A stretch of DNA of 64,000 nucleotides, from positions 1,240,001 through 1,304,000 of the forward strand of contig NZ_CP022685.1 in NCBI RefSeq assembly GCF_002556545.1, in the 5' to 3' direction. The notes under the pieces were generated by a model that was not told where the DNA came from, made no database searches, and saw only the letters and a program-made list of their open reading frames with translations. A program made the position numbers and the translations under genes. The stretch comes from Streptomyces formicae. Its GTDB lineage: Bacteria; Actinomycetota; Actinomycetes; Streptomycetales; Streptomycetaceae. This document shows positions 1 through 64,000 of the stretch, in pieces (position 1 is the first letter of the stretch; each line of letters begins with the position of its first letter).

Positions 1-171
1 GCGGCGCCGGGCGCGGCGGCGGCCCACGCGGCGGGCATGCGGTGCGTCGCGATCCCCTACGTCGCCGCCCACGCGGACGACCCGGCGTTCGCGAGGTCGG
101 AACTCCTGTTCCGCGGCGGACAGCAGGAGTTCACGGCTCAGGCGGCGCTGGAGACACTCGCACTCGGCTGA
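1..171 (+). CDS. HAD-family hydrolase, C-terminal end only
   Basis: The reading frame is open from the first base and stops with TGA at 169-171, so only the last 56 residues are seen. They match the C-terminal end of beta-phosphoglucomutase-like HAD phosphatases: an A-AHAAGMRCVAIPY segment (the stretch after the last catalytic acid, where the substrate loop enters the final strand) and an ELLFRGGQQEFTA tail. The substrate cannot be told. The catalytic DxD motif and cap lie left of the window. A strong hairpin follows directly after the stop. Confidence 0.6.
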   Translation, partial: AAPGAAAAHAAGMRCVAIPYVAAHADDPAFARSELLFRGGQQEFTAQAALETLALG

Positions 172-205
172 GCGAGCCCGCGCCCCTTCAGGGGCGCGGG
201 CTCGC
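172..205 (+). terminator. Intrinsic-type hairpin after the HAD gene
   Basis: Perfect 15-bp arms (GCGAGCCCGCGCCCC, 172-186, and its complement 191-205) enclose a TTCA loop. It starts one base after the stop codon of the preceding gene. There is no T-tract, as is usual for Streptomyces terminators. No other feature is seen between it and base 281. Confidence 0.8.
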
Positions 206-281
206 CAACCCGGCCACCACAGTCCCGGAAGCGCCTACCCAGTGATGACGCGCAATAGAGGTGAGAGGCGGGTTCGCGCCT

Positions 282-743
282 CTATGCCCATGGACTGCAG
301 GCCACCACCACGTTGCTGTTGTTGACGGTGCATGCCCGGATCTTGACCCCCTTGACGTTCACTCCGGCCTTGGAATGTGCGCTACTGGACTTGGAGTCAC
401 CCTTTCCCCCTTCGGCCTTGCCGAGGATGCGGGTGGTCCACTCCCAGGCGGCACCGTTCTGCCAGTTGTAGCCCACCTCCATCCGCACGCCGTAGGTGTC
501 GGCGGCACGGTCCCACACCGTGCCCGAGAGGCTCACTTTGTAGCCTTCCCATTCCACGGCTACGGAGGCGTAGGCGCCGAGGGTGGCATCTGTTTCGGCG
601 TAACGGCCGTTGGCGTACGGGATGTATCCGTTGTCCCAGTGGTCAGGACGTTCCTCCGCCGAGGCCGGGGAAGCGGCCAAGGTGAGGCAGAGGGCGGCAC
701 CGAGGGCGGCGCCGAGGATCGTCTTGGCTGAGCGAGGTGCCAC
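282..743 (-). CDS. Small exported protein of unknown function
   Basis: 153 residues with a GTG start (741-743) and an AAGGAA ribosome site eight bases upstream. A Sec signal peptide is evident: basic N-terminus (APRSAK), hydrophobic core to about residue 26, and an ASPASA-EE cleavage site near residue 29. The mature part is about 120 residues, rich in aromatic and polar residues with two late cysteines (in RACTV and VACSPW) that may form a disulphide. I do not recognise the family. It is one of two small exported proteins near the nSTAND gene at 3.8 kb; no functional link is shown. Confidence 0.7.
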   Translation of the reverse strand: MAPRSAKTILGAALGAALCLTLAASPASAEERPDHWDNGYIPYANGRYAETDATLGAYASVAVEWEGYKVSLSGTVWDRAADTYGVRMEVGYNWQNGAAWEWTTRILGKAEGGKGDSKSSSAHSKAGVNVKGVKIRACTVNNSNVVVACSPWA

Positions 744-793
744 GAGGTATTCCTTTCCCGGGGATCAGCATGAGGACTTCGCGTCGGCGACGC

Positions 794-1885
794 TCAAATG
801 TCGAGGAGCCGGGCCTTATAGATCACTTTCGGCTTCGTCGTCTCCCCGGATACAGCCGGGACCGTGACGGGGCCCGTCATGTCCGGATACCACATGAACC
901 GGACCTTGTCGTCGCCGTATTTGTTCCCAAGGGTGTCCGCTGTCCAAGCGGCACTACCCGACCTGTCACGGGCGAAGGATTTCACCGATTTCGCCGGAAT
1001 CGACCACTGAATGAACGCGTACCCTCCGGCCTTGTTGATCTGGAGGATTTCAGTTGAGCTTGTCGCCCAGAGGTACTCGGGCTCCAAGGGGTCGGGCTGA
1101 AGATCGTGCCCATTCTTGAAAAGGTCGCTGACTATTTCGATGTTTGCCCTCTCGAGGCGGGCACCCTCTCCCTTTCCGATCACCTTGTACGACCGGAGCT
1201 TGTTTCCGCCGTAGATCCACACCAGTTTCTTGTCGCGGTCCCACACGACTCCGTGTGCCTTCCAGAAGGCGCGATCCTTATCCGCGATGGGGATCTTCTT
1301 GAGTGGCCCTACGCTCCCTCCGGTGGGGGCCGCGTACATCTCGTAGCACCCGCCCGGTTCGCTTTCGCCCCTCGGAGGCGGGTCATATTGGCCCAGCCCC
1401 CGCGGTCCAACGACGATGATCACCTCATGCTCGGGAACATACTCCAGGGAATGCGGGAAGTTCGTCAGTCCACTCACCCAACCGAGAGGAGCACCGTCGC
1501 TGTTGCGGTGGATTGTCACGTGCCCCTCAGTAGAATCTCCTCCGCAGATGAGAAAGGCTTTCTCACCTTTCCCGTTATCGAGCGTACGAACCTTGAGTTC
1601 CAGCGGGTCCCAGCCGACCGCCCCGTCCTTGCCTGTGCGGAACGTCGCCCACGGATTGCCGAATTCCTTCTCACCTTTTGTGTTGGTGTGGATGTCCCCG
1701 GTGTGATGGTTCGTGATGATCCCGTTCGCCACGTCCAGCAGAGCCAGGTTGAAACCCGCCCGCCGAGCCTGTGCGCGCGGCTTGTGCACGACTCCGTACG
1801 CAGGAGCGGCCAGCGCCCCGACGGGGAGAGCCGCGGCACCGACCGCAAGCGATCCGCGCAACAACTGCCTTCGATTCAAACCCAT
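794..1885 (-). CDS. Tat-exported protein, probable beta-propeller-like fold
   Basis: 363 residues starting at ATG 1885, chosen because the twin-arginine motif NRRQLLRG begins at residue 4 and a GGAGAGGA ribosome site lies just upstream. Earlier in-frame starts would put 17 residues ahead of the signal. The mature protein contains repeated short blade-like segments (for example GLGQYDPP, KLVWIYGGNKLRSYKV, EYLWATSSTEILQI, AAWTADTLG) of the kind seen in beta-propellers that read out a stored record. No catalytic motif is recognised. It is transcribed away from the ArsR regulator at 2118, across a 232-bp gap holding two short palindromes. Confidence 0.65.
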   Translation of the reverse strand: MGLNRRQLLRGSLAVGAAALPVGALAAPAYGVVHKPRAQARRAGFNLALLDVANGIITNHHTGDIHTNTKGEKEFGNPWATFRTGKDGAVGWDPLELKVRTLDNGKGEKAFLICGGDSTEGHVTIHRNSDGAPLGWVSGLTNFPHSLEYVPEHEVIIVVGPRGLGQYDPPPRGESEPGGCYEMYAAPTGGSVGPLKKIPIADKDRAFWKAHGVVWDRDKKLVWIYGGNKLRSYKVIGKGEGARLERANIEIVSDLFKNGHDLQPDPLEPEYLWATSSTEILQINKAGGYAFIQWSIPAKSVKSFARDRSGSAAWTADTLGNKYGDDKVRFMWYPDMTGPVTVPAVSGETTKPKVIYKARLLDI

Positions 1886-2067
1886 ATAGTCCTCTCCTAC
1901 CTTGGTTTTGAGCTTGCCGAGAAGGGCTGGAAGCACTGAGCCGCTGAGTCCGCCGCATCGGGGCCCACCTGAAACCCGTCAGGTTGAGCACGGCGCCCCG
2001 CCCGCACACCGATGAGGCCGCGATGGGTGCCATGCTCACTGCACCGGCCACAGCGCCGCCATGGTTT

Positions 2068-2084
2068 CGGTTCTGGCCGAACCG
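2068..2084. promoter_or_regulatory. Palindromic operator candidate upstream of arsR-type gene
   Basis: CGGTTC (2068-2073) and GAACCG (2079-2084) form a 17-bp inverted repeat with a 5-bp spacer, 33 bases ahead of the regulator start at 2118. A second, weaker palindrome (CCTGA-N6-TCAGG, 1968-1983) lies in the same divergent gap. Dyads of this size suit a dimeric winged-helix repressor, so autoregulation and control of the Tat-protein gene are plausible but inferred. Confidence 0.4.
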
Positions 2085-2117
2085 TGGACGGGAGCGATCG
2101 CTGCACAGGAGGAACCG

Positions 2118-3083
2118 ATGCTGCGCATACGTTTCACCGCTGAGGATCTGCTGCAGGTCACCATCGCCCCCCGGCCCGCACCACTGATGGAAATGGTGCT
2201 GGCCCTGGCGACTTCGCGGCGCAAGGACCTGCCGGCCTTCTACGGCCGATGGCAGCGCCATGCCCGGCAGTCCCTCCCCCGTGGCGCGTACCCCCTGGGC
2301 GAGCTGGTGGCCGCTACCGGCCGGGGGCCGATGTTCCTCGACCCCGTCACTCACGTACTGGAGGAAGGCGTCGACCTCGTGCGAGGGGCGTCGGCTGAAT
2401 TCGTACGCACTGAACTGCAGCGCGTGTGCACCCGCAGGGCCCCGTCGTTGTGGGCCCGCGGCCTGGCCGACCAGGACCACGACGCCTGGAGTGTCCTGAA
2501 CGAGTCCATCGGCGCCGCCTACGGCAGCCTCCTGGAACCACACTGGAACCGCATTCGGTCCGGTTTCGATGCCGAACGCGCCTGGCGGGTACGGCAGATG
2601 GCCGACCACGGCATCCGCCAAGCCCTGTCGAGCCTGGGGCCCGGAGCGCACTGGCAGGGCACCACCGTCAGCTTCCCCGCCCCCTACGACTGGGAGGTCA
2701 CGCTCAACGGCCAGGGCCTGCTTCTCTTACCCTCCTTGTTCTGGCACGGCTGGCCCTTGATCGCGGAACCCCCCGACGCCCCCAGAGTCCTGGTGTACCC
2801 GGCCACCACGCCGCTGCCCCTCCTGGACAAACACCTCACAACAGATCCACTCGCCGCCCTGCTGGGCCGCACGCGCGCGGCGACCCTGGCGGCCCTCGCC
2901 CAGCCACGCACCACCAGCGAGCTGGCCCAAGAACTGCACATCAGCCAATCCTCGGCATCGGAACACGCCAAGGCCCTGCGCAACGCGCAACTCGTCACCA
3001 CAGCGCGCGACGGCAAAGCCGTCCGGCACTCCTGCACGCCCCTCGGTCTGGACCTCCTCACCCCCGCACGCGCGTTGGGGTGA
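2118..3083 (+). CDS. ArsR-family winged-helix transcriptional regulator
   Basis: 321 residues. ATG 2118 is preceded by AGGAGG at ideal spacing, so the longer in-frame start at 2061 is rejected. The N-terminal 220 residues are a regulatory domain of the type found ahead of ArsR-like helix-turn-helix domains in actinomycetes. The C-terminal about 80 residues hold the winged helix: a LLGRTRAATLAAL helix, then TTSELAQELHISQSSASEHAKAL, the recognition part, and a wing ending in RHSCTPLGL. No metal-binding cysteine cluster is seen, so metal sensing is unlikely. A palindrome lies just upstream and the Tat-exported protein gene is divergent. Confidence 0.75.
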   Translation: MLRIRFTAEDLLQVTIAPRPAPLMEMVLALATSRRKDLPAFYGRWQRHARQSLPRGAYPLGELVAATGRGPMFLDPVTHVLEEGVDLVRGASAEFVRTELQRVCTRRAPSLWARGLADQDHDAWSVLNESIGAAYGSLLEPHWNRIRSGFDAERAWRVRQMADHGIRQALSSLGPGAHWQGTTVSFPAPYDWEVTLNGQGLLLLPSLFWHGWPLIAEPPDAPRVLVYPATTPLPLLDKHLTTDPLAALLGRTRAATLAALAQPRTTSELAQELHISQSSASEHAKALRNAQLVTTARDGKAVRHSCTPLGLDLLTPARALG

Positions 3084-3122
3084 GCTGGCCCGACTCCACC
3101 GCGCGGCACTCGTCCTCCGGCT

Positions 3123-3587
3123 CTACCAGGTGCGGAGGTCGCCCCAGGCGGGCGTGGTGCCGCGCTTGAACCAGGCCCAGCCGGAGCCTGTGTACGTCTT
3201 ATTCTTGTACTTGCCCGTGTAGTGGATGGTGATCGGTCCATCCATGCGCCACCACCAGTTGGGCAGGCGCGTCCATGCGTTGGGGGTCGCTATCCACGGG
3301 GACCAGACGCGCTTGCCGTGCTGGTTGAAGCCGTAGAGCCGCACGTAATCGGAATGGTTGGTGTGAATGGAGGCCTGGACGTACTTGTGTGCCGCGACCC
3401 GCGGCCCCACCGGTGCCGCCGTCTCCCCGCCCGCCATAGCCGAGGACGAGGCCGAGTCCACGTACGAGGATGAGCACGAGGCCGCCTGGTGAGGGGCAGC
3501 CTGAGCCGTGGAACCGAGTGAGCCGAGCAGTCCCACTGCGAGCACACCGCCGATGACCGCGCTCAGCAACTTCCTTCGATCTGTCAT
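3123..3587 (-). CDS. Small exported protein of unknown function
   Basis: 154 residues from ATG 3587, where a GGAG ribosome site precedes. The frame is open for another 95 codons upstream but that stretch has no coding look and overlaps the nSTAND promoter. Signal peptide: DRRK, then a hydrophobic core AVIGGVLAVGLLG, then cleavage after AQA near residue 30. The mature part is rich in Trp, Tyr and His (NWWWRMDGP, KYKNKTYTGSGWAWF). I do not recognise the family. It is convergent with the ArsR gene (39-bp gap) and divergent from the nSTAND gene. Confidence 0.65.
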   Translation of the reverse strand: MTDRRKLLSAVIGGVLAVGLLGSLGSTAQAAPHQAASCSSSYVDSASSSAMAGGETAAPVGPRVAAHKYVQASIHTNHSDYVRLYGFNQHGKRVWSPWIATPNAWTRLPNWWWRMDGPITIHYTGKYKNKTYTGSGWAWFKRGTTPAWGDLRTW

Positions 3588-3801
3588 GTCTTGTCTCCGT
3601 TCCTGTTGAGTCGCCGCATGATGCCGGCGAAACGAACCGACACCAGTGATTTCAATGGCCGTCGCGTTGTTCAGCACCCCGCTGACCTGCCGCTGAACAA
3701 AATGGCGCAGGGCGGTTCGGGTGGGGATTGGCCTGCGCGCGGGTTCCGTCCTCGAGGTCCGGCATGTTGAGGTGAGCGCTGCGATCAACGGGGAGGCAGT
3801 A

Positions 3802-6800
3802 GTGGGGCGTCGTGAGAATCCGGTGGATCCCAGCGCGGGGCCGGTGGCGCGGTTCGCGTACGCGTTGCGCAAGTTGCGCCAAGAGGCGGGCGCTCCGACC
3901 TACCGGGCGATGGCGCGGCAGGTCCCGTACTCGGTGACCGCGCTGGCGACGGCCGCGTCCGGGGAGAAACTGCCGTCTCTGCCCGTGGCGTTGGCGTATG
4001 TGGCCGCCTGTGGCGGAGACGCGGCGGAGTGGGAGGAACGGTGGCGGGACGCCCGGCGCGACGAGGAGGAACAAGCTTTCGCAGCACAGGAGGAGACGGC
4101 CGCCGCGCCTTATCGCGGGCTGACTCGCTTCGAGGCGGACGACCAGGACGTGTTCTTCGGCCGCGCCCGGCTGACGGACGACCTTCTGCAACTGGTCCAC
4201 GCCCACCGCGTCACGGCCGTGTTCGGTCCCTCCGGCAGCGGCAAGTCCTCGCTCCTGCGGGCCGGACTCCTGCCCCGCCTGCGGGATACCCAGGACACCG
4301 CACTGCGCCCGGCGGCGATCCGCATCCTGACCCCGGGCACCAGAGCCGTGCGCGATCACGAGCGACTGTTCACCCCCGCCCAGGCGCCGGGAGAGACATG
4401 GCTGGTCGTGGACCAGTTCGAGGAACTGTTCACCCTCCACTCCGACGCGGCTGAACAAGCCGCCTTCATCGACCTGTTGCTGACCGCCCTCGAACCCGGA
4501 AGCCGACTGCGGGTGGTACTGGGAGTGCGGGCCGACTTCTACAGCCGCTGCCTGGAGCACGAAGGACTCGCGGCGGTCATCCGGGAGGCGAGCCTGCCCG
4601 TCGGCCCGATGTCACCGTCCGAACTGCGGGAAGCGATCGTCCGGCCCGCTGCCGCGGCAGGGTTGATCGTGGAGCGTGTGCTGACCGACCGGCTCATCGA
4701 GGAAGTGAGCGAGGAACCCGGCGGGTTGCCCCTCCTGTCCCACGCACTCCTGGAAACCTGGCGAAGGCGCCGCGGTCGCACTCTGTCCCTGCAGGCCTAC
4801 ATGGCAGCCGGCGGCATCCACGGCGCCATCGCTCAGACCGCCGAGGACCTCTACACCCGACTCACCCCGGCACAGGCGGAAGCGGCCCGCCACATTCTGC
4901 TGCGCCTGATCACCCCGGGCGACGGCACCCCGGACACCCGCCGCCCTGTCGACCAGAACGAACTGGCTGACCTTGACACCACAGGCGCCACCGGGCGTGA
5001 CCCGCACACCGCGCTCTACACCCTGGCCCGTGCCCGTCTGATCACCCTGGACGACGACACCGTCGACCTCGCCCACGAAGCGCTGATCACCGCCTGGCCC
5101 CGGCTGCACCGATGGATCGAGGACGACCGTGACCAGCTGCGACGCCACCGGCGTCTCACACAGGCCGCGCGTCACTGGCACGACCGCGGGCGTGACAGCG
5201 GGGCGCTGCTGCGGGGCACCGAGCTCAACGAAATCGAGCATGCCTTTGAATCTCCCGAGCTCCGGAGGGACTTGACGTCCCTTGAGCGGGAGTTCCTCCG
5301 CACCTGCACTGCGGCACACGCGCGCGGGCGGCGCTTGCGACACGGCGTCACCGGTGCCGTCGCGCTCCTCGTGACGCTCGCCCTGGTGGCGGGAGCAGCG
5401 GCCTGGCAGCAGAGCCGGACGAGCGAACAACGGCGCACGGAAGTAGCGGCCCGGCGAGTGGCCGCCATCGCCGAGAGCATGCGCTCCTCCGACCCGGTCA
5501 CGGCCATGCGGCTGAGCGCAGCGGCCTGGACCCTGAGTGGGACGACCGAGACCCGCTCGGCCCTGCTCGGCGCCCTGTCTCAGCAGGAGCAGGACGTCTT
5601 CGAGGTCCCCGGCACGGGGCTCGCGCCCACGTCGTATCTGAGCAGGGACGGTCGCACGGTCGTGAGGGAGGAGGAGAGCAGCGTACGGGCATGGAACGCC
5701 GCTGAGCACCGCCCTGCGGGGCCGCGGCATCCGCTTGAGAACGGTTCGGTGGAAGCCGTCAGTCCCGACGGGCGCCGGATGATCGTGGATTCGGACGATC
5801 AGCTGCAGCTGTGGAACCTGCGAACCGGAAGAGCCGTCGGTGAACCGTTCGGGGACGTCGGATCGCTCCACGACTTTGGGCCCAGCGGTCGAACCGTGCT
5901 CAGTGCCCACCCTGAGGGTGGAGTCGAACTCTGGGACCTCAAGCGTCGTCGAGTCCTCTTCGAGCAACCGGACTCCACTGCTTCCCAGCTGGCCATCAGC
6001 CCCGACGACCGGCTCCTGGCGCTGTGTGCGAAGGACGGGAGCCCCCTGCAAGTACGGGATGTGGCCCGGCACCGCGAACTGCCCGCGCCTTGGTCCGGCG
6101 TTCGCGGCCTGGAAGTGTGCGGCGAAGGCTCGTCCCTGGAGTTCACTCCGGACAACCGCGGGCTGGTGGTCCAGCCCCGGAGCGAGATCCGGGTGTGGGA
6201 CCTGGCCAAAGGCAGGGAGCGGGCCCGTATCCAGCACAAAGGACTGACGGAGGCGGCACTCAGCCCTGATGGGGCGTTCGTCGTGGCGACCGACGGCCGG
6301 GAAATCCTGCTGTGGCGGTGGGCCGCTCCCAAGACGCCGGTCCTCCGGGTCCCGCTCACCAATGAGTCGGCCACGGACCTGCGGTTCGACGTACGGGCGG
6401 GAGCAATCCGTTACGTCAGCGACGCCGGAAACACCGAAATGTCGGTACGCACACTCGCCTACGGTGCCGCGATGACCGGCGCATGGAGCGAAGAACCGGC
6501 GGCTCAGGGCATGTTCAGCCAGGACGGCAGTGCCCTGGCTCGCGAGCAACGTCACGGCGACGTCTCACGCTTTGAGGTACTGCGCGGCACGGACGGGAAG
6601 CGGATCGCCCGCACCCCCGAACTGCACTGCGCCGAAACAGACCCCCTCTCCGGCGACGACAGCTGCTACACCGCGCTCGCGCTCAGCCCGGACGGTCACA
6701 CCCTCGCCTACGGCACTGCTGTGATCAACGACTCCGGCATGCCCGCCGAACCAGGGCAGATGACCCTGTGGAACGTACGAAAGGACGCCCGGTCCCACTC

Positions 6801-7614
6801 GCTCACCCGGCCCGGCTCCGCCGACTCGGAGATCGCCGGCATGGCAGGCCTCGCCTTCACCCCCGACAGCCGATCCCTGCTGGTCCCGGGATGGGACGTA
6901 GACCCGACCGAAACCTGGGACGTGTCCCGGGGCACGCGCAGGAAACAGCACCCCACCCGCCCCCGCTCCGACGACTCGGGAGCCCCGCAGGGCATGTGGG
7001 ACAAGAACACGCTGGGGTCCCTCTCGGGCCGAACTCCACTCGCCGTACGACCCGACGGGCACCTCCTCGCGTCCGCCTCGGGCCAGACCGTGGCTCTCCC
7101 ATCCGGCCGGGCCACCATCAACGACCTCGTCCTCCCCGAAATCGGTGCGATGGCGTTCAGCCCGGACGGAAAGCAGCTGGCGGTGGGCAAGGACACCGGC
7201 CGGATCGCACTCTGGGACGGCGACATCGAGCAGCGCCTCGGCACCTTCGACGGAACGTACGACGCCGCCCGGCCAGGAGCCGCCAACACCGAGGCGGTGA
7301 CGGCACTGGCCTACTCGCCCGACGGCAGCACCCTGGCCGTCGCAGGCGACCACGGCACCGTACGACTGTGGGACATCGCATCCCGCCGACCGTTGGGCGC
7401 CTCGCTACCGACACCGGGCGACAGCGTGATCGCGCTGGCTTTCTCCGCGGACGGTCGCACGCTCCACTCCGCCGGCGAACACAGCGCGCCACGGTCCTAC
7501 GCGGTGGACCCCAAGCACATCATCACATCGATCTGCGCCCGCACCAACGGCGGACCGTCCCGAACCACTTGGCGCAAGTACATCCCGGAAGTCCCGTACC
7601 GCGACATCTGCTGA
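3802..7614 (+). CDS. HTH-nSTAND NTPase-membrane-WD40 protein
   Basis: 1270 residues from GTG 3802 (GGGGAGG at 3790-3796). Order of parts: an N-terminal XRE-like helical region (residues 15-75), then the nSTAND NTPase with PYRGL-F motif near 103, Walker A GPSGSGKSS (142-150) and Walker B VVDQFEELF (202-210), then a winged-helix/arm region, one membrane segment near 515-535, and about ten degenerate WD40 blades to the end (many LAFSPDG- and LWD-type motifs). STAND proteins are ATP-driven switches whose sensor repeats gate oligomerisation; relatives act in signalling and in some anti-phage systems. The single membrane helix places NTPase and propeller on opposite sides of the membrane. No effector nuclease is fused. 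Target and trigger are unknown. Confidence 0.85.
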   Translation: MGRRENPVDPSAGPVARFAYALRKLRQEAGAPTYRAMARQVPYSVTALATAASGEKLPSLPVALAYVAACGGDAAEWEERWRDARRDEEEQAFAAQEETAAAPYRGLTRFEADDQDVFFGRARLTDDLLQLVHAHRVTAVFGPSGSGKSSLLRAGLLPRLRDTQDTALRPAAIRILTPGTRAVRDHERLFTPAQAPGETWLVVDQFEELFTLHSDAAEQAAFIDLLLTALEPGSRLRVVLGVRADFYSRCLEHEGLAAVIREASLPVGPMSPSELREAIVRPAAAAGLIVERVLTDRLIEEVSEEPGGLPLLSHALLETWRRRRGRTLSLQAYMAAGGIHGAIAQTAEDLYTRLTPAQAEAARHILLRLITPGDGTPDTRRPVDQNELADLDTTGATGRDPHTALYTLARARLITLDDDTVDLAHEALITAWPRLHRWIEDDRDQLRRHRRLTQAARHWHDRGRDSGALLRGTELNEIEHAFESPELRRDLTSLEREFLRTCTAAHARGRRLRHGVTGAVALLVTLALVAGAAAWQQSRTSEQRRTEVAARRVAAIAESMRSSDPVTAMRLSAAAWTLSGTTETRSALLGALSQQEQDVFEVPGTGLAPTSYLSRDGRTVVREEESSVRAWNAAEHRPAGPRHPLENGSVEAVSPDGRRMIVDSDDQLQLWNLRTGRAVGEPFGDVGSLHDFGPSGRTVLSAHPEGGVELWDLKRRRVLFEQPDSTASQLAISPDDRLLALCAKDGSPLQVRDVARHRELPAPWSGVRGLEVCGEGSSLEFTPDNRGLVVQPRSEIRVWDLAKGRERARIQHKGLTEAALSPDGAFVVATDGREILLWRWAAPKTPVLRVPLTNESATDLRFDVRAGAIRYVSDAGNTEMSVRTLAYGAAMTGAWSEEPAAQGMFSQDGSALAREQRHGDVSRFEVLRGTDGKRIARTPELHCAETDPLSGDDSCYTALALSPDGHTLAYGTAVINDSGMPAEPGQMTLWNVRKDARSHSLTRPGSADSEIAGMAGLAFTPDSRSLLVPGWDVDPTETWDVSRGTRRKQHPTRPRSDDSGAPQGMWDKNTLGSLSGRTPLAVRPDGHLLASASGQTVALPSGRATINDLVLPEIGAMAFSPDGKQLAVGKDTGRIALWDGDIEQRLGTFDGTYDAARPGAANTEAVTALAYSPDGSTLAVAGDHGTVRLWDIASRRPLGASLPTPGDSVIALAFSADGRTLHSAGEHSAPRSYAVDPKHIITSICARTNGGPSRTTWRKYIPEVPYRDIC

Positions 7615-7640
7615 TGACCCTGTTCTCCGCACTGACGAAT

Positions 7641-7673
7641 TGGGCCGGGCCCGCCGAACGAGGGCCCGGCCCA
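7641..7673. terminator. Hairpin between convergent nSTAND and asparaginase genes
   Basis: TGGGCCGGGCCC (7641-7652) and GGGCCCGGCCCA (7662-7673) are perfect 12-bp complementary arms around a 9-base loop. The hairpin lies 27 bases after the nSTAND stop and 83 bases before the end of the opposing asparaginase gene, so it can serve both. Confidence 0.75.
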
Positions 7674-7756
7674 CCGGCTTTCCTCCGGCGCAGACGATCC
7701 AGGATCGCCGCACATAGCCGAGGAAACGTTTGTGCGCGGCGATCCCAGGGCAAGCC

Positions 7757-8806
7757 CTAGGCCGCCCGCCCCTCGGCGGCTACGGCGGCCGCGTCCGTGC
7801 CGAGGACGCGGCGCAGCTCCTTGGTGCGCGCCTCCTGTCCGCTCTCGCCGAGCAGGACCGCGAGGAGCGCCGAGCGGGCCTGGCCCGCGCGCAGGGTTCC
7901 GGTGAGGATCGCTCCGGCGGCCGAGAGGTCGACCGCCCCGCCGTGCGTGTAGATCTCGGTGACGGGGCCCGCGGCGACGCGCGTGGTGAGGGCGATCAGT
8001 ACGCCCCGGTCGATGGCGGCGGCGACCGCCGCGACGAACTCGGGCGTCGCGTTGCCCGCGCCCGTGGCGACCAGGACGATGCCCTGGGCTCCGGCCTCGA
8101 CGGCGGCCTCCAGGAACAGCGGGTCGGCGTCGACGTGGTGCATGACCATGTCGATGCGCGGCAGCGATCCGCTGTTGACCACGGCGGGCAGCGGCAGCGG
8201 CTCGGGGCGCTCCGGGCGGTGCAGTACGGAGACCTTGCCGAAGCCGACGTTGGCGACGCGCGTCCCCGAGGGGTCGGCGAAGGCGTCGGCGGCCACGGTC
8301 TGCGTCTTCACGGTGCCGCGTGCGGCGTGCACCTTGCCGTCGAAGACAACCAGGACGCCGAGGCCGCGCACGGTGGCGGCGGTGAGCAGCGCGTCGTACA
8401 GGTTGCCCGGACCGTCGCCGCCCTCGGCGCCGAGCGGCTTCTGGGCCCCGGTGAAGACCACCGGGCGGGGGTCGTGGTGGTGCAGGTCGAGCAGGAAGGC
8501 GGACTCTTCCAGCGTGTCCGTGCCGTGGGTGACGACGATGCCGTCGACGCCGGGGTCGGCGAGCACCTCGTGCACCGTGTGCAGCAGGGTGAGCTGCTGT
8601 GCGGAGGTGAGGCGCGGGCTGTTCACGTTGAAGAGGTCGATGACCTCGGAGGTGATGCCGCCGGGTATCGACGCCGTGGCGAGCACCTCACGGCCCGGGG
8701 CGTCGGCGGCGAAGCCGGTGCCCTGCCACCGGCTGGCTATCGTCCCGCCCGTGCTGATGACGACGATCCTGCGTGCCTGCGCGTCCCCTGCTGCCACGGC
8801 TTCCAC
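7757..8806 (-). CDS. L-asparaginase
   Basis: 349 residues starting at GTG 8806, which has GGGAGG nine bases upstream; the frame remains open further but without ribosome site. Hydrolyses asparagine to aspartate and ammonia. Both family threonine motifs are present: STGGTIAS (residues 18-25) and VVTHGTDTLEES near residue 95, with the catalytic lysine in TGAQKPLG. No signal peptide is seen, so it is probably cytoplasmic. It is transcribed divergently from an Lrp/AsnC regulator 149 bp away, a common arrangement for amino-acid catabolic genes and a hint that this regulator controls it. Confidence 0.88.
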   Translation of the reverse strand: MEAVAAGDAQARRIVVISTGGTIASRWQGTGFAADAPGREVLATASIPGGITSEVIDLFNVNSPRLTSAQQLTLLHTVHEVLADPGVDGIVVTHGTDTLEESAFLLDLHHHDPRPVVFTGAQKPLGAEGGDGPGNLYDALLTAATVRGLGVLVVFDGKVHAARGTVKTQTVAADAFADPSGTRVANVGFGKVSVLHRPERPEPLPLPAVVNSGSLPRIDMVMHHVDADPLFLEAAVEAGAQGIVLVATGAGNATPEFVAAVAAAIDRGVLIALTTRVAAGPVTEIYTHGGAVDLSAAGAILTGTLRAGQARSALLAVLLGESGQEARTKELRRVLGTDAAAVAAEGRAA

Positions 8807-8943
8807 CTCTGCGTACCTCCCATGAGTGCGTGAATCCCCAGAACCACCGGCCCCCGTGGTGACGGTCGGACCCCGCGCAAGGATAGTTCGAACACTGCGC
8901 AATGTGTTTGCCAACATCGGTCGCTCGCGCAACACCCGAGGTG

Positions 8944-8949
8944 GATAAT
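8944..8949 (+). promoter_or_regulatory. Probable -10 box for a leaderless lrp transcript
   Basis: GATAAT ends six bases before the GTG start of the Lrp gene, and no ribosome binding site is placed to serve that start. Transcription from this box would begin at or next to the start codon. No good -35 box is visible. Confidence 0.4.
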
Positions 8950-8955
8950 TGCGCC

Positions 8956-9411
8956 GTGGACGACATCGATCGCAGTATCTTGCGCGAGCTTCAGAACGAC
9001 GGCCGCCTGACCAACCAGGAGCTCGCCCAGCGGGTGGGCCTGAGCGCTTCGCCCTGTATGCGACGAGTGCGACAGCTGGAGCAGGACGGCGTGATCCGGG
9101 GATACCGCGCCGTCATCGACCCGGAGGCGGTCGGCCGCGGCTTCGAGGTCCTGGTCTCCGTCGAGGTGCGCAGGGACCGCGAGACGGTCGAGGCGTTCGA
9201 GGAGGCGCTGCAGGACGTGCCGGACGTCATCGAGGCGTACCGCCTGTTCGGCAGCCCCGGCTGCCTGATCCGCATCGCGGTCGCCGACCTCACCGCGTAC
9301 GAACGCCTCTGGATCGAGCGGCTCACCGCGCTGCCCGGGGTCACGGAGGTCAACTCGCAGATCATCATGAAGCGCGTCAAGGAGTCCCGCGGCCTGCCGG
9401 TCGGCGACTGA
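8956..9411 (+). CDS. Lrp/AsnC-family transcriptional regulator
   Basis: 151 residues from GTG 8956; the preceding ATG at 8902 would add an unrelated 18-residue tail. The N-terminal HTH is classic AsnC type (DDIDRSILRELQNDGR, then LTNQELAQRVGLS), followed by the RAM effector-binding domain (residues 65-145) with the G-x-G-type turn region LFGSPGCLIRIAV. Such proteins bind amino acids and form octamers. The divergent asparaginase gene is the likely target. The gene appears leaderless. Confidence 0.88.
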   Translation: MDDIDRSILRELQNDGRLTNQELAQRVGLSASPCMRRVRQLEQDGVIRGYRAVIDPEAVGRGFEVLVSVEVRRDRETVEAFEEALQDVPDVIEAYRLFGSPGCLIRIAVADLTAYERLWIERLTALPGVTEVNSQIIMKRVKESRGLPVGD

Positions 9412-9466
9412 GGCGAGGAGAACGCCAGGGTCCAGGACCGCGCCCCGGAACCCGGCCCTCCCGCTT

Positions 9467-9508
9467 TGGTACAGACCTATTGACGCTTGGTCTGTACCTG
9501 CCTACCGT
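9467..9508 (+). promoter_or_regulatory. Chitinase promoter with paired 12-bp repeats
   Basis: Two 12-bp elements, TGGTACAGACCT (9467-9478) and TGGTCTGTACCT (9488-9499), begin 21 bp apart (two helical turns). Between and over them lies a sigma-70-type promoter: TTGACG (9480-9485), a 17-bp spacer and TACCGT (9503-9508). Streptomyces chitinase promoters are known for such TGGTNNAGACCT pairs, and the elements resemble DasR sites. Repression by bound protein and induction by chitin-derived sugars is therefore expected, as inference from known systems. Confidence 0.75.
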
Positions 9509-9568
9509 GACGCATCGCACCACGCACGTCTCCAGGTCTCCCCCCTCTCCGCACCCGAGGAGCACAGC

Positions 9569-10630
9569 GTGATCGGTCGGACGTTACGCCTGCTGGGATC
9601 CGCCCTGGCACTGGCCTGTGCCGCACAACTCCCGGCCGCCGCCGCGGCACCCGAGGCCCCCCGGGCCGACACCTGCGAGGTGAAGTCGAAGCCCGCGGGC
9701 AAGGTGCTCCAGGGGTACTGGGAGAACTGGGACGGCGCGTCGAACGGCGTGCACCCGCCGTTCGGCTGGACCCCCATCACCGACAGCCGCATCAAGCAGC
9801 ACGGCTACAACGTCATCAACGCCGCCTTCCCCGTCATCCGCTCCGACGGGACCGTCCTGTGGGAGGACGGCATGGACGCGACGGTGAAGGTCGCGACGCC
9901 CGCCGAGATGTGTCAGGCCAAGGCGGACGGCGCCACCATCCTGATGTCCATCGGCGGCGCGGCGGCCGGCATCGACCTCAACTCCCCCGCCGTCGCCGAC
10001 CGGTTCGTCGAGACGATCGTGCCGATCCTGAAGAAGTACAACTTCGACGGCATCGACATCGACATCGAGACCGGCCTCGTGGGCAGCGGCAACATCAACC
10101 AGCCGTCGGCCTCCCAGTCCAACCTCATGCGCATCATCGACGGCGTGCTCGCGAAGATGCCCTCGAACTTCGGCCTGACGATGGCTCCCGAGACGGCGTA
10201 CGTCACCGGCGGCAGCGTCGTGTACGGCTCGATCTGGGGCGCGTACCTGCCCATCATCAAGAAGTACGCGGACAACGGCCGCCTGTGGTGGCTCAACATG
10301 CAGTACTACAACGGCAGCATGTACGGCTGCTCCGGCGACTCCTACTCCGCGGGCACCGTCCAGGGCTTCACCAAGCAGACCGACTGCCTCAACAAGGGCC
10401 TGGTCATCCAGGGCACCACGATCAAGGTGCCCTACGACAAGCAGGTGCCGGGCCTGCCCGCCCAACCGGGCGCGGGCGGCGGCTACATGGCGCCGAGCCT
10501 GGTCTCCCAGGCGTGGAACACCTACGGCGGCGCCCTCAAGGGCCTGATGACCTGGTCCATCAACTGGGACGGGTCGAAGGGCTGGACGTTCGGGGACAAC
10601 GCCTCGCGGCTCTTCCGGCCGACCGCCTAG
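9569..10630 (+). CDS. Secreted GH18 chitinase
   Basis: 353 residues from GTG 9569 with GAGGAG upstream. Signal peptide: IGRTLRLLGSALALACAAQ with cleavage after an AAAAA stretch near residue 27. One GH18 catalytic domain only. The active-site strand DGIDIDIE is at 160-167, with Glu167 as general acid, after the MSIGG strand (126-130) typical of the family. No separate carbohydrate-binding or FnIII domain is present, so this is a short single-domain chitinase. Its promoter carries the paired repeats expected for chitin induction. It is convergent with the SDR gene, and the two stop codons share the bases CTAG (10627-10630). Confidence 0.9.
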   Translation: MIGRTLRLLGSALALACAAQLPAAAAAPEAPRADTCEVKSKPAGKVLQGYWENWDGASNGVHPPFGWTPITDSRIKQHGYNVINAAFPVIRSDGTVLWEDGMDATVKVATPAEMCQAKADGATILMSIGGAAAGIDLNSPAVADRFVETIVPILKKYNFDGIDIDIETGLVGSGNINQPSASQSNLMRIIDGVLAKMPSNFGLTMAPETAYVTGGSVVYGSIWGAYLPIIKKYADNGRLWWLNMQYYNGSMYGCSGDSYSAGTVQGFTKQTDCLNKGLVIQGTTIKVPYDKQVPGLPAQPGAGGGYMAPSLVSQAWNTYGGALKGLMTWSINWDGSKGWTFGDNASRLFRPTA

Positions 10631-12210
10631 CGCTTCCCGCGGCTGCCGGAACCCTGGCCCGCCGCCTCGGCCGCACGGCCGATGTTGCGGGCCATCCCGC
10701 CGAACACGACGGCGTGGAAGGGCGATACGCCCCACCAGTAGGCCTGCCCGAGCAGGCCGTGCGGATGGAACAGCGCGCGCTGCCGGTACCGGGCCCCGCC
10801 CTCCTCGTCCTCCTCCACCCGGAGTTCGAGCCACGCGAGGCCCGGCAGGCGCATCTCCGCGCGCAGCCGCAGGAGCCGCCCCTGCTCGATCGCCTCCACC
10901 CGCCAGAAGTCCAACGAGTCGCCCACGCGCAGCCGTTCGGCGTCCCGGCGGCCGCGGCGCAGTCCGACGCCGCCCACCAGGCGGTCGAGCCAGCCGCGCA
11001 CGGCCCAGGCCAACGGGAAGGAGTACCAGCCGTGTTCGCCGCCGATGCTCTCGACCACCCGCCACAGGTGCTCGGGCGAGGCGTCGACGCGCTGCTCGCG
11101 GCAGTCGGTGTAGAGGCTGCCGCCCGCCCAGTCCGGGTCGGTGGGCAGCGGATCGCTGGGGGCGCCGGGCAACGACGCCGATGACCAGCGCGTGGCGACA
11201 TCGGCCTCCTGGATGCGCCGCAGCGCGAGCGACACCGCCTCGTCGAAGCCGATCGGCGTGCCCGGCGGATCGGGCACGTGGCGGGCGATGTCGTGCTCCC
11301 CGCAGACCACCTCGTGGCTCAGCGACTGCGCCAGCGGCCTGGCGATGGACCGGGGCACGGGGGTGATCAGACCGATCCAGTGGCTGGAGAGGCCGGGGGT
11401 CAGGATCGGGACCGGCACGATCAGACGGCGCGGAAGACCCGCCACCGCGGCGTACCGGCGCATCATGTCGCGGTAGGTGAGGACGTCGGGCCCGCCGATG
11501 TCGAACGCGCGGTTCACGTCGTCGGGCATCCGCGCACTGCCCACCAGATAGCGCAGGACGTCCCGTACGGCGATGGGCTGGATCCGGGTCCGCACCCAGC
11601 TCGGGGTGACCATCACGGGCAGCCGCTCGGTGAGGTAGCGCAGGATCTCGAACGACGCGGAGCCGGAGCCGATGATGACGGCGGCCCGCAGCACGGTGGC
11701 GGGCACCGGGGAGTCCAGGAAGATCTCGCCGACCTCGGCGCGCGAGCGCAGGTGCGGCGAGAGGTCGCGGGCCGGGACACCGTCCGGAGTCAGACCGCCC
11801 AGATAGACGATGCGCCGCACGCCCGCGGCGCGGGCCTGCTCCGCGAAGATCCTGGCGGCCTCGCGGTCCGTCCGCTCGAAGCCGCGTCCGGTGCCGAGCG
11901 CGTGGACGAGGTAGTAGGCCACGTCGATGTCCCGCAGGGCCGCGCCGACGGACTCCGCGTCGGTGACGTCGCCCCGCACCGTCTCCACCCGGTCGGACCA
12001 GGGCTGGTCCCGCAGCTTTTCGGGAGAGCGCGCGAGGCAGCGCACCTGGTGTCCCGCGTCGAGCAGCTCGGGCACCAGGCGGCCGCCGATGTAGCCGGTC
12101 GCGCCCGTCACCAGGCAGCGGGGGCGCGGGGCGCTCCCGCCCTCGCCGCTCCTGTCGCCGCTTCCCCCGCCGTTCGGGTCGCCGCCCGCCTCGCCGCCGT
12201 CGTCGCTCAT
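10627..12210 (-). CDS. NAD(P)-binding SDR fused to DUF2867 domain
   Basis: 527 residues from ATG 12210. The first 27 residues are a flexible Gly/Asp/Ser run. An atypical extended SDR follows, with nucleotide motif TGATGYIGG near residue 35-43 and a VRGDVTD turn; then comes a C-terminal DUF2867 / polyketide-cyclase-like lipid-binding domain from about residue 360 (SLYTDCREQRVDASPEHLW onward). This fusion is common in actinobacteria; its reaction is not established. It overlaps the chitinase gene end to end by four bases, leaving no room for a terminator between them. Confidence 0.78.
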   Translation of the reverse strand: MSDDGGEAGGDPNGGGSGDRSGEGGSAPRPRCLVTGATGYIGGRLVPELLDAGHQVRCLARSPEKLRDQPWSDRVETVRGDVTDAESVGAALRDIDVAYYLVHALGTGRGFERTDREAARIFAEQARAAGVRRIVYLGGLTPDGVPARDLSPHLRSRAEVGEIFLDSPVPATVLRAAVIIGSGSASFEILRYLTERLPVMVTPSWVRTRIQPIAVRDVLRYLVGSARMPDDVNRAFDIGGPDVLTYRDMMRRYAAVAGLPRRLIVPVPILTPGLSSHWIGLITPVPRSIARPLAQSLSHEVVCGEHDIARHVPDPPGTPIGFDEAVSLALRRIQEADVATRWSSASLPGAPSDPLPTDPDWAGGSLYTDCREQRVDASPEHLWRVVESIGGEHGWYSFPLAWAVRGWLDRLVGGVGLRRGRRDAERLRVGDSLDFWRVEAIEQGRLLRLRAEMRLPGLAWLELRVEEDEEGGARYRQRALFHPHGLLGQAYWWGVSPFHAVVFGGMARNIGRAAEAAGQGSGSRGKR

Positions 12211-12272
12211 CGGTGGTGCCTCCAGCCGTCGTCGCCCTGCGCCGCCTCGTCCCGCGCCGCCGTCCACGTCCC

Positions 12273-12310
12273 GCGCGGCCTTTCCGGGGCCGCGCGACCT
12301 TTCCGGGGCC
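12273..12310. repeat. Tandem 19-bp duplication in a divergent promoter gap
   Basis: GCGCGGCCTTTCCGGGGCC (12273-12291) is followed at once by a copy with one change (12292-12310). It lies in the 312-bp gap between the SDR gene and the membrane-protein gene at 12523. Two adjacent copies on the same face could be binding sites, or simple slippage. Nothing else was recognised in the gap. Confidence 0.7.
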
Positions 12311-12522
12311 GGTACCACGCAACCGGTCCCTCGAACACCGTCTCCCTCTCACGGCCGTTCCGCTCAGCGAGACGGACGGCTCGACGGGCGTGAACCCCTT
12401 GCCCACCGACGCGTGGGCGCCACACGCACGGATGGCTGTGACCATCCCACGATTCACTCGTTTGACCGACCAAGTGCAGTGACAGTGACACGGCGTCGCC
12501 CACCCCGGAAGGCCATCGCCCC

Positions 12523-14550
12523 ATGCCCACCCGCTCCGGAAACGAAGCGGCCCAGACCGGCCGCATAGCACTCGACCGAGCCGAGACCGCTCTGCTCGAG
12601 CACTACACCGATCTGGTCCGTCTCGCCTACCTCACCCTGCCGCCCTCGCTCTCGCGGCACCGCAGGGTCCTTGCCGCGCACACGGCGGTGCAGCGGGCGC
12701 TGCCCGGGATACGGCCGCCGCGCCGGGGCACGCACGTGCCGGGTCAGCGTCGCGGCGACCGCACGGACCACTCCGAGCGCGACTGGGCCCGCGCCCAGGT
12801 GCTGCGTTCGGCCCTCCGGTACGACCGGCGGCCCAAAGGCTGGCCCCGCGTCCTGCCGCCGCCGCGCACCCTGCTGCCCGCGCTGCCCTTGGTCTGGGGA
12901 CTCCAGCTGTTCCCCCGGTCCGGCGGAGCCGACGAACTGGCCCTGGCACAGGCCCTGTCGGGGTCTCCCGCCCCGGCCCGCGCCGCGTTCGTCCTGTGCC
13001 GGGTCGACCACCTCCCCGAGGAGAGCGTCACGCGGCTCCTCACCGCCGCGGGGGTCGAGCGGCCCGCGGTCGCGCTCCGCGGCGCCCGGCAGCTCCAGTC
13101 GTCCGCGGGCGCGTTCGCCGAAGCACTGCTGCGGTCCAGGGAGTTCGACGCCTGCTCGGTGCAGACCCGGCCGACCGATCTGCTGCGGCGCAGACGGCGC
13201 AGGATCCTCGCGTGCACCGCCGCCGGTGCCGCCGCGATCACGCTCGCCACCGTGGCCGTCGTCGGCCCCCGGGCCTCCGGCCCCTCGTCGACGCCGACCG
13301 CGCGCACGTCGCGCACGCTCGCCACCGGAGCCCTCGACCCCGACAGGCTCGTACGGGCGCCCCGCGACGAGTGGGCCGACACCGCCCGCGTCGACTTCAC
13401 CGCGTGGCCCGCGCGCGGCGACAGGACCGACGACCACGACCTGCTGGCCCGCGCCCTCGGCAGTTGGGCCGATCCTTCGCCGGAGACCCGCACGTCGGCC
13501 ACGTCCACGACGCCGACGCAACCGCCGTCGAGCTCGCCGCGACTGCTGTACGCGGGAGACGTCGACGACCGCACGGTGGTCCTGTTCGGCGACGGGGACC
13601 GCATCGCCCGCTACACGGAGCCGTCATCGGACGCCGCTTCCGCTCCCGACACCTCCGGATCCGCCCCGACCTGGGACGTGGCCCGTGCGGACGACGCCGA
13701 TGTGACGACGGCGGCCGCCGTCGCCGTCGCCCGGAGCGGCGGCACGGTCCGTTATCTCACCGCGCCGTGGATCGACGAGGCCGAGACCCGTGACCTGCTG
13801 CGCCCCGACACACCCGCCAAGACCCTGCGCGTCCGCCCCGACGGGGTCACCGCGCCGGTCGACAGCGCGGACGTGAAGAGCTGCGACAACAGGCCGGTCC
13901 TGCAGCTGAGGTCGTCCTCGCGCATCGTCGAGAAGCACAGCTTCCTGCTGGCCGACCTCGGCGACCTCTCACCCGTCCACCTCACGCACACCCCGCTGCC
14001 CGGCGGCGGCACCCCACCGGCGCGCCAGCCCCGCGAGGCCACGAGCTCCACCGCGCTGCTCGCCTGGGCCCACTCGGCCTGCGCCCTCGACGGGCTGCGC
14101 GGCACCGGGGTGCGCGCGGTGAACGCGTGGGACTTCGCCCAGCAGGAGCTGCCGGAGAACGGCGGCCGCGCGGTGTGGACCTGTGCGCGGGCCTCCACCT
14201 GGCGCGGCCCCGGTTCCGTGCAGGTCCAGCTCCGCACCCCCGGCGGACCGGCGTCCGCGCCCGCCCGGGTGGTGGCACACGAGGGGTCCACCGCCGCCTG
14301 CGGTCGCTTCGGACAGCACGTGGTCGCCGCGGCCCACTGGAAGTCGGGGGCGGGGCACTGGTACGCGCTGGCGGCGGGCAGCCGGGCCGTCACCGACGTC
14401 ACCCTGTCCGGCCAGGTCCAGGAGAAGCGCGCCGGACGAACCCTCGCGGTGCGCGCGCCGCGGGACGCCCGCCTGCGGGTCGGCGCGCGCCTGGACAACG
14501 GAGAGACCCTCGTCGGCCTCGGCGAGCAGGGCGGCGCCCGTGGCGACTGA
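12523..14550 (+). CDS. Large one-pass membrane protein with sigma-factor-like N-terminus
   Basis: 675 residues; ATG 12523 is preceded by GGAAGG. The first about 200 residues look like a decayed sigma-70-type or helical HTH module (EHYTDLVRLAYLTLP, later LPEESVTRLLTAAGV). A positively charged RRRRRR stretch near 220 is followed by one membrane helix (about 226-248). The remaining 430 residues, rich in Thr, Ser and Asp, should be outside the cell and contain several cysteines. No enzyme motif was found. The layout resembles Streptomyces proteins in which an SigE-like cytoplasmic part is tied to an extracytoplasmic domain, but the function is unknown. Confidence 0.7.
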   Translation: MPTRSGNEAAQTGRIALDRAETALLEHYTDLVRLAYLTLPPSLSRHRRVLAAHTAVQRALPGIRPPRRGTHVPGQRRGDRTDHSERDWARAQVLRSALRYDRRPKGWPRVLPPPRTLLPALPLVWGLQLFPRSGGADELALAQALSGSPAPARAAFVLCRVDHLPEESVTRLLTAAGVERPAVALRGARQLQSSAGAFAEALLRSREFDACSVQTRPTDLLRRRRRRILACTAAGAAAITLATVAVVGPRASGPSSTPTARTSRTLATGALDPDRLVRAPRDEWADTARVDFTAWPARGDRTDDHDLLARALGSWADPSPETRTSATSTTPTQPPSSSPRLLYAGDVDDRTVVLFGDGDRIARYTEPSSDAASAPDTSGSAPTWDVARADDADVTTAAAVAVARSGGTVRYLTAPWIDEAETRDLLRPDTPAKTLRVRPDGVTAPVDSADVKSCDNRPVLQLRSSSRIVEKHSFLLADLGDLSPVHLTHTPLPGGGTPPARQPREATSSTALLAWAHSACALDGLRGTGVRAVNAWDFAQQELPENGGRAVWTCARASTWRGPGSVQVQLRTPGGPASAPARVVAHEGSTAACGRFGQHVVAAAHWKSGAGHWYALAAGSRAVTDVTLSGQVQEKRAGRTLAVRAPRDARLRVGARLDNGETLVGLGEQGGARGD

Positions 14551-15026
14551 ACGCCGTACGCCCGAGGAGGCCACTCGCCGCGCGAGCGCGGATGTTCGGG
14601 ACCTTGGCCCCTGGCCCATCGGCCGTCCCCCTGCCTACCTTGGGGGCACTTCCGCCACGTTCGGCGCCGAGCCGAACCGGCGCGCGGACGGAGCAGGACC
14701 AGAGACGAGGAAGAAGGGAGGCGGGACATCATGGACCACAGTCCGAGTCCGATGTCGTTTCCGACAACGAGTCCGATCCCGGTTCCCGGTCCGGGCCGCA
14801 CCGCGCGCTCGCGCGCGGGTCTGCGACGACCCGCGCTCCCCCCGTCTCCTCGCGGTACGCGCTGACGCCCCTGGCCCCCGCGCCGCGACCGGTGCCGCCG
14901 CCCCGCCTTCGGGGAGGCCGCCGCGGCTCTCGTACCCGCCGGGCCCGGTTCACGACGCGTGCGTACGCCTCGCCCCTCTGCTCGCGCCGCGCGGCCACCG
15001 CGCGGGGGCGGGACGGGCGTGCGGCA
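14551..15026. other. 476-bp gap with one possible small ORF
   Basis: No established gene is seen. A 44-codon frame (14731-14865, plus strand) has a fair ribosome site (GGGAGG) but a repeated serine-proline sequence and mediocre codon usage, so it is not called. The stretch at 14738-14775 repeats short TCCGAGTCC/TCCGATCCC-type units. Confidence 0.4.
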
Positions 15027-16031
15027 TCACCTACTGACCACTGCCCCGCTCTCCTTCCCGGAGGTGACCCCATGACGTACCTCGTCTTCGCCCACAAGCC
15101 CACCGTCCGCCTCGCCCGTCAACTGGCCTTCGTATGGCGGCGGTTGGCCGACGCGCCGCTCGGCAGCACGGTCTGCGCCACGCGCGTGTCCCCTCCCGTC
15201 CGGTGCGCCGCCCGCCCGGTGCGCCGCGACAGGCCGAGGGCCAGGAACCGCCGCTGACCTGGTGGCCCGTTGGGCCGCGGCGGCGAGGGCCCGCCGGTCG
15301 GTGCCGCCGAGCAGGGCGTGCGCCGTGATCCGCACCGTCAGATCGCGGGCCCCCGCCACCCGGCGCAGCGACGCGGTGAAGTCCTCGTCGCCGAGGAAGG
15401 CCGCCGCCGTACTGGGCAGGCCGCCCTGCCGGTACTCGACAGTCACCGGACGCACCGGCGCGCCCGCGTCGGCCGCCGCCTGGAACGCCGCGCGCCGGAA
15501 CCGGCCGCCCGCCGCCGTGCACCACGTCGTCGCCTGCGGGAAGACGAGGACGGAGGTGCCGTCGCGCAGCAGTTCCGCCAACGCGGCCACGGTGTACGGG
15601 AGTTCGCGCGGCCTTGCGTCACGGTCGATGAACCGCGTGCCGACGCGCCGGGCCAGGGTGCCGATGAGCGGCCACCGGCCCACCTCGCGCTTGGCGAGCA
15701 CGGTCGCCGGTTCCACGGCGAGCAGCGCGACGACATCGAGCCAGGAGATGTGGTTCGCCACGATCAGCGTGCCGGGCCCCCTGCCCGCGCCGCGCGGAGC
15801 GCTCAGCGGATCCCGGCCCGCGGCAAGGCGCACCCCGAGCGCGTCGAGTACGGCACGCGCCTCGGAGCGCAGCACGCGCGGCTCGGCGAGCCCGTCGCCG
15901 CGCGCCGCAGCCCGGGTCAGGGCGTACGTCAACGCGGCGTACCTGCGCAGCAGTTCGGGCCTCGGCACGCGATGCTCCGGCGGCGCGGCACAGCTCGACG
16001 GACAGCCCGGCTCGACCGTCCACGGGTTCAC
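15027..16031 (-). CDS. 1-acyl-glycerol-3-phosphate-type acyltransferase, OlsA-like
   Basis: 334 residues from GTG 16031, whose GTGA overlaps the stop of the upstream acyltransferase gene. PlsC-type fold: HX4D motif H94-ISWL-D99, and FPQATT at 164-169 in place of the usual FPEGT, which is an unusual change at the acceptor-binding block. In ornithine-lipid synthesis OlsA adds the ester-linked acyl chain after OlsB has made the lyso-lipid; the coupled neighbour makes this the best reading. The last about 70 residues look low in structure, and a small plus-strand ORF (15072-15257) lies opposite them. Confidence 0.7.
   Translation of the reverse strand: MNPWTVEPGCPSSCAAPPEHRVPRPELLRRYAALTYALTRAAARGDGLAEPRVLRSEARAVLDALGVRLAAGRDPLSAPRGAGRGPGTLIVANHISWLDVVALLAVEPATVLAKREVGRWPLIGTLARRVGTRFIDRDARPRELPYTVAALAELLRDGTSVLVFPQATTWCTAAGGRFRRAAFQAAADAGAPVRPVTVEYRQGGLPSTAAAFLGDEDFTASLRRVAGARDLTVRITAHALLGGTDRRALAAAAQRATRSAAVPGPRPVAAHRAGGAPDGRGHARGADRAAERRVGQPPPYEGQLTGEADGGLVGEDEVRHGVTSGKESGAVVSR
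15072..15257 (+). CDS. Possible 61-residue protein antisense to the olsA-like 3' end
   Basis: ATG 15072 follows a near-perfect ribosome site GGAGGTGA (15060-15067). The 61 codons (MTYLVFAHKPTVRLARQ at the start, very basic at the end) have strong G/C third positions. It lies opposite the poorly structured C-terminal part of the acyltransferase frame. The family is not recognised. Either this small gene is real, or the antisense frame is a by-product of high GC; the strong ribosome site favours the former. Confidence 0.35.
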   Translation: MTYLVFAHKPTVRLARQLAFVWRRLADAPLGSTVCATRVSPPVRCAARPVRRDRPRARNRR

Positions 16032-16780
16032 CGGGCCGTCTCCCCGAGGAAGAAGCGGCGGTGGCGGTCGCTGAGCCGTTCCATGTCGAGCAGGACGAAG
16101 AAGTCCGCGACGTCGAAGTCCGGGTCGTGGGCGGGGGCGCCGCACATCCACGCGCCGAGTCGGAGGTAACCGCGCAGGAGCGGCGGCAGATCGGCGTAGG
16201 AGGGGCGGTCAGGGGCTGCGGCGGCCGGGGTCCAGGGCCGGTGCGGGTGGACCCTGAGCTCCGGCGGCGACGCATGCTTGGAGGTGCCGATGAGCCAGGC
16301 CGCGGAGGCCGAGCGGCCGCCGTCCGCGAGCGGCACGGAGGCGCAGCCCGCCAGGTGGCGGTAGCCGGAGAGCAGCACGTAGCGGGCGAGCGCCGACCAC
16401 ATGAGGTTGATGACGGCGCCCGAGCGGTGGTCGGGGTGGACGCAGGACCGGCCCGCCTCGACGGTGGAGGACCGCAGGGCGCTCAGTGCCCGCATGTCGA
16501 ACTCGCCCTCGGAGTAGGAGCGTTCGGAGCGGCCCGGGGGAAAGAGCCGGTAGGTGCCGACGACCTCGCCGGTCGAGGTGTCGGTGACGATCAGGTGGTC
16601 GGCGAGGTCGTCCCAGGCGTCGATCTCGTGACCGGGCAGGGGCGTGTCGAAGGTCGCGCCCATCTCCTCGCCGAAGACCCGGTGGCGCAGCCGTTGGGCC
16701 GCCCGGATCTGTTCGGTGGTGTCCGCGATGGAGGTGACGTACGAGCTGGTGGCCGTCGAAACGAGCGATGTCGAGGACAT
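16028..16780 (-). CDS. GNAT-type N-acyltransferase, OlsB-like
   Basis: 250 residues from ATG 16780. The sequence belongs to the haemolysin/OlsB acyltransferase group: RLRHRVFGEEMGA near residue 30, ADHLIVTD and VVGTYRL in the acetyl-CoA-binding strand, and GRSCVHPDHR in the core. OlsB transfers a 3-hydroxyacyl chain from ACP to the alpha-amino group of ornithine. The gene is coupled by GTGA overlap to a PlsC-type gene, the same pairing known for ornithine-lipid synthesis in Streptomyces. Ornithine lipids replace phospholipids under phosphate limitation. The acceptor amino acid cannot be read from sequence. Confidence 0.72.
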   Translation of the reverse strand: MSSTSLVSTATSSYVTSIADTTEQIRAAQRLRHRVFGEEMGATFDTPLPGHEIDAWDDLADHLIVTDTSTGEVVGTYRLFPPGRSERSYSEGEFDMRALSALRSSTVEAGRSCVHPDHRSGAVINLMWSALARYVLLSGYRHLAGCASVPLADGGRSASAAWLIGTSKHASPPELRVHPHRPWTPAAAAPDRPSYADLPPLLRGYLRLGAWMCGAPAHDPDFDVADFFVLLDMERLSDRHRRFFLGETAR

Positions 16781-16994
16781 GACAGTTCCGTTCTCGGTTC
16801 GTGGGGAGTCTCCGGGTGCGGACGCGAGGTCCGGCGCCGCGGCGGCGCAGCACTCCCAGCACGGTGGCCGCACCGGCTGAACTGCGCGCTTCGGGCGCAC
16901 GTCGCCCGTACGTCCGGGGCACGTCGGGTCCCCTACGGACCTCCCCCGCGGATCCCCTTCGGCTCCCCTGTGGCGTCGGGCGTCCTGCCCCGTC

Positions 16995-17894
16995 TCAGGC
17001 GAACGTCACCCGCGCGCTCGCGTGCCGCTCCTCGCGGCGGCTCGCGACCCACAACTCCGCGCCACCCGCCCCCTCCTCACCCGTCCCTTCCTCACCCGCC
17101 GCCACCAACTGCTCCCCCGCGAACAGCGGCGCGCGCAGGCGGTACGACAGCGCCCGCACCGTCCGCCCCTGAGCGTTCTCACGGACCAGTTCGAGCATGA
17201 GCAGGACGAGCAGCGGGCCGTGCACCACGAGCCCGGGGTAGCCCTCGACGTCCTTGCAGTACGGAGTGTCGTAGTGGATGCGGTGCGCGTTGGCGGTCAG
17301 GGCGCTGAACCGGAAGAGCAGCGAAGGGGTGGGCCGCAGGAGCAGTTTCCAGGGTGCCCGCACGGGCGGGGCGTCCGCCGTGTCGAGCGCGGAGCGGGTG
17401 CGGCGGCGCGCGTCGTCGCCGCTACGGTAGACGACGTCCTGCTCCTCGACGACGCGGACCGTGCCCTCCTGGCTGATCTCGTGCCGGACGGTCACGAACA
17501 GCATCTCGCCGGTGCGGCCGTGCTTGACCTCGGCGCCGACGACGCGGCTCGCGCGGTGGGCCGCGGCACCGAGAAGGAGCGGCGCGGTGAACTCGGCCCT
17601 GCCGCCCGCGATCATCCGCCGCCGGTCGGGGACGGGCGGCAGGAAGGGCCCTTCGGCCGGGTGCCCGTCCGCGCCGAGCCGCCGCTGCTCGGGCCAGTCG
17701 AGGAAGTACGGCCAGTGCCACAGGGGCGGCAGCGGTTCACCGGGACCGGGGGCCGTGTCCTGCCGGTCGAGGAGCGCGCCGAGGGCGGCGGCGGGCGCGG
17801 CGGACAGCGGGTCCGTGGCGGTGACCGGTGCCGGGTGCCACTCGGTCACGTACGACGCGAGCCCCGTGGGGCGCCCGGACGGTGTGTGCTCCAT
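16995..17894 (-). CDS. MaoC-like acyl-CoA hydratase/dehydratase (HTD2 type)
   Basis: 299 residues from ATG 17894 with GAGGTGA upstream. A double-hotdog hydratase: N-terminal half with LPPLWHWPYFLDW and a C-terminal hotdog holding FRFSALTANAHRIHYD, the family motif in which the Asn/His/Asp cluster contains the catalytic Asp and His. Relatives hydrate mesaconyl- or itaconyl-CoA or act as (R)-hydroxyacyl dehydratases. It is divergent from a CaiB-type CoA-transferase and an acyl-CoA dehydrogenase, so the three genes likely form one acid-degradation route. Confidence 0.8.
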   Translation of the reverse strand: MEHTPSGRPTGLASYVTEWHPAPVTATDPLSAAPAAALGALLDRQDTAPGPGEPLPPLWHWPYFLDWPEQRRLGADGHPAEGPFLPPVPDRRRMIAGGRAEFTAPLLLGAAAHRASRVVGAEVKHGRTGEMLFVTVRHEISQEGTVRVVEEQDVVYRSGDDARRRTRSALDTADAPPVRAPWKLLLRPTPSLLFRFSALTANAHRIHYDTPYCKDVEGYPGLVVHGPLLVLLMLELVRENAQGRTVRALSYRLRAPLFAGEQLVAAGEEGTGEEGAGGAELWVASRREERHASARVTFA

Positions 17895-18085
17895 CGTCAC
17901 CTCTTGTGCCGTACGAAACCGGCTCAAGCCTCTGTCCCCGCGCGGAGCCCGTCAAGCCCGGACGCCGAAGGGCCGGTGAGCAGGGGGGGCATTGACGCTC
18001 CTCGATTTGACCGGACAAACTCGGCCCGGGGCGCCCTGCTCCACCCCCGACGACTGCTCACGCACCCACCCGAGGGAGACACCCC

Positions 18086-19279
18086 GTGCCCCACCCGCTC
18101 CCCCTCGCAGGCATCACCGTCGTCAGCCTGGAGCAGGCCGTCGCCGCCCCCTTCGCCACCCGGCAGCTCGCCGACCTCGGCGCCCGCGTCATCAAGGTGG
18201 AGCGTCCCGGGGGCGACTTCGCGCGGCGGTACGACACCACGGTGCACGGCCAGGCCAGTTACTTCGTCTGGCTGAACCGCTCCAAGGAGTCGCTCACCCT
18301 CGACCTCAAGTCGGAGCGCGGCAGGGAGATCCTCGAGGAACTCCTGACGGGCGCGGACGTCTTCGTGCAGAACCTCGCGCCCGGCGCCGCCGACCGGCTC
18401 GGCCTGGGCCAGGAGGCGCTGCGGGCCCGCCATCCGTCCCTGATCCCCTGCACCGTCAGCGGCTACGGCACGGACGGGCCGTGGGCCGACCGCAAGGCGT
18501 ACGACCTGCTCGTGCAGTGCCAGACGGGGCTCCTCCAGCTCACCGGGACCCCCGAGGAGGCGGTGCGGGCGGGGATCTCGGTGGCCGACATCGCGGGCGG
18601 GATGTACGCGTACAGCGGCATCCTGTCGGCCCTGTTCACCCGGGCGACGACCGGGCGCGCGACGACCGTCGAGGTCTCGCTCTTCGACGCGCTCGCCGAA
18701 TGGGTGAGCCAGCCCGCCTACTACACGCGCTACGGCGGCACCCAGCCACCGCGCGTGGGAGCCCGGCACGCGACGGTCGCCCCGTACGGCCCGTTCACCG
18801 CGGCGGACGGCAAGGACGTCCTGCTCTCCGTGCAGAACGAACGCGAATGGGCTTCCCTGTGCGCGGAGTTCCTCGGCAGGCCCGAGCTGGCGGACGATCC
18901 GCGGTTCGCCACGGGGGCCGATCGCGTGGCGCACCGCGACGAGCTCGACGCGATCATCTCCGCACGCTGCGCAGGACTCGGCAGCGACGAGATGATGACG
19001 CTGCTCGACCGCGCCAACATCGCCAACGCGGGCGTCAATTCGGTCCACGAGTTCCTCGACCACCCCGTCCTGACCGAGCGCGGACGCTGGCAGGACATCC
19101 AGGTGCCGGGCACGGACGCACCGGTGCAGGCACTGCTGCCGCCCGCCGCCCTAGGCGGAGTGACACCGCGCATGGACCCGGTGCCCGCGGCGGGCGAGCA
19201 CACCGAGGCGATCCTGCGCGAGCTGGGCCGAGACCCGGACGAGATCGCACGGCTGCGCGCGGAAGGAGTCTGCCGGTGA
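18086..19279 (+). CDS. CaiB/BaiF (class III) CoA-transferase
   Basis: 397 residues from GTG 18086 after GAGGGAG. Class III fold: GITVVSLEQAVAAPFATRQLADLGARV at the N-terminus, KVERPGGDFAR, and the DLKSERGREI region, with NLAPGAADRLGL holding the area of the catalytic aspartate (Asp in DVFVQNLAPG precedes). It moves CoA between a donor thioester and a free acid. Its stop overlaps the start of the acyl-CoA dehydrogenase gene (GTGA). Donor and acceptor are unknown; with the MaoC gene, a dicarboxylic or branched acid is likely. Confidence 0.85.
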   Translation: MPHPLPLAGITVVSLEQAVAAPFATRQLADLGARVIKVERPGGDFARRYDTTVHGQASYFVWLNRSKESLTLDLKSERGREILEELLTGADVFVQNLAPGAADRLGLGQEALRARHPSLIPCTVSGYGTDGPWADRKAYDLLVQCQTGLLQLTGTPEEAVRAGISVADIAGGMYAYSGILSALFTRATTGRATTVEVSLFDALAEWVSQPAYYTRYGGTQPPRVGARHATVAPYGPFTAADGKDVLLSVQNEREWASLCAEFLGRPELADDPRFATGADRVAHRDELDAIISARCAGLGSDEMMTLLDRANIANAGVNSVHEFLDHPVLTERGRWQDIQVPGTDAPVQALLPPAALGGVTPRMDPVPAAGEHTEAILRELGRDPDEIARLRAEGVCR

Positions 19280-20442
19280 GCGCCCTGGACACCCTGCCCG
19301 CCGAGGAGCGGCTGGTCGTGACGACCGTACGGGACTTCGTCGACGAGCAAGTCAAGCCGGTCGTGCGGGAGTTGGAGCACTCCGACACCTACCCCGATGC
19401 CCTCATCGAGGGCATGAAGGAGCTCGGCGTCTTCGGACTCGCCGTCCCCGAGGAGTTCGGCGGCACCCCCGTCTCCACCTCCTGCTACGTCCTGGTCACC
19501 GAGGAACTGGCGCGCGGCTGGATGAGCCTGGCGGGCGCGATGGGCGGCCACACGGTCGTCGCGAAGCTCCTCGTGCACTACGGCACCGCGGCCCAGCGGA
19601 GCCACTGGCTGCCCCGCATGGCCACCGGCGAGGTGCGCGCGACCATGGCGCTGACCGAGCCGGAGGGCGGCTCCGACCTCCAGGCGCTGCGCACGGTGGC
19701 CCGCCGCGACGGGGACGCGTACGTCGTCGACGGAGCGAAGACGTGGATCACCAACTCCCGCCGCTCACAACTGATCGCGCTGCTCTGCAAGACCGATCCG
19801 GCCGCCGAGCCCCGCCACCGCGGCATCTCCGTGCTGCTCGCCGAGCACGGCCCCGGCCTCACCGTCTCGCGCGACCTGCCGAAGCTCGGCTACAAGGGAG
19901 TGGAGAGCTGCGAGCTGTCCTTCGACGGCCTGCGCGTGCCCGCCGACGCGCTCCTCGGCGGCATCGAGGGCCGGGGCTTCGGGCAGATGATGAAGGGTCT
20001 TGAGACGGGCCGCCTCCAGGTCGCCGCCCGCGCGCTCGGGGTGGGCCGCGCCGCGTTCGAGGACGCGCTGCGCTACGCCCAGGAGCGCGAGTCCTTCGGC
20101 GTGCCGATCTGGCAGCACCAGTCCATCGGCAACTACCTCGCCGACATGGCGACTTCGCTCTCCGCGGCCCGCCAGCTCACCCTGCACGCGGCCCGCGAGG
20201 CCGACGCGGGGCGGCGCGTGGACATGGAGGCGGGCATGGCCAAGCTCTTCGCGTCCGAGACGGCCATGCGGATCACCCTGGACGCGGTGCGCATCCACGG
20301 CGGGCACGGCTACTCCACGGAGTTCGACGTCGAACGCTACTTCCGCGACGCTCCGTTGATGATCGTCGGCGAGGGCACCAACGAGATCCAGCGCAATGTG
20401 ATCGCGCGTCAGCTCGTCGCGCGCGGCGGCCTTGACGCCTGA
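19276..20442 (+). CDS. Acyl-CoA dehydrogenase
   Basis: 388 residues from GTG 19276, coupled to the CoA-transferase. Both family signatures are visible: ATMALTEPEGGSDLQALRT (FAD/substrate side) and QLTLHAAREAD then IHGGHGYSTEFDVERYFRDA near the C-terminus, followed by the GEGTNEIQRNVIAR end. It oxidises an acyl-CoA to the 2-enoyl-CoA and passes electrons to ETF. With the divergent MaoC hydratase it gives the activation, oxidation and hydration steps of a short beta-oxidation-like path. Confidence 0.9.
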   Translation: MSALDTLPAEERLVVTTVRDFVDEQVKPVVRELEHSDTYPDALIEGMKELGVFGLAVPEEFGGTPVSTSCYVLVTEELARGWMSLAGAMGGHTVVAKLLVHYGTAAQRSHWLPRMATGEVRATMALTEPEGGSDLQALRTVARRDGDAYVVDGAKTWITNSRRSQLIALLCKTDPAAEPRHRGISVLLAEHGPGLTVSRDLPKLGYKGVESCELSFDGLRVPADALLGGIEGRGFGQMMKGLETGRLQVAARALGVGRAAFEDALRYAQERESFGVPIWQHQSIGNYLADMATSLSAARQLTLHAAREADAGRRVDMEAGMAKLFASETAMRITLDAVRIHGGHGYSTEFDVERYFRDAPLMIVGEGTNEIQRNVIARQLVARGGLDA

Positions 20443-20455
20443 GCGGCGCGTCGCG

Positions 20456-21013
20456 TCAGACGACGCCGAGCCCTTCGACGACGACCGCGTTCGGCAGCCC
20501 GGCGAGCACCTTGCCGGGCACGATCAGCTTGCCGCGTCGGCTGCCGCTGCCCACCAGGACGTACGACAGATCGGCGACGGCCGGGTCGACGAGCACCGGC
20601 CACGCGGCGGGCAGCCCGATCGGCGTGATGCCGCCGTACTCCATGCCGGTCTCGCCCGTGGCCGTCTCCATCGGGGCGAACGACGCCTTGCGGGCGCCGA
20701 GTTGGCGGCGGACCGCGCCGTTCACGTCCACCCGCGTCCCGGACAGCACGACGCACGCGGCGAGCGTGGTCTCGCCGCCGCGCTTGCCCGCGACGACGAC
20801 GCAGTTGGCGGACCGACCGAGCAGCTCGGGCCCGTAGTGCTCGAGGAAGGTGGCGGTGTCGGCCCACCGCGGGTCGGTGTCGACGTGCACCAGCTCCTCG
20901 GCCCCCACGGCACCGGCCAGGGTTCGTACGGCGTCGGCGACGGGTGCGACGAGCAGGTCGAGGGCTTCGGGAGCGGGGTGGACGACGTCGAAGTCACCGA
21001 GGGGAGCGCGCAT
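20456..21013 (-). CDS. YbaK/ProX-type aminoacyl-tRNA deacylase
   Basis: 185 residues. The YbaK fold is shown by RSANCVVVAGKR near residue 68, the conserved lysine in GARKASFAP and the signature MEYGGITPIGLPAAWPVL. Family members hydrolyse mischarged tRNAs such as Ala- or Cys-tRNA(Pro). It lies 19 bases downstream of the XRE-cupin regulator and likely shares its transcript. It is convergent with the acyl-CoA dehydrogenase gene, whose stop lies 13 bases away. Confidence 0.82.
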   Translation of the reverse strand: MRAPLGDFDVVHPAPEALDLLVAPVADAVRTLAGAVGAEELVHVDTDPRWADTATFLEHYGPELLGRSANCVVVAGKRGGETTLAACVVLSGTRVDVNGAVRRQLGARKASFAPMETATGETGMEYGGITPIGLPAAWPVLVDPAVADLSYVLVGSGSRRGKLIVPGKVLAGLPNAVVVEGLGVV

Positions 21014-21032
21014 GGCGGCACGGTAACAGCCG

Positions 21033-21617
21033 TCAGTAGGAGGCGGCGTGGGCGGGCGGCACCGAGACCGACATCGTCATCGTGACCGGCTCCGCGCCCT
21101 TGTTGTGGTAGCCGTGCGGCACGTCGGCCTCGAACGTGGCGGCGCTGCCCGCGGGGACCTGGTGCTCGGCGCCGTCGACGAGCAGCGTCAGTTCGCCCGC
21201 CGAAACGTGCAACAGCTCGACGGTGCCCGGCGGATGGGCGTCGGAGTCCGTGCCCTCGCCCGGCATCAGCCGCCAGGACCACAGCTCGAAGGGGCCCCGC
21301 GCGTCGGTGCCGACCAGGAGCGTGGTGCTGCTCCCCGCGTCCGTGGACCACATGCGCACCGCCTGCTCCGGCGGCACCAGCCGGACGTGCGAGCCCTGTT
21401 CGTAGTCGAGGAGCGTGGTGATGCTGACGCCGAGCGCGTCGGCGAGCTTGACCGTGATGCCGACGCTGGGGTTGGTCCTGGCCTGCTCGATCTGGATGAT
21501 CATGCCGCGGCTGACGCCCGCGCGGGCCGCGAGGGTGTCGAGGGTGAAGCCCCTCTCGCCGCGCCAGCGCTTGAGGTTGCGCGCGAGCGACTGGGTCAGC
21601 TGGTCGAGGTCCGACAC
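21033..21617 (-). CDS. XRE-cupin transcriptional regulator
   Basis: 194 residues from GTG 21617. An XRE HTH occupies residues 10-68 (LKRWRGERGFTLDTLAARAGVS, then GMIIQIEQARTNPS), and a single cupin barrel follows (residues 110-190, with H-x-P at SDAHPPGTVELLHV and PHGYHNKG). Such regulators sense small ligands in the cupin and often repress a neighbouring catabolic or transport gene. An inverted repeat with a third half-site is just upstream (21645-21675), consistent with autoregulation. Confidence 0.87.
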   Translation of the reverse strand: MSDLDQLTQSLARNLKRWRGERGFTLDTLAARAGVSRGMIIQIEQARTNPSVGITVKLADALGVSITTLLDYEQGSHVRLVPPEQAVRMWSTDAGSSTTLLVGTDARGPFELWSWRLMPGEGTDSDAHPPGTVELLHVSAGELTLLVDGAEHQVPAGSAATFEADVPHGYHNKGAEPVTMTMSVSVPPAHAASY

Positions 21618-21644
21618 ATTCCGTCCAATTTCCTGGGTGACGGG

Positions 21645-21675
21645 GTTCAGGGCACTGAACGTCAGGTCACTGAAC
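21645..21675. promoter_or_regulatory. Putative operator of the XRE-cupin gene
   Basis: GTTCAG (21645-21650) and CTGAAC (21655-21660) form a dyad with a 4-base spacer; another CTGAAC follows at 21670-21675. The site starts 28 bases upstream of the regulator start, where a repressor would block transcription. Confidence 0.4.
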
Positions 21676-21732
21676 TACGGCGTGGTGCACCTGATGGTTC
21701 CCGGTGGTTCAACACACTGTACTGCGAGGACC

Positions 21733-21781
21733 CTCGCACCACCCCGACGGAGAGAGGACGCTCGCACCACGCCGACGGAGA
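21733..21781. repeat. Direct repeat of 21 bp in an intergenic gap
   Basis: Copies at 21733-21753 and 21761-21781 differ by one base (CTCGCACCAC, then C or G, then CCGACGGAGA) with a 28-bp period. They sit just downstream of the acyltransferase gene. Function is unknown. Confidence 0.65.
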
Positions 21782-21786
21782 AGGGC

Positions 21787-22524
21787 CTACGCCTTCTCCG
21801 ACTCCCCCAGCGCCACCAACTGTTCCGGCGTGACCCCGTCGGGTATCGGCACGGGCGCGGGCGTGCGCAACGGCGGCTCCCACCCGCGCTCGGCGTCCCA
21901 CGTCCGCACCACCTTGGCCGGGGCGCCCGCCACGACCGCGTGGTCGGGCACCGCGCCACGGACGACCGCGCCCGCCGCGACGACGACGTTGCGTCCGATC
22001 CGCGCCCCGGGCAGAATCACCGCCCCTGTGCCGATCCAGCAGCCGGAACCGATCTCCACCGGCTCCATCCTCGGCCACTGCTTCCCGATCGGCGTGTGCG
22101 GATCGTCGTACGAGTGGTTGGTGGACGTCACGTACACATAGGGCCCGAAGTAGCAGTCGTCGCCGATGGAGACCGTGGTGTCGGCGATGACGTGGCTGCC
22201 CCGTCCGAGCACGACGCCGTTGCCGATGCGCAGGATCGGGTCGGGTCCGAGGTCGAGGTCCGGCATCATCCCGGCGGTGAGCGTGACGTGCTCCCCGACG
22301 ATGCAGTGGTCGCCGAGCCTGATCCAGGGCTCCCCGAAGACCGTGCCCTGCGGGAACGCGAGCTTGGTGCCCTCGCCGATCGCCCCGAACCGCAGCCGCC
22401 CGGGGTGCGCCGACGTCACCGCGCCCGTGCGCTGCACCCAGGACCAGCCCGCGTGGACGGCGCGCTGCGCGATGCGGCGCCGCGCGGCGGCAAGGGATGA
22501 GAACGTGTTCCTGTTCTTCGGCAC
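21787..22524 (-). CDS. Left-handed beta-helix acyltransferase
   Basis: 245 residues from GTG 22524. Hexapeptide repeats run through the middle (RIGNGVVLGRGSHVIADTTVSIGDDCYFG, then VEIGSGCWIGTGAVILPGARIGRNVVVAAGAVV), the coil of trimeric O-acetyltransferases, with the active-site histidine region at TSTNHSYDDPHTP. The acceptor cannot be predicted. It stands alone and is divergent from the gamma-carbonic-anhydrase-like gene, another beta-helix protein. Confidence 0.82.
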   Translation of the reverse strand: MPKNRNTFSSLAAARRRIAQRAVHAGWSWVQRTGAVTSAHPGRLRFGAIGEGTKLAFPQGTVFGEPWIRLGDHCIVGEHVTLTAGMMPDLDLGPDPILRIGNGVVLGRGSHVIADTTVSIGDDCYFGPYVYVTSTNHSYDDPHTPIGKQWPRMEPVEIGSGCWIGTGAVILPGARIGRNVVVAAGAVVRGAVPDHAVVAGAPAKVVRTWDAERGWEPPLRTPAPVPIPDGVTPEQLVALGESEKA

Positions 22525-22667
22525 GCGCTCACGTTACTCAGTGGCCCGGAGCCGCGCAGGCCCCCGCCCTGTGATCTTCACCCCACGCGGCGGCCCGCGC
22601 CCCGGCGTCCCGTACGGTGCCGTCAGGCGCGACGTCACACAGACGCACGGAAGCAGGGAGCGAGTCG

Positions 22668-23201
22668 ATGGGCCACGAGGCACTCATCACCGGCATCGGC
22701 GGCAAGGACCCGAAGATCGACCAGGACGCCTTCACCGCGCCCACGTCCGTCGTGCTAGGCGAGGTGACGCTGCACGCGGGCGCGAGCACCTGGTACGGCG
22801 CGGTGCTGCGCGCCGACTGCGGGCCCATCGTCATCGGCGCCGAGAGCAACATCCAGGACAACTGCACCCTGCACGTCGACCCGGGCTTCCCCATCACGGT
22901 CGGCGAGCGCGTCTCGGTCGGTCACAACGCCGTCCTGCACGGCTGCACCGTCGAGGACGACTGCCTGATCGGCATGGGCGCCACCGTCCTCAACGGCGCG
23001 GTGATCGGGGCCGGTTCCCTGGTCGCGGCGCAGGCGCTCGTGCCCCAGGGCATGGAGGTGCCCCCGGGCTCGCTCGTCGCGGGCGTGCCCGCGAAGGTAC
23101 GCAGGCAGCTCACGGACGAGGAGCGCGAGGGCATCTCCCTGAACGGCACGATGTACGTCGAGCTGGCCAAGGCCCACCGCGACGCGCACGCCACCGGGTG
23201 A
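22668..23201 (+). CDS. Gamma-carbonic-anhydrase-like protein
   Basis: 177 residues from ATG 22668. Left-handed beta-helix with the metal histidines expected of the gamma class: NCTLHVD near residue 68 and VGHNAVLHGC at 84-93 (His in VGHN and LHG). The R-D-x-x-P-I-x-I-G-x-x-x-N-I-Q-D block (RADCGPIVIGAESNIQD) is also present. Bacterial members (PaaY, YrdA types) may be carbonic anhydrases or thioesterases; activity is not certain. Confidence 0.85.
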   Translation: MGHEALITGIGGKDPKIDQDAFTAPTSVVLGEVTLHAGASTWYGAVLRADCGPIVIGAESNIQDNCTLHVDPGFPITVGERVSVGHNAVLHGCTVEDDCLIGMGATVLNGAVIGAGSLVAAQALVPQGMEVPPGSLVAGVPAKVRRQLTDEEREGISLNGTMYVELAKAHRDAHATG

Positions 23202-23230
23202 CCCCGACCGGGTGAAGCGGGCCGGGTGGC

Positions 23231-23923
23231 TCAGTCGGTGGCCGGGACGGACTGCCGCTCGGCCACCGTGGCCTCGGCACCGGTGCCGGTACCTGCGGTA
23301 CCGGCACGCTCCGCCTCGGCCGCCGCCTTCTTCGCCCGGCGCTTGACCAGCAGCATCGAGGCGAGCCCGATCAGCACGGCGGCGGCGAGCCCCAGGTACG
23401 AGAAGCGCTTGAGCCAGTCCTCGGCGACCACGCCGATGTAGTAGATGACGGCGGTGGTGCCGCCCGCCCAGACGATGCCGCCGAGGACGTTGGCGATCAG
23501 GAACTTCCAGTACGGCATGCGCAGTACGCCCGCGAGCGGTCCCGCGAAGATCCGCAGCAGGGCGACGAAGCGGCCGAAGAAGACCGCCCACATGCCCCAC
23601 TTCTGGAAGGACCGCTCGGCGCTCGCCACGTTCGCCGCATTGAAGTGCTTGGGGAACTTCCGCTCCAGCCAGGCAAGGAGCGGCCGTCCGCCCTTGCGCC
23701 CGATGGCGTACCCGATCGAGTCACCGATGATGGCGCCCGCGCTCGCGCACGCACCGAGCACGACGGGGTCGATGTCGCCGTGCTGGGACGACAGGAGCGC
23801 CGCGGAGATCAGGACGATCTCGCCGGGCAGCGGAATGCCCAGGCTCTCCAGGCCGATGACGAGGGCCACCAGCGCGTAGATGCTGACGGCTGGTACGTGC
23901 TCCAGCCACTCCTGGACGTGCAA
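23231..23923 (-). CDS. DedA-family membrane protein
   Basis: 230 residues from TTG 23923, supported by GGAGG eight bases upstream. DedA/VTT domain with the GIPLPGEIVLISAA re-entrant region, GDSIGYAIGRKGGRP and the FGRFVALLRIFAGPLAG motif holding the family arginines (FxGRFxxxxR). Recent work assigns DedA proteins to lipid carrier recycling across the membrane. The C-terminal 35 residues are Ala/Glu-rich and cytoplasmic. Confidence 0.88.
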   Translation of the reverse strand: MHVQEWLEHVPAVSIYALVALVIGLESLGIPLPGEIVLISAALLSSQHGDIDPVVLGACASAGAIIGDSIGYAIGRKGGRPLLAWLERKFPKHFNAANVASAERSFQKWGMWAVFFGRFVALLRIFAGPLAGVLRMPYWKFLIANVLGGIVWAGGTTAVIYYIGVVAEDWLKRFSYLGLAAAVLIGLASMLLVKRRAKKAAAEAERAGTAGTGTGAEATVAERQSVPATD

Positions 23924-23978
23924 CGCCGGTTCCTCCGTAATGCTGTGCGTACGAGACGGGCAGCCTACCGGGAGGTGT

Positions 23979-25607
23979 TCACTCCGAAGGAACGGCGTCC
24001 CAGAGATCGCAGCGGTGCTCGCCGTGCGCGGTCGCGCTGATCACGGTCCCGCCGGCCGACGCGGTGCGCAGGGACAGCACCCGCCCCGGCCGGGTGCGCT
24101 GGTCGGGCGCGGTGGGCGCGCCGTGCGCGCGCGGCACGCCGTCGCGGACGAACGAACCCCAGTACCGCACCATCTGCCGTGAAAGGGCCCTCTGTTCGGC
24201 GTTGAGCGGTGAGACGAGACCGAAGTGCTTGAAGAGGTACTGCACCTCGTTGACGTGCGTCGCGCCGAAGTCGAAGTCCGTGTCGAGCTTGCGCAGCGAG
24301 GCGAACGGCGGCGAGGTACGGTCGGCGAACTCGTAGGCGTAGACGGGCCCGCGCCCCGCGAGCGCCTTGTTCATCCGCAGGGCGGTGCAGGCGAACATGC
24401 GGTCCCCGACCGCCGCCGCGTAGGCGAGGGTCGGCGAGGCGTGGGCACGGAGCGGGTACTCCTTCAGGACGCGGCCGCCCAGCTCGGGCCCGTACGCCTC
24501 GGTGAGCGCGGGTCCGTACCGCTCGGCGGTCAGCGGGGTGCCCCGCCCGTCGAACTGGGAGAAGGCGAAGAGGCGTCCCTCGTCGCTGTTGGCGCCGTTC
24601 AGGACCGGGACACGGGCCGCGCTCCCGTTCTCGTACGCCCGTTTGGGCTGGACCGGCAGGAAGGCGCCGCCGACGACCGGGCCCCAGTCGAAGCCGGCCT
24701 GTGCGGCGAGGATCTCCTCGGCGGGCCTGGCCCGCAGGCAGGCGAGTGCGGTCGCCGGGTCGGGGCAGCCCGCCTTCTTCGCGAACGCCGTGCCGTCGCC
24801 GACGGCCCGCCGGTGCTCGCGGCCCGCGCAGTCGCCGTACGCGCCGCTCTCCACGATGGCCGCGCGGTACAGGCCGCGCGCGGTGGGCGAGGCGAGCAGG
24901 GTGCAGACGGAGCGGCCGCCCGCGGACTCGCCCGCGATGGTGACGCGGCCCGGATCACCGCCGAAACGGGCGACGTTGGCGCGCACCCAGCGCAGCGCGG
25001 CCTGCTGGTCGAGCAGTCCGTAGTTGCCGGAGACGCGGTCGGACGCCTCGCCGTCGAGCCCTTCGGCGGCGAGGAACCCCATGGCTCCCAGGCGGTAGTT
25101 GACGGTGACGACCACGGTGCCGGTCTCGCGGGCGAAGGTGTCGGGCACGATGTCCTCGCCCGCGCCCGCGGTGAGCCCGCCGCCGTGCAGCCAGACCATC
25201 ACGGGGCGGTGGCGCGCGTCTTTGGGGGTGTACACATTGAGGTCGAGGCAGTCCTCGGTGTGGCTGGGCTTCTCGTAACCCGGGTCCCAACTCGCTGTCT
25301 GTACGCAGCGGTTGCCGAATGCGGTGGCCCCGCGCACGCCGCCCCAGGGTTCGGCGGGCCGGGGCTCCTTCCAGCGCAGGGCGCCGACGGGCTGCTCCGC
25401 GTACGGAATCCCGAGGAACTGCCGCCCCTGCGACGTGGCTGACCCGCGCACCCACCCGGCGTCGGTGCGCACGAGCGCCCGGTCGGCTGCCGCGCCACTC
25501 CCGCTCCTCTCCTGCGCCTGTGCCTGCTGCGGCACGAGCGTGGCCGCGGCGGCCGCCGCCAGGGCGGCGACGACCGACGCGGCGCGTCGTATCCGGCTTC
25601 TCCTCAT
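23979..25607 (-). CDS. Secreted type-B carboxylesterase
   Basis: 542 residues. The N-terminus MRRSRIRRAASVVAALAAA with AQA-QE cleavage is a signal peptide. Alpha/beta-hydrolase of the cholinesterase group: EDCLDLNVYTP, HGGG oxyanion loop (WLHGGGLT), nucleophile GESAGG near residue 222, and the late Glu and His of the triad. Its ATG overlaps the stop of the GH3 gene (ATGA), so the two are made together. Joint export of a glycosidase and an esterase suggests attack on acylated glycosides or polysaccharide. Confidence 0.88.
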   Translation of the reverse strand: MRRSRIRRAASVVAALAAAAAATLVPQQAQAQERSGSGAAADRALVRTDAGWVRGSATSQGRQFLGIPYAEQPVGALRWKEPRPAEPWGGVRGATAFGNRCVQTASWDPGYEKPSHTEDCLDLNVYTPKDARHRPVMVWLHGGGLTAGAGEDIVPDTFARETGTVVVTVNYRLGAMGFLAAEGLDGEASDRVSGNYGLLDQQAALRWVRANVARFGGDPGRVTIAGESAGGRSVCTLLASPTARGLYRAAIVESGAYGDCAGREHRRAVGDGTAFAKKAGCPDPATALACLRARPAEEILAAQAGFDWGPVVGGAFLPVQPKRAYENGSAARVPVLNGANSDEGRLFAFSQFDGRGTPLTAERYGPALTEAYGPELGGRVLKEYPLRAHASPTLAYAAAVGDRMFACTALRMNKALAGRGPVYAYEFADRTSPPFASLRKLDTDFDFGATHVNEVQYLFKHFGLVSPLNAEQRALSRQMVRYWGSFVRDGVPRAHGAPTAPDQRTRPGRVLSLRTASAGGTVISATAHGEHRCDLWDAVPSE

Positions 25608-28093
25608 GATCTGGCTCCCTTGACGACGACGGTTCCCGAAAGGATCAACTCACGTGCGCTGGTGCCCACTTGCACGGTTCTGCGTCCCGTGCCGAGCACC
25701 CAGTCGTGCCGTTCGACGTCCCACGTGGAGAGGGTCCGCCCGGCCACCCGTACGGTCAGGCGCCGCCGCTCCCCCGCACGCAGCAGGACCCGCCGGTAGC
25801 CGCCGAGCACCCGCGGGGCCCGGGGCGCCCGCACGTCGGGTGACGGGCCGACGTACACCTGCGCCACGGTGACGCCGTCACGGGCCCCGGTGTTGCGTAC
25901 GGTGAACTCCGCCTCGACGCCGTCGCGTCCCGACCGACGGACCGTCAGATCCGAGTAGGCGAAGGTGGTGTACGACATCCCGTGCCCGAACGGGAAGAGC
26001 GGCCGCACCCCTTCGGCGTCGTACCAGCGGTAGCCGACGCGGATGCCCTCCGTGTACTCCTCGACGCCGTCCACGCCCGGGTATCGACGCCGGTCACCGG
26101 CCGTCGGGTGGTGGTCGTCGTCCACGGGGAACGTCTGGGTGAGCCGCCCGCCGGGGTCGCGGTCCCCGAACAGGACGGCGGCGGTGGCGGCCGCGCCCTC
26201 CTGCCCGGGGTAGTACATCTGCAGGACGGCGGCGGTCCGCTCCAGCCACGGCATGGCGGTCGCCGACGAGGTGTTGAGGACCACCGCCGTCCGCGGGTTG
26301 GCCGCCGTCACCGCTCTGATCAGCGCCTCCTGGTGCCCCGGCAGGGCGAGCGCCGTGCGGTCCTGGCCCTCCGTGGCGTCCTCGTACGCGAAGAGGACGA
26401 CGGCGTGCGCGCCGCGCGCCGCCCGTACGGCCTCGGCGACGTCGGCCGCCCGGGTGGCTGCCGTGACGCGCCTCAGCCGGAACGTCTGCCCCTGGTCGCC
26501 GCCCTTCGCCCGGATCCTCAGGCGGTGCCCGCCCCGCGTGAGGGGCCGCGTGGCGCGGCGCACGCTCAGCCCGTCGGGCGCCGTCGACGTCAGGCCGCCG
26601 GTGAAGAACTCGCCGACGCCGGGCCGCGGGGGAAACAGCTCCGCGCCGTCCAGCTCCACCGCGGGCCGCTCCCCGGAGTAGTGCACGACGAACATCCACT
26701 CGTCCCTGTCCCGCACGGTGAGCGTCCCCTCGTACGACCAGTCCCTGCCCGCGGCGACCTCCTGGCCCTCCGGGTCGAAGCCGGGCGTGAGCGCGGACTC
26801 GGGCAGCGGCTTGCCGTAGAGGTCCTCACCGAGGGAGTAGGTGACGCGGGCGCCCTTCCCCGCGCGGGACTTGAGGGCGTCCAGCGGTGCCTGCGCGTGG
26901 TCGGGCACGACGTGGGCGCTGCCGCCGCCGCTGACGAACGGGTACATGCCGGTGGGGCCGATGACGGCGATGTCGCGGGCCGCGCGGCCGGTCAGGGGCA
27001 GCATGCCGGACGCGTTGCGCAACAGCGTGGCACCCGCCTCGGCCACCTCCCTGGCGACGGCGGCACCGGCCTTCGGATCGCGCTCCGGCCGCCTCGGGGC
27101 GCTCCCGTCGAGCAGCCCGAACCGGTCCATGACGCCGAGGATCCTGCGCACGGAGCGGTCCACCTGGGCCTCGGGGACACTGCCGTCCTGGACCGCCCGC
27201 TTCAGGGCGGCCCCGAAGTAGCCGTCGTCCGGCATCTCCATGTCCAGGCCCGCGGCGATCGCGGCGACGGTGCTGTGCTGCGCGAACCAGTCGGTCATCA
27301 CCCAGCCCTCGAAGCCCCAGAGCTCGCGCAGGACGTCACTGAGCAGCGTCTTGTTCTCGCAGGCGAAGGCGCCGTTGACCTTGTTGTACGCCCCCATGAC
27401 CGACCCGGCACCGGCCGCGACGGCCGCCTCGAAGCCGCGCAGCTCCGTCTCGTGCAGGGTCCGCTCGTCCACCCGCACGTCGACGGACATGCGGTCCTTC
27501 TCCTGGTTGTTCAGGGCGAAGTGCTTGACGGTGGCGATGAGGCCCTCGCCCTGGATCCCCTTGATCTCCTCGGCGACCAGTTCGGCGGCGAGCAGCGGAT
27601 CCTCGCCGAAGGTCTCGAAGTTGCGGCCCGCGTACGGCGTACGGATGAGGTTGACCATCGGCGAGAGCAGCACGTCCTGCCCCAGGGCACGTCCCTCGCG
27701 GCCGATCACCCGGCCGTAGCGGCGGGCGAGTTCGGGGTCGAAGGCCGAGGCGAGCAGGACGGGCGCGGGCAGTGCGGTGGCGCGGGCGGCGACGCGGACA
27801 CCGGCGGGGCCGTCGGCGAGGCGCAGGGGCGGGATGCCGAGGCGCGGCACCCCCGGGACGTAGCCCGCCTGGCCGCGGCCCTCGGGGTCGTCGGCGCCGT
27901 GCAGCAGCGAGATCTTCTCGTCGAGCGTGAGCCTGCCGATGAGGGACTCGACGCGGGGACCGGCGCCGGGGTCCCGTCTCGCGCGGACCGCGGCGTACGA
28001 CGGGGGCGCCGCACCGGCGGTGATCGCGGCGGCCACGGTGATCGCACCGCCGAGCAGCCCGAGGGCTGACCGCCGGGACACGGAGTCGGACAT
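25604..28093 (-). CDS. Exported GH3 beta-glucosidase with PA14 insert
   Basis: 829 residues. The N-terminus VSRRSALGLLGG is a twin-arginine signal, so it is folded before export. GH3 catalytic domain: RLADGPAGVR, KHFALNNQE (190-198) and GWVMTDWF with nucleophile Asp268. A PA14-like domain, often used for sugar binding, is inserted around residues 420-540 (WSYEGTLTVRDRDEWMFVV). The FnIII-like domain at the C-terminus ends the chain. It is transcribed first in a two-gene unit with the carboxylesterase. Confidence 0.88.
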   Translation of the reverse strand: MSDSVSRRSALGLLGGAITVAAAITAGAAPPSYAAVRARRDPGAGPRVESLIGRLTLDEKISLLHGADDPEGRGQAGYVPGVPRLGIPPLRLADGPAGVRVAARATALPAPVLLASAFDPELARRYGRVIGREGRALGQDVLLSPMVNLIRTPYAGRNFETFGEDPLLAAELVAEEIKGIQGEGLIATVKHFALNNQEKDRMSVDVRVDERTLHETELRGFEAAVAAGAGSVMGAYNKVNGAFACENKTLLSDVLRELWGFEGWVMTDWFAQHSTVAAIAAGLDMEMPDDGYFGAALKRAVQDGSVPEAQVDRSVRRILGVMDRFGLLDGSAPRRPERDPKAGAAVAREVAEAGATLLRNASGMLPLTGRAARDIAVIGPTGMYPFVSGGGSAHVVPDHAQAPLDALKSRAGKGARVTYSLGEDLYGKPLPESALTPGFDPEGQEVAAGRDWSYEGTLTVRDRDEWMFVVHYSGERPAVELDGAELFPPRPGVGEFFTGGLTSTAPDGLSVRRATRPLTRGGHRLRIRAKGGDQGQTFRLRRVTAATRAADVAEAVRAARGAHAVVLFAYEDATEGQDRTALALPGHQEALIRAVTAANPRTAVVLNTSSATAMPWLERTAAVLQMYYPGQEGAAATAAVLFGDRDPGGRLTQTFPVDDDHHPTAGDRRRYPGVDGVEEYTEGIRVGYRWYDAEGVRPLFPFGHGMSYTTFAYSDLTVRRSGRDGVEAEFTVRNTGARDGVTVAQVYVGPSPDVRAPRAPRVLGGYRRVLLRAGERRRLTVRVAGRTLSTWDVERHDWVLGTGRRTVQVGTSARELILSGTVVVKGARS

Positions 28094-28262
28094 GAGCCGT
28101 CACTTCCTTCTGTGCCTTCGAGCATTCGACCTTTGAACGCACTATGCGACAAAACAGACTTGACGCTTCGTTAGACACCGCGAGGGACGGCGGGAAAACT
28201 ATGACTGCCACTGACTCGTGTCAACGAGTTGAACAAATTAAGTGAGGAAGCAGCGGACAGCA

Positions 28263-28300
28263 CGGCGCCCGGGACGCGTACTGCCGCGTCCCGGGCGCCG
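28263..28300. terminator. Strong hairpin between the thioesterase and GH3 genes
   Basis: CGGCGCCCGGGACGCG (28263-28278) pairs perfectly with 28285-28300 around a 6-base loop. It lies 36 bases downstream of the thioesterase-like gene and upstream of the GH3 promoter region (28094-28260), which has no other recognised element. Confidence 0.78.
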
Positions 28301-28335
28301 GGTTCGAGAACGGGGTCCCGCGAGGGACCGGTGGA

Positions 28336-28794
28336 TCAGCTGGGGTCGTTCGGCCGCAGGGTCCAGACGACCGTCATCTCGCCGGTGACGGCACCGTCCT
28401 CGCGCTGGATCGCGATGGCCACGGGGAACTCGGGTCGCTTGCCCTCGTCGAGCTCGGCGATCACGTCGGCGGCCGGACGGCCGAGGGTCGCCGTGGCCGT
28501 CACGGGCCCCATGGCCAGCTTCTTGTACGCGATCTCGGCGCTGACGGCGAGCGGCACGGCCCGCGAGAGCTCCGCGCCGAACGCGGCGAGCACGATGGCC
28601 CCGCTCGCGGACTCGCCCAGCGTGAACATGGCACCGGCGTGCGGCCCGCCGACGTGGTTGTGGTACTCGCTCTGGTCGGGCAGGGCCACCACGGCCTTGT
28701 CCGGCGCGGTCTCGCGGAACTCGAGGTTCAGCGTCCTGGCCATCGGCACCGTGGCGGCGAGCATCTCGCCGATCGACATCTGGTCTGCGCTCAT
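28336..28794 (-). CDS. DUF4442 hotdog-fold thioesterase-like protein
   Basis: 152 residues from ATG 28794. Hotdog fold with the helix-turn GGPHAGAMFTLGESASG at about residues 49-65, the PaaI/YiiD-like signature. It probably hydrolyses acyl-CoA or acyl-ACP, but the DUF4442 group lacks a firmly assigned substrate. It stands alone and ends at a strong hairpin. Confidence 0.78.
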   Translation of the reverse strand: MSADQMSIGEMLAATVPMARTLNLEFRETAPDKAVVALPDQSEYHNHVGGPHAGAMFTLGESASGAIVLAAFGAELSRAVPLAVSAEIAYKKLAMGPVTATATLGRPAADVIAELDEGKRPEFPVAIAIQREDGAVTGEMTVVWTLRPNDPS

Positions 28795-28862
28795 GGTCGG
28801 TGATGTTACCCATGAGTAGCGCCGCTGGCCAGGACTCCGGCACCGGGGAGATCACCGTCACC

Positions 28863-28868
28863 TAGGGT
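28863..28868 (+). promoter_or_regulatory. -10 box eight bases before the first paralogue
   Basis: TAGGGT ends exactly eight bases before ATG 28877. The two later paralogues have TATCGT and TATGGT at the same distance. No ribosome site is present at any of the three, which points to leaderless or nearly leaderless transcripts. Confidence 0.5.
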
Positions 28869-28876
28869 TGCTCCCC

Positions 28877-29854
28877 ATGTGGCAAGGACAGCAGCCGCCC
28901 GGGGGCGAGCAGAACCAGCGTGACCAGCGTCAGAACCCGTACCAGCAGCCGGGGTACCAGCAGCCGAGCCCCTACGGGCAGCAGGCTCCGTGGAACGCGC
29001 CGACGGTGCCCGCGGGTCCCGGGGCCGCGCCGCCCGAGCCGCCGCGCGGCGGCGGCAACGGCGGGAGGACCAAACTGATCGCCCTCGTCGCGGCCGGTGC
29101 CGTCGTGGTCGCCGCGGGCGTGACGGGCTTCCTGGTGCTCGGCGGCGACGAGGACGACAGCGCGAAGCCGGACCCGACGAAGTCCGCGACGGGCTCGCCT
29201 TCGGCGGACGCCTCCGACGACGCCAACCCCCGGACCGGGGACGACGGCGAGCCCGAGCCGACCGTGCCCGGCTGGAAGGTCGTCGTCAATCCGCGGCGCG
29301 GCCTCGCCTTCGACGTGCCTCCGGGGTGGGCCCTGGAGTCGAGGGACTGGGCGGGCGGCGTCGTGAAGGAGGGCGACGAGAAGGAGACGTACCTCGCCGC
29401 CTTCGCCGCCCCCGCGTACTACCAGCAGAAGTGGTGCGCGACCGACGAGGACAAGGACGGCAGGGCCGACTACACGTCGCTCGCCGCCGCGGGCACCAGG
29501 GGCAACAGGGGCGTCAAGAGCACCGAGCAGGCCGCGCGGAACGATGCGACCATGTGGGTCTACGGGGCGTACACCCAGCCCGACAAGAAGAAGGTCACGA
29601 CCGGCGCCGTCGAGTCGTACACCACCGAGTCGGGCCTCAAGGGCAGCCTGGTGAGCGCCAGTTCGGCCGGGGTCGACAAGCAGGGCAAGTGCGCGTCGGA
29701 CGGCAAGGCCACCGTGTTCGCCTTCAAGGACTCGGGCGGCGAGTTCGCCTCCTGGTCCTTCCACGGCGCCAAGGGCGTCAAGGACGAGGTGCCCGACGCC
29801 ACCGTGAAGAAGATCCTCGCGACGGTGCGCGAGTACGACGTCCCCGAGGACTGA
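28877..29854 (+). CDS. Q/P-rich membrane-anchored protein, paralogue 1
   Basis: 325 residues. The cytoplasmic N-terminus is Gln/Pro/Gly/Tyr-rich (MWQGQQPPGGEQNQ, PYQQPGYQQP), followed by one membrane helix (about 66-88, LIALVAAGAVVVAAGVTGFLVLGG), an Asp/Ser/Lys linker, and an outside domain of about 200 residues that starts with VPGWKVVVNPRRGLAFDVPPGW and has two cysteines (KWCAT, GKCAS). First of three tandem paralogues. The outer domain resembles small secreted domains of unknown role in Streptomyces; no catalytic residues recognised. Confidence 0.75.
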   Translation: MWQGQQPPGGEQNQRDQRQNPYQQPGYQQPSPYGQQAPWNAPTVPAGPGAAPPEPPRGGGNGGRTKLIALVAAGAVVVAAGVTGFLVLGGDEDDSAKPDPTKSATGSPSADASDDANPRTGDDGEPEPTVPGWKVVVNPRRGLAFDVPPGWALESRDWAGGVVKEGDEKETYLAAFAAPAYYQQKWCATDEDKDGRADYTSLAAAGTRGNRGVKSTEQAARNDATMWVYGAYTQPDKKKVTTGAVESYTTESGLKGSLVSASSAGVDKQGKCASDGKATVFAFKDSGGEFASWSFHGAKGVKDEVPDATVKKILATVREYDVPED

Positions 29855-29966
29855 GCGGGGGGGGGGACGCCGAGGGTTCGGCGCGGCCCAAGTGCCTTAC
29901 GGAGTACCTTACGGACCCGGAAAACCGTCGCCCGGGGTGGCTGTGATCTTGCTCGTGGCGCACCCG

Positions 29967-29972
29967 TATCGT
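29967..29972 (+). promoter_or_regulatory. -10 box eight bases before the second paralogue
   Basis: TATCGT ends eight bases before ATG 29981, the same geometry as at the other two copies. The tract GGGGGGGGG just after the first paralogue (29857-29866) precedes it. Confidence 0.5.
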
Positions 29973-29980
29973 TGCCCGCC

Positions 29981-31030
29981 ATGTGGCCAGGACAGCAGCC
30001 GCCCGGGGGCGAGCAGAACCCGCGGGACCAGAGTCAGAACCCGTACCAGCAGCCGGGGTACCAGCAGCCGAACCCCTATCAGCAGCCGGGCTACCAGGCG
30101 CCGAATCCGTACCAGCAGCCCGCGCCCGGCCAGGGCGCGGCAGGGGACGGTCGCGGGAGCACGGTCCAGGGCACGGGCATGGGACACGGCGCGGGAGACG
30201 GCGGCCGTGGCGGCCGCAACAGGTCCAAGGTCATCGCCGTCGTCGCCGCGGCCGCCGTGGTCGTGGCCGCTGGCGTGACCGGATTCCTGGTGCTCGGCGG
30301 CGACAAGGACGACAAGGACACCAAGGCCGACTCCCCCTCGGGATCCGCGGCCGAGAAGCCGGGCGCGGCGCCGGGCACCGACGGCAGCGGCGACGGCGAT
30401 GACGACGAGCGCGGTACGGACAACGAGCTCAAGCCGACCGTCAAGGGCTGGCGCGTCGTGGTGAACCCCAAGTGGGGCACCGCCTTCGACGTACCGCCGG
30501 AGTGGGACGTGCAGAATCCCGGCTCGGCGATCGCCCTGGAGGACCACAAGACCGGCAAGCCGCTCATGACCATGTCGGCTCCCGCGTACCTGAAGCCCAA
30601 GTGGTGCGTCGCCGACGACAACAAGGACGGCAGGACCGAGGACCACGAGCTCGCCGCCGTGGGCACCAAGGGCGCCAACGGCGCGAAGAACACCGACGAG
30701 GTCGCGGTCAACCAGGTCTCGTGGTGGATCTACGGCGTCTACACGCAGCCCGACAAGAAGAGCCTCGGCCCCGAGGAGAAGGCGGTGCCGTACACCACGA
30801 AGTCCGGCATCAAGGGCAGCATCTCGCGCGCCAAGTCCGTCAACACCCCCATGAAGGGCAAGTGCGCGACGGACGGCAAGGCGATCTCCTTCGGCTTCAA
30901 GAACGCCGCCGGTGAGTACGTCGTGTGGAGCCTCTACGGCGCCACCGGGGTGAAGGACGAGATTCCCGAGGAGACGGTGATGAAGATCCTCAGCACCGTG
31001 CGCACCCAGGGCGACCCGACGGAATCCTGA
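29981..31030 (+). CDS. Q/P-rich membrane-anchored protein, paralogue 2
   Basis: 349 residues with the same plan as its neighbours: MWPGQQPPGGEQNPR, three PYQQPGYQ-type repeats, a longer Gly-rich spacer, one membrane helix (about 89-110), and the outer domain opening with VKGWRVVVNPKWGTAFDVPPEW. Cysteines in KWCVADDN and GKCATDGK are conserved in all copies, as are the K-x-D-E-x-P-E/D-x-T-V-x-K-I-L end and WW/MW-x-YG motif. No ribosome site precedes the ATG. Separate promoters for each copy suggest separate control rather than one operon. Confidence 0.75.
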   Translation: MWPGQQPPGGEQNPRDQSQNPYQQPGYQQPNPYQQPGYQAPNPYQQPAPGQGAAGDGRGSTVQGTGMGHGAGDGGRGGRNRSKVIAVVAAAAVVVAAGVTGFLVLGGDKDDKDTKADSPSGSAAEKPGAAPGTDGSGDGDDDERGTDNELKPTVKGWRVVVNPKWGTAFDVPPEWDVQNPGSAIALEDHKTGKPLMTMSAPAYLKPKWCVADDNKDGRTEDHELAAVGTKGANGAKNTDEVAVNQVSWWIYGVYTQPDKKSLGPEEKAVPYTTKSGIKGSISRAKSVNTPMKGKCATDGKAISFGFKNAAGEYVVWSLYGATGVKDEIPEETVMKILSTVRTQGDPTES

Positions 31031-31090
31031 GGGGAATCCGTCGGGGAATCCGTCGGGGAAACCTGAGGGGAATCCGTACGGGAATCCTCA
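31031..31090 (+). repeat. Short GGGGAATCCGTC repeats and pyrimidine tract
   Basis: Several direct copies of GGGGAATCC(GTC) follow the second paralogue's stop at about 12-base steps (31031-31081), and then a C/T-only tract runs to about 31140. The repeat begins in the final codons of the gene (GGAATCCTGA). The rest of the gap to 31224 holds only the third copy's -10 box. Confidence 0.65.
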
Positions 31091-31210
31091 CGGTTTCCCC
31101 CTCTTCTCCCCCCTCTTCTTCCCCCTCTTCCTCCCGTCTCCAGGGCCCGTCCCGGGGCCCCGTGCCCGCCCCACCGGGGGCGCCCATGGCACAGGGGCCC
31201 CACCCCCCTC

Positions 31211-31216
31211 TATGGT
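31211..31216 (+). promoter_or_regulatory. -10 box eight bases before the third paralogue
   Basis: TATGGT ends eight bases before ATG 31225, completing the shared TA-N2-GT then eight bases then ATGTGG pattern. Confidence 0.5.
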
Positions 31217-31224
31217 TACTGGCC

Positions 31225-32328
31225 ATGTGGCCAGAACAGCAGCCGCCCGGGGGCGAGCAGAACCCGCAGGACCAGAGTCAGAACCCGTACCAGCAGCCGG
31301 GGTACCAGCAGCCGAACCCGTATCAGCAGCCGGGTTACCAGCAGCAACCGCCGCAGCCGCAGCAGCCGGGCGGCTATCCGCCGCCTCCCGCGCAGCCGCA
31401 GCAGCCGACGCAGCCGGGCGCCTTCTCGCAGCCCGAGCAGTCGCACTGGGCGGCTCCGACGCCGCCCCCGATGCCGACGGTGCAGCAGGGCGGCGCCGGG
31501 GGCGGCAACGGCGGCGGTGACAAGAAGACGAAGGTCACCGCGATCGTCGCCTCGCTCGCCGTGCTCGCCGCGGCCGGCATCACGGCGTTCTTCGTCCTCG
31601 GTGACGACAAGGACGACAAGGTCGACAGCGCGGGGCCCGCGAAGCCCTCGAAGTCCGCGAAGAAGGATCCGAGCCCGGAGCCGAGCGGCGAGAACGAGCG
31701 CAACGCGGAGGGCGACAAGCCGACCGTCGACGGCTGGCAGGTCGTGGTGAACCCCAAGTGGGGCACCGCCTACGACGTCCCCGCCGACTGGAAGGTGCAG
31801 ACGCCCGACACCCTCATCGGCTTCGAGGACGAGAAGAAGGGCGACGGCAGCGCCCTGATCATCATGTCCGCGCCCGCCGTCCTCAAGGAGAAGTGGTGCT
31901 CCTCGGACAGCAACAAGGACGGCAAGGAGGACGACACGTCCCTCGCCGTCGTCGGCACCAAGGGCCAGAACGGCGCGAAGGACACCAAGGACGTCGCGCG
32001 CAACGACTCGGCCTGGTGGGTCTTCGCCGGGTACACCGACCAGAAGAAGGCCGACAAGAAGAAGATCAAGATCGGCAAGATCGAGGACTACACCACCAAG
32101 GCCGGCATCAAGGGCAGCCTCGTCACCACCGTCACCGAGGGCGCCGCCGGATCCGGCAAGTGCGACACGGAGGGCAAGGCCACCACCTTCTCCTTCAAGA
32201 ACGAGTCCGGTGAGTACGTGGCGTGGACCCTCTACGGCGCCAAGGGCGTCAAGGAAGAGGTCCCCGACGCCACGGTGAAGAAGATCCTCAACACCGTCCG
32301 GTGGAGCTCGGGCAGCGACGAGTCCTGA
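31225..32328 (+). CDS. Q/P-rich membrane-anchored protein, paralogue 3
   Basis: 367 residues. N-terminus MWPEQQPPGGEQNP with the longest Gln/Pro region of the three (up to about residue 85), one membrane helix (about 105-127, VTAIVASLAVLAAAGITAFFVLG), a charged linker, then the outer domain (VDGWQVVVNPKWGTAYDVPADW) with cysteines in KWCSSDSN and GKCDTEGK. The Q/P-rich tails resemble low-complexity regions that gather on the inner membrane face. The expansion of the repeat from copy to copy suggests recent tandem duplication and slippage. Confidence 0.75.
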   Translation: MWPEQQPPGGEQNPQDQSQNPYQQPGYQQPNPYQQPGYQQQPPQPQQPGGYPPPPAQPQQPTQPGAFSQPEQSHWAAPTPPPMPTVQQGGAGGGNGGGDKKTKVTAIVASLAVLAAAGITAFFVLGDDKDDKVDSAGPAKPSKSAKKDPSPEPSGENERNAEGDKPTVDGWQVVVNPKWGTAYDVPADWKVQTPDTLIGFEDEKKGDGSALIIMSAPAVLKEKWCSSDSNKDGKEDDTSLAVVGTKGQNGAKDTKDVARNDSAWWVFAGYTDQKKADKKKIKIGKIEDYTTKAGIKGSLVTTVTEGAAGSGKCDTEGKATTFSFKNESGEYVAWTLYGAKGVKEEVPDATVKKILNTVRWSSGSDES

Positions 32329-32421
32329 GCCCCGGGGCACGCGGGGCCCGGTTCCGAGCCACGCCGGGCCACGAGGAGAAACCGTTTGGCAAGTCGGCCG
32401 CCCGCCGGGGATAGTCCCGGG

Positions 32422-33744
32422 GTGACGACACCTGCCCCCAGCCTGCGCCGCCCCTCCTGGGCGGGCCGCAACTACACGCTGCTGACCGCCGCCGCGATCG
32501 TGACGAACCTCGGAAGCCACGGGGCGTTGATCGCGGCGGCGTTCGCCGTCCTCGACGCCGGCGGCGACGGCGGGGACGTCGGGCTCGTGGCGGCCGCGCG
32601 GACCCTGCCGCTCGTGCTGTTCCTGCTCATCGGCGGCGCGGTCGCCGACCGGCTGCCGCGCCACCACGTGATGGTCGCCGCCAACGCCCTCAACTGCTTC
32701 TCGCAGGCGGCCTTCGCGGTGCTCGTCCTCGCGGGCGAGCCGCAGCTGTGGCAGATGATGCTGCTCACCGGGCTCGGCGGCATCGGACAGGCGTTCTTCG
32801 GCCCGGCGGCCGAGGGCATGCTGATGTCGTCCGTCAGCGGCGAGCAGGCGAGCCGGGCGTTCGCGCTGTACCGGATGGCGATGCAGGGCGCGGGGCTCGG
32901 CGGCGCCGCGCTCGGCGGTCTGCTGGTGGCGGCGATGGGCCCCGGCTGGGTGCTCGCCGTGGACGCCGTGGCCTTCGCGGGCGCGGCGGCGCTGCGCTCG
33001 CTCCTCGACGTCAGCCACATTCCGCCGCGCGAGCCCGGCGGCGGTCTCCTCGCCGATCTGCGGGACGGCTGGCGGGAGTTCACAGGACGCCCCTGGCTGT
33101 GGTCGATCGTGGCGCAGTTCTCCGTCGTGGTCGCGGTGGTGGGCGCCGCGGAGGCGGTCTTCGGCCCACTGGTCGCGCGCGACGAACTGGGCGGCGCCGG
33201 GCCCTGGGGCCTCGCGCTCGGCGCGTTCGGTGCGGGCACGGTCGGCGGCGCGCTCCTGATGATGCGGTGGAAGCCGCGACGGCTGCTGTTCGCGGGCACC
33301 CTGTGCGTCTTCCCGCTGGCCGCCCCCTCGGCGGCCCTCGCGGTGCCGCTGCCGGTGGCGGGGCTCGCCGCGGTGATGTTCGTCAGCGGTGTGGCGATCG
33401 AGGTGTTCGGCGTCTCGTGGATGACGGCGATGCACCAGGAGATCCCCGAGGAGAAGCTGTCGCGGGTCGCGGCCTACGACTGGTTCGGCTCGGTGGCGAT
33501 GGTGCCGCTGGCCACCGCGCTCGCCGGGCCCGCGGAGTCCGCGTTCGGCAGGTCCGCCTCGCTGTGGGGCTGCGCGGCGCTGGTGATCGTGGTGACGGCG
33601 GCGGTCCTCCTCGTCCCCGACGTACGCCATCTGACGCGGCGTACGAAGGAGGTGGCGGCCGGTGCCGGGACCTCCACGGAGGCCGCCCCCGGCTCCGGCC
33701 TCGCCTCAGCCGACGCTGAAAGCGCCGCCGGGCGGCTCGGGTGA
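32422..33744 (+). CDS. MFS transporter (enterobactin-exporter-like)
   Basis: 440 residues from GTG 32422; GATAGT ends six bases before it and no ribosome site is seen, so it may be leaderless. About twelve hydrophobic segments, with the family loop GGAVADRLPRHHVMV between helices 2 and 3 (GxxxDRxxRxx motif). This MFS_3 / DHA3 group exports drugs or siderophores; the substrate is not predictable. It is convergent with, and overlaps by 39 bp, the spermidine-synthase-like gene. Confidence 0.83.
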   Translation: MTTPAPSLRRPSWAGRNYTLLTAAAIVTNLGSHGALIAAAFAVLDAGGDGGDVGLVAAARTLPLVLFLLIGGAVADRLPRHHVMVAANALNCFSQAAFAVLVLAGEPQLWQMMLLTGLGGIGQAFFGPAAEGMLMSSVSGEQASRAFALYRMAMQGAGLGGAALGGLLVAAMGPGWVLAVDAVAFAGAAALRSLLDVSHIPPREPGGGLLADLRDGWREFTGRPWLWSIVAQFSVVVAVVGAAEAVFGPLVARDELGGAGPWGLALGAFGAGTVGGALLMMRWKPRRLLFAGTLCVFPLAAPSAALAVPLPVAGLAAVMFVSGVAIEVFGVSWMTAMHQEIPEEKLSRVAAYDWFGSVAMVPLATALAGPAESAFGRSASLWGCAALVIVVTAAVLLVPDVRHLTRRTKEVAAGAGTSTEAAPGSGLASADAESAAGRLG

Positions 33745-34581
33745 GGCGACCGCGTCCTCGTCGTGGACGGGCTTCGCGTCGCCGATGAGGCGCCGCAGCC
33801 CGTCCCCGTGCTCGACCCGGGCGGGGAAGGCGTCGGACGCCGCGCGCCGGGCCAGGGCCGCGGTGTCGAGCGGTTCCTGCGAGGCGACGAGCACCGCGTT
33901 CCCGAAGCGGCGGCCGCGCAGCACGGACGGCTCGGCGATCAGCGCGAGCTCCTGGAAGACCTCGGCGAAGGTGGCCAGTTGGGAGCGGAGGAAGGTGAAC
34001 GGCGCGCCGTCGGCGAGGTTCGCCGCGTAGCGCCCGCCCGGCCGCAGGACGCGGGCTGCCTCCCTGGCGTAGGCGACGGTGGTCAGGTGCGCGGGCACCC
34101 GTGAACCGCCGAAGACGTCGGCGACGACGACGTCCGCGCTGTCGTCCGGCGCCCGGTCGAGCCACGCCCTGGCGTCCGCGCCGTGCACGGTGACCCCCGC
34201 GCCCTCGGCCAACGGCAGGTGCTCGGCCACCAGGCGCAGCAGCGCGCGGTCCGCCTCGACCACGTCCTGCCGGGATCCCGGCCGGGTGGCCGCGACGTAG
34301 CGGGGCAGGGTGAGCGCTCCCCCGCCGAGGTGGAGGACGTCGAGCGGCAGGCCGGGTTCGCCGGTGGTGTCCAGGACGTGTGCGAGGCGCCGCGCGTACT
34401 CGAACTCCAGGTGCGTGGGCGCGTCCAGATCGACGTACGACTGCGGGGCCCCGTCCACCGTGAGCAGCCAGGCCCTGGCACGGTCGACGTCGGGCATCAG
34501 CTTGGCGGTGCCGTGATCGACGTCCCGGGTCACCGGAATCGCCTCGTCACCGCCTTCGCCCTCGAACTCGTGCTCGTCCAC
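33706..34581 (-). CDS. Spermidine-synthase-like methyltransferase-fold protein
   Basis: 291 residues from GTG 34581. Rossmann fold of the polyamine-synthase group: LDVLHLGGGALTLPRYVAATRPGSRQDVVEAD (motif I and acidic residue after strand 2), GADARAWL and DVVVADVFGGSRVP. The aspartate pair that handles putrescine in true SpeE is not clear, so it may act on another substrate. It overlaps the convergent MFS gene and lies 23 bases after the TetR gene, so TetR and this gene likely form a unit. Confidence 0.75.
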   Translation of the reverse strand: MDEHEFEGEGGDEAIPVTRDVDHGTAKLMPDVDRARAWLLTVDGAPQSYVDLDAPTHLEFEYARRLAHVLDTTGEPGLPLDVLHLGGGALTLPRYVAATRPGSRQDVVEADRALLRLVAEHLPLAEGAGVTVHGADARAWLDRAPDDSADVVVADVFGGSRVPAHLTTVAYAREAARVLRPGGRYAANLADGAPFTFLRSQLATFAEVFQELALIAEPSVLRGRRFGNAVLVASQEPLDTAALARRAASDAFPARVEHGDGLRRLIGDAKPVHDEDAVASPEPPGGAFSVG

Positions 34582-34604
34582 CTGCCCATTGTGCCTGTCG
34601 GCCG

Positions 34605-35288
34605 TCAGCCCTTGCCATCGTCCGTCGGCGGGCCCTGCGGGATCGCGGCCTCGATCTGGGCGAGTTGAGCGGCGACGAGTGCTTCGAACGCGGCGCTGCG
34701 GTCGGCCCCGAGGGGGCGGAGTTCCCGGGCGAAGTGGGCCACGGCGGGGAAGCGTTCGGGGTCGGCGCCGAGCACCGAGACGCGGAACAGCTCCATCCCC
34801 TGCTCGTACTCCTCGGGCGTGATGGTGCTGACTCCGGCCTCGGAGGCGATCAGCGCGACGATCAGGACCACGAGGCGGTGGTAGCGCGCCGGAATCTCCT
34901 CGTCGGGCAGTCCGGACGCGCGCAGCGCCTGTAGCACCTCCTCCATGACCAGCCGGGAGCCCGCGCCGCTCGACGCGTAGCGCCCCCAGACCGAGGCGAG
35001 TTGGGGCTGCTGCCCGAAGGCGTCCCGCGCCCGCAGGGCCAGGGCGGTGACGCGCTGCTTCCAGTCGCCCTCGGGCCGGTAGTCGGCCATGGCGGCCAGC
35101 AGGATCCGGTCGGCGACCGCGCGCAGCAGCTCGGTCTTGCTGCGGAAGTGCCGGTAGAGGCTGGAGGAGTCGGTCCCGAGGGCCGCGGCCAGCTTGCGCA
35201 CGCTGAACGAATCCGCGTCGCTCGTGCGCAGCAGCTCCGCCGCCGCGTCCAGGATTTCTTCGGTCGACCAACGCCTGCGGCCTGCCAT
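34605..35288 (-). CDS. TetR-family regulator
   Basis: 227 residues from ATG 35288 with GAGGAG upstream. HTH at residues 6-52 (EEILDAAAELL, then SVRKLAAALGTDSSSLYRHFRSK). The C-terminal ligand domain belongs to the TetR_C_1 type. A 17-bp perfect dyad sits in the divergent gap with the serine-hydrolase gene (35333-35349), placed to overlap that gene's -10 box, so mutual control is likely. Confidence 0.87.
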   Translation of the reverse strand: MAGRRRWSTEEILDAAAELLRTSDADSFSVRKLAAALGTDSSSLYRHFRSKTELLRAVADRILLAAMADYRPEGDWKQRVTALALRARDAFGQQPQLASVWGRYASSGAGSRLVMEEVLQALRASGLPDEEIPARYHRLVVLIVALIASEAGVSTITPEEYEQGMELFRVSVLGADPERFPAVAHFARELRPLGADRSAAFEALVAAQLAQIEAAIPQGPPTDDGKG

Positions 35289-35332
35289 GTTGCTCCTCTC
35301 GCCGGGCCTCAGCGTACCTATGCACTCACTGT

Positions 35333-35353
35333 TGCACGCACCGCGTGCATAAT
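35333..35353. promoter_or_regulatory. TetR operator dyad overlapping a -10 box
   Basis: TGCACGC-ACC-GCGTGCA (35333-35349) is a perfect 17-bp dyad. CATAAT (35348-35353) overlaps its right end and would start transcription near 35360, toward the serine hydrolase. Repressor bound here would cover the promoter. Confidence 0.5.
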
Positions 35354-35389
35354 GAGGACATGGATAGGGGAGACGAAAGGACGCATGAC

Positions 35390-36505
35390 GTGAAGAACGC
35401 GCTGAACTCCACGGAGCTCGACTCGGCCATCGAGAACGTCCACCGCGCCGGCATGCCGGGCCTGTTCGCCGAGGTGCGGGACGGCGACGAGGTCTGGCGC
35501 GGCGCCGCGGGCGTCGCCGATGTCGCCACCGGACGCCCCGTCACCGCCGACATGCGCCACCGCGTCGGCAGCGTCACCAAGACCTTCACCGCCGCCGCGG
35601 TCCTGCAACAGGTCGAGGCCGGTCGGGTCGGCCTCGACACACCGATCAGCCACTACCTTCCGAAGCTCGTGCCCGGAGGGCGCGGCGACGCGATCACGGT
35701 CCGGATGCTGATCAACCACACCAGCGGCCTCGCCGAGTACCTGCCGTACGCCTACCCGTCCTTCAGGGCGTTCCCCGACCTCGCGGGCACCGGGCCCCGG
35801 AGCATGGACGACCATCGCTTCACGCGGTTCGACCCCCTCGCGCTGATCGAGATGGGGGTCGCCGCCCCCGCCACCGGCGCCCCTGGCAGCGCTCCCGGGC
35901 TCTACTCCAACACCAACTACCTGCTCCTCGCCCAGCTCCTGGAACACGTGACGGGCACCGTGGCCGAGGAGTGCGTCACCCGGAACGTCATCGAGCCCGC
36001 AGGGCTTCGGGACACCGGATTCCCCACCGGACCCCACGTCGAAGGACCGCACTCGCGGCTCTACGAGATGTGGCTCGGCAAGCTCGACCCGCCGCACGAG
36101 TACAGCGTCTACGACATGTCGTTCGCGGGCCCCTCGGCCTCGCTGATATCGACCGTCGCGGACCTCAACCGCTTCTTCGGCCTGCTCCTGTCCGGCGAGA
36201 TCGTCAGCTCCTCGTCGCTGACGGAGATGCAGCGCACCGTCCGGATCGTCTCCCAGGAACAGAAGACGATCGACTACGGCCTCGGCCTGTACCCGACCGA
36301 AGGCCCGGACCGGAGCGTCTTCTGGGGCCACGGCGGCACCGTCTGGGGCGGTGGGACGCTGGCCGTGGTCCGCGCCGACGGCAAGCGGCAGCTGGCGGTC
36401 GCGGTCAACATGCAGCGGTGGAACAGGCTCGATGCCTCGGGCAGGCCGGAGCCCCATCCCATCGACGAGGCGCTCGCGACGCTGTACCGCGTGGCGATGA
36501 CGTAG
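35390..36505 (+). CDS. Beta-lactamase-fold serine hydrolase
   Basis: 371 residues from GTG 35390, chosen for GAAAGGA eight bases before it; ATG 35360 lies at the likely transcription start and is the alternative. Class C beta-lactamase/DD-peptidase fold: S61-VTK (SxxK), Y172-SN (YxN) and a late WGHGGT (HxG). No signal peptide, so it is probably cytoplasmic and more likely an esterase or D-aminopeptidase than a resistance enzyme. Divergent from its probable TetR regulator. Confidence 0.85.
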   Translation: MKNALNSTELDSAIENVHRAGMPGLFAEVRDGDEVWRGAAGVADVATGRPVTADMRHRVGSVTKTFTAAAVLQQVEAGRVGLDTPISHYLPKLVPGGRGDAITVRMLINHTSGLAEYLPYAYPSFRAFPDLAGTGPRSMDDHRFTRFDPLALIEMGVAAPATGAPGSAPGLYSNTNYLLLAQLLEHVTGTVAEECVTRNVIEPAGLRDTGFPTGPHVEGPHSRLYEMWLGKLDPPHEYSVYDMSFAGPSASLISTVADLNRFFGLLLSGEIVSSSSLTEMQRTVRIVSQEQKTIDYGLGLYPTEGPDRSVFWGHGGTVWGGGTLAVVRADGKRQLAVAVNMQRWNRLDASGRPEPHPIDEALATLYRVAMT

Positions 36506-36523
36506 GCCCTGCTCCTCGTCGCT

Positions 36524-36578
36524 CCCGCCCGGGAGACCGGGGCGCGCACTCCTGCGCACCCCCGGTCCCCCGGGCGGG
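36524..36578. terminator. Bidirectional hairpin between serine hydrolase and tuf3
   Basis: 19-base arms (36524-36542 and 36560-36578) pair with one mismatch around a 17-base loop, between the convergent serine hydrolase and EF-Tu genes. Confidence 0.75.
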
Positions 36579-36593
36579 CCGGGCCACGGCCCG

Positions 36594-37763
36594 TCAGGCG
36601 ACCTCGGTCACCGTGCCCGCGCCGACGGTCCTGCCGCCCTCGCGGATCGCGAATCCGAGGCCCGTCTCCAACGGCACGTCACGGCCGAGCTCGACCGTCA
36701 TCGTGACCGTGTCGCCCGGCCTGGCGACCGCCGCGTCGCCGAGGTCGACGTCGCCGACCACGTCCGCGGTGCGGATGTAGAACTGCGGCCGGTAACCCGT
36801 GGCCACCGGGGTCCTGCGGCCGCCCTCGCGGGCCGAGAGGACGTACACCTGCGCGGTGAAGCGCCTGCTCGGCGTGATGCTGCCGGGCGCCGCCACGACA
36901 TGACCGCGTCGTACGGCGTCGCGCGGCAGACCGCGCAGCAGCAGCGCCACGTTGTCCCCCGCCTGCGCCTCCTCCATCGGCTTGCCGAAGGTCTCCAGGC
37001 CGGTGACCACCGTCTCGGTGTCGGCGCCGAGCACCTCCACGCGGTCGCCGACGCGCACCGTGCCGCGCTCGACGGCGCCGGTGACGACGGTGCCGCGCCC
37101 CGTGATGGTGAGGACGTTCTCGACCGGCAGCAGAAAGGGCGCGTCGAGATACCGCTCGGGCATCGGCACATAGGTGTCGACGGCGTCGAGCAGCGCCTCG
37201 ACGGCGGCCGTCCACCGCGGGTCGCCCTCCAGGGCCTTGAGCCCGGACACGCGGACGACAGGGACGGAGTCCCCGCCGTACCCGTGCGCGGAGAGCAGGT
37301 CGCGGACCTCGAGCTCGACGAGGTCGGTGAGCTCCTCGTCGCCCGCGTCGGCCTTGTTGAGGGCGACGACGATGTGGTCGACGCCGACCTGCCGGGCGAG
37401 CAGGACGTGCTCCGCGGTCTGCGGCATGATCCCGTCGAGCGCGGAGACGACGAGGATCGCCCCGTCGAGCTGCGCGGCGCCGGTCACCATGTTCTTGACG
37501 TAGTCGGCGTGTCCCGGCATGTCGACGTGCGCGTAGTGACGGGTGTCGGTCTCGTACTCGACGTGCGCGATGTTGATGGTGATGCCGCGCTGCGCCTCCT
37601 CCGGGGCCCGGTCGATGCGCTCGAAGGGCACGAAGGTGCCGGTGCCGCGGTCGCTGAGGACCTTGGTGATGGCGGCGGTCAGGGTGGTCTTGCCGTGGTC
37701 GACGTGGCCCATGGTGCCGATGTTGAGGTGCGGCTTGGTGCGCACGTATGCCGTCTTGGACAT
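36594..37763 (-). CDS. tuf3: Elongation factor Tu, divergent third copy
   Basis: 389 residues from ATG 37763 with GGAGAAGGA upstream. All GTPase motifs are present: GHVDHGKT (19-26), RGITI, D-x-PGH as [12 protein letters not shown] (for the usual NKCD) and SGL (for SAL). It differs from typical housekeeping EF-Tu at many sites: [18 protein letters not shown], and [13 protein letters not shown], which puts His where E. coli has Tyr160, a site linked to kirromycin response. The last 15 residues ([19 protein letters not shown]) are normal. Streptomyces often carry such a third copy, thought to serve under stress. It follows a possible leader ORF and hairpin. Confidence 0.9.
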
Positions 37764-37847
37764 GGCTGTTCCTTCTCCGGAACTCGAAGCTGTTGTCCCT
37801 GACCGGCGCTCGGCGCGCGGTCGGGACGGGGACCCCGGGGCCTGACC

Positions 37848-37890
37848 GACCCTCCCCCTAGGGGGTCCGCCGGAGTGTCCGGGGAGGGTC
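37848..37890 (-). promoter_or_regulatory. Hairpin in the tuf3 leader
   Basis: GACCCTCCCC (37848-37857) pairs with GGGGAGGGTC (37881-37890). An inner palindrome CCCCCTAGGGGG (37854-37865) offers an alternative fold. On the tuf3 strand the hairpin begins at the stop codon of the leader ORF and ends about 85 bases before the tuf3 start. Confidence 0.5.
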
Positions 37891-38002
37891 AGCTTCGGGC
37901 GCCGTCGAAGACGTCGGGTGCGAAGGCGTCGGGTGCGAGGACGGCAGCCTTCACAGCGCCCGCGACCGCGGGCGTTGCTGTGAGGAAGGCGTACCGGAAC
38001 AT
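37889..38002 (-). CDS. Possible 37-residue leader peptide of tuf3
   Basis: ATG 38002 has GTGAGGA eight bases upstream. The peptide begins [17 protein letters not shown] and ends FDGARS; codons have strong G/C third bases. Its TGA stop lies in the first arm of the hairpin, so ribosome position could decide which hairpin forms. No run of one regulatory amino acid is seen. Family not recognised; it may be just a small gene. Confidence 0.4.
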
Positions 38003-38115
38003 GGCACTGATCCTCACCGAAGGAAGCGCCCACGTCGAATGGTTTTATCCCGAACGACAGGTTCCGTCCGGCGAGTTGCGCGTGCCGGGCCCACGGGCCG
38101 GGCCACGCGCCAGGC

Positions 38116-38826
38116 TCAGAGGTTCTTCAGCGCCTCACGCACCGACAGCGGCGCGAGCCGGTCCCGCTCCCGCTCGACGAAGGCGCGTACCGCATCCGGA
38201 TCGGTCTTGGCGTACTCCCGCAGGCACCAGCCGATCGCCTTGCGGATGAAGAAGTCGGGGTGTCCCGCCTGCCGCACGCAGTAGGCGAAGAGGCGCTCGG
38301 TGTCCGTCGCCGACTTGTACCGGAGCTGGTGGAGCAGGGCGGTGCGGGCCACCCACAGGTCCTCGTCCTCGATCCACTCGTCCATGGCCGCGCGCAGTGC
38401 GGGATCGGCCGCGACCAGCGCGCCGACGACATGTGCGGCGAGCGCGTCGACCGTGTCCCACCAGGAGCGCGTCGTCACGAGGTGCCTGGCCACGGGCAGG
38501 AAGCCGGACGAGCAGCGCCGCACATGACGGCGCAGGTAGTCCGCCGCGAAGTAGGCGTACTCGCGCTCGGGCAGCTCCCAGCAGCGTAGGGCGAGCGCCG
38601 CGCAGTCCGTCTCGTCGGGGCGCGGCGTCCCCGCGAGTACCGCGCGGGAAAGCTCGCGGCGCACCGGAGAGGCCAGTCCGAGGAAGGGCGCGATGTCCTT
38701 CATGTACGCGCGCATCCGCGCGGCCCGCGCCGGATCGGCCGCCGCCGGGTAGGCCACCACGAGCCGTTCGACGACGGTGTCGGCGAGCTCGCTGCGCGGT
38801 ACGGGCATCGGCACTGTGACGCTCAT
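38116..38826 (-). CDS. AlkD-like DNA glycosylase / HEAT-repeat protein
   Basis: 236 residues from ATG 38826. HEAT-like repeats of the DNA-alkylation-repair family: [40 protein letters not shown] and [20 protein letters not shown], the last being the conserved family block with the R-K-A-I-G-W-x-L-R motif. Members excise N3/N7-alkylated purines through a HEAT scaffold. It is divergent from the TVP38 gene. The ribosome site is weak. Confidence 0.85.
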
Positions 38827-38875
38827 GAGACGCACCATACGGCGAGCAGACACATGAGCCGGTTACTCTTCCCGG

Positions 38876-39580
38876 ATGCTCGAGACCGTCACCACCCGGC
38901 CGCAGGGCCTCGCCGTGCGCTGCACCAGGGCGCTGCTCTCGCCGTGGTCGCGGCTCTCCCTGCTGGTGGTGCTGCTCGCGGCGGCCGGTACGTGCGTGCT
39001 GCTCTTCGAACCGCAGCGGCTGCTCTCCGACGGCTGGCCCGCCCAGCTCGGCGGCGCGGCGGCGGTGGCCCTGTTCGCCGTCGCGTACGGAGCCTGCACC
39101 GCCGCGTTCGTGCCGCGGCCGCTCCTGAACCTCGCGGCGGGTGCCCTCTTCGGTACGGCGGCCGGGCTGGGCGCGGCGATCGCCGGCACCGTGTTCGGCG
39201 CCGGGATCGCCTTCGGCCTCGGCCGGATGCTCGGTCAGGACGCGCTGCGGCCGTTGCTGCGGGGCAAGTGGCTGAAGGCCGCGGACGGCCAGCTCAGCAG
39301 CCACGGCTTCCGTTCCATGCTGGCGGTGCGGCTCTTCCCCGGCGTGCCGTTCGCGGCGGCCAACTACTGCGCGGCGGTCTCCCGGATGGGCTGGCTGCCG
39401 TTCCTCCTCGCCACGGGCATCGGGTCCGTTCCCAACACGGCGGCGTACGTCGTGGCGGGCGCCCGCGCGTCGACGCCGACGTCGCCCGTCTTCCTGATCG
39501 CGATGGGGTTCATCGCGGTGACCGGGCTCGGCGGGGCGGCGGTGGCGTGGTTCAAGCGGCACCATCTGCGCGGCCACTGA
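38876..39580 (+). CDS. TVP38/TMEM64-family membrane protein
   Basis: 234 residues from ATG 38876. TACTCT ends six bases before the ATG and there is no ribosome site, so a leaderless transcript is likely. About six hydrophobic segments with VTT/DedA features: FVPRPLLNLAAGALFG, GAGIAFGLGR and MLAVRLFPGVPFAAANYCA (re-entrant arm). Same superfamily as the DedA protein at 23.2 kb. Likely a lipid scramblase-like role. Confidence 0.83.
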   Translation: MLETVTTRPQGLAVRCTRALLSPWSRLSLLVVLLAAAGTCVLLFEPQRLLSDGWPAQLGGAAAVALFAVAYGACTAAFVPRPLLNLAAGALFGTAAGLGAAIAGTVFGAGIAFGLGRMLGQDALRPLLRGKWLKAADGQLSSHGFRSMLAVRLFPGVPFAAANYCAAVSRMGWLPFLLATGIGSVPNTAAYVVAGARASTPTSPVFLIAMGFIAVTGLGGAAVAWFKRHHLRGH

Positions 39581-39629
39581 TCCCGCGCCTGATCCCGCAC
39601 CTGATCCCGCGCCGCCTTCGCCGGAGCAC

Positions 39630-40799
39630 TCAGAGCGCTTCGAGGACCGTCGCGTTGGCGAGGCCGCCCGCCTCACACATGGTCTGGAGCGCGTAGCGGG
39701 CGCCACGGGCGCGCATCGCGTGGACGAGCGTGGTCATCAGACGGGTGCCGCTGGCCCCCAGGGGGTGGCCGAGCGCGATGGCGCCGCCGTGCACGTTGAC
39801 CTTCTCCGGGTCCGCGCCGGTCTCCCGCAGCCAGGCGAGCACGACGCTGGCGAAGGCTTCGTTGACCTCGAAGAGGTCGATGTCGTCGAGGGTCAGTGAG
39901 GCGTTGCGCAGGACCTTCTCGGTGGCGGGCAGGACGCCGGTCAGCATGAGGAGCGGGTCGGATCCGGTGACGGCGAAGCTGTGCAGCCTGGCGAGCGGGC
40001 GCAGACCGAGGCGGGCGGCGTTCTCGCTGGTGGTGATGAGGACGGCGGACGCCCCGTCATTGACGGGGCTGCTGTTGCCCGCCGTGACGTTCCATGTGAT
40101 CTGCGGGAAGCGCTCGCCGAAGGCCGGGTCGTAGTAGGCGGGCTTGAGGCCCGCGAGGACCTCGGGGGTGGTGGCGGGGCGGACGGACTCGTCGCGGGTC
40201 AGACCGGCGATCGGCTCGGTCTCGGCGTCGAGGAGACCGGCGTCCCAGGCGCGCGCGGCGCGCTGGTGCGAGGCCGTGGCGAAGGCGTCCATGTGCTCGC
40301 GCCCGATGGCCCACTTGGCGGCGATGAGCTCGGCGCTGATGCCCTGCGGGACGAGACCTTCCGGATAGCGCTCGGCGACACCGGGCCCGAACGGATCGGC
40401 GCCCGGGGGCACGTTCGACCACATCGGTACGCGGCTCATCGACTCCACCCCGCAGGCCACCACCATGTCGTACGCACCCGATATGACGCCCTGCGCCGCG
40501 AAGTGCACGGCCTGCTGCGAGGAGCCGCACTGCCGGTCGACGGTGGTCGCGGGCACGGACTCGGGGAACCCGGCCGAGAGGACGGCGTAGCGGGTGGTGT
40601 TCATGGCCTGCTCGGCGACCTGGTCGACGGTGCCGCCGATCACGTCGTCGACGAGGGCGGGGTCGATGCCGCTGCGGCGGACGAGGGCGCGCAGCGTGTG
40701 GGCGAGGAGTTCGACGGGGTGCACACCGGCGAGGGCGCCGTTGGGCTTGCCCTTGCCGACGGGTGTGCGTACGGCTTCGACGATGACGGCGTCACGCAT
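39630..40799 (-). CDS. Acetyl-CoA acetyltransferase (thiolase)
   Basis: 389 residues. Thiolase fold with acyl-binding Cys91 in VDRQCGSSQQ, VNEAFA, the His in GGAIALGHPLGASG, and the second Cys in MCEAGGLAN. Likely a degradative or acyl-CoA-exchanging thiolase in beta-oxidation. It is divergent from an HxlR regulator; two 19-bp direct repeats lie between them. Confidence 0.9.
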   Translation of the reverse strand: MRDAVIVEAVRTPVGKGKPNGALAGVHPVELLAHTLRALVRRSGIDPALVDDVIGGTVDQVAEQAMNTTRYAVLSAGFPESVPATTVDRQCGSSQQAVHFAAQGVISGAYDMVVACGVESMSRVPMWSNVPPGADPFGPGVAERYPEGLVPQGISAELIAAKWAIGREHMDAFATASHQRAARAWDAGLLDAETEPIAGLTRDESVRPATTPEVLAGLKPAYYDPAFGERFPQITWNVTAGNSSPVNDGASAVLITTSENAARLGLRPLARLHSFAVTGSDPLLMLTGVLPATEKVLRNASLTLDDIDLFEVNEAFASVVLAWLRETGADPEKVNVHGGAIALGHPLGASGTRLMTTLVHAMRARGARYALQTMCEAGGLANATVLEAL

Positions 40800-40834
40800 G
40801 AGCGGTCCTCTTTCGACGACAGGTCCTGCTACCA

Positions 40835-40885
40835 GTGAGTAGGAAATCCAAACTCACGATAGCCGGGTGAGTTGGAAAATCAAAC
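40835..40885. promoter_or_regulatory. HxlR operator: two 19-bp direct repeats
   Basis: GTGAGTAGGAAATCCAAAC (40835-40853) and GTGAGTTGGAAAATCAAAC (40867-40885) match at 16 of 19 positions and begin 32 bp apart (three helical turns). The first is also an inverted repeat (GTGAGT/ACTCAC to 40857). They sit between the thiolase and HxlR starts and are likely regulator sites. Confidence 0.6.
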
Positions 40886-40915
40886 CCTCTCTCGTCGGCC
40901 CCCTAGACTGCCCGC

Positions 40916-41377
40916 ATGAAGGATCCGCGCCCCTGCTCCATCGCCGACGCGCTCGCCCTGGTCGGCGAGAAGTACTCCCTGCTCGTCCTTCGCGAGGTGT
41001 GCCTCGGCAACGAACGCTTCGACCAGCTGGCGCGCAACATCGGTGCCCCCCGCGACGTCCTCACGACCCGACTGCGCCGCCTGGTGGAGGCGGGCGTCCT
41101 GGAGAAGGTCGCCTACAGCGAGCGCCCGCGGCGCTTCCTGTACCGGCCCACCCCGGCCGGGCTCGAACTGGAGCCGGTCCTGATGACCCTCATGGCCTGG
41201 GGCGACCGCCATCTGCGCGGCGACGAGGGACGCCCGATGGTCCTGGAGCACTCCTGCGGCCACGAGCTGGTCCCGGTCGTGACGTGCTCCGCCTGCGGCG
41301 ACGCGGTCCACCACGACGATCTCGCGGCGCATCCGCAGACGCCCGGCTGGTCGACGACGGGCCCGACGACGCCCTGA
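40916..41377 (+). CDS. HxlR-family transcriptional regulator
   Basis: 153 residues. HxlR winged helix: CSIADALALVGEKYSLLVLREVCLG, then RFDQLARNIGAPRDVLTTRLRRLVEAGVL and the wing KVAYSERPRRFLYRPTPAG. The C-terminal 55 residues add CGHELVPVVTCSACGD, a Cys-rich stretch that may bind metal or sense redox. Divergent from the thiolase, its probable target. Confidence 0.87.
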   Translation: MKDPRPCSIADALALVGEKYSLLVLREVCLGNERFDQLARNIGAPRDVLTTRLRRLVEAGVLEKVAYSERPRRFLYRPTPAGLELEPVLMTLMAWGDRHLRGDEGRPMVLEHSCGHELVPVVTCSACGDAVHHDDLAAHPQTPGWSTTGPTTP

Positions 41378-41575
41378 ACCAGGGCGCCCACACGCCGCGC
41401 GGCGGCCCTCCGAGCACCCCGTTCACCCAAGGCGGTTACGCTGCCCCCGACGAGGGGGAGTGATCGCCCCTCGCGCCCCGGCGTTCCCGCCGCAGCACCG
41501 CCTCTCGTTGACCGCTATCACCGCACCCGCATCCACTCGCGGCCTGATGATCAGTACTTGGACGGCGCAGTTTTC

Positions 41576-42448
41576 ATGTCTTGGCTTGAATCCTTCATCC
41601 TCGGGCTCGTCCAGGGGCTGACCGAGTTCCTCCCGATCTCCTCCAGCGCGCACCTGCGTCTCACCGCGGCGTTCGCGGGCTGGCACGATCCCGGGGCCGC
41701 GTTCACGGCGATCACCCAGATCGGCACGGAGGCCGCCGTGCTCATCTACTTCCGCAAGGACATCGCCCGGATCCTGTCGGCGTGGTTCGGCTCGCTCTTC
41801 GGCAAGGTGCCGCGCTCCGACCACGACGCGCAGATGGGCTGGCTGGTCATCGTCGGCTCGATCCCGATCGGCGTCCTCGGCGTGACGTTCAAGGACCAGA
41901 TCGAGGGCCCCTTCCGCGACCTCCGCCTGATCGCCACGACGCTCATCGTGATGGGCATCGTCCTCGGGGTCGCCGACCGCCTCGCGGCCCGCGACGAAAC
42001 GGGCGGCAAACACCGCGCCGTACGCAGCCGCAAGGACCTCAAGGAACTCGGCGTCAAGGACGGCCTGATCTTCGGCTTCTGCCAGGCGATGGCCCTGATC
42101 CCCGGCGTCTCCCGCTCGGGCGCGACGATCAGCGGCGGCCTCCTGATGGGCTACACCCGAGAGTCCGCGGCCCGCTACTCCTTCCTCCTCGCCATCCCGG
42201 CCGTCCTGGCCTCCGGCGTCTTCGAGCTCAAGGACGCGGGCGAGGGCCACGTCTCCTGGGGCCCCACGATCTTCGCCACGCTCGTGGCCTTCGCGGTCGG
42301 CTACGCGGTCATCGCCTGGTTCATGAAGTTCATTACGACGAAGTCCTTCATGCCGTTCGTCTACTACCGGGTGCTGCTGGGCATTGTGCTGATCGTGCTG
42401 GTGGGGATGGGGGTTCTTAGCCCGCACGCGGGCGAGTCGGCGGGGTAG
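41576..42448 (+). CDS. uppP: Undecaprenyl-diphosphatase (BacA/UppP)
   Basis: 290 residues from ATG 41576 (MSWLESFILGLVQGLTEFLPISSSAHLRL), the start usual in Streptomyces; the TTG at 41558 adds six residues. Catalytic regions GLTEFLPISSSAHL and PGVSRSGATISGGLLMG are intact. It recycles undecaprenyl pyrophosphate for peptidoglycan synthesis and gives low bacitracin resistance. Eight membrane segments. Confidence 0.93.
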   Translation: MSWLESFILGLVQGLTEFLPISSSAHLRLTAAFAGWHDPGAAFTAITQIGTEAAVLIYFRKDIARILSAWFGSLFGKVPRSDHDAQMGWLVIVGSIPIGVLGVTFKDQIEGPFRDLRLIATTLIVMGIVLGVADRLAARDETGGKHRAVRSRKDLKELGVKDGLIFGFCQAMALIPGVSRSGATISGGLLMGYTRESAARYSFLLAIPAVLASGVFELKDAGEGHVSWGPTIFATLVAFAVGYAVIAWFMKFITTKSFMPFVYYRVLLGIVLIVLVGMGVLSPHAGESAG

Positions 42449-42585
42449 TTCGGGGCCTCACAGGTGGCTACCACTCTGCCCGGCTGGAAAAAGGACGCGC
42501 TTGTCGTGCGCCCCGGAGCGTGATTCCGGGTTCTGGTTCGGTGAGGTCGCACATCATGTGACACCGCCATGAACACGCAAAAAGA

Positions 42586-42619
42586 CCCAGCGGCCGGCCG
42601 GGGGAGTCCGGCCGCTGGG
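42586..42619 (-). terminator. Terminator of the DHA2 exporter gene
   Basis: CCCAGCGGCCGG (42586-42597) pairs with 42608-42619 around 10 bases. On the minus strand it is followed by a T-run (complement of CGCAAAAAGA at 42576-42585), a true rho-independent form. The rest of the gap 42449-42664 shows nothing else. Confidence 0.82.
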
Positions 42620-42664
42620 AGATATCGGCGACGGTGGCCGGGGCGGGCGTCGCCCCGGCCGTTC

Positions 42665-44071
42665 TCAGCGTCGCGGCAGCAGCGCCCCCGCGCCAAGGGC
42701 CATGATCACCAGCAGGCAGGCGGCGGCGAGGAGGCTCTCCCGCATCCCCGTGGTGAAGTCCCCCGCCAGGAGTGCGCCGAAGGCGGCGATGCTCACCGCT
42801 CCGCCCGTCTGGCGACTGGTGTTGAGCAGGGCCGCCGCCGTGCCCGCCCGCTCGGCGGCGACGCTGTCGAGCATCAGGGAGGTCAGCGCGGGCATGGCGA
42901 GGGAGCCGCCGATGCCCAGCGGGATCATCAGCAAGGCGGTCACCCACGGGGGCGTACCGGGGTCGACGGGGAGCAGTACGGCGCAGCCCAGCGCGACGAT
43001 CAGCAGTCCTGCGATGACCACAGGACGCCGTCCGAAGCGGGTGACCGCCCGCGGCGAAAGGTAGTTGACGTTGGCGGTGATCAGCGCCATCGGCACGAAC
43101 ATCAGCCCGGCCGAGAGCGCCGACTGGCCCCGCTGCTCCTGGAAGAAGAGGCTCAGCACGAACACCCCTCCGTAAAAGGCCGCGTTGAGGGCGAAGCCCG
43201 AGATGACCGGCACGGTGACGCCGCGCAGCCGGAACAGCTCAAGCGGCAGCATCGGGTTGCGCCGCCGTGCCTCGACGGCCACGAATCCGGCCGCGGACAA
43301 CACCGCGAGCACGGTCGCGGCGAGGACGGTGCCGGTGAACCCGTCGTGCCCGCCCTCGATCACGGCGAAGGTCAGCGCGGCCAATGTCAGTACGGCCGTC
43401 AGCTGCCCCGGCAGGTCGAACGCGACGGCATGGCGCGGGGAGCGCTTCGCCCGCATCAGGGCCACGAACCCGACGACCCCGGTGGGCAGGTTGAGGCAGA
43501 ACACGGCGCGCCAACTCCACTCCGTGGTGAGCAGCCCGCCAAGGACGGGCCCCGCGGCAATGGCCACCGCGCCGCCGACCGTCCACAGGGCGATGCCGCG
43601 CGCCCGCTCCTCCGGGTCGGAGAACGCCTGCCTGATCAGCGCGAGCGATGAGGGCACCATCACCGCCGCCGCGGCCCCCTGCACCACGCGGGCCGCGATC
43701 AACACCCCGAGCGTCGGCGCCGCCCCGCAGGCCAGCGAGGCGAGAGTGAAGACTCCGAGCCCCCAGCCGTACGCGCGCCGCGCGCCCACGCCGTCCGAGA
43801 ACGCACCCGCGGAGAGCATCAGCGCCGCGAACATCAGCGTATAGCTGTCAACGACCCATTGGAGACCGGACATTGAGCCGCCGAGGTCGTCCCGCATGGC
43901 GGGCAGCGCGACGTTGACGCCGGAGACATCGATCGTGATCACGAAGAAGCCGAGAACGGAGGCAACCAGAGCCGCGCGGGCGGAACCCGGCTGTCCCGGC
44001 TGTCCCGGATCGTCCCCGGTGGGGGCGCCCGCCCCGGCCGCCGTGCCTGCGCCGGACTGTGTCGTACTCAT
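42665..44071 (-). CDS. DHA2-family MFS drug exporter
   Basis: 468 residues from ATG 44071 with GAGGAG upstream. Fourteen membrane segments; family motifs FFVITIDVSGVNVALPAM and LQWVVDSYTLMFAALML (helices 1-2), GAFSDGVGARRAYGWGL (motif A) and the motif-C-type glycine run AIAAGPVLGGLLT. Such proteins export dyes and antibiotics with protons. It is divergent from an XRE/MmyB-type regulator, and a 17-bp dyad between them is the likely operator. It may serve a product of the nearby cluster, but that is not shown. Confidence 0.88.
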   Translation of the reverse strand: MSTTQSGAGTAAGAGAPTGDDPGQPGQPGSARAALVASVLGFFVITIDVSGVNVALPAMRDDLGGSMSGLQWVVDSYTLMFAALMLSAGAFSDGVGARRAYGWGLGVFTLASLACGAAPTLGVLIAARVVQGAAAAVMVPSSLALIRQAFSDPEERARGIALWTVGGAVAIAAGPVLGGLLTTEWSWRAVFCLNLPTGVVGFVALMRAKRSPRHAVAFDLPGQLTAVLTLAALTFAVIEGGHDGFTGTVLAATVLAVLSAAGFVAVEARRRNPMLPLELFRLRGVTVPVISGFALNAAFYGGVFVLSLFFQEQRGQSALSAGLMFVPMALITANVNYLSPRAVTRFGRRPVVIAGLLIVALGCAVLLPVDPGTPPWVTALLMIPLGIGGSLAMPALTSLMLDSVAAERAGTAAALLNTSRQTGGAVSIAAFGALLAGDFTTGMRESLLAAACLLVIMALGAGALLPRR

Positions 44072-44203
44072 GGTGCACTGCTCCTCACCGCGCTGTCGCT
44101 GTGGATACGGCAAGCAGCGTGCCCTGCGCGTGCGCCCTTCTGGCAGGCCGAGATATGAGGGGGAGCACGGTGCCTGGCCCTGATACGGCCCCCCTGTGCG
44201 CGA

Positions 44204-44220
44204 CATTCTTTGCGAGAATG
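44204..44220. promoter_or_regulatory. Dyad over a -10 box between exporter and regulator
   Basis: CATTCT-TTGCG-AGAATG is a perfect 17-bp dyad. GAGAAT (44214-44219) within it ends six bases before the regulator's ATG 44226, so the dyad covers the promoter of a leaderless regulator transcript. Confidence 0.5.
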
Positions 44221-44225
44221 AACGG

Positions 44226-45098
44226 ATGACCGAAGGTACGGAACTGGGTCGCTTCCTCCGCGCCCGCCGCGGGCAGCTCCGCCCGCAGGACGTGGGCCTG
44301 CGGGCAGGCACGGGCGTCCGCCGCACTCCGGGGCTGCGCCGCGAGGAGCTGGCGACCCTCGCGGGGGTCAGCGTCGACTACTACACCCGCCTTGAGCGCG
44401 GCCGCGAGACGCGTCCTTCCCCCGCCGTCGTCGCCGCGCTCGGCGAGTCACTCCAGCTCTCCGACGACGCGCTGCACCGGCTGCACGAGCTGGTGGCGCT
44501 CGCCGCGGGCCAGCCACCGGCGCCGTCCCCAGGACCGGCGCGCCAGGTGCGCGATTCGGTGCGCGTCCTGCTGGAGACGGTGCGCCCCGCACCCGCCTAC
44601 GTCGTCAGCCGCACCAACGACCTGCTGGCCGCCAACCGGCCGGGGCTGCGGCTCTTCTCCGGCATCACGGACTGGCCGTGGGAGCGCCGCAACATCACGC
44701 GCTACATGTTCCTGCACCCGATGGGCCGCAAGCTGTACAGGGACTGGGAGGAGATGGCGGCGCACAGCGCGGGCCATCTGCGCGCGGTGGCGGGCGCCGA
44801 CCCGGACATGCCGGAGCTGGCCCAGCTCGTCGGTGAACTCGTGGTGAAGAGCCCGGAGTTCGCCCGGCTGTGGGAGCGGTACGACGTACAGGAGCGCGGC
44901 GGCGGCGAGAAGCACTTCCAGCACCCGGAGGTCGGCTCCATCCGCCTCTCCTTCGAGGTGATGATGATCTCCCGTACGGACGGCCAGCGCCTGGTCACCT
45001 ACCAGGCTCCGCCCGGCACCCCGGACCACGACGCGATGCTGCTCCTCGACATGGCGAGCCCCTCTGAGGCGACGCTCCCCGAGGAGGCCGAACGGTAG
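44226..45098 (+). CDS. XRE regulator with MmyB-like ligand domain
   Basis: 290 residues from ATG 44226. N-terminal HTH (residues 5-80: RRTPGLRREELATLAGVSVDYYTRLERG), then a PAS-like MmyB/MLTR ligand domain (APAYVVSRTNDLLAANR, NITRYMFLHP, GHLRAVAGADPD). Family members often control a divergent short-chain dehydrogenase or exporter. Here the DHA2 gene is divergent. Apparently leaderless and self-regulated through the dyad at 44204. Confidence 0.88.
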   Translation: MTEGTELGRFLRARRGQLRPQDVGLRAGTGVRRTPGLRREELATLAGVSVDYYTRLERGRETRPSPAVVAALGESLQLSDDALHRLHELVALAAGQPPAPSPGPARQVRDSVRVLLETVRPAPAYVVSRTNDLLAANRPGLRLFSGITDWPWERRNITRYMFLHPMGRKLYRDWEEMAAHSAGHLRAVAGADPDMPELAQLVGELVVKSPEFARLWERYDVQERGGGEKHFQHPEVGSIRLSFEVMMISRTDGQRLVTYQAPPGTPDHDAMLLLDMASPSEATLPEEAER

Positions 45099-45125
45099 GA
45101 AGCGCGACCGCCCGTACGCCCATAA

Positions 45126-45175
45126 GCCCGTACGCTCAGGAGGATTTCCTCCTGAGCGTACGGGCCATTTCTTTT
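45126..45175 (+). terminator. Strong intrinsic terminator ahead of the gene cluster
   Basis: GCCCGTACGCTCAGGAGGA (45126-45144) pairs perfectly with 45147-45165 and is followed by CATTTCTTTT. It separates the XRE gene from the biosynthetic operon. Confidence 0.88.
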
Positions 45176-45236
45176 GCGCGACAGATGTGACGGAGTCCAG
45201 GGCCCCTCCTTCCCCCGCCTGAATATCGAATACCCG

Positions 45237-45254
45237 TGTGCAGCTATGTGCACA
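45237..45254. promoter_or_regulatory. Dyad in the 225-bp region upstream of the cluster operon
   Basis: TGTGCA-N6-TGCACA lies 146 bases before the DAHP-synthase start. The gap (45176-45400) is lower in GC than its surroundings, especially 45300-45400, and must hold the main operon promoter; no convincing -35/-10 pair was found. The dyad is the best operator candidate. Confidence 0.35.
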
Positions 45255-45400
45255 ACAGCTTGCTGCACGCGGCTCGGGTAGCGGGCCAACTCGCCGATGG
45301 GGCACGGTAATCAGCGTGCTTGCCGGACGATTATGCCGGGGCATCCCGAATGATTCGCTGCCGACGCACAAATGTTGCGCTGAGTAGAACGAATTGAGGA

Positions 45401-46522
45401 ATGATGCAGAGTCTTGACATGCTGGCCGAGGACAGGCCCGATTCCGTGGTCGCGCTTTCACCGGGTGACATCGGTGGCCAATACCGTACGCACTCGGCAC
45501 CCACCCCCCACGGGCTCATGAGCGAGCTGCCGCTGACCGAGGCCGCGGCCCGTTCGGTGGGCGAAGGACGACTGATGACCCGCCGCGTCCTGAGCGGTAC
45601 CGACGACCGCCTGCTTGCCGTGGTCGGGCCGTGCTCGATCCACGACGTGAACGCCGGTCTGGCGTACGCGAAATCGCTGGGTGAACTGGCCGCCGACCTC
45701 GCCGACGACCTGGCGGTCGTCATGCGGGTGTACGTCGAGAAGCCCCGTACCACAGTCGGTTGGACCGGGCTGCTCACCGACCCGGCCCTCGACGGCAGCC
45801 TGGATGTCAACCACGGGCTGCGCACGGCACGGACGTTGATGCTGGAGATCGCCGAACTGGGGCTGCCCATCGCGACGGAGTGGCTGAGCCCGTCGGCTCC
45901 GGTGTACCTGGCCGACCTGATCTCCTGGGGAGCCATCGGCGCGCGGACCGTGGAGAGCCAGGTGCACCGGCAACTGGCGAGCGGCCTCCCCATGCCCGTG
46001 GGCATGAAGAACGGCAGCACCGGCTCCGTGAGCGTGGCCGTCGACGCCATCCGGTCCGCGGCCGCGCCGCACGCCTACCTCGGCGTCGACCGGGACGGCA
46101 GGGCGGTCACGCTGCGCACGAGCGGGAACCCCGACTGCCACGTGGTGCTCCGGGGCGGTTCCGGGCGGCCCAACTACCACCCCGAGAACGTGCGCGAGGC
46201 GGCCCGGCTCCTGGCGGCGGCCGCGCTGCCGACCGGCGTGGTCATCGACGCGAGCCACGGCAACAGCGGCAAGGACCACGAGCGACAGGCCGTGGTGGCG
46301 CGGGAGATCGGGGCACAGGTCGCGGCCGGGAACACGGACATCCGCGGCGTCATGCTGGAGGGCTTCCTGATCCCGGGGCGCCAGGACCTCGGCCCCGAAG
46401 AGCCCGTGTTCGGCCAGAGCGTCACCGATGCCTGCATGGGCTGGGACGCCACCGCGGACGTGCTGCGCGACCTCGCGGCCGCGACCCGTCAGCGCCGCGC
46501 CGTGACGGCATCGGCACGCTGA
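45401..46522 (+). CDS. DAHP synthase, type I (AroFGH-like)
   Basis: 373 residues. ATGs at 45401, 45404 and 45419 are all possible; GAGGA abuts the first. It condenses phosphoenolpyruvate and erythrose 4-phosphate in the first shikimate step. Type I motifs are clear: GPCSIHD (76-82, metal Cys78), KPRTTVGWTG (114-123), GARTVESQ (180-187), GMKNGSTG (201-208) and DASHGNSGK (283-291). Primary metabolism in Streptomyces normally uses the unrelated-looking type II enzyme, so a type I copy at the head of this operon is probably dedicated to supplying aromatic precursors. Only a 54-bp gap precedes the next gene. Confidence 0.9.
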   Translation: MMQSLDMLAEDRPDSVVALSPGDIGGQYRTHSAPTPHGLMSELPLTEAAARSVGEGRLMTRRVLSGTDDRLLAVVGPCSIHDVNAGLAYAKSLGELAADLADDLAVVMRVYVEKPRTTVGWTGLLTDPALDGSLDVNHGLRTARTLMLEIAELGLPIATEWLSPSAPVYLADLISWGAIGARTVESQVHRQLASGLPMPVGMKNGSTGSVSVAVDAIRSAAAPHAYLGVDRDGRAVTLRTSGNPDCHVVLRGGSGRPNYHPENVREAARLLAAAALPTGVVIDASHGNSGKDHERQAVVAREIGAQVAAGNTDIRGVMLEGFLIPGRQDLGPEEPVFGQSVTDACMGWDATADVLRDLAAATRQRRAVTASAR

Positions 46523-46575
46523 CCCCGTCATCACCCTTCGCCCCGCGACTCGCCGCAAGGAACAGGAGAGCGAGC

Positions 46576-47946
46576 ATGCTGGACATTCCCGCGCTGGGCC
46601 CGACCGGGCCCTATCGGACGCGGAACCGCACCACCGTGCCGGACGCTTCGGGCAGCCCGGCCCTCGAACTGGCATCAGTGCCCGGCCTGGTCGTCTCCCA
46701 CTGGATCGCTCAACTGCGCGGCAGCTCGCCCCTGCCCGTCGCCGACACGGCGGAGGTGCTCAAGAAGGCGGCCGACGTCTTCGAGACCCAGCAGATCCTG
46801 GGAGACGATCTGGCAGCCCACGAGCGGCGCACGGCCGCGCTGACGGGGACTCCTGTCGCGGTCGTGCGCGAGTGCGACCGGCTCATCACGGCGACCCTGC
46901 GCGACGTGGGACGGGCGCCGTCGGCGGCACGGCCCACGGGCTGCGCCCCGATCGGCACCCCCGTGCCCGGCGCGCCGTCGGCGGGCGCCGCGTGGCGCCG
47001 CACCGGAGACGTCTTCGCCGTACACACGGCGGGCAATAGCCCGGGGGTGCACGCCATGTGGCTGGAGGCCCTCGCGCTCGGCTACCGGGTCGTCGTCCGC
47101 CCCTCCACCCGGGACCCGCTCACCCCCTTCCGCCTGGTCACCGCGCTGCACGAGGCGGGAGTTCCCTCGACGCAGCTGGTCGTGGCGCCCTGCGACCATG
47201 CGACGGCGGACCTGATCATCGAGCGCTCGGACCGTGCCCTGGTGTACGGCGGCCAGGACGTCGTGGACAAGTACCGCAACCGCGCCGACGTCCGGCTGCA
47301 GGGCCCCGGCCGCTCGAAACTGGTCGTGGCCGCCGACGCGGACCGGGACGCCGGGCTCGGCCTTGCACGGATGGGCGCGCTCTATCACGCGGGGACCGCG
47401 TGCACCGCGACCACCGGCGTCCTCGTCGAACACGACCCGACAGGATTCGCCGGTGAACTGGCCGCCGCGCTGCACCAGGTGGAGGCACCGGCCGGGCCGC
47501 TGGACGACACGGCCCTCCTGCCGTGCCTGCCCGAGGCCGCCGCGGAACGTCTCGCGGCTGCGGTCCTGAACGGGACGAAGGACGCGGTCGTGCACCTGGC
47601 CCCGCGGGTCGAACGCCTCGGTGGTGCGGGTTCCCTGGCGACCGTGACGCCCGCGGTCGTGGAGCTGGAGTCCCCGAAGAACCCGTTGCTTTCGTACGAG
47701 GTGCCCTTCCCGTGCGTATGGGTCGCCCCCTTCGACCGGGGTGCCATGGACGTCCTCGACGACTCCTTGGTCCTCTCGCTGCACACCGATGACACGGCCC
47801 TCGTCTCCGAGGCCACGGAGCTCACGGCGGTCTCCAACGTGTACCGGAGCAGGCCGACCTCCTGGGTCCATCCGGACGTGCCGCACGACGGGTTCCTCGG
47901 CGAGTTCCTGATGCGGGCCAAGGGTCTTGCCCACGGCGCCCTGTGA
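46576..47946 (+). CDS. LuxC-like acyl reductase (aldehyde-dehydrogenase fold)
   Basis: 456 residues from ATG 46576 with AGGAG seven bases before. ALDH-superfamily fold of the LuxC/EhpG group: AGNSPG (152-157), GYRVVVRPSTRDP, and the catalytic cysteine in YHAGTACTATTG (Cys276). LuxC enzymes reduce acyl groups, held as thioester or acyl-AMP, to the aldehyde with NADPH. In griseoluteate biosynthesis an EhpF/EhpG pair reduces an aromatic acid this way. The operon also has an EhpF/LuxE-like ligase (53721), so reduction of an aryl or cinnamic acid is the favoured reading. No lux luciferase genes are present. Confidence 0.78.
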   Translation: MLDIPALGPTGPYRTRNRTTVPDASGSPALELASVPGLVVSHWIAQLRGSSPLPVADTAEVLKKAADVFETQQILGDDLAAHERRTAALTGTPVAVVRECDRLITATLRDVGRAPSAARPTGCAPIGTPVPGAPSAGAAWRRTGDVFAVHTAGNSPGVHAMWLEALALGYRVVVRPSTRDPLTPFRLVTALHEAGVPSTQLVVAPCDHATADLIIERSDRALVYGGQDVVDKYRNRADVRLQGPGRSKLVVAADADRDAGLGLARMGALYHAGTACTATTGVLVEHDPTGFAGELAAALHQVEAPAGPLDDTALLPCLPEAAAERLAAAVLNGTKDAVVHLAPRVERLGGAGSLATVTPAVVELESPKNPLLSYEVPFPCVWVAPFDRGAMDVLDDSLVLSLHTDDTALVSEATELTAVSNVYRSRPTSWVHPDVPHDGFLGEFLMRAKGLAHGAL

Positions 47947-47980
47947 GTAGCGGGACCGTACTCAACGCAAGGAGTGGCAA

Positions 47981-49330
47981 GTGAAGATCAACTCCAAGAG
48001 TGACCTCGAGTTCATGGAACGGATACAGCGGGAAGTGACCGCTCACCGCGGCGCGGCCTGTTCCGACGAGACCTCTTACACCGTGGACGACGCGTGGAAC
48101 GACACGTCGAAGCTGGCCGAGGTGTGGCACCGCGCGGGGCAGACGTCGGCCTACGCCTCGCTCGGCACGTTCTCGACGCAGGCGTTCCAGGACCTGCCCG
48201 CGACGTCCAAGGACGACCTCAAGGCCCGGCCCCTCGACTTCCTGCGGGTGCCGGTCGACGCGGGTCTGAAGTACTACCAGACGACAGGGACGACGGGGGC
48301 CCCCACGCCCACGCCGCGCACGGCCCAGGACATGATCGCCAACACCGTGTCCGTCGCCGAGGCATGGCGCCCGATGCTCGCTGACGGCGGACACCGCGCG
48401 CTGATCCTGCTGCCATCGGACATCGTGCCGGTGGCCGACCTGATGGTCGGCGTCTGCGAGTTCCTGGGAGTACCGCACGCCAAGGCATACCCGTACACCA
48501 CCGGGATCTCCGACTGGGACCGCATCATCGGCCTGTGGGAGGTGTTCCGGCCGACCGTCCTCTTCGTCGCGCCCGGTGTGCTCCTCGAATTCTCCCAGGT
48601 CATGAAGAGGCGCGGCCTCCTCGACCGGCTGAGCCAGTCCGTCGAACTCCTCATGCTGCTCGGCGAGGTGAGCACCCCCGAACTGCGCGCCATGGCCGGG
48701 CAGTGGTGGAACGCGCGCGCCTACGACGCGAGTTACGGCAGTACGGAGAGCGGCACCCTGGCCGCGTGCTGCGCGCAGGACAGGCTGCACCTGCTGCGCG
48801 GAGCCAACTACTTCGAGATCGCGAACGACGACGGCATCGTGCCCGCGGAGCCGGGGCGCGACGGCAGGCTCGTCGTCACCCCGCTCAACAACGACGCCCG
48901 CCCTCTGCTCCGTCTCGACATGGGCGACGAGGTGTCCCTGACGGACGGCTGTCCCTGCGGCGACAAAGCCCCGGTGGTGACGGTCCACGGCCGGGGAAGC
49001 GACGGAACCGAGATCAAGGGCAGCCGTGTGCGCACCCGCGACCTCGAAGGCGTCGTCTACGCGAACAGTGACGTCATGGGCTACCTGATCGAGGTCGACC
49101 AGGGCGGCACCTGGGCCAGGCTGCTCCTCGAACGGGACCCGAGCACCGACCGGGAGGCCGAGCCCGCGAAGAACGACCTCGTCCAGCGGCGCACGGGCGA
49201 ACGGCTCGGCTTCCGCTGGGACGAGGTCCGTTTCGTCAACCGGCTGCCGGTGACGACGAAGAGCGGCGGCTCCCAGAAGAGCTGGAAGCGCTCCAACTTC
49301 CGCGTCGTCGACGAGGTGGTGCCCGCATGA
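47981..49330 (+). CDS. PaaK-type phenylacetate-CoA ligase-like enzyme
   Basis: 449 residues from GTG 47981 after AAGGAG. Full-length PaaK-type ANL enzyme: P-loop YYQTTGTTGAPTPTPRT (98-114), YGSTESG (252-258), RLDMGDE (311-317), a CPCG metal-type pair (324-327) and a C-terminal domain rich in lysines (TTKSGGSQKSWKRS). It forms an aryl-AMP and then a thioester; whether with CoA or with the operon's ACP is open. It overlaps the next gene by ATGA. Its length fits family norms. Confidence 0.82.
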   Translation: MKINSKSDLEFMERIQREVTAHRGAACSDETSYTVDDAWNDTSKLAEVWHRAGQTSAYASLGTFSTQAFQDLPATSKDDLKARPLDFLRVPVDAGLKYYQTTGTTGAPTPTPRTAQDMIANTVSVAEAWRPMLADGGHRALILLPSDIVPVADLMVGVCEFLGVPHAKAYPYTTGISDWDRIIGLWEVFRPTVLFVAPGVLLEFSQVMKRRGLLDRLSQSVELLMLLGEVSTPELRAMAGQWWNARAYDASYGSTESGTLAACCAQDRLHLLRGANYFEIANDDGIVPAEPGRDGRLVVTPLNNDARPLLRLDMGDEVSLTDGCPCGDKAPVVTVHGRGSDGTEIKGSRVRTRDLEGVVYANSDVMGYLIEVDQGGTWARLLLERDPSTDREAEPAKNDLVQRRTGERLGFRWDEVRFVNRLPVTTKSGGSQKSWKRSNFRVVDEVVPA

Positions 49331-51066
49331 CGTACGACATGCGGCAGGGCTCGTCCGGTGTCGTATCCGGCGATTCCGACCTGTGGTGCACCTACGCGGC
49401 CGTGCGGACCCTCAGCTGGCTCGAGCGCACCGGTGACCTGCCATCCCCCGAGACCGTCGGCGGCTTCCTCGCCTCCCGCCAGAACTCCGACGGCGGTTAC
49501 GCGTGGTCGGCGGGCATGAGCTCCGACGCCTGGGCCACGTACTACTGCACGCAGGCGATGGCCGATCTGCCGGACGGCAGCCGCGGCGCGGTCGGCAGTC
49601 CGAGTTCCGCCTGGGTGTGGGGAACCGCGCACGAGGACGGCGGGTTCGCGATGATGCCCGGTCAGTCGTCGGACGTGTGGGCCACCTACTACGCCGTACG
49701 CACCCTGGTGGAGATCTGTGGTGAGCGGCCCCCTGAGGCGCTGTTCGACTGGCTGGCGGCGCTGCAGGCCGAGGACGGCGGTCTGGCCTGGAGCCCGGCC
49801 CACGCGAAGGACGGCGCCTCCGACGCTCGGGCCTGCTACTACGCCATCACCGCCTGGAGCACGGCCACCGGTGGGCAGGGTCCGCTGCCGTGGGACCGCG
49901 AGCGGCTCACGGGCTGGCTCAGGGACCGGCAGAGCGCGGCCGGTGGTTTCACCTTCCAGGCGGGCGACGGGACGGACTGCCTGTGGGCGACGTTCCGGGC
50001 CGTCAGCGCGTTGCGGCGCCTGGACGAGAACCCGCGGGACGCCGAGGGCTGCGTCGCCTGGATCCGGGACCGGCTCCTTCCCGGCGGGTCGTTCACCCGG
50101 TGGCCCGGCTACCCCGTGCCGGACGTGTGGGCCGCGTTCTGCGGGGTGGGCGCACTGCGGGAGTTGGGCGCGGGCCTGGCGGACATCGCCGACCCGGTGG
50201 TCGAAGCGGTGTTGTCCTTCCGCACCGGCCAGGGCGGATTCACCTACCGCACGCCCGGCCTCGCGTCGGACGTGCTCACCACCTCCGCCCACCTGCTGGC
50301 CGGGCACTTCTCGGGCGGCGGGGAACGCGACGCCCTGCGGTGGGTGGAGGGGTGCGTGATGCCGAACGAGCACGGCGTCATGTATATGCCCGGTCGGGGC
50401 AGTGAGGTGCGGTGCACGCTCTGGGCCCTGTCGGCGGGGGCGTTCCAGGACGACGCACAGGGCCGCGCCAGGATCGCGGACTGGCTCGCCTCCTCCATCC
50501 AGAACCCCGACGGCGGCTTCGGCTACTGGGAGGGCCGCGCGTCGGACATGGTGTCGACGAGCGCGGCCGCTGAGATCCTCCACCGGACCGGCGGGAGCCC
50601 CGCCGCCGCCTCCCTGCGGGGCATCGCCGCGTACGTGGCCACCTGCGAGACGGCGCCAGGGCAGTACGCCAACGTGCCCGGCGGCAGGCCCACGCTGCGC
50701 GCCACCCTGCAGGCGCTCAGGGCGCTGCACCGGTCCGACGGGTCCGACGGGTCCGACGGCGCCCGCGTCGGCGACGTGCTCGCCCGGCACCGGGTCCGCG
50801 GCGGGGGATTCGCGAACGAGGGCAACCGCGTCCCCGACCTCCTGAGCACCTACGAAGCCGTGGTGGCGGCGGACACCTTCGGCCTCGAATGGGACACCGG
50901 CCACCTCACGAAGTTCCTGGACAGCGTGCGCACCGCGGACGCCGGGTTCGCCTGGACCCCCCTCATGGCCACGAGCGGCGGGCCGCTCGCCGACTGTCTG
51001 GGGCGGCGCCTTGAGCTGCGCCTCTCGCCCGCTCAGCACGCGCTGCCGCCGCTGGCCCTCTCCTGA
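49327..51066 (+). CDS. Prenyltransferase/cyclase-type alpha-alpha repeat protein
   Basis: 579 residues; ATG overlaps the ligase stop. Built from about ten repeats of 45-50 residues of the form DGGF/Y-x(6)-SD-x-WATYY-x-V-x-TL (first NSDGGYAWSAGMSSDAWATYY, then EDGGFAMMPGQSSDVWATYY, later GGFGYWEGRASDMVSTS), the signature of the alpha-alpha barrels of terpene cyclases and prenyltransferase beta subunits. No DxDD cyclase motif, DDxxD motif or clear zinc triad is seen, so classic terpene cyclisation or protein prenylation is doubtful. No isoprenoid genes are nearby. It may be a scaffold or a new type of cyclase. A SDGSDGSDG run from a 9-bp slip repeat lies near residue 473-481. Confidence 0.7.
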   Translation: MTYDMRQGSSGVVSGDSDLWCTYAAVRTLSWLERTGDLPSPETVGGFLASRQNSDGGYAWSAGMSSDAWATYYCTQAMADLPDGSRGAVGSPSSAWVWGTAHEDGGFAMMPGQSSDVWATYYAVRTLVEICGERPPEALFDWLAALQAEDGGLAWSPAHAKDGASDARACYYAITAWSTATGGQGPLPWDRERLTGWLRDRQSAAGGFTFQAGDGTDCLWATFRAVSALRRLDENPRDAEGCVAWIRDRLLPGGSFTRWPGYPVPDVWAAFCGVGALRELGAGLADIADPVVEAVLSFRTGQGGFTYRTPGLASDVLTTSAHLLAGHFSGGGERDALRWVEGCVMPNEHGVMYMPGRGSEVRCTLWALSAGAFQDDAQGRARIADWLASSIQNPDGGFGYWEGRASDMVSTSAAAEILHRTGGSPAAASLRGIAAYVATCETAPGQYANVPGGRPTLRATLQALRALHRSDGSDGSDGARVGDVLARHRVRGGGFANEGNRVPDLLSTYEAVVAADTFGLEWDTGHLTKFLDSVRTADAGFAWTPLMATSGGPLADCLGRRLELRLSPAQHALPPLALS

Positions 51067-51092
51067 AAGACACGCACGAAAGGCACGGAGTC

Positions 51093-51557
51093 TTGCCGAC
51101 CGTCGAAGTGACCAGCACCCCGCTGACCCCCTCAACGCGGCTCAAGGCCGCCATCCGCCTCACCCGTTGGCTGGCCGCGCACGGTTCGGACCCCGCACAC
51201 GCCGTGGTCTCCTTCCGTGCCGCGGAGCCCATGACGTACTTCGCGGGCGGGATGCCGCTGACGAAGTTCGAGGACGGCACGGGTGAGGACAGGCGCGCCC
51301 GATGGGCGTCCGTCGTGTGCCACATCCATCCCGAACGCGACCACACCTACCGGGCGGAACTCGCCGAGGAGATCAAAGAGGCCCTCGGCCTCGCCGCGGA
51401 CACCGCCCACTTGATGGTCCGGTTCGAAGCCACCCAACCCGACCGGGTGCTCTACCTGGAATCGGGGTCGATGACGAACGGCCGCCCGCTACCGGCCGGC
51501 CACAGCCAAGAGACCGGCCACAGCCAAGAGAAAGGTTCCCGCCATGCACACAGCTGA
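51093..51557 (+). CDS. MIF-like tautomerase-superfamily protein
   Basis: 154 residues from TTG 51093, with GGAG close upstream. This start is chosen because it puts Pro right after the initiator Met, the catalytic Pro1 of the tautomerase superfamily. The sequence follows MIF: an N-terminal strand PTVEVTSTPLT, a long helix, AVVSFRAAEPMTYFAGGMPL (as MIF VVPDQLMAFGGSSEP), then DHTYRAELAEEIKEALGL and VRFEATQPDRVLYLESG. MIF proteins tautomerise phenylpyruvates in vitro, fitting an aromatic pathway. The C-terminal tail carries two GHSQE units from a perfect 18-bp tandem repeat (51496-51531), and its end overlaps the ACP start. Confidence 0.62.
   Translation: MPTVEVTSTPLTPSTRLKAAIRLTRWLAAHGSDPAHAVVSFRAAEPMTYFAGGMPLTKFEDGTGEDRRARWASVVCHIHPERDHTYRAELAEEIKEALGLAADTAHLMVRFEATQPDRVLYLESGSMTNGRPLPAGHSQETGHSQEKGSRHAHS
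51496..51531 (+). repeat. Perfect 18-bp tandem duplication in the tautomerase tail
   Basis: CCGGCCACAGCCAAGAGA occurs twice in a row (51496-51513, 51514-51531), in frame, just before the ACP ribosome site. It lengthens the tail by six residues and looks like recent slippage. Confidence 0.9.
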
Positions 51558-51819
51558 CCAGACCGAGATCAGCACCCGCGTCCTTGCCCTCCTCGAGAAG
51601 CGCTTCGGCGACACCGTCCTCTCGCTGGCCCCGGACGCCGACCTGTCCGACGCCCTGCCGGGGTTCGACAGCCTGGCGGCCCTCGAATACGTCACCGCCG
51701 TCGAGAGCGAGTTCGACTTCGAGGTCGACTTCGTCGGCGACGACGTGCGCTACTGGTTCAGCACGCTCGTGCGGACATCCGAGTACGTGCGCGAACGCGT
51801 CGAGGACCAGGCGGCATGA
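51544..51819 (+). CDS. Stand-alone acyl carrier protein
   Basis: 91 residues from ATG 51544, with AAAGG upstream, inside the end of the tautomerase gene (14-bp overlap). The phosphopantetheine site is PGFDSLAALEY (Ser about residue 42). The rest is acidic, ending in VRTSEYVRERVEDQAA. It overlaps the short AMP ligase by ATGA, so it is probably the partner of that ligase. As the only carrier on the plus strand, it likely carries the aryl or cinnamoyl group between ligase, SDR and reductase. No ketosynthase is present to extend the chain. Confidence 0.88.
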   Translation: MHTADQTEISTRVLALLEKRFGDTVLSLAPDADLSDALPGFDSLAALEYVTAVESEFDFEVDFVGDDVRYWFSTLVRTSEYVRERVEDQAA

Positions 51820-52835
51820 CGGCGACGGAGGCTCGCACGGCGCAGGCCCTGGCCGATGGCCGCGAGGAGATCCCCCTGGACACCTCCGGCAGCACGGGTG
51901 CCGCGCGTCGCTGGTTCCGGCTCCCGCACCAGATGGAGCGCGAGGTGGAGCTGATCGGCACGCACCTCGTCGGCCCGGTCGACCGCGTCGTCAGCTACGC
52001 GCCGCCGCACCACCTGTTCGGCGCCCTGTTCGGACAGTGGCTGCCGCGCATGGCGCGGGTGCCCGTCCAACAGGCGTGGGCCGATCCGTACGAGCCCCCG
52101 TCGGTCTCCCCCGGTGAACGGGTCCTCGTCGTCTGCGTCCCGATGGCCTGGGAGCTGCTGCGCCGCGCCTGGCCCGCGCTGGAGCGCGCGCGCTCGATCG
52201 TCGCCCTGCACAGCTCCGCGGCCCCGCCGCGCGCCGCCCAGGACCTCGTCCGCCGAGCCGCCCCGCTGCTCCGGGCCCACGAGATCCTGGGGTCGACCGA
52301 GACCGGGGGCATCGGCCACAGGCCCCTGACTCCCGGGGGCAGGGCCGCCGACCCGTGGCGGGCCTTCCCCGACGTGGACTTCGTCCGTCCCGCCGACGCA
52401 CCGGCGGGACGGGCGGAGGACCTCGTGGTCCGTGGCCCGCGCCTGGCCCGCCCGGAGCACGGGACGCGGCCGCCCGACCAGTGGGCCACCGGCGACCTGG
52501 TGGAATTCACCGGACCCCGTGCTTTCCGCCTCATCGGGCGCGACAGCTCCCTGATCAAGGTGAACGGAATCAGGGTGCATCTCGCCAGGGTCGACGAGCG
52601 GTTGAACGCCCTCCTGCCGCAGGCGGAATGCGTCGCGGTGCCCCTGCCCGACGATTCGATCGCCGGAGAGGGATACGCGGTCTTCTGGTCCTGCCCCGGC
52701 AAGGAAGTGGGCGTCGCGGACATCAGAGCGGCTCTCCGGGATTTCCCGAGCCCGTCGAGGGTCGTGGAATTGGCGGACGTACCGAGGACGTCCGCCGGAA
52801 AGCCGGATCGAAAGGCGCTTTTGGCGGCGCTCTGA
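51816..52835 (+). CDS. N-terminally short acyl/aryl-AMP ligase
   Basis: 339 residues. ANL enzyme that starts only about 20 residues before the P-loop LDTSGSTGAARRW (21-33), so it lacks some 130-150 residues of the usual first subdomain. All later motifs remain: GSTETGG (159-165), WATGDLVEF (223-231), GRDSSLIKVNG hinge and C-domain, and the catalytic lysine K329 in TSAGKPDRK. Similar short AMP ligases occur next to ACPs and ammonia lyases in aryl-polyene and flexirubin clusters, where they load the aryl starter on ACP. The ATGA overlap with the ACP gene supports that role. Confidence 0.78.
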   Translation: MTATEARTAQALADGREEIPLDTSGSTGAARRWFRLPHQMEREVELIGTHLVGPVDRVVSYAPPHHLFGALFGQWLPRMARVPVQQAWADPYEPPSVSPGERVLVVCVPMAWELLRRAWPALERARSIVALHSSAAPPRAAQDLVRRAAPLLRAHEILGSTETGGIGHRPLTPGGRAADPWRAFPDVDFVRPADAPAGRAEDLVVRGPRLARPEHGTRPPDQWATGDLVEFTGPRAFRLIGRDSSLIKVNGIRVHLARVDERLNALLPQAECVAVPLPDDSIAGEGYAVFWSCPGKEVGVADIRAALRDFPSPSRVVELADVPRTSAGKPDRKALLAAL

Positions 52836-52849
52836 TCCGCCGCCCCGTC

Positions 52850-52873
52850 AGCTCGTTAGCTCGTTAGCTCGTC
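52850..52873 (+). repeat. Three 8-bp tandem units before the SDR ribosome site
   Basis: GCTCGTTA occurs twice and then as GCTCGTCA, just upstream of the AAAGGA site of the SDR gene. Low-complexity slippage; may tune translation spacing. Confidence 0.7.
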
Positions 52874-52888
52874 AAAGGAAATTCGACT

Positions 52889-53650
52889 GTGCCCAGGTTG
52901 ATCGTGGTGACCGGTGCGAGCGCCGGTATCGGCAAGGCCTCGGCGAAGCGGTTCGCCGAGAACACCGACAAGGTGCTGTTGATCGCCAGGGGGCGGGACC
53001 GCCTCACGCGAGCGGCCGAGGAGATCGCGTCGAGCGTCCCCGGCGCGGACCTCGAACCGCTCGCCCTCGACATGTCCGACGCCGAGTCGGCTCAGACCCT
53101 CCAGAACCACATCAGGTCGATCGGACTGCCCGTCAACAGCGTGGTGTGCTGCGCCGGTTCGGTCCCGAGGTCCGAGGACGAGGCCGAAGGAAAGGACGTA
53201 CGAACGGTCCTGACGGAATGGCAGGAGGCATACGAGGCGAACGTCCTGACCTCCGTCATCGCCGTGGAGGGCCTGCTCCCCCACATGGCCGACGGCGGCA
53301 GCATCGTGCTCTACAGCTCCATCGCCGCCTACCGGGGCTCCCGGGGAACGGGCGGATACGGCGCCGCGAAGGCCGCCCTCCACTCGTACGTCCACTCCCT
53401 CGCGACGCGCCTGGGCCCGCGCGGCATCAGCGCGAACGTCATCGCGCCGGGATACATCGCGGGCACCGACCTCTTCGGCGACGGCCTCTCCGCCGCGCGG
53501 GAGACCATGCTCGTCCGGCAGACCGCTCTTCGCCGCGCCGGGGATCCGGCCGAGGTCGCCGAACTCGGCTTCTACCTCTGCTCACCGGCCGGTGGCTATG
53601 TCACCTCGCAGATCCTCCAGATCAACGGCGGCTCGTACCACGGCGTTTGA
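52889..53650 (+). CDS. Short-chain dehydrogenase/reductase
   Basis: 253 residues from GTG 52889, with AAAGGA before it. Classical SDR: TGASAGIGKAS (cofactor), LDMSD, NVLTSVIA, and the catalytic Ser-Tyr-Lys (YSSIAAYRG, YGAAKAAL). The third-strand arginine region (LIARGRDRL) suggests NADPH. C-terminal part is FabG-like (GDPAEVAELGFYLCSPAG). In this operon it could reduce the aldehyde made by the LuxC-like enzyme to the alcohol, or a keto or enone group; which is unknown. Confidence 0.87.
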   Translation: MPRLIVVTGASAGIGKASAKRFAENTDKVLLIARGRDRLTRAAEEIASSVPGADLEPLALDMSDAESAQTLQNHIRSIGLPVNSVVCCAGSVPRSEDEAEGKDVRTVLTEWQEAYEANVLTSVIAVEGLLPHMADGGSIVLYSSIAAYRGSRGTGGYGAAKAALHSYVHSLATRLGPRGISANVIAPGYIAGTDLFGDGLSAARETMLVRQTALRRAGDPAEVAELGFYLCSPAGGYVTSQILQINGGSYHGV

Positions 53651-53720
53651 GAACACCGTCGGCTCCGCCCACCCCCTCCTCGCCCTCACTCCCCCGAACA
53701 AGAAAGCACGGTGACACGCG

Positions 53721-54791
53721 ATGAACGCCCGCGAACAGGCCGACGCGCACGTCCGCGCCATGATGCGCTGGCACTTCGAACCGGCCACGGGCTCCCGGTA
53801 CTGGCTGGACCGCCGCCACCAGCTGGGCTTCGACCCCGTCGAGGACGTGCGGTGCGTCGACGACCTGCTGAAGTTCCCCAACCTGGTGGACGAACTCCGG
53901 GACGTGCCGGTCGAGGACCTGATCCCCCGCGGCCTCGACGCCACGGAGAAGGTCTTCGCCGTGTACGAGAGCGGTGGCACCACCGGGGCGCCCAAGCGCT
54001 TCGTGATGTTCGAGAACTGGTTCGACCAGTACATGGCGTGGGAGAACTCCCAGTACCCCGACGACGGTACGGGGCACGCCCTCGCCGTCGCGCCCAGCGG
54101 CCCCCACATGCTCGGCGAGTACTCGAAGCGGATCGCGGAGGCCAGGGGCGGCATCCGGTTCTCCATCGATCTGGATCCGCGCTGGGTGAAGCGGCTGCTC
54201 GCCGCCGGTGACACCGCGGGCGCCGGCGCCTACGTCGACCACCTCGTCGACCAGACCGAACTGGTCCTGCAGTCCCAGGACATCGCCTTCCTGATCACGA
54301 CGCCCCCGCTCCTCGCCCGGCTCGCCGAACGGGCCTCGTCCCGCGCCCTGATCCAGGAGAAGGTGCGCCTGGTGATCTGGACGGGAGCGCACATGGACCC
54401 CGACACCCTCGACTACCTGTCCACGGAGCTCTTCCCCAAGACGCGGTTCCGGGGGTCGTACGGCAGCACCTCCGTCCTCAGCGGCACGGTGCAGCGCACC
54501 GCCCCGGAAAGCACGGGCGACACGGGCGACACGGGAGACACGGTCTTCGACTCGTACGCCCCCTTCGTCATCTACCGCGTGGTCGACCCCGCCTCCGGCC
54601 TGCCGGTCGAGTTCGGGTCGGAGGGAACCGTCGTCATGAACTACCTCACCAAGTACGGCCTCGTGCCCAACAGCCTCGAACGCGACCTGGCCACGCGGGT
54701 CCCCAGCCCCACGGGCGCCGGGGACTCCCTGCGCAACATCCATCCGGTCGCCGAGGTCGACGGCCAGAAGATGATCGAAGGCGTCTACTAA
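53721..54791 (+). CDS. C-terminally short PaaK/EhpF/LuxE-type AMP ligase
   Basis: 356 residues from ATG 53721. P-loop YESGGTTGAPKR (82-93) and GSYGSTSV core are intact, but the chain ends about 80 residues short of PaaK, so the mobile C-domain is missing. The adenylating enzyme EhpF and acyl-protein synthetase LuxE have this short form and work with a LuxC-type reductase. The second ligase of PaaK type in the operon, it is the best partner of the reductase at 46576. A GDTGDTGDT run comes from 9-bp slip repeats (about 54517-54543). The stop is two bases before the lyase start. Confidence 0.75.
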   Translation: MNAREQADAHVRAMMRWHFEPATGSRYWLDRRHQLGFDPVEDVRCVDDLLKFPNLVDELRDVPVEDLIPRGLDATEKVFAVYESGGTTGAPKRFVMFENWFDQYMAWENSQYPDDGTGHALAVAPSGPHMLGEYSKRIAEARGGIRFSIDLDPRWVKRLLAAGDTAGAGAYVDHLVDQTELVLQSQDIAFLITTPPLLARLAERASSRALIQEKVRLVIWTGAHMDPDTLDYLSTELFPKTRFRGSYGSTSVLSGTVQRTAPESTGDTGDTGDTVFDSYAPFVIYRVVDPASGLPVEFGSEGTVVMNYLTKYGLVPNSLERDLATRVPSPTGAGDSLRNIHPVAEVDGQKMIEGVY

Positions 54792-54793
54792 CC

Positions 54794-56446
54794 ATGTCCG
54801 CGGCCCCACACCTCGAACTCGACGGGACCGGCCTCTCGCCGCGCGCGGTCGCCGCGGCCGCGCGCCGACCCGGCCGCGACACCCGGGTGACACTCACTCC
54901 CGCGGCCGTCAAGCAGATGCACGCCTCCGTGGAACTCAAGGAGACGCTGCTGGCTCAGGAAGTCCCCATCTATGCCGTGACGACGGGCTTCGGAGACAGC
55001 TGCGTACGGCAGATCTCGCCGGACAAGGCACACGAACTCCAGCGCAACCTGGTGCTCTACCACCTCAACGGGGTGGGGCCGAAGGCCGTGCCCGAGGTCG
55101 CCAGGGCCACGATGCTCATCAGGGCCAACTCGCTGGCCAAGGGCGTCTCGGCGATCCGGCCGCAGGCGGTGACGACCCTCCTGCACTGCCTGAGCCGGGA
55201 CATCCTGCCGTTGATCCCCGAACGCGGGTCGGTCGGCGCGAGCGGTGATCTGGTGCCGCTGTGCTACCTGGCCGCGGAGCTGATCGGTGAAGGCCAGGTC
55301 CTGCACCGCGGCACCGTGCGCCCGGCGCTCGCGGCCCTGCACGACGAGGGCATCGAGCCGCTGCGGCTCGCACCCAAGGAGGGCATCGCGCTGATCAACG
55401 GAACCTCCTTCGCGGCCGGGTACGCGGTCCTCGCCGCCGCGGACGCGAGGGAACTCGTCTTCGTCGCCGAACTCGCGACGGCCATGACGCTGGAGGCGCT
55501 GCACGGCAACGCGTCCGCACTGCATCCCTTCGTCCACGAGAACAAGCCGCACCAGGGCCAGGTCCAGTCCGCCAGGGCCGTCAGGGCACTGCTCGCGGGG
55601 TCGCGCCTCGCCACGTCCTTCGACGACATCCTGGTGCGCCGCGAAAGGCTGGCAGGCCGCGACTACCTCCAGCTGAACGAGCGGATCCAGGACAAGTACT
55701 CGGTGCGCTGCGCCCCGCAGATCATCGGCATCGCCCGTGACACGCTCGACTGGACGGAGCAATGGCTCGGCACCGAGATCAACTCCGCCACCGACAACCC
55801 CCTGTTCGACGTCGACGAGTCCGGGCTCCATCTCGGTGGGAACTTCTACGCGGGCCACGTCGGGCAGTCCATGGACAGTCTGAAGACCGCGGTGGCGGGC
55901 CTTGCCAACCTGCTCGACCGGCAGCTCGCACTCGTCGTGGACGAGAAGTTCAACGAGGGACTGCCACCCAACCTGATCGCCGCACGCAGCCCGGACGACC
56001 CCGAGGCGGGGCTGCACCACGGCTTCAAGGGCATGCAGATAGCGGCTTCGGCCGTCACCGCCGAGGCCCTCAAACAGACGGGTCCTGTCTCGGTGTTCTC
56101 GCGCTCCACGGAGGCGCACAACCAGGACATCGTCAGCATGGGCACCATCTCGGCCCGTGACGCGCGCACCGTCAACGGCCTGGTGCGCGAAGTAGCGGCC
56201 ATCCATCTGCTCGCCCTCGCCCAGGCCGTCGAGCTGCGCGGCGCAGAGAAGGCGTCGCCCGTCGTCCGCGCGGTGCACGCGCTGATCAGGGAGCACAGCG
56301 ACTTCGTCACGCGCGACCGCCGCCTCGACCAGGACATCGAGGCCGTGACCGCCCTGATCGAGACCGGCGCCCTGCGGCGCGCCGCAGGGCTCGGGGACGA
56401 GGACTTCACCGAGGGCCGGGAACTCGCCGACCAGCACCAGAAATAA
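54794..56446 (+). CDS. MIO aromatic amino-acid ammonia-lyase (TAL/PAL/HAL family)
   Basis: 550 residues. The MIO prosthetic group forms from Ala-Ser-Gly at 149-151 (GSVGASGDLVPL); Tyr60 in IYAVTTGFG is the catalytic tyrosine. At the substrate-selecting pair (HAL has Ser-His, Rhodobacter TAL His-Leu, plant PAL Phe-Leu) this protein has Tyr89-His90. The family glutamine/asparagine sites (NGTSF, LNERIQDKYSVRC, EINSATDNPL, STEAHNQD) are present. It is thus likely a tyrosine or phenylalanine lyase, giving coumarate or cinnamate; a 2,3-aminomutase is the alternative. The operon context argues against histidine degradation. Confidence 0.85.
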   Translation: MSAAPHLELDGTGLSPRAVAAAARRPGRDTRVTLTPAAVKQMHASVELKETLLAQEVPIYAVTTGFGDSCVRQISPDKAHELQRNLVLYHLNGVGPKAVPEVARATMLIRANSLAKGVSAIRPQAVTTLLHCLSRDILPLIPERGSVGASGDLVPLCYLAAELIGEGQVLHRGTVRPALAALHDEGIEPLRLAPKEGIALINGTSFAAGYAVLAAADARELVFVAELATAMTLEALHGNASALHPFVHENKPHQGQVQSARAVRALLAGSRLATSFDDILVRRERLAGRDYLQLNERIQDKYSVRCAPQIIGIARDTLDWTEQWLGTEINSATDNPLFDVDESGLHLGGNFYAGHVGQSMDSLKTAVAGLANLLDRQLALVVDEKFNEGLPPNLIAARSPDDPEAGLHHGFKGMQIAASAVTAEALKQTGPVSVFSRSTEAHNQDIVSMGTISARDARTVNGLVREVAAIHLLALAQAVELRGAEKASPVVRAVHALIREHSDFVTRDRRLDQDIEAVTALIETGALRRAAGLGDEDFTEGRELADQHQK

Positions 56447-56512
56447 GGACGAGAACGAGAAGACAGCAGCATCGCGGCGAGCGCGGTGGGTCAACTGAGG
56501 AGGTAGAAAGGC

Positions 56513-56986
56513 GTGTTGAAGAAGAAGACGTGCGCCGTATTCGGCATGGCCGCGAGCGGGGTGCTTGCCGTGGGCGTATCCGCCGCTCTCACCGTTCCCG
56601 CGCAGGCCTCGTCCCAGGAAGTCATCAACCTGGCCGTGGGCAACAACGGGGTCGTGCACACCGACGTCGGCGCCCCCGGTCTGAGCGTCGGGGACGAGTT
56701 CGTGTACGCCGACAAGCTGTCCCAGGGCGGCCACCAGATCGGCAAGGACGGCAGCTCCTGCCAGGTGACCGAGCTGGTGGGCTCGGACATCACCACCAAC
56801 TGCGTGCTTTCGGTACAGCTACCGAAGGGGCAGATCACGGCGCAGTCCCTGTGGGTGAAGGGCAGCGACACGGTGCGGATGGCCATCACCGGTGGCACCG
56901 GCGCCTACCGCGGTGCAACTGGCGAGCTGACGTGCAACGACATCCAGACTCCGAAGGAGACGTACCGCATCACGTTGGACAAGTGA
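56513..56986 (+). CDS. Secreted allene-oxide-cyclase-barrel protein (dirigent-like)
   Basis: 157 residues from GTG 56513 with AGGAGG upstream. Signal peptide: LKKK, hydrophobic to about residue 27, cleavage after PAQA near 31-32. The mature 125 residues have the AOC/dirigent eight-strand barrel pattern: VGDEFVYADKLSQGGHQIGKD, SCQVTELVG, NCVLSVQLPKGQITAQSL, and the hallmark AITGGTGAYRGATGE. In plants this fold guides stereoselective cyclisation or phenol coupling. In Streptomyces such proteins occur in clusters with no settled role. As last gene of the phenylpropanoid-like operon, it may act on the exported product, which is inference. Confidence 0.8.
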   Translation: MLKKKTCAVFGMAASGVLAVGVSAALTVPAQASSQEVINLAVGNNGVVHTDVGAPGLSVGDEFVYADKLSQGGHQIGKDGSSCQVTELVGSDITTNCVLSVQLPKGQITAQSLWVKGSDTVRMAITGGTGAYRGATGELTCNDIQTPKETYRITLDK

Positions 56987-56991
56987 GCTGC

Positions 56992-57052
56992 GGACCACAC
57001 GCGGCGAGCGGCCCGGTGCACTGTGCACCGGGCCGCTCGCCGCGTGTGGTCC
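56992..57052. terminator. Perfect 61-bp palindromic bidirectional terminator
   Basis: A 30-bp arm (56992-57021) is matched without error by 57023-57052, with one base between. The ends of both convergent genes (56986 and 57057) nearly touch it. The stem is far longer than needed for termination and would form in transcripts of both strands. Confidence 0.9.
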
Positions 57053-57056
57053 GCCG

Positions 57057-58550
57057 TCAGACGGGCTGGCCGGTGCGCATGCCCTCGTCGCCGACCGAAT
57101 CGCGCTGGTCTTGCTGGTCTAGTCGGTCTTGCTGGTCGCGGAGCTCGCGCGGTCCGTGCTGCGAGGCCGCTCGGCCGCAGTGCAGCAGGACACTCGTCAT
57201 CGCCGTGGTGATGAGAGCGACCAGGGTGAGGATGCCGAGGAGGCGCTCGTCGATGATGCCCGCCTGGTAGCCGACCTGAAGGACGACGAGTTCGGTCAGG
57301 CCGCGGGCGTTCAGCAGGACCCCCAGCGTGTAGGCGGAGCGCCATGACATCCCGGTCAGGCGTGCTGTCACCGCGGGCCCGACGACCTTGGTGACCGTGG
57401 CCAGACAGGTCAGGCCGAGAAGGGTCAGGACCGTCCGCCCGTCCCAGCGCAGCGTGCTCAGGTCCGTGTGCAGGCCGAACTCGAAGAAGAAGAAGAACGG
57501 CAGCAGCGTCGACGCCGCCGAACGCGCAAGACGCCGGGCGACCTGGTCGGCAGGTCGACGGCGCACGGGCCAGACGAGCCCTGCCAGCATGGCGCCGATC
57601 AGCTGGTGCACCCCGAGCGCGGCGGTGAGCGCGGACGTCGCGGCGATCCCGGCGACGAGCCCGGTGGTCGTGCCGATGTCCGCGGTGCGCCCGTCGTTGA
57701 GGGCCGGAAGGCGCCTGAGCAGACGGCGTACAGGGCCCAGGAAGAGTGCTACGAGGGCCAGGGTGCCGAGTGCGTCGAAGAGGAGGCCGCCCGGCGTGGC
57801 ACCGCCCCTGGCCCCGGCGAGTAGGGCGGCGAGCACCAGCCAGCCGACCCCGTCGCCGACCGCCGCAGCGAAGAGGCTGAGTCGGCCCGGCTCCGTCCGC
57901 ATGCGGCCCAGGTCGGCGAGGATCCGGGCGAGCACGGGGAAGGCGGTGATGCTGAGTGCGCAGCCCACGAACAGGACGAAGACGACAGGGCGGACGCCGC
58001 CGGTGCCGGAGTCCGTCGCCAGGAGGGCCACGGCCGCAGCGGTGCCCCCGGCGAAGGGGATCAGCAACGACGCGTGGGTCACCAGGACGGCCCGGGTGAG
58101 TGTGCCCCGCATCCGAACGTGGGCGAGTTCCTGTCCCACCCCGAACATGAAGAGGACCAGGCCGAGTTGGGCGAGGCCGTCGAGGAGGGGCAGCGAGGAG
58201 GCGGGAAACAGCCAGTGCGCGGCCTCGGGAGAGACCTGCCCAAGGAGTGCGGGCCCCAGAGCCAGACCGGCGCAGATCTCCCCCATGACGGCGGGCTGCC
58301 GGAGTCGGCGCATGAGGCTCCCTCCAATGCGGCATGCCACCAGAACCGTGGCGGCCGCGAGCAGGAAGTGGCCCGTGGGGCTCTCCCGGTGGGGCGAACC
58401 GGCCTGCGAGAGGGGCTCCTTGGCCCCGTCGGACATGACGTGTACGGCGAGGAAGCCGATGAGAGCCAGGGGAACGACCACGGCCCAGGCGACGGCGGCC
58501 GCTCTGCGGTACCGCTGCCCCGGCGAGCGACCGGATGTGTCGAAAGCCAC
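57057..58550 (-). CDS. CPA2-family cation/proton antiporter
   Basis: 497 residues from GTG 58550, chosen for GGAG eight bases upstream; the frame is open further but with a non-coding look. About twelve to thirteen membrane segments: LRQPAVMGEICAGLALGP, LFMFGVGQEL, FVGCALSITAFPVLARIL, AAVGDGVGWLVLAALL (Asp in helix 5-type GD pair), GAMLAGLVWP, FFFFFEFGLHTDL and LGVLLNARGLTELVVL. Such antiporters (KefB/NapA-like, GerN) exchange K+ or Na+ for protons; relatives sit in many antibiotic clusters, where they may aid self-protection. Same direction as the halogenase, 148 bp downstream. The C-terminus has a DQQDRLDQQDQ repeat. Confidence 0.85.
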   Translation of the reverse strand: MAFDTSGRSPGQRYRRAAAVAWAVVVPLALIGFLAVHVMSDGAKEPLSQAGSPHRESPTGHFLLAAATVLVACRIGGSLMRRLRQPAVMGEICAGLALGPALLGQVSPEAAHWLFPASSLPLLDGLAQLGLVLFMFGVGQELAHVRMRGTLTRAVLVTHASLLIPFAGGTAAAVALLATDSGTGGVRPVVFVLFVGCALSITAFPVLARILADLGRMRTEPGRLSLFAAAVGDGVGWLVLAALLAGARGGATPGGLLFDALGTLALVALFLGPVRRLLRRLPALNDGRTADIGTTTGLVAGIAATSALTAALGVHQLIGAMLAGLVWPVRRRPADQVARRLARSAASTLLPFFFFFEFGLHTDLSTLRWDGRTVLTLLGLTCLATVTKVVGPAVTARLTGMSWRSAYTLGVLLNARGLTELVVLQVGYQAGIIDERLLGILTLVALITTAMTSVLLHCGRAASQHGPRELRDQQDRLDQQDQRDSVGDEGMRTGQPV

Positions 58551-58698
58551 GATGGAGACTCCTACTCCCTTTGCTGGTTCCTCTACTGGCTCGTACTGGT
58601 TCGGACAGGAGCTGGTGGGCGGGGGCCCGCACGTGGTCGGGGGCCGGTGCGGACACCGGCCCCCGATCTCTGGCCCCTGACCCCTGACAGGGGGCGTC

Positions 58699-60210
58699 TC
58701 ACCTTTCGGGTACGACCCTTTCGGGTACGACCCAGCGCGCTCCGTCGGCCGTGGGCACCAGGCCGCCCGGGAACATCGGGGCGGTGTCGCCGAGCGCTTC
58801 ACCGAACAGCGCCTGCGCCTGGGTCCGGGAGCCTTCGCGCATCACTTCCGAGACGATCGACGACTGGAACAGCGGCGTCGCGTCGTCCTCGGAATCGGCC
58901 GCGCCGACCGCGGCCGCGGAGCGCGCGAGCTCCTCCGACGCGGCGGCCACCTTCCCCCGCACCGATCCGGCGCCGAGGACTGAGCTCTCGCCGGAGGCGA
59001 CACCTCCGACGAGCCCGACGAACGACTCGAGTTCGGAGTCGGCGCACCGGGTCACCTTCTTGGCCTGCCAGTAGTACGACGCGTCGTCCGCGTTCATGTC
59101 GTAGAACGACATGAGGAACTCGTAGAAGAGCCCGTACTCGCGCCGGTAGCGGGCCTCGTACTCCTGGAAGGCGCGCTCTTCGTCGACGAGGCCGTCAAGG
59201 ACGGTGTTGATCGACCGGGCTGCCAGCATCGCGCTGTACGTGGCGAGGTGGACGCCCGAGGAGAAGACCGGGTCGACGAAGCACGCGGCGTCGCCGACGA
59301 GCACCATGCCCTCGCGCCAGAAACGGGTGTTGAGGTACGAGTAGTCCTTGCGGACGCGCACCTGGTCGTACGGTCCCTCGGTCGCCGGAGTCGCGTTCTT
59401 CAGCAGGTCGCGGATCGGTTCGCACTTGTCGACGAGCCGGGTCAACGCCTGCCGGGGGTCGCCCTGGACCTCCGCGGCCGCGTCGCGGTTCACCACCGCT
59501 CCCACGCTGGTGAGTTGGTCGCTGAGCGGGATGTACCAGAACCAGCCCTCGTCGAACGCGGCACAGAAGATGTTGCCCGCGCTCGGTTCGGGCAGCCGGT
59601 CGCCACCGGTGAAGTAGCCGAAGAGGGCGATGTTCTGGAAGAAGTCCGAGTAGGTGCGCGAACCGCCGACACCCTGGTGGATGCGGCTCTTGTTGCCGGA
59701 CGCGTCGACGACGAAGGCGGAGCGCACCACACGGCGCGTGCCGTCCCTCTCCGTGTACACCAGGCCCTCGACGCGCTGTCCCCCGTCGATGACCTCGACG
59801 GCCGAGCAGCCTTCCCGGACCTCGACGCCCTTCCTGCGGGCGTTGTTGAGGAGGATCTCGTCGAACTTCATCCGCTCGACCTGGTACGCGTGGGACGTGG
59901 GTCCCGCGATGCGCGGAGAGACGGCGAACGAGAAGGACCACGGCTCCGGGTTCGCGCCCCAGCGGAAGGTGCCGCCGTGCTTCCGCATGAACCCGGCGTC
60001 GGCTATCTCCTCGGAGACTCCAAGGAGCGCGCAGATCCCGTGGATCGTCGAGGGCAGCAGGGACTCGCCGATCTGATAGCGGGGGAACGTCTCCTTGTCG
60101 ATGAGCAGGACGCGGTGTCCCTGGTTCGCGACCAGTGTGGCGACCGTGGATCCCGCGGGCCCACCGCCCACCACCACGACGTCGAAGGTCTCGTGCTCCG
60201 GTGAGGTCAT
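58699..60210 (-). CDS. FAD-dependent phenol/pyrrole-type halogenase
   Basis: 503 residues from ATG 60210, which overlaps the NRPS stop as TGATG. FAD motif GGGPAG (15-20), the halogenase WxWxIP motif as W223-FW-Y-I-P228, and K77 in FMRKHGGTFRWG, the place of the lysine thought to guide HOCl in carrier-dependent halogenases. The C-terminal region (KKVTRCADSELESFVGL onward) is typical of enzymes such as CndH, SgcC3 or glycopeptide halogenases acting on aryl groups bound to a carrier. The tight coupling suggests that it chlorinates the residue held on this NRPS. The end carries a VPER-VVPER duplication. A flavin reductase is not seen in the window. Confidence 0.88.
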   Translation of the reverse strand: MTSPEHETFDVVVVGGGPAGSTVATLVANQGHRVLLIDKETFPRYQIGESLLPSTIHGICALLGVSEEIADAGFMRKHGGTFRWGANPEPWSFSFAVSPRIAGPTSHAYQVERMKFDEILLNNARRKGVEVREGCSAVEVIDGGQRVEGLVYTERDGTRRVVRSAFVVDASGNKSRIHQGVGGSRTYSDFFQNIALFGYFTGGDRLPEPSAGNIFCAAFDEGWFWYIPLSDQLTSVGAVVNRDAAAEVQGDPRQALTRLVDKCEPIRDLLKNATPATEGPYDQVRVRKDYSYLNTRFWREGMVLVGDAACFVDPVFSSGVHLATYSAMLAARSINTVLDGLVDEERAFQEYEARYRREYGLFYEFLMSFYDMNADDASYYWQAKKVTRCADSELESFVGLVGGVASGESSVLGAGSVRGKVAAASEELARSAAAVGAADSEDDATPLFQSSIVSEVMREGSRTQAQALFGEALGDTAPMFPGGLVPTADGARWVVPERVVPER

Positions 60211-62840
60211 CAGGATGCTCCAGACATGGATGGGGTGTGGGAGTCGGAGGGGTGCGCGGTGTGTTCCCGGATGACCTCCGCGATCCGCCGCAGCGGCAGC
60301 GGACGCAGCATGTCCTTGTGCAGACAGTCCACGCGGTGGTGGTCGATGCCTTGCCGCGCGTGCGGCAGCCAGGACCGGAACCGGGCCGCCGCGCCGTCGT
60401 CCGGCCAGCTCTGCGCGGCGGTGAAGAACAGCATCCGGCCGTCGAAGGCGCGGGGCGTGTGCTCGCGTACGAGCCGTTGGTTGTTGCCGAAGACCCGTAG
60501 CAGCGCCCCGGGGTCGTTCCCGCCCAGTACGCCGCCGCTGTCGGCTTCGCGCAGGAGCCCGGCGAAGGCCTCGGGCGAGACGTCCCCGTCCGGCAGGTCG
60601 CCGACGTCGACGCCCAGATCGGCCAACAGGCTCCGGACGATCTCCTGTTCGTCCCCCGCGTACGGCCCCCGGTCCTGCGGCGGGTAGCCGTCCAGCAGGG
60701 CGAGGAACTCGACCTCCGCGCCGAGCTCTTGCAGCTGGACGGCCATCTCCTGGGCCACGACGGCGCCGAAGGACCAGCCGAGCAGACGGTAGGGGCCGAC
60801 GGGCCTCGCGGCGCGCAGCAGGCGCACGTAGTCGGCGGCCATGTCCCGGACGCTGGTCGGCAGCGCGACCGGGTCGGACGTCCCGCGCGCCTGGAATCCG
60901 TAGATCGGCTGGTCCACTCCCAGGTGGCGGGAGAGGGCGAAGTAGCACCAGCTGAGACCGAAGCCCGGATGCACGCAGAACAGCGGGGCACGCGTTCCGC
61001 CCGGACGGATGGGCAGGAGGGTGCCGGGGCTCTCGCGGCCTCCGTCGTCGGCGTGCGCGTCGACGCGCCGGGCGAGGCCGTCGGCCGTGGGCCCGGCGAA
61101 CATCGCGGACAGTTCGAGGTCGAGGCCGAACACCGCACGGATGCGGGTGAGGAGTTGGATGGCGAGGAGGGACGTGCCGCCGAGATCGAAGAAGTCCTCG
61201 TGCGCACCCACGTTCTCCAGGCCGAGCACTTGGGCAACGAGTTCACTGATCAGACGGCCGGTGGGAGAGACGGAAGCGTCCGCGTCGGTGGACCGGGCGC
61301 GGGCCTCGGGCAGCCGCCCGCGATCGATCTTGCCATTGGGCGTCAGGGGCAGCCGGTCGATGGGGACGACGTCCGCGGGAATCATGTAGTCGGGCAGCGA
61401 AGTCGCCAGATGCGCACGTACGGCGCCCGGGGGCAGCGCGGCGCCGCCCGGGGTGACCACGTAGGCGACGAGGCGCTTGTCGCCGGATCCGTCGAGGGCC
61501 ACGACGACGCAGTCCGTAACATCGGGGTGGGACGCCAGAGCGGCTTCGATCTCACCGAGTTCGACCCGGAAGCCGCGTACTTTCACCTGGTCGTCGGCGC
61601 GCCCGGCGAACACGATCCGGCCGTCCGCCTCCCGGCGCGCCAGGTCGCCCGTGCGGTACATCCGGGTGCCCGGCGGACCGAACGGGTCCTGCACGAACGC
61701 CGCGGCCGTTTCGACGGGGCGGCCCGCATAACCGCGTGCCACGCCCGCCCCGGAGACGCACAGCTCGCCCGTCCCGCCGTCGGGCACCGGCCGCAGACCG
61801 GCATCCAGTACGTGGACTTCCGTACCGTCCAAGGGCCGCCCCAGGGGTACGACTTCCCCGATGTCGGCGGGCGAGCGTATCTCGTGCTGCAGGGCGCACA
61901 GGGTGACCTCGGTGGGCCCGTAAAGGACCCGCACCGTGATGCCGGGACACGCTTCGAGTACGCGGCGGACGGCATCGGCGGCGACGACATCGCCCCCGGT
62001 CAGCACCTCCTTGACGCCCTTCAGACAGGAAGGCGCCTCCTCCGCGATCACGCGGAAGAGGCCCGCGGTCAGATGGACGGCGTCGGCACCGGACTCCGTG
62101 ATCAGCTGAGGCAGGCGCCCGCCGTCCGCCTCTCCGCCGGGCGGCAGGACGATCTCGCCCCCCGACAGCAGGGGCACCCACACCTCGTAGGTGGAGATGT
62201 CGAAGGCGTAGGGCGCGTGGAACAGGACCTTGCGGTGGGCGTCACCGTGCCAGCACGTGTCGAGCGCCAGGTCGAGGACGTTCCGGTGGGTCGCCTCGAT
62301 GCCCTTGGGCTCGCCGGTCGAGCCGCTCGTGTACATCACGTACGCCAACTGCTCCCCGGTGAGTGGCGTATCGGGAGTGCCTGCGGGTGCGGACCGCCAG
62401 TCGTCCGACTCCACGTCGAGGACGTACAGGCTGTCGGAGGCGAGGAACCCCCGGTAGCGGGAGTCCACGAGCAGACGGCCGGCCCCGCTCTCGGAGAGCA
62501 CCTTGAGCATGCGGTCGACCGGGTAGCCGGGGTGCAACGGCACGTACGCGCAACCGGCCTTGAGGATCGCGAGGAGAGAGGCCACGAGGAGGGGCGTGTG
62601 CCCCTGGAGCACGGCGACCGGCGTCTCGTTGCCGACCCCGGTGCGCAGCAGCGTCCGCGCGAGACGGTCCGAAAGGTCGTCCAACTCCTGGTAGGTGAGG
62701 GTGACTTCGGGGGAGCGGACCGCGACGGCGTGCGGCGTGCGCGCGACCTGGGCGCGGAACGCCTCGGGGAGGGAATCGGGTAGGGAACCAGATAGGGACT
62801 CGGGCAGGGAGGGGACAGGGTCTGGGGGCAGCGTGGGCAT
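60210..62840 (-). CDS. One-module NRPS: A-PCP-TE, 4-hydroxyphenylglycine-like code
   Basis: 876 residues from ATG 62840. Adenylation domain (about 20-515) with YTSGSTGEPKG (170-180), FDISTYE, YGPTEVT, YRTGDL and NGKIDR; PCP with DLGGTSLL (Ser557); type I thioesterase with GWSFG (Ser689). No condensation domain. Aligning to GrsA, the specificity residues are D214, I215, Y218, H256, L280, G282, L306, L314, C315, K504, which reads DIYHLGLLCK, close to or equal to published 4-hydroxyphenylglycine codes. It should activate Hpg (or a close aryl amino acid), hold it for the coupled halogenase and release it through TE. No MbtH-like gene or Hpg synthesis genes are in the window; they may lie beyond 64 kb. 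Confidence 0.88.
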   Translation of the reverse strand: MPTLPPDPVPSLPESLSGSLPDSLPEAFRAQVARTPHAVAVRSPEVTLTYQELDDLSDRLARTLLRTGVGNETPVAVLQGHTPLLVASLLAILKAGCAYVPLHPGYPVDRMLKVLSESGAGRLLVDSRYRGFLASDSLYVLDVESDDWRSAPAGTPDTPLTGEQLAYVMYTSGSTGEPKGIEATHRNVLDLALDTCWHGDAHRKVLFHAPYAFDISTYEVWVPLLSGGEIVLPPGGEADGGRLPQLITESGADAVHLTAGLFRVIAEEAPSCLKGVKEVLTGGDVVAADAVRRVLEACPGITVRVLYGPTEVTLCALQHEIRSPADIGEVVPLGRPLDGTEVHVLDAGLRPVPDGGTGELCVSGAGVARGYAGRPVETAAAFVQDPFGPPGTRMYRTGDLARREADGRIVFAGRADDQVKVRGFRVELGEIEAALASHPDVTDCVVVALDGSGDKRLVAYVVTPGGAALPPGAVRAHLATSLPDYMIPADVVPIDRLPLTPNGKIDRGRLPEARARSTDADASVSPTGRLISELVAQVLGLENVGAHEDFFDLGGTSLLAIQLLTRIRAVFGLDLELSAMFAGPTADGLARRVDAHADDGGRESPGTLLPIRPGGTRAPLFCVHPGFGLSWCYFALSRHLGVDQPIYGFQARGTSDPVALPTSVRDMAADYVRLLRAARPVGPYRLLGWSFGAVVAQEMAVQLQELGAEVEFLALLDGYPPQDRGPYAGDEQEIVRSLLADLGVDVGDLPDGDVSPEAFAGLLREADSGGVLGGNDPGALLRVFGNNQRLVREHTPRAFDGRMLFFTAAQSWPDDGAAARFRSWLPHARQGIDHHRVDCLHKDMLRPLPLRRIAEVIREHTAHPSDSHTPSMSGAS

Positions 62841-62888
62841 GACGGCCCGACTCCGTTCTCTGCGATCTCTTCGTTCTCGTCGTGTGCG

Positions 62889-64000
62889 TCAGTGGCTCAG
62901 CTCGGCCAGTTCCTGAAGGTCCCGCGCCGTCGAGGCGCCGAGCTGGAGCGCGACGTCCTTGGCCTGGTGTGCGGCGATGTAGAGGAGCGTCGCGAAGAAA
63001 AGGACCCGGACGTGGGTGGCGGCGCCGACGACCCAGATGTTCTCGGGCGGCGCTTGCGCGGACGTGCGGATACGCAGGTCCGCGCCGAGCCGGTCGACCG
63101 GGAGGGCGTGGCGCGGGGCGTGCTCCAGGTGGATGCTGTCGTCCGTGGTGTCGTGCCAGAGCACGGGCGGTTCGTAACCGCACGCGCTGACGACACGGTC
63201 GACCGTGCTCACGTCTCCGTCGGGCCACTCCACCGACCACACAGGGCCGCGACGTCGCACGCGCACCGGGTAGTCCCGCGCCAGGCGCAGCGCTCCGCGA
63301 TCGATGTGTCCGAGCAGCTTTCGGGCGTTGGGCAGGATCAAGGCCGTGGCGTATCTGCGGCCGACGGTGTGGAATGCCTTCAGGACCTTCGCCCGCGCCG
63401 GAGGCGGCAGGGTGGGTATCCATGCGGCGAGTTCCGCGCTCACGCCGACGGCGACGTCCTGCCACGCACAGGCCCCGCTCTCGGCAAGGGCTGTCTCCGC
63501 CCTGAGCCGCTGGACGGGATCAGTCGCGCCCGTCATCTGTTCGCGCAGCGGGCGGGCGTCGCACTGGCGGACCGACTCGACCATGATCCTGGTGAGCTTC
63601 CGCACCAGGCGGGGGTCCGCCGAATCGAGGGACGCGATGCCCTGGGACGCGGTGACCGATGCGGGCAGCAGCGGCGTCGCCGTACGGACCGCGGGCAGTT
63701 GGCCGGAGGGCGAGGCCATGGTGACGCGGCTGCCGTCCCCGCACAGCAGCAGGGCGGCGTCGACGGCGGACTGACGGGACCCGAGGACGAGGACCCGGGA
63801 CCCCGGCGGCACACGGCGCGCGAGGCGGTCGGCGGGGAACGGGCTCGCCAGGAAGGTCGGATCGTCCTGATGAGCGCGCATGAGCTCGGGGATGCGCGGC
63901 TTCTCGAGTCCCGCGGCGACCACCACGTCAGAGGCCCGCACCTCGGTGCCGTCGCTCAACGCCACGCGGTATCCGCCCGTGCGCTTGCCGATGCTCCGCG
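62889..64000 (-). CDS. FAD/NAD(P)-dependent monooxygenase-like oxidoreductase, partial
   Basis: The frame is open to the window edge, so the N-terminal FAD motif is missing; at least 370 residues are seen. A second Rossmann motif SRVLVLGSRQSAVDAALLL binds NAD(P)H, and RVVSACGYEPPVLW and ENIWVVGAATH-VRVLFFATLLY follow, as in N-hydroxylating or Baeyer-Villiger-like flavoproteins (IucD/PvdA and FMO relatives). It lies 48 bp upstream of the NRPS in the same direction. It may oxidise the amino group or aryl ring of the NRPS-bound amino acid, or a later intermediate. The apparent GTG at 63965 is internal. Confidence 0.7.
   Translation of the reverse strand, partial: RSIGKRTGGYRVALSDGTEVRASDVVVAAGLEKPRIPELMRAHQDDPTFLASPFPADRLARRVPPGSRVLVLGSRQSAVDAALLLCGDGSRVTMASPSGQLPAVRTATPLLPASVTASQGIASLDSADPRLVRKLTRIMVESVRQCDARPLREQMTGATDPVQRLRAETALAESGACAWQDVAVGVSAELAAWIPTLPPPARAKVLKAFHTVGRRYATALILPNARKLLGHIDRGALRLARDYPVRVRRRGPVWSVEWPDGDVSTVDRVVSACGYEPPVLWHDTTDDSIHLEHAPRHALPVDRLGADLRIRTSAQAPPENIWVVGAATHVRVLFFATLLYIAAHQAKDVALQLGASTARDLQELAELSH

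Follow-up and report, generated by a model that had tools for sequence, protein, structure and literature searches.

In the fev/bag cluster, a DAHP synthase (fevY/bagF) occurs together with a PaaK-like ligase (fevW/bagE) (PMC6692506). The griseoluteic acid (phenazine) operon ehp combines a DAHP synthase (phzC, aroH), EhpF, EhpG and an SDR (PMC11278526); an MFS exporter is described for it as well. GriC/GriD is presented as an acid reductase of which GriC acts via an acyl-adenylate (PMC10179220). The Streptomyces formicae locus described here (NZ_CP022685.1; coordinates are those of the window, the whole stretch of 64,000 nucleotides that was analyzed) resembles each of these systems in part, and also contains a five-gene cassette (C-D-E-F-G) for which no description, of the cassette or of the pathway, was found in literature searches aimed at it. 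We know of no compound for any cluster with this cassette.

Gene content and limits of the cluster

Eleven genes (A-K), tightly spaced or overlapping, all lie on the + strand from 45401 to 56986, which agrees with an earlier note on this DNA that had described eleven co-directional, mostly overlapping genes. With a regulator gene (44196-45098) and an MFS gene (about 42665-44200) they form a cluster of 13 genes, as follows.

42665-44200 (approximate; open reading frame 42665-44326), - strand: MFS exporter gene, divergent (PF07690, scan over 42668-43942)
44196-45098, + strand: MmyB-type XRE regulator with ligand-binding domain (PF17765, E 6.6e-54; HTH_31)
45126-45165, + strand: terminator-like hairpin in the gap between regulator and operon (18 pairs, loop of 4, T-rich tail)
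45401-46522, + strand: A, type I DAHP synthase of the AroF/G/H kind (TIGR00034, 430 bits, cut-off 173)
46576-47946, + strand: B, ALDH-superfamily acyl reductase, EhpG/GriD-like half of an aryl-acid reductase (PF00171)
47981-49330, + strand: C, PaaK-like AMP ligase, first cassette gene (NCBIfam DVU_1553/FlxY/BagE relatives, all below cut-off)
49327-51066, + strand: D, alpha/alpha-toroid protein, second cassette gene (PF00432)
51093-51557, + strand: E, tautomerase-superfamily protein with proline after the methionine, third cassette gene (fold and N-terminal proline)
51544-51819, + strand: F, free-standing ACP, fourth cassette gene (PF00550)
51816-52835, + strand: G, short AMP ligase related to 4-coumarate ligase (photoactive yellow protein), fifth cassette gene (TIGR02372, below cut-off)
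52889-53650, + strand: H, FabG-like SDR (PF13561, E 2.9e-42)
53721-54791, + strand: I, EhpF/GriC-like adenylating half of an aryl-acid reductase (EhpF 3hgu/3l2k)
54794-56446, + strand: J, MIO aromatic lyase (PF00221, 540 bits)
56513-56986, + strand: K, AOC-like barrel, predicted secreted, pyocyanin demethylase homolog (PF18678, E 1.4e-23; 5k21, E 2.3e-22)

The enzyme families listed in the earlier note (type I DAHP synthase, ALDH-superfamily reductase, ACP, SDR, MIO lyase and AOC_like barrel) were recovered with Pfam and NCBIfam models, and its statement that ketosynthase and condensation domains are absent holds for the eleven genes A-K scanned with the same models. The three AMP ligases it had counted also stand: their PF00501 scores, 25.7 bits for C, 15.7 for G and 29.4 for I, each fall below the cut-off of 29.9, yet other evidence backs them. 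A terminator scan gave four sites (shuffle mean 3.2), the hairpin at 45126-45165 having by far the longest stem, and a promoter scan gave zero sites.

The limits of the cluster follow from ten distinct relatives in actinomycetes. Genes A-I, K and the MFS exporter are present in all ten, J in eight and the regulator in seven, whereas the three genes downstream of K occur in none, one and one, respectively, within the stretches covered (little sequence downstream of K is covered in locus L076). The counts come from tblastn, which is more reliable than the gene calls, some of which missed or misplaced starts. The halogenase and A-PCP-TE genes downstream of K were rejected as cluster members since they are found in only one of the ten relatives. 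The MFS ortholog is 76-92% identical and adjoins the cluster in each relative. Because the gene set is kept in ten distinct relatives, including L046, in which the operon is turned around with respect to the regulator, and L083, in which A and K lie on the strand opposite to the other genes, the cluster is more than a chance adjacency, which is ruled out by this conservation. The co-occurrence that the earlier note had proposed to look for across genomes is seen for reductase B, D and tautomerase E (10/10) and for lyase J (8/10). Homology shows to which enzyme families A, B, F, H, I, J and K belong, and that they are co-conserved. The core genes diverge in step (pairwise r 0.94-0.97 among B, C, D, E and G; lower for K and the MFS gene), for which species relatedness partly accounts. 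The distribution is patchy: in a search with E, 11 of 392 genomes of the genus matched, this genome among them, and two weak matches (G046, G151), which led to loci without any operon gene (L054, L055), were dropped. Some hosts of the 13-gene type are deposited strains, for example Streptomyces galbus DSM 40089 and Actinokineospora bangkokensis 44EHW, which would allow a direct search for the product.

Tyrosine lyase, aryl-acid reductase and secreted barrel

Lyase J has the aromatic lyase fold (PF00221) and the MIO-forming Ala-Ser-Gly (ASG) motif. Among NCBIfam models it scores best with that of the BagA/FevV tyrosine ammonia-lyase (670.7 bits), ahead of the histidine lyase subfamily (446.2 bits), with both scores below the respective cut-offs. 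As it stays under the exception-level BagA/FevV cut-off of 1000, which the lyase of locus L136 passes (1147.9), J is BagA-like but not a member of that model. Its selectivity pair, Tyr-His, is the same as in the bagremycin-type lyase of L136, which adjoins a DHQS-family gene. A tyrosine aminomutase leads its solved relatives. J is probably a tyrosine ammonia-lyase; an aminomutase is less likely. A histidine lyase, the outcome that the earlier note had set against its own reading, was rejected on the scores (446 versus 671 bits) and because a different PF00221 gene of the genome scores higher. The earlier proposal of a lyase that feeds a phenylpropanoid is supported, as is its DAHP synthase, and entry of tyrosine into the pathway is very likely. 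The genome encodes two class I DAHP synthases, A among them, and two of class II. J is missing in two of eleven clusters (L080, L081), so the lyase may be dispensable in place; the two genomes each carry a second PF00221 gene elsewhere, with the histidine lyase subfamily as best model (330 and 326 bits, below the cut-off of 524).

Gene I matches EhpF (3hgu/3l2k) with an E value of 1.5e-86 over residues 9-356, and occurs together with B in all 20 loci taken among the stronger B matches; in the operon itself, B is second and I ninth. By their sequences, B and I are a two-component aryl carboxylic acid reductase of the EhpF/EhpG-GriC/GriD family, with predicted activity. Cys276 of B, conserved in at least 95% of a set of 31 family members, would by its position be the catalytic cysteine. 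The description of B as LuxC-like was fair in that some relatives carry both PF00171 and PF05893 (LuxC), but B itself scores only with the former. Support extends to three further parts of the earlier proposal, namely activation of an acid, its reduction to an aldehyde, and the SDR; we consider reduction of an acid to an aldehyde by I/B likely. The monolignol analogy of the earlier reading is not supported at this step: the known members of the I/B family act on aryl carboxylic acids and are not of the cinnamoyl-CoA reductase kind, and the characterized relatives take benzoate- or phenazine-type acids rather than cinnamates as substrates.

The only clear solved relative of K is the pyocyanin demethylase 5k21. 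With the dirigent model PF03018 it gives an E value of 1.3e-4 and 22.2 bits, below the cut-off of 29.1. Its N-terminus, read by eye, is signal-like. Of the PodA active-site residues, the Glu-x-Tyr near the C-terminus aligns with K and the His does not. K is kept in all 11 clusters of the 13-gene type, and we suggest tentatively that it acts on the pathway product.

The C-D-E-F-G cassette

The earlier note did not recognize that the most distinctive part of the cluster is the C-G cassette, which exists in other clusters too. Scanning with D recovered at least 46 loci, spread over seven or more genera; this number is a lower bound since the scan used only two peptide patterns and may have skipped records near the own genome. 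All five genes are present in 41 of the 46 loci, in actinomycetes and Pseudomonas.

The solved relatives of C are 9s3l, AjiA1 and 6siw, of which AjiA1 and 6siw presumably have an ester-forming role; its NCBIfam relatives include BagE/FevW (below cut-off), and its identity to the ligase next to the L136 bagremycin-type lyase is only 26%. G matches TIGR02372 (4-coumarate ligase) best, at 72 bits far below the cut-off of 334.7; it is short, with much of the N-terminal half missing, and the alignment with most solved ligases is confined to its C-terminal part. The phosphopantetheine-site motif of F is present in 49 of 50 relatives when a lenient pattern is used.

The statement that the operon has no terpene synthase needs qualification: the 'repeat' gene D encodes an alpha/alpha toroid of the prenyltransferase/terpene-cyclase fold (PF00432), but the DxDD acid motif is absent from D, with DGDD in one of 54 relatives, and terpene chemistry was rejected on this ground. 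A protein prenyltransferase beta subunit is a single toroid with Zn ligands that pairs with a separate alpha subunit; its fold was matched by D over residues 10-288, and no alpha subunit gene was detected among A-K with Pfam and NCBIfam. The VIA-align matches of D covered residues 10-289, the second half lying outside the coverage. Foldseek matches to two-domain cyclases (TM-score only 0.39) and weak similarity between the halves (E 8e-7) suggest that D probably consists of two toroids in tandem.

E has no Pfam match, but the beta-alpha-beta fold and N-terminal proline that define the tautomerase superfamily are both present, which upholds its earlier designation as a tautomerase. Its fold is closest to the hydratases cis-CaaD and Cg10062, with MIF and 4-OT members within about one Z unit. 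In cis-CaaD, the further catalytic residues are His28, Arg70, Arg73, Tyr103 and Glu114.

The partners of the cassette vary. Among 26 aligned MIO enzymes of cassette clusters, 12 have Tyr-His, 11 His-Leu and three Ser-His as selectivity pair. Two of the three Ser-His enzymes were scored, and both pass the tyrosine aminomutase cut-off. The His-Leu pair is tentatively called tyrosine-type by a selectivity-residue rule, on which that label depends because both scored His-Leu lyases (L053, 314 bits; L107, 300 bits) have the histidine lyase subfamily as best model, below the cut-off of 524. A class II DAHP synthase cluster is found in 25 of 55 stretches taken (one member Pfam-checked), and locus L051 has EPSP synthase and chorismate synthase. 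None of the 13 Pseudomonas-type loci has an MIO gene in the stretches covered (that of L117 is shortened), and only one PF00221 gene is present in the genome of L097 (Pseudomonas), as in that of L087 (Streptomyces, with a lyase-free type 2 cluster); thus, p-coumarate cannot be assumed to be the universal substrate of the cassette. In clusters of types 2 and 3 the additional genes encode an asparagine synthase-like amidotransferase and an amidase; in the 13-gene type they encode the two-component acid reductase and the secreted barrel.

It is possible, although doubtful, that C-G is an undescribed, portable and ketosynthase-free machine for aromatic acids, in which C and G charge F, E activates the chain, and the (probably tandem) toroid D forms C-C or C-heteroatom bonds on acyl groups. 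Its front ends would be swapped (no MIO lyase or one of three kinds; a DAHP synthase of class I or class II), and so would its back ends (aryl-acid reductase and secreted barrel; amidotransferase and amidase; a secreted SMP-30-like protein). If this is right, the cassette, which offers a simple hook for genome mining, represents a common, overlooked route by which bacteria make phenylpropanoid-type products with neither polyketide nor peptide synthetases, and a terpene-cyclase toroid fold turned to acyl chemistry.

Proposed route, alternatives and comparison with known systems

We propose a natural-product cluster that builds a small tyrosine-derived aromatic compound on a free-standing carrier, without ketosynthase or peptide synthetase. 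DAHP synthase A would raise shikimate flux toward tyrosine, from which J would eliminate ammonia to give p-coumarate. G would load the acid on the phosphopantetheine arm of F, and C, coupled to D, would adenylate the same or a second aromatic acid. Using its N-terminal proline, E may hydrate or isomerize the enoyl chain of the ACP-bound acid, and D, probably with two chambers, would take activated acyl groups toward release, joining or cyclization. The resulting free aromatic carboxylic acid, the presumed substrate of I/B, would be adenylated by I and converted by B to the aldehyde, as by GriC/GriD; EhpF/EhpG are thought to reduce an acid to an aldehyde likewise. H would reduce (or re-oxidize) the carbonyl, the MFS protein would export the product, presumably an aromatic aldehyde or alcohol, and secreted K may act on it outside the cell or shield the cell surroundings from it. 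We infer the order of steps and everything done by D and E; the chance that the route as a whole is correct seems about even. That p-coumaroyl is carried on F is slightly less probable, an estimate lowered from even because of the single-lyase genome of L087 and the His-Leu lyase scores, and the catalytic roles predicted for D and E are stated with little confidence.

The chain could instead be shortened first, E hydrating p-coumaroyl-ACP and a retro-aldol or oxidation step giving a C6-C1 acid of the 4-hydroxybenzoate type, which I/B would reduce to a 4-hydroxybenzaldehyde type; the product would then be a hydroxybenzoid rather than a phenylpropanoid, in parallel with the tailoring of grixazone or griseolutein. 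The nearness of E to cis-CaaD and Cg10062 fits such a hydration, the known I/B relatives do reduce aryl carboxylates, and H could in principle oxidize a beta-hydroxyacyl group. However, A-K include no thiolase, crotonase-type hydratase/lyase or 4-hydroxybenzoate gene, and the small Z difference to MIF and 4-OT weakens the hydratase argument. We regard this as rather unlikely. Coupling of two substrates, with C and G activating different aromatic acids, C and D joining them as ester or amide, and the reductase acting on the conjugate, appears improbable: an obvious source of a second acid is absent from the operon and the identity of C to the L136 ligase is low, even though C has BagE/FevW and 6siw/AjiA1 as relatives, C-D and E-F-G stay together in most loci, and the type 2 and 3 clusters have an amidotransferase and amidase. 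Related ligases of bagremycin and nataxazole reportedly join two acids.

The monolignol-like pathway favored by the earlier note, in which p-coumaryl aldehyde or alcohol is coupled extracellularly under a dirigent-like K, can draw on the presence of lyase, ligases, reductase and SDR, and on an AOC/dirigent barrel with signal-like N-terminus in every cluster of this type. Its coupling step is weak, since K is nearest to a demethylase and Pfam detected no laccase, peroxidase or P450 able to form phenoxy radicals in the 13 genes; moreover, such a route leaves the ACP, D, E and two further ligases without a function, and the acid reductase is not of the cinnamoyl-CoA type. We consider it very unlikely. 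Streptomyces encounter plant phenolics, and K resembles an enzyme that degrades a foreign phenazine, but detoxification or degradation of plant phenolics without a product is harder still to reconcile with a biosynthetic DAHP synthase in the operon, the lack of ring-cleavage and beta-oxidation genes among A-K, and a patchy distribution with dedicated exporter and regulator; we consider it highly improbable. A phenazine or 3,4-AHBA product was rejected, as A-K contain no core genes for either and the only DHQS-family (PF01959) gene of the genome is at 7,838,497, 6.5 Mb from the cluster.

Several known systems resemble the cluster in part. The griseoluteic acid operon (ehp) has in common a DAHP synthase, EhpF (I), EhpG (B), an SDR and an MFS exporter; A-K lack phenazine core genes and have the lyase and the C-G cassette instead. 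With bagremycin/ferroverdin the cluster shares a BagA/FevV-type lyase, a dedicated DAHP synthase and a PaaK-like ligase, but it lacks 3,4-AHBA synthase, and tblastn (E up to 1e-6) found no relatives of D, E or F in the 20-kb neighborhood of the L136 bag-type lyase. A likeness to grixazone is seen at L122, where relatives of I and B (40% and 31% identical) lie near a DHQS-family gene with 3,4-AHBA synthase as best model (690.3 bits, cut-off 750); the S. formicae cluster has no such synthase. For photoactive yellow protein and the flexirubin starter, a tyrosine lyase and 4-coumarate ligase feed a carrier or protein thiol, and the models of these ligases give weak scores with G and C; however, ketosynthase and photoactive yellow protein were not seen among A-K, and G is short. 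Class II terpene cyclases and protein prenyltransferase beta subunits share the alpha/alpha toroid fold of D, which lacks DxDD, and no isoprenoid genes were seen among the 13. K is a sequence relative of PodA with an AOC-like barrel but, unlike PodA, belongs to a biosynthetic operon. The new element of the cluster is its middle cassette, C-D-E-F-G.

The operon and its conservation

The genome is a single contig of 9.61 Mb, and the named relatives of the window's proteins are mostly from Streptomyces. Genes A–K run in one direction from 45401 to 56986, overlapping or separated by short gaps, and gene order and profile families show that the eleven-gene operon described in the earlier note was correctly observed.

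Operon genes, assigned with Pfam and NCBIfam profiles, and the preceding hairpin
45126–45165 (+): 18-pair terminator-like hairpin with T-rich tail, between the upstream regulator and A
A: type I DAHP synthase
B: ALDH-superfamily reductase
C: PaaK-like ligase
D: alpha/alpha toroid (PF00432)
E: no Pfam family matched in the profile search of the operon proteins
F: ACP
G: short AMP ligase
H: SDR
I: AMP ligase
J: MIO lyase
K: AOC_like barrel

Clusters with A–K together (type 1) were taken from ten distinct relatives, L045, L046 and L076–L082 from Streptomyces and L083 from Actinokineospora bangkokensis; L047 and L048 are the same contig as L080, which was counted once. Genes A–I, K and the divergent MFS exporter gene are kept in all ten and the MmyB-type regulator in seven, while the three genes 3' of K recur in none, one and one of the ten. 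Co-occurrence across genomes, the check proposed in the earlier note, holds for B, D and E in 10/10 and for J in 8/10. All genes are retained even in L046, despite an inversion of the operon with respect to the regulator, and in L083, where A and K lie on the opposite strand. The pairwise divergences of the core genes are strongly correlated. Within the genus, E was matched in 11 of 392 genomes, its own included, accompanied by cassette genes (C–G) in nine; the two without them are weak matches.

The genes at 57057–63998 (−) encode a Na/H exchanger, a tryptophan-halogenase-like flavoenzyme, an A-PCP-TE peptide synthetase unit and a partial flavin enzyme, and are probably a second small cluster beside the operon; among the ten relatives, the halogenase and peptide synthetase follow the operon in L045 only. 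An FAD aromatic-ring hydroxylase-family gene lies near the cluster in four of the 11 type-1 loci (L078, L080, L081 and L083; PF01494 plus Rng_hyd_C in the Pfam scan of L081); L080 and L081 also have a zinc alcohol dehydrogenase gene there. Optional tailoring is a possible role for both. Elsewhere in the window, three tandem genes at 28877–32328 (+) have near-identical starts (MW-QQPPGGEQN...), perhaps from a recent triplication, and a gene at 36594–37763 (−), whose start reads as EF-Tu, is perhaps an additional tuf copy.

The C–G cassette as a portable part

Outside type 1 the operon is two separable parts, the I/B pair and the C–G cassette. Scanning the named genome collection for D with two peptide patterns gave 46 loci, and by tblastn all five genes C, D, E, F and G are present in 41 of these, type 1 included; many of the clusters outside type 1 are without I and B. 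In three of the five loci without the full set (L113, L114, L117) the sequence ends within the cassette. E of L095 is absent by tblastn but present in ORF clustering, in L121 (Kutzneria) E is encoded on the opposite strand and F and G were not found, and G of L110 is cut by the contig end. The hosts comprise Streptomyces, Actinokineospora, Saccharopolyspora, Nocardia, Amycolatopsis, Lentzea and others, together with 13 Pseudomonas-type loci (L092, L094, L095, L097–L100, L102–L106 and the incomplete L117), one of which bears the label Pantoea; the label of L114, a fragment of 3 kb, is Melainabacteria.

Cluster types containing the cassette; families outside the Pfam scan were named from ORF clustering and sequence starts
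Type 1: the window's own kind, A–K
Type 2: asparagine synthase, C–G, amidase, often MIO lyase, DAHP synthase class II, aldo/keto reductase, SDR, MarR-like, MFS; lyase not seen in L087, L109 and L116
Type 3 (Pseudomonas): C–G, amidase, asparagine synthase, LysR-like gene, sometimes DAHP synthase class II
Type 4 (L051, same contig as L093, Streptomyces glaucescens): C–G, DAHP synthase class II, BagA-like lyase, SDR, secreted SMP-30/strictosidine-synthase-like protein, EPSP synthase, chorismate synthase; clusters like it in L088 and L090, with no lyase in the stretch examined
Type 5: cassette with ATP-grasp and further ligases

In the copy at L049 6778–10756, the reading frames of D and of the lyase are broken up, so that this copy may be decaying or misread through sequencing errors.

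The lyase J and the substrate

The best model for J is BagA/FevV, with 670.7 bits; since the cut-off is 1000, J is not a formal member of that family. Histidine lyase (446 bits) and tyrosine aminomutase (390 bits) follow. Of 26 aligned lyases of cassette clusters, among which the contig L051/L093 enters twice, 12 have Tyr-His as their selectivity pair, 11 have His-Leu and three have Ser-His. Tyr-His also occurs in the L136 lyase, which is encoded near a DHQS-family gene and, at 1147.9 bits, exceeds the BagA/FevV cut-off, and both scored Ser-His enzymes (two of the three) exceed that for tyrosine aminomutase (819 and 775 against 501). By the example of the Rhodobacter enzyme, the His-Leu pair would mark a tyrosine lyase, but little weight can be given to it because a histidine lyase model comes out ahead for both His-Leu enzymes that were scored, at 314 and 300 bits (below the cut-off of 524).

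The recruitment of three kinds of MIO enzyme by cassette clusters argues for a cinnamate-type substrate. Against this count the absence of J from two of 11 type-1 clusters and the absence of a lyase by tblastn from all 13 Pseudomonas-type loci, one of them incomplete; most of these loci carry amidase-type and asparagine synthase-like genes. The presence of a single PF00221 gene per genome in L097 (Pseudomonas) and L087 (Streptomyces) also counts against it; the cluster of L087 is of type 2 and has no lyase. Two PF00221 genes were found in each of three further Pseudomonas genomes, and three in another. One Pseudomonas gene, L147, is 45% identical to J, lies away from the cassette cluster and has BagA/FevV as best model (403 bits, below cut-off). 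A second MIO gene, away from the cluster, is present in each of the two type-1 genomes without J, with histidine lyase as best model, below cut-off; one of these genes, L150, reads as His-Leu. The clusters of the two genomes are so alike that they count as one case.

The reductase pair, the proposed pathway and known systems

Gene I matches EhpF (3hgu, 3l2k) over nearly its full length (1.5e-86). In phenazine operons, EhpF/EhpG probably acts as an acid reductase. Without the cassette, I and B were paired in all 20 loci taken from the stronger B matches, adjacent in 19 and with one gene between them in L067, and no DHQS-family gene was found in the stretches around these loci. In L067 3361–14867 the pair is accompanied by ligases and by genes resembling those for class II DAHP synthase and aminolevulinate synthase, as read by eye from sequence starts, and the locus looks like a C5N-unit cluster. 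Passages in the literature place EhpF and EhpG in phenazine operons (PMC11278526; PMC3175449), in Proteus mirabilis BL95 together with a DAHP synthase and an SDR (PMC11278526), and state that GriC activates 3,4-AHBA as acyl-AMP while GriD mediates its reduction (PMC10179220, citing Suzuki 2007). Given the EhpF-like nature of I, the role of GriC/GriD and the I–B loci without a DHQS-family gene, I and B are read as a general two-component aryl-acid reductase.

We give about even chances to a cluster that makes a tyrosine-derived aromatic aldehyde or alcohol: J would be the entry step, from tyrosine, the C–G cassette would build the aromatic product on the carrier protein, and I/B would carry out the acid-reducing step. 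The monolignol-like pathway put forward in the earlier note is kept in its front end, whereas its dirigent-type coupling outside the cell falls on present evidence, as the sole clear solved relative of K is pyocyanin demethylase (PodA) and K does not reach the Pfam cut-off for dirigent proteins. PodA is reportedly a cofactor-free tautomerising demethylase.

The enzyme parts are known; their combination and the cassette seem undescribed, no description of cluster or cassette having been found in the open-licence literature that was searched. It is possible that D has a categorically new enzyme role. Of the 77 listed DHQS-family places, 15 were examined for the reductase pair, and one of the 15 (L122) has relatives of I (40%) and B (31%) near a DHQS-family gene with 3,4-AHBA synthase as best model (690.3 bits, cut-off 750), the same arrangement as in grixazone biosynthesis.
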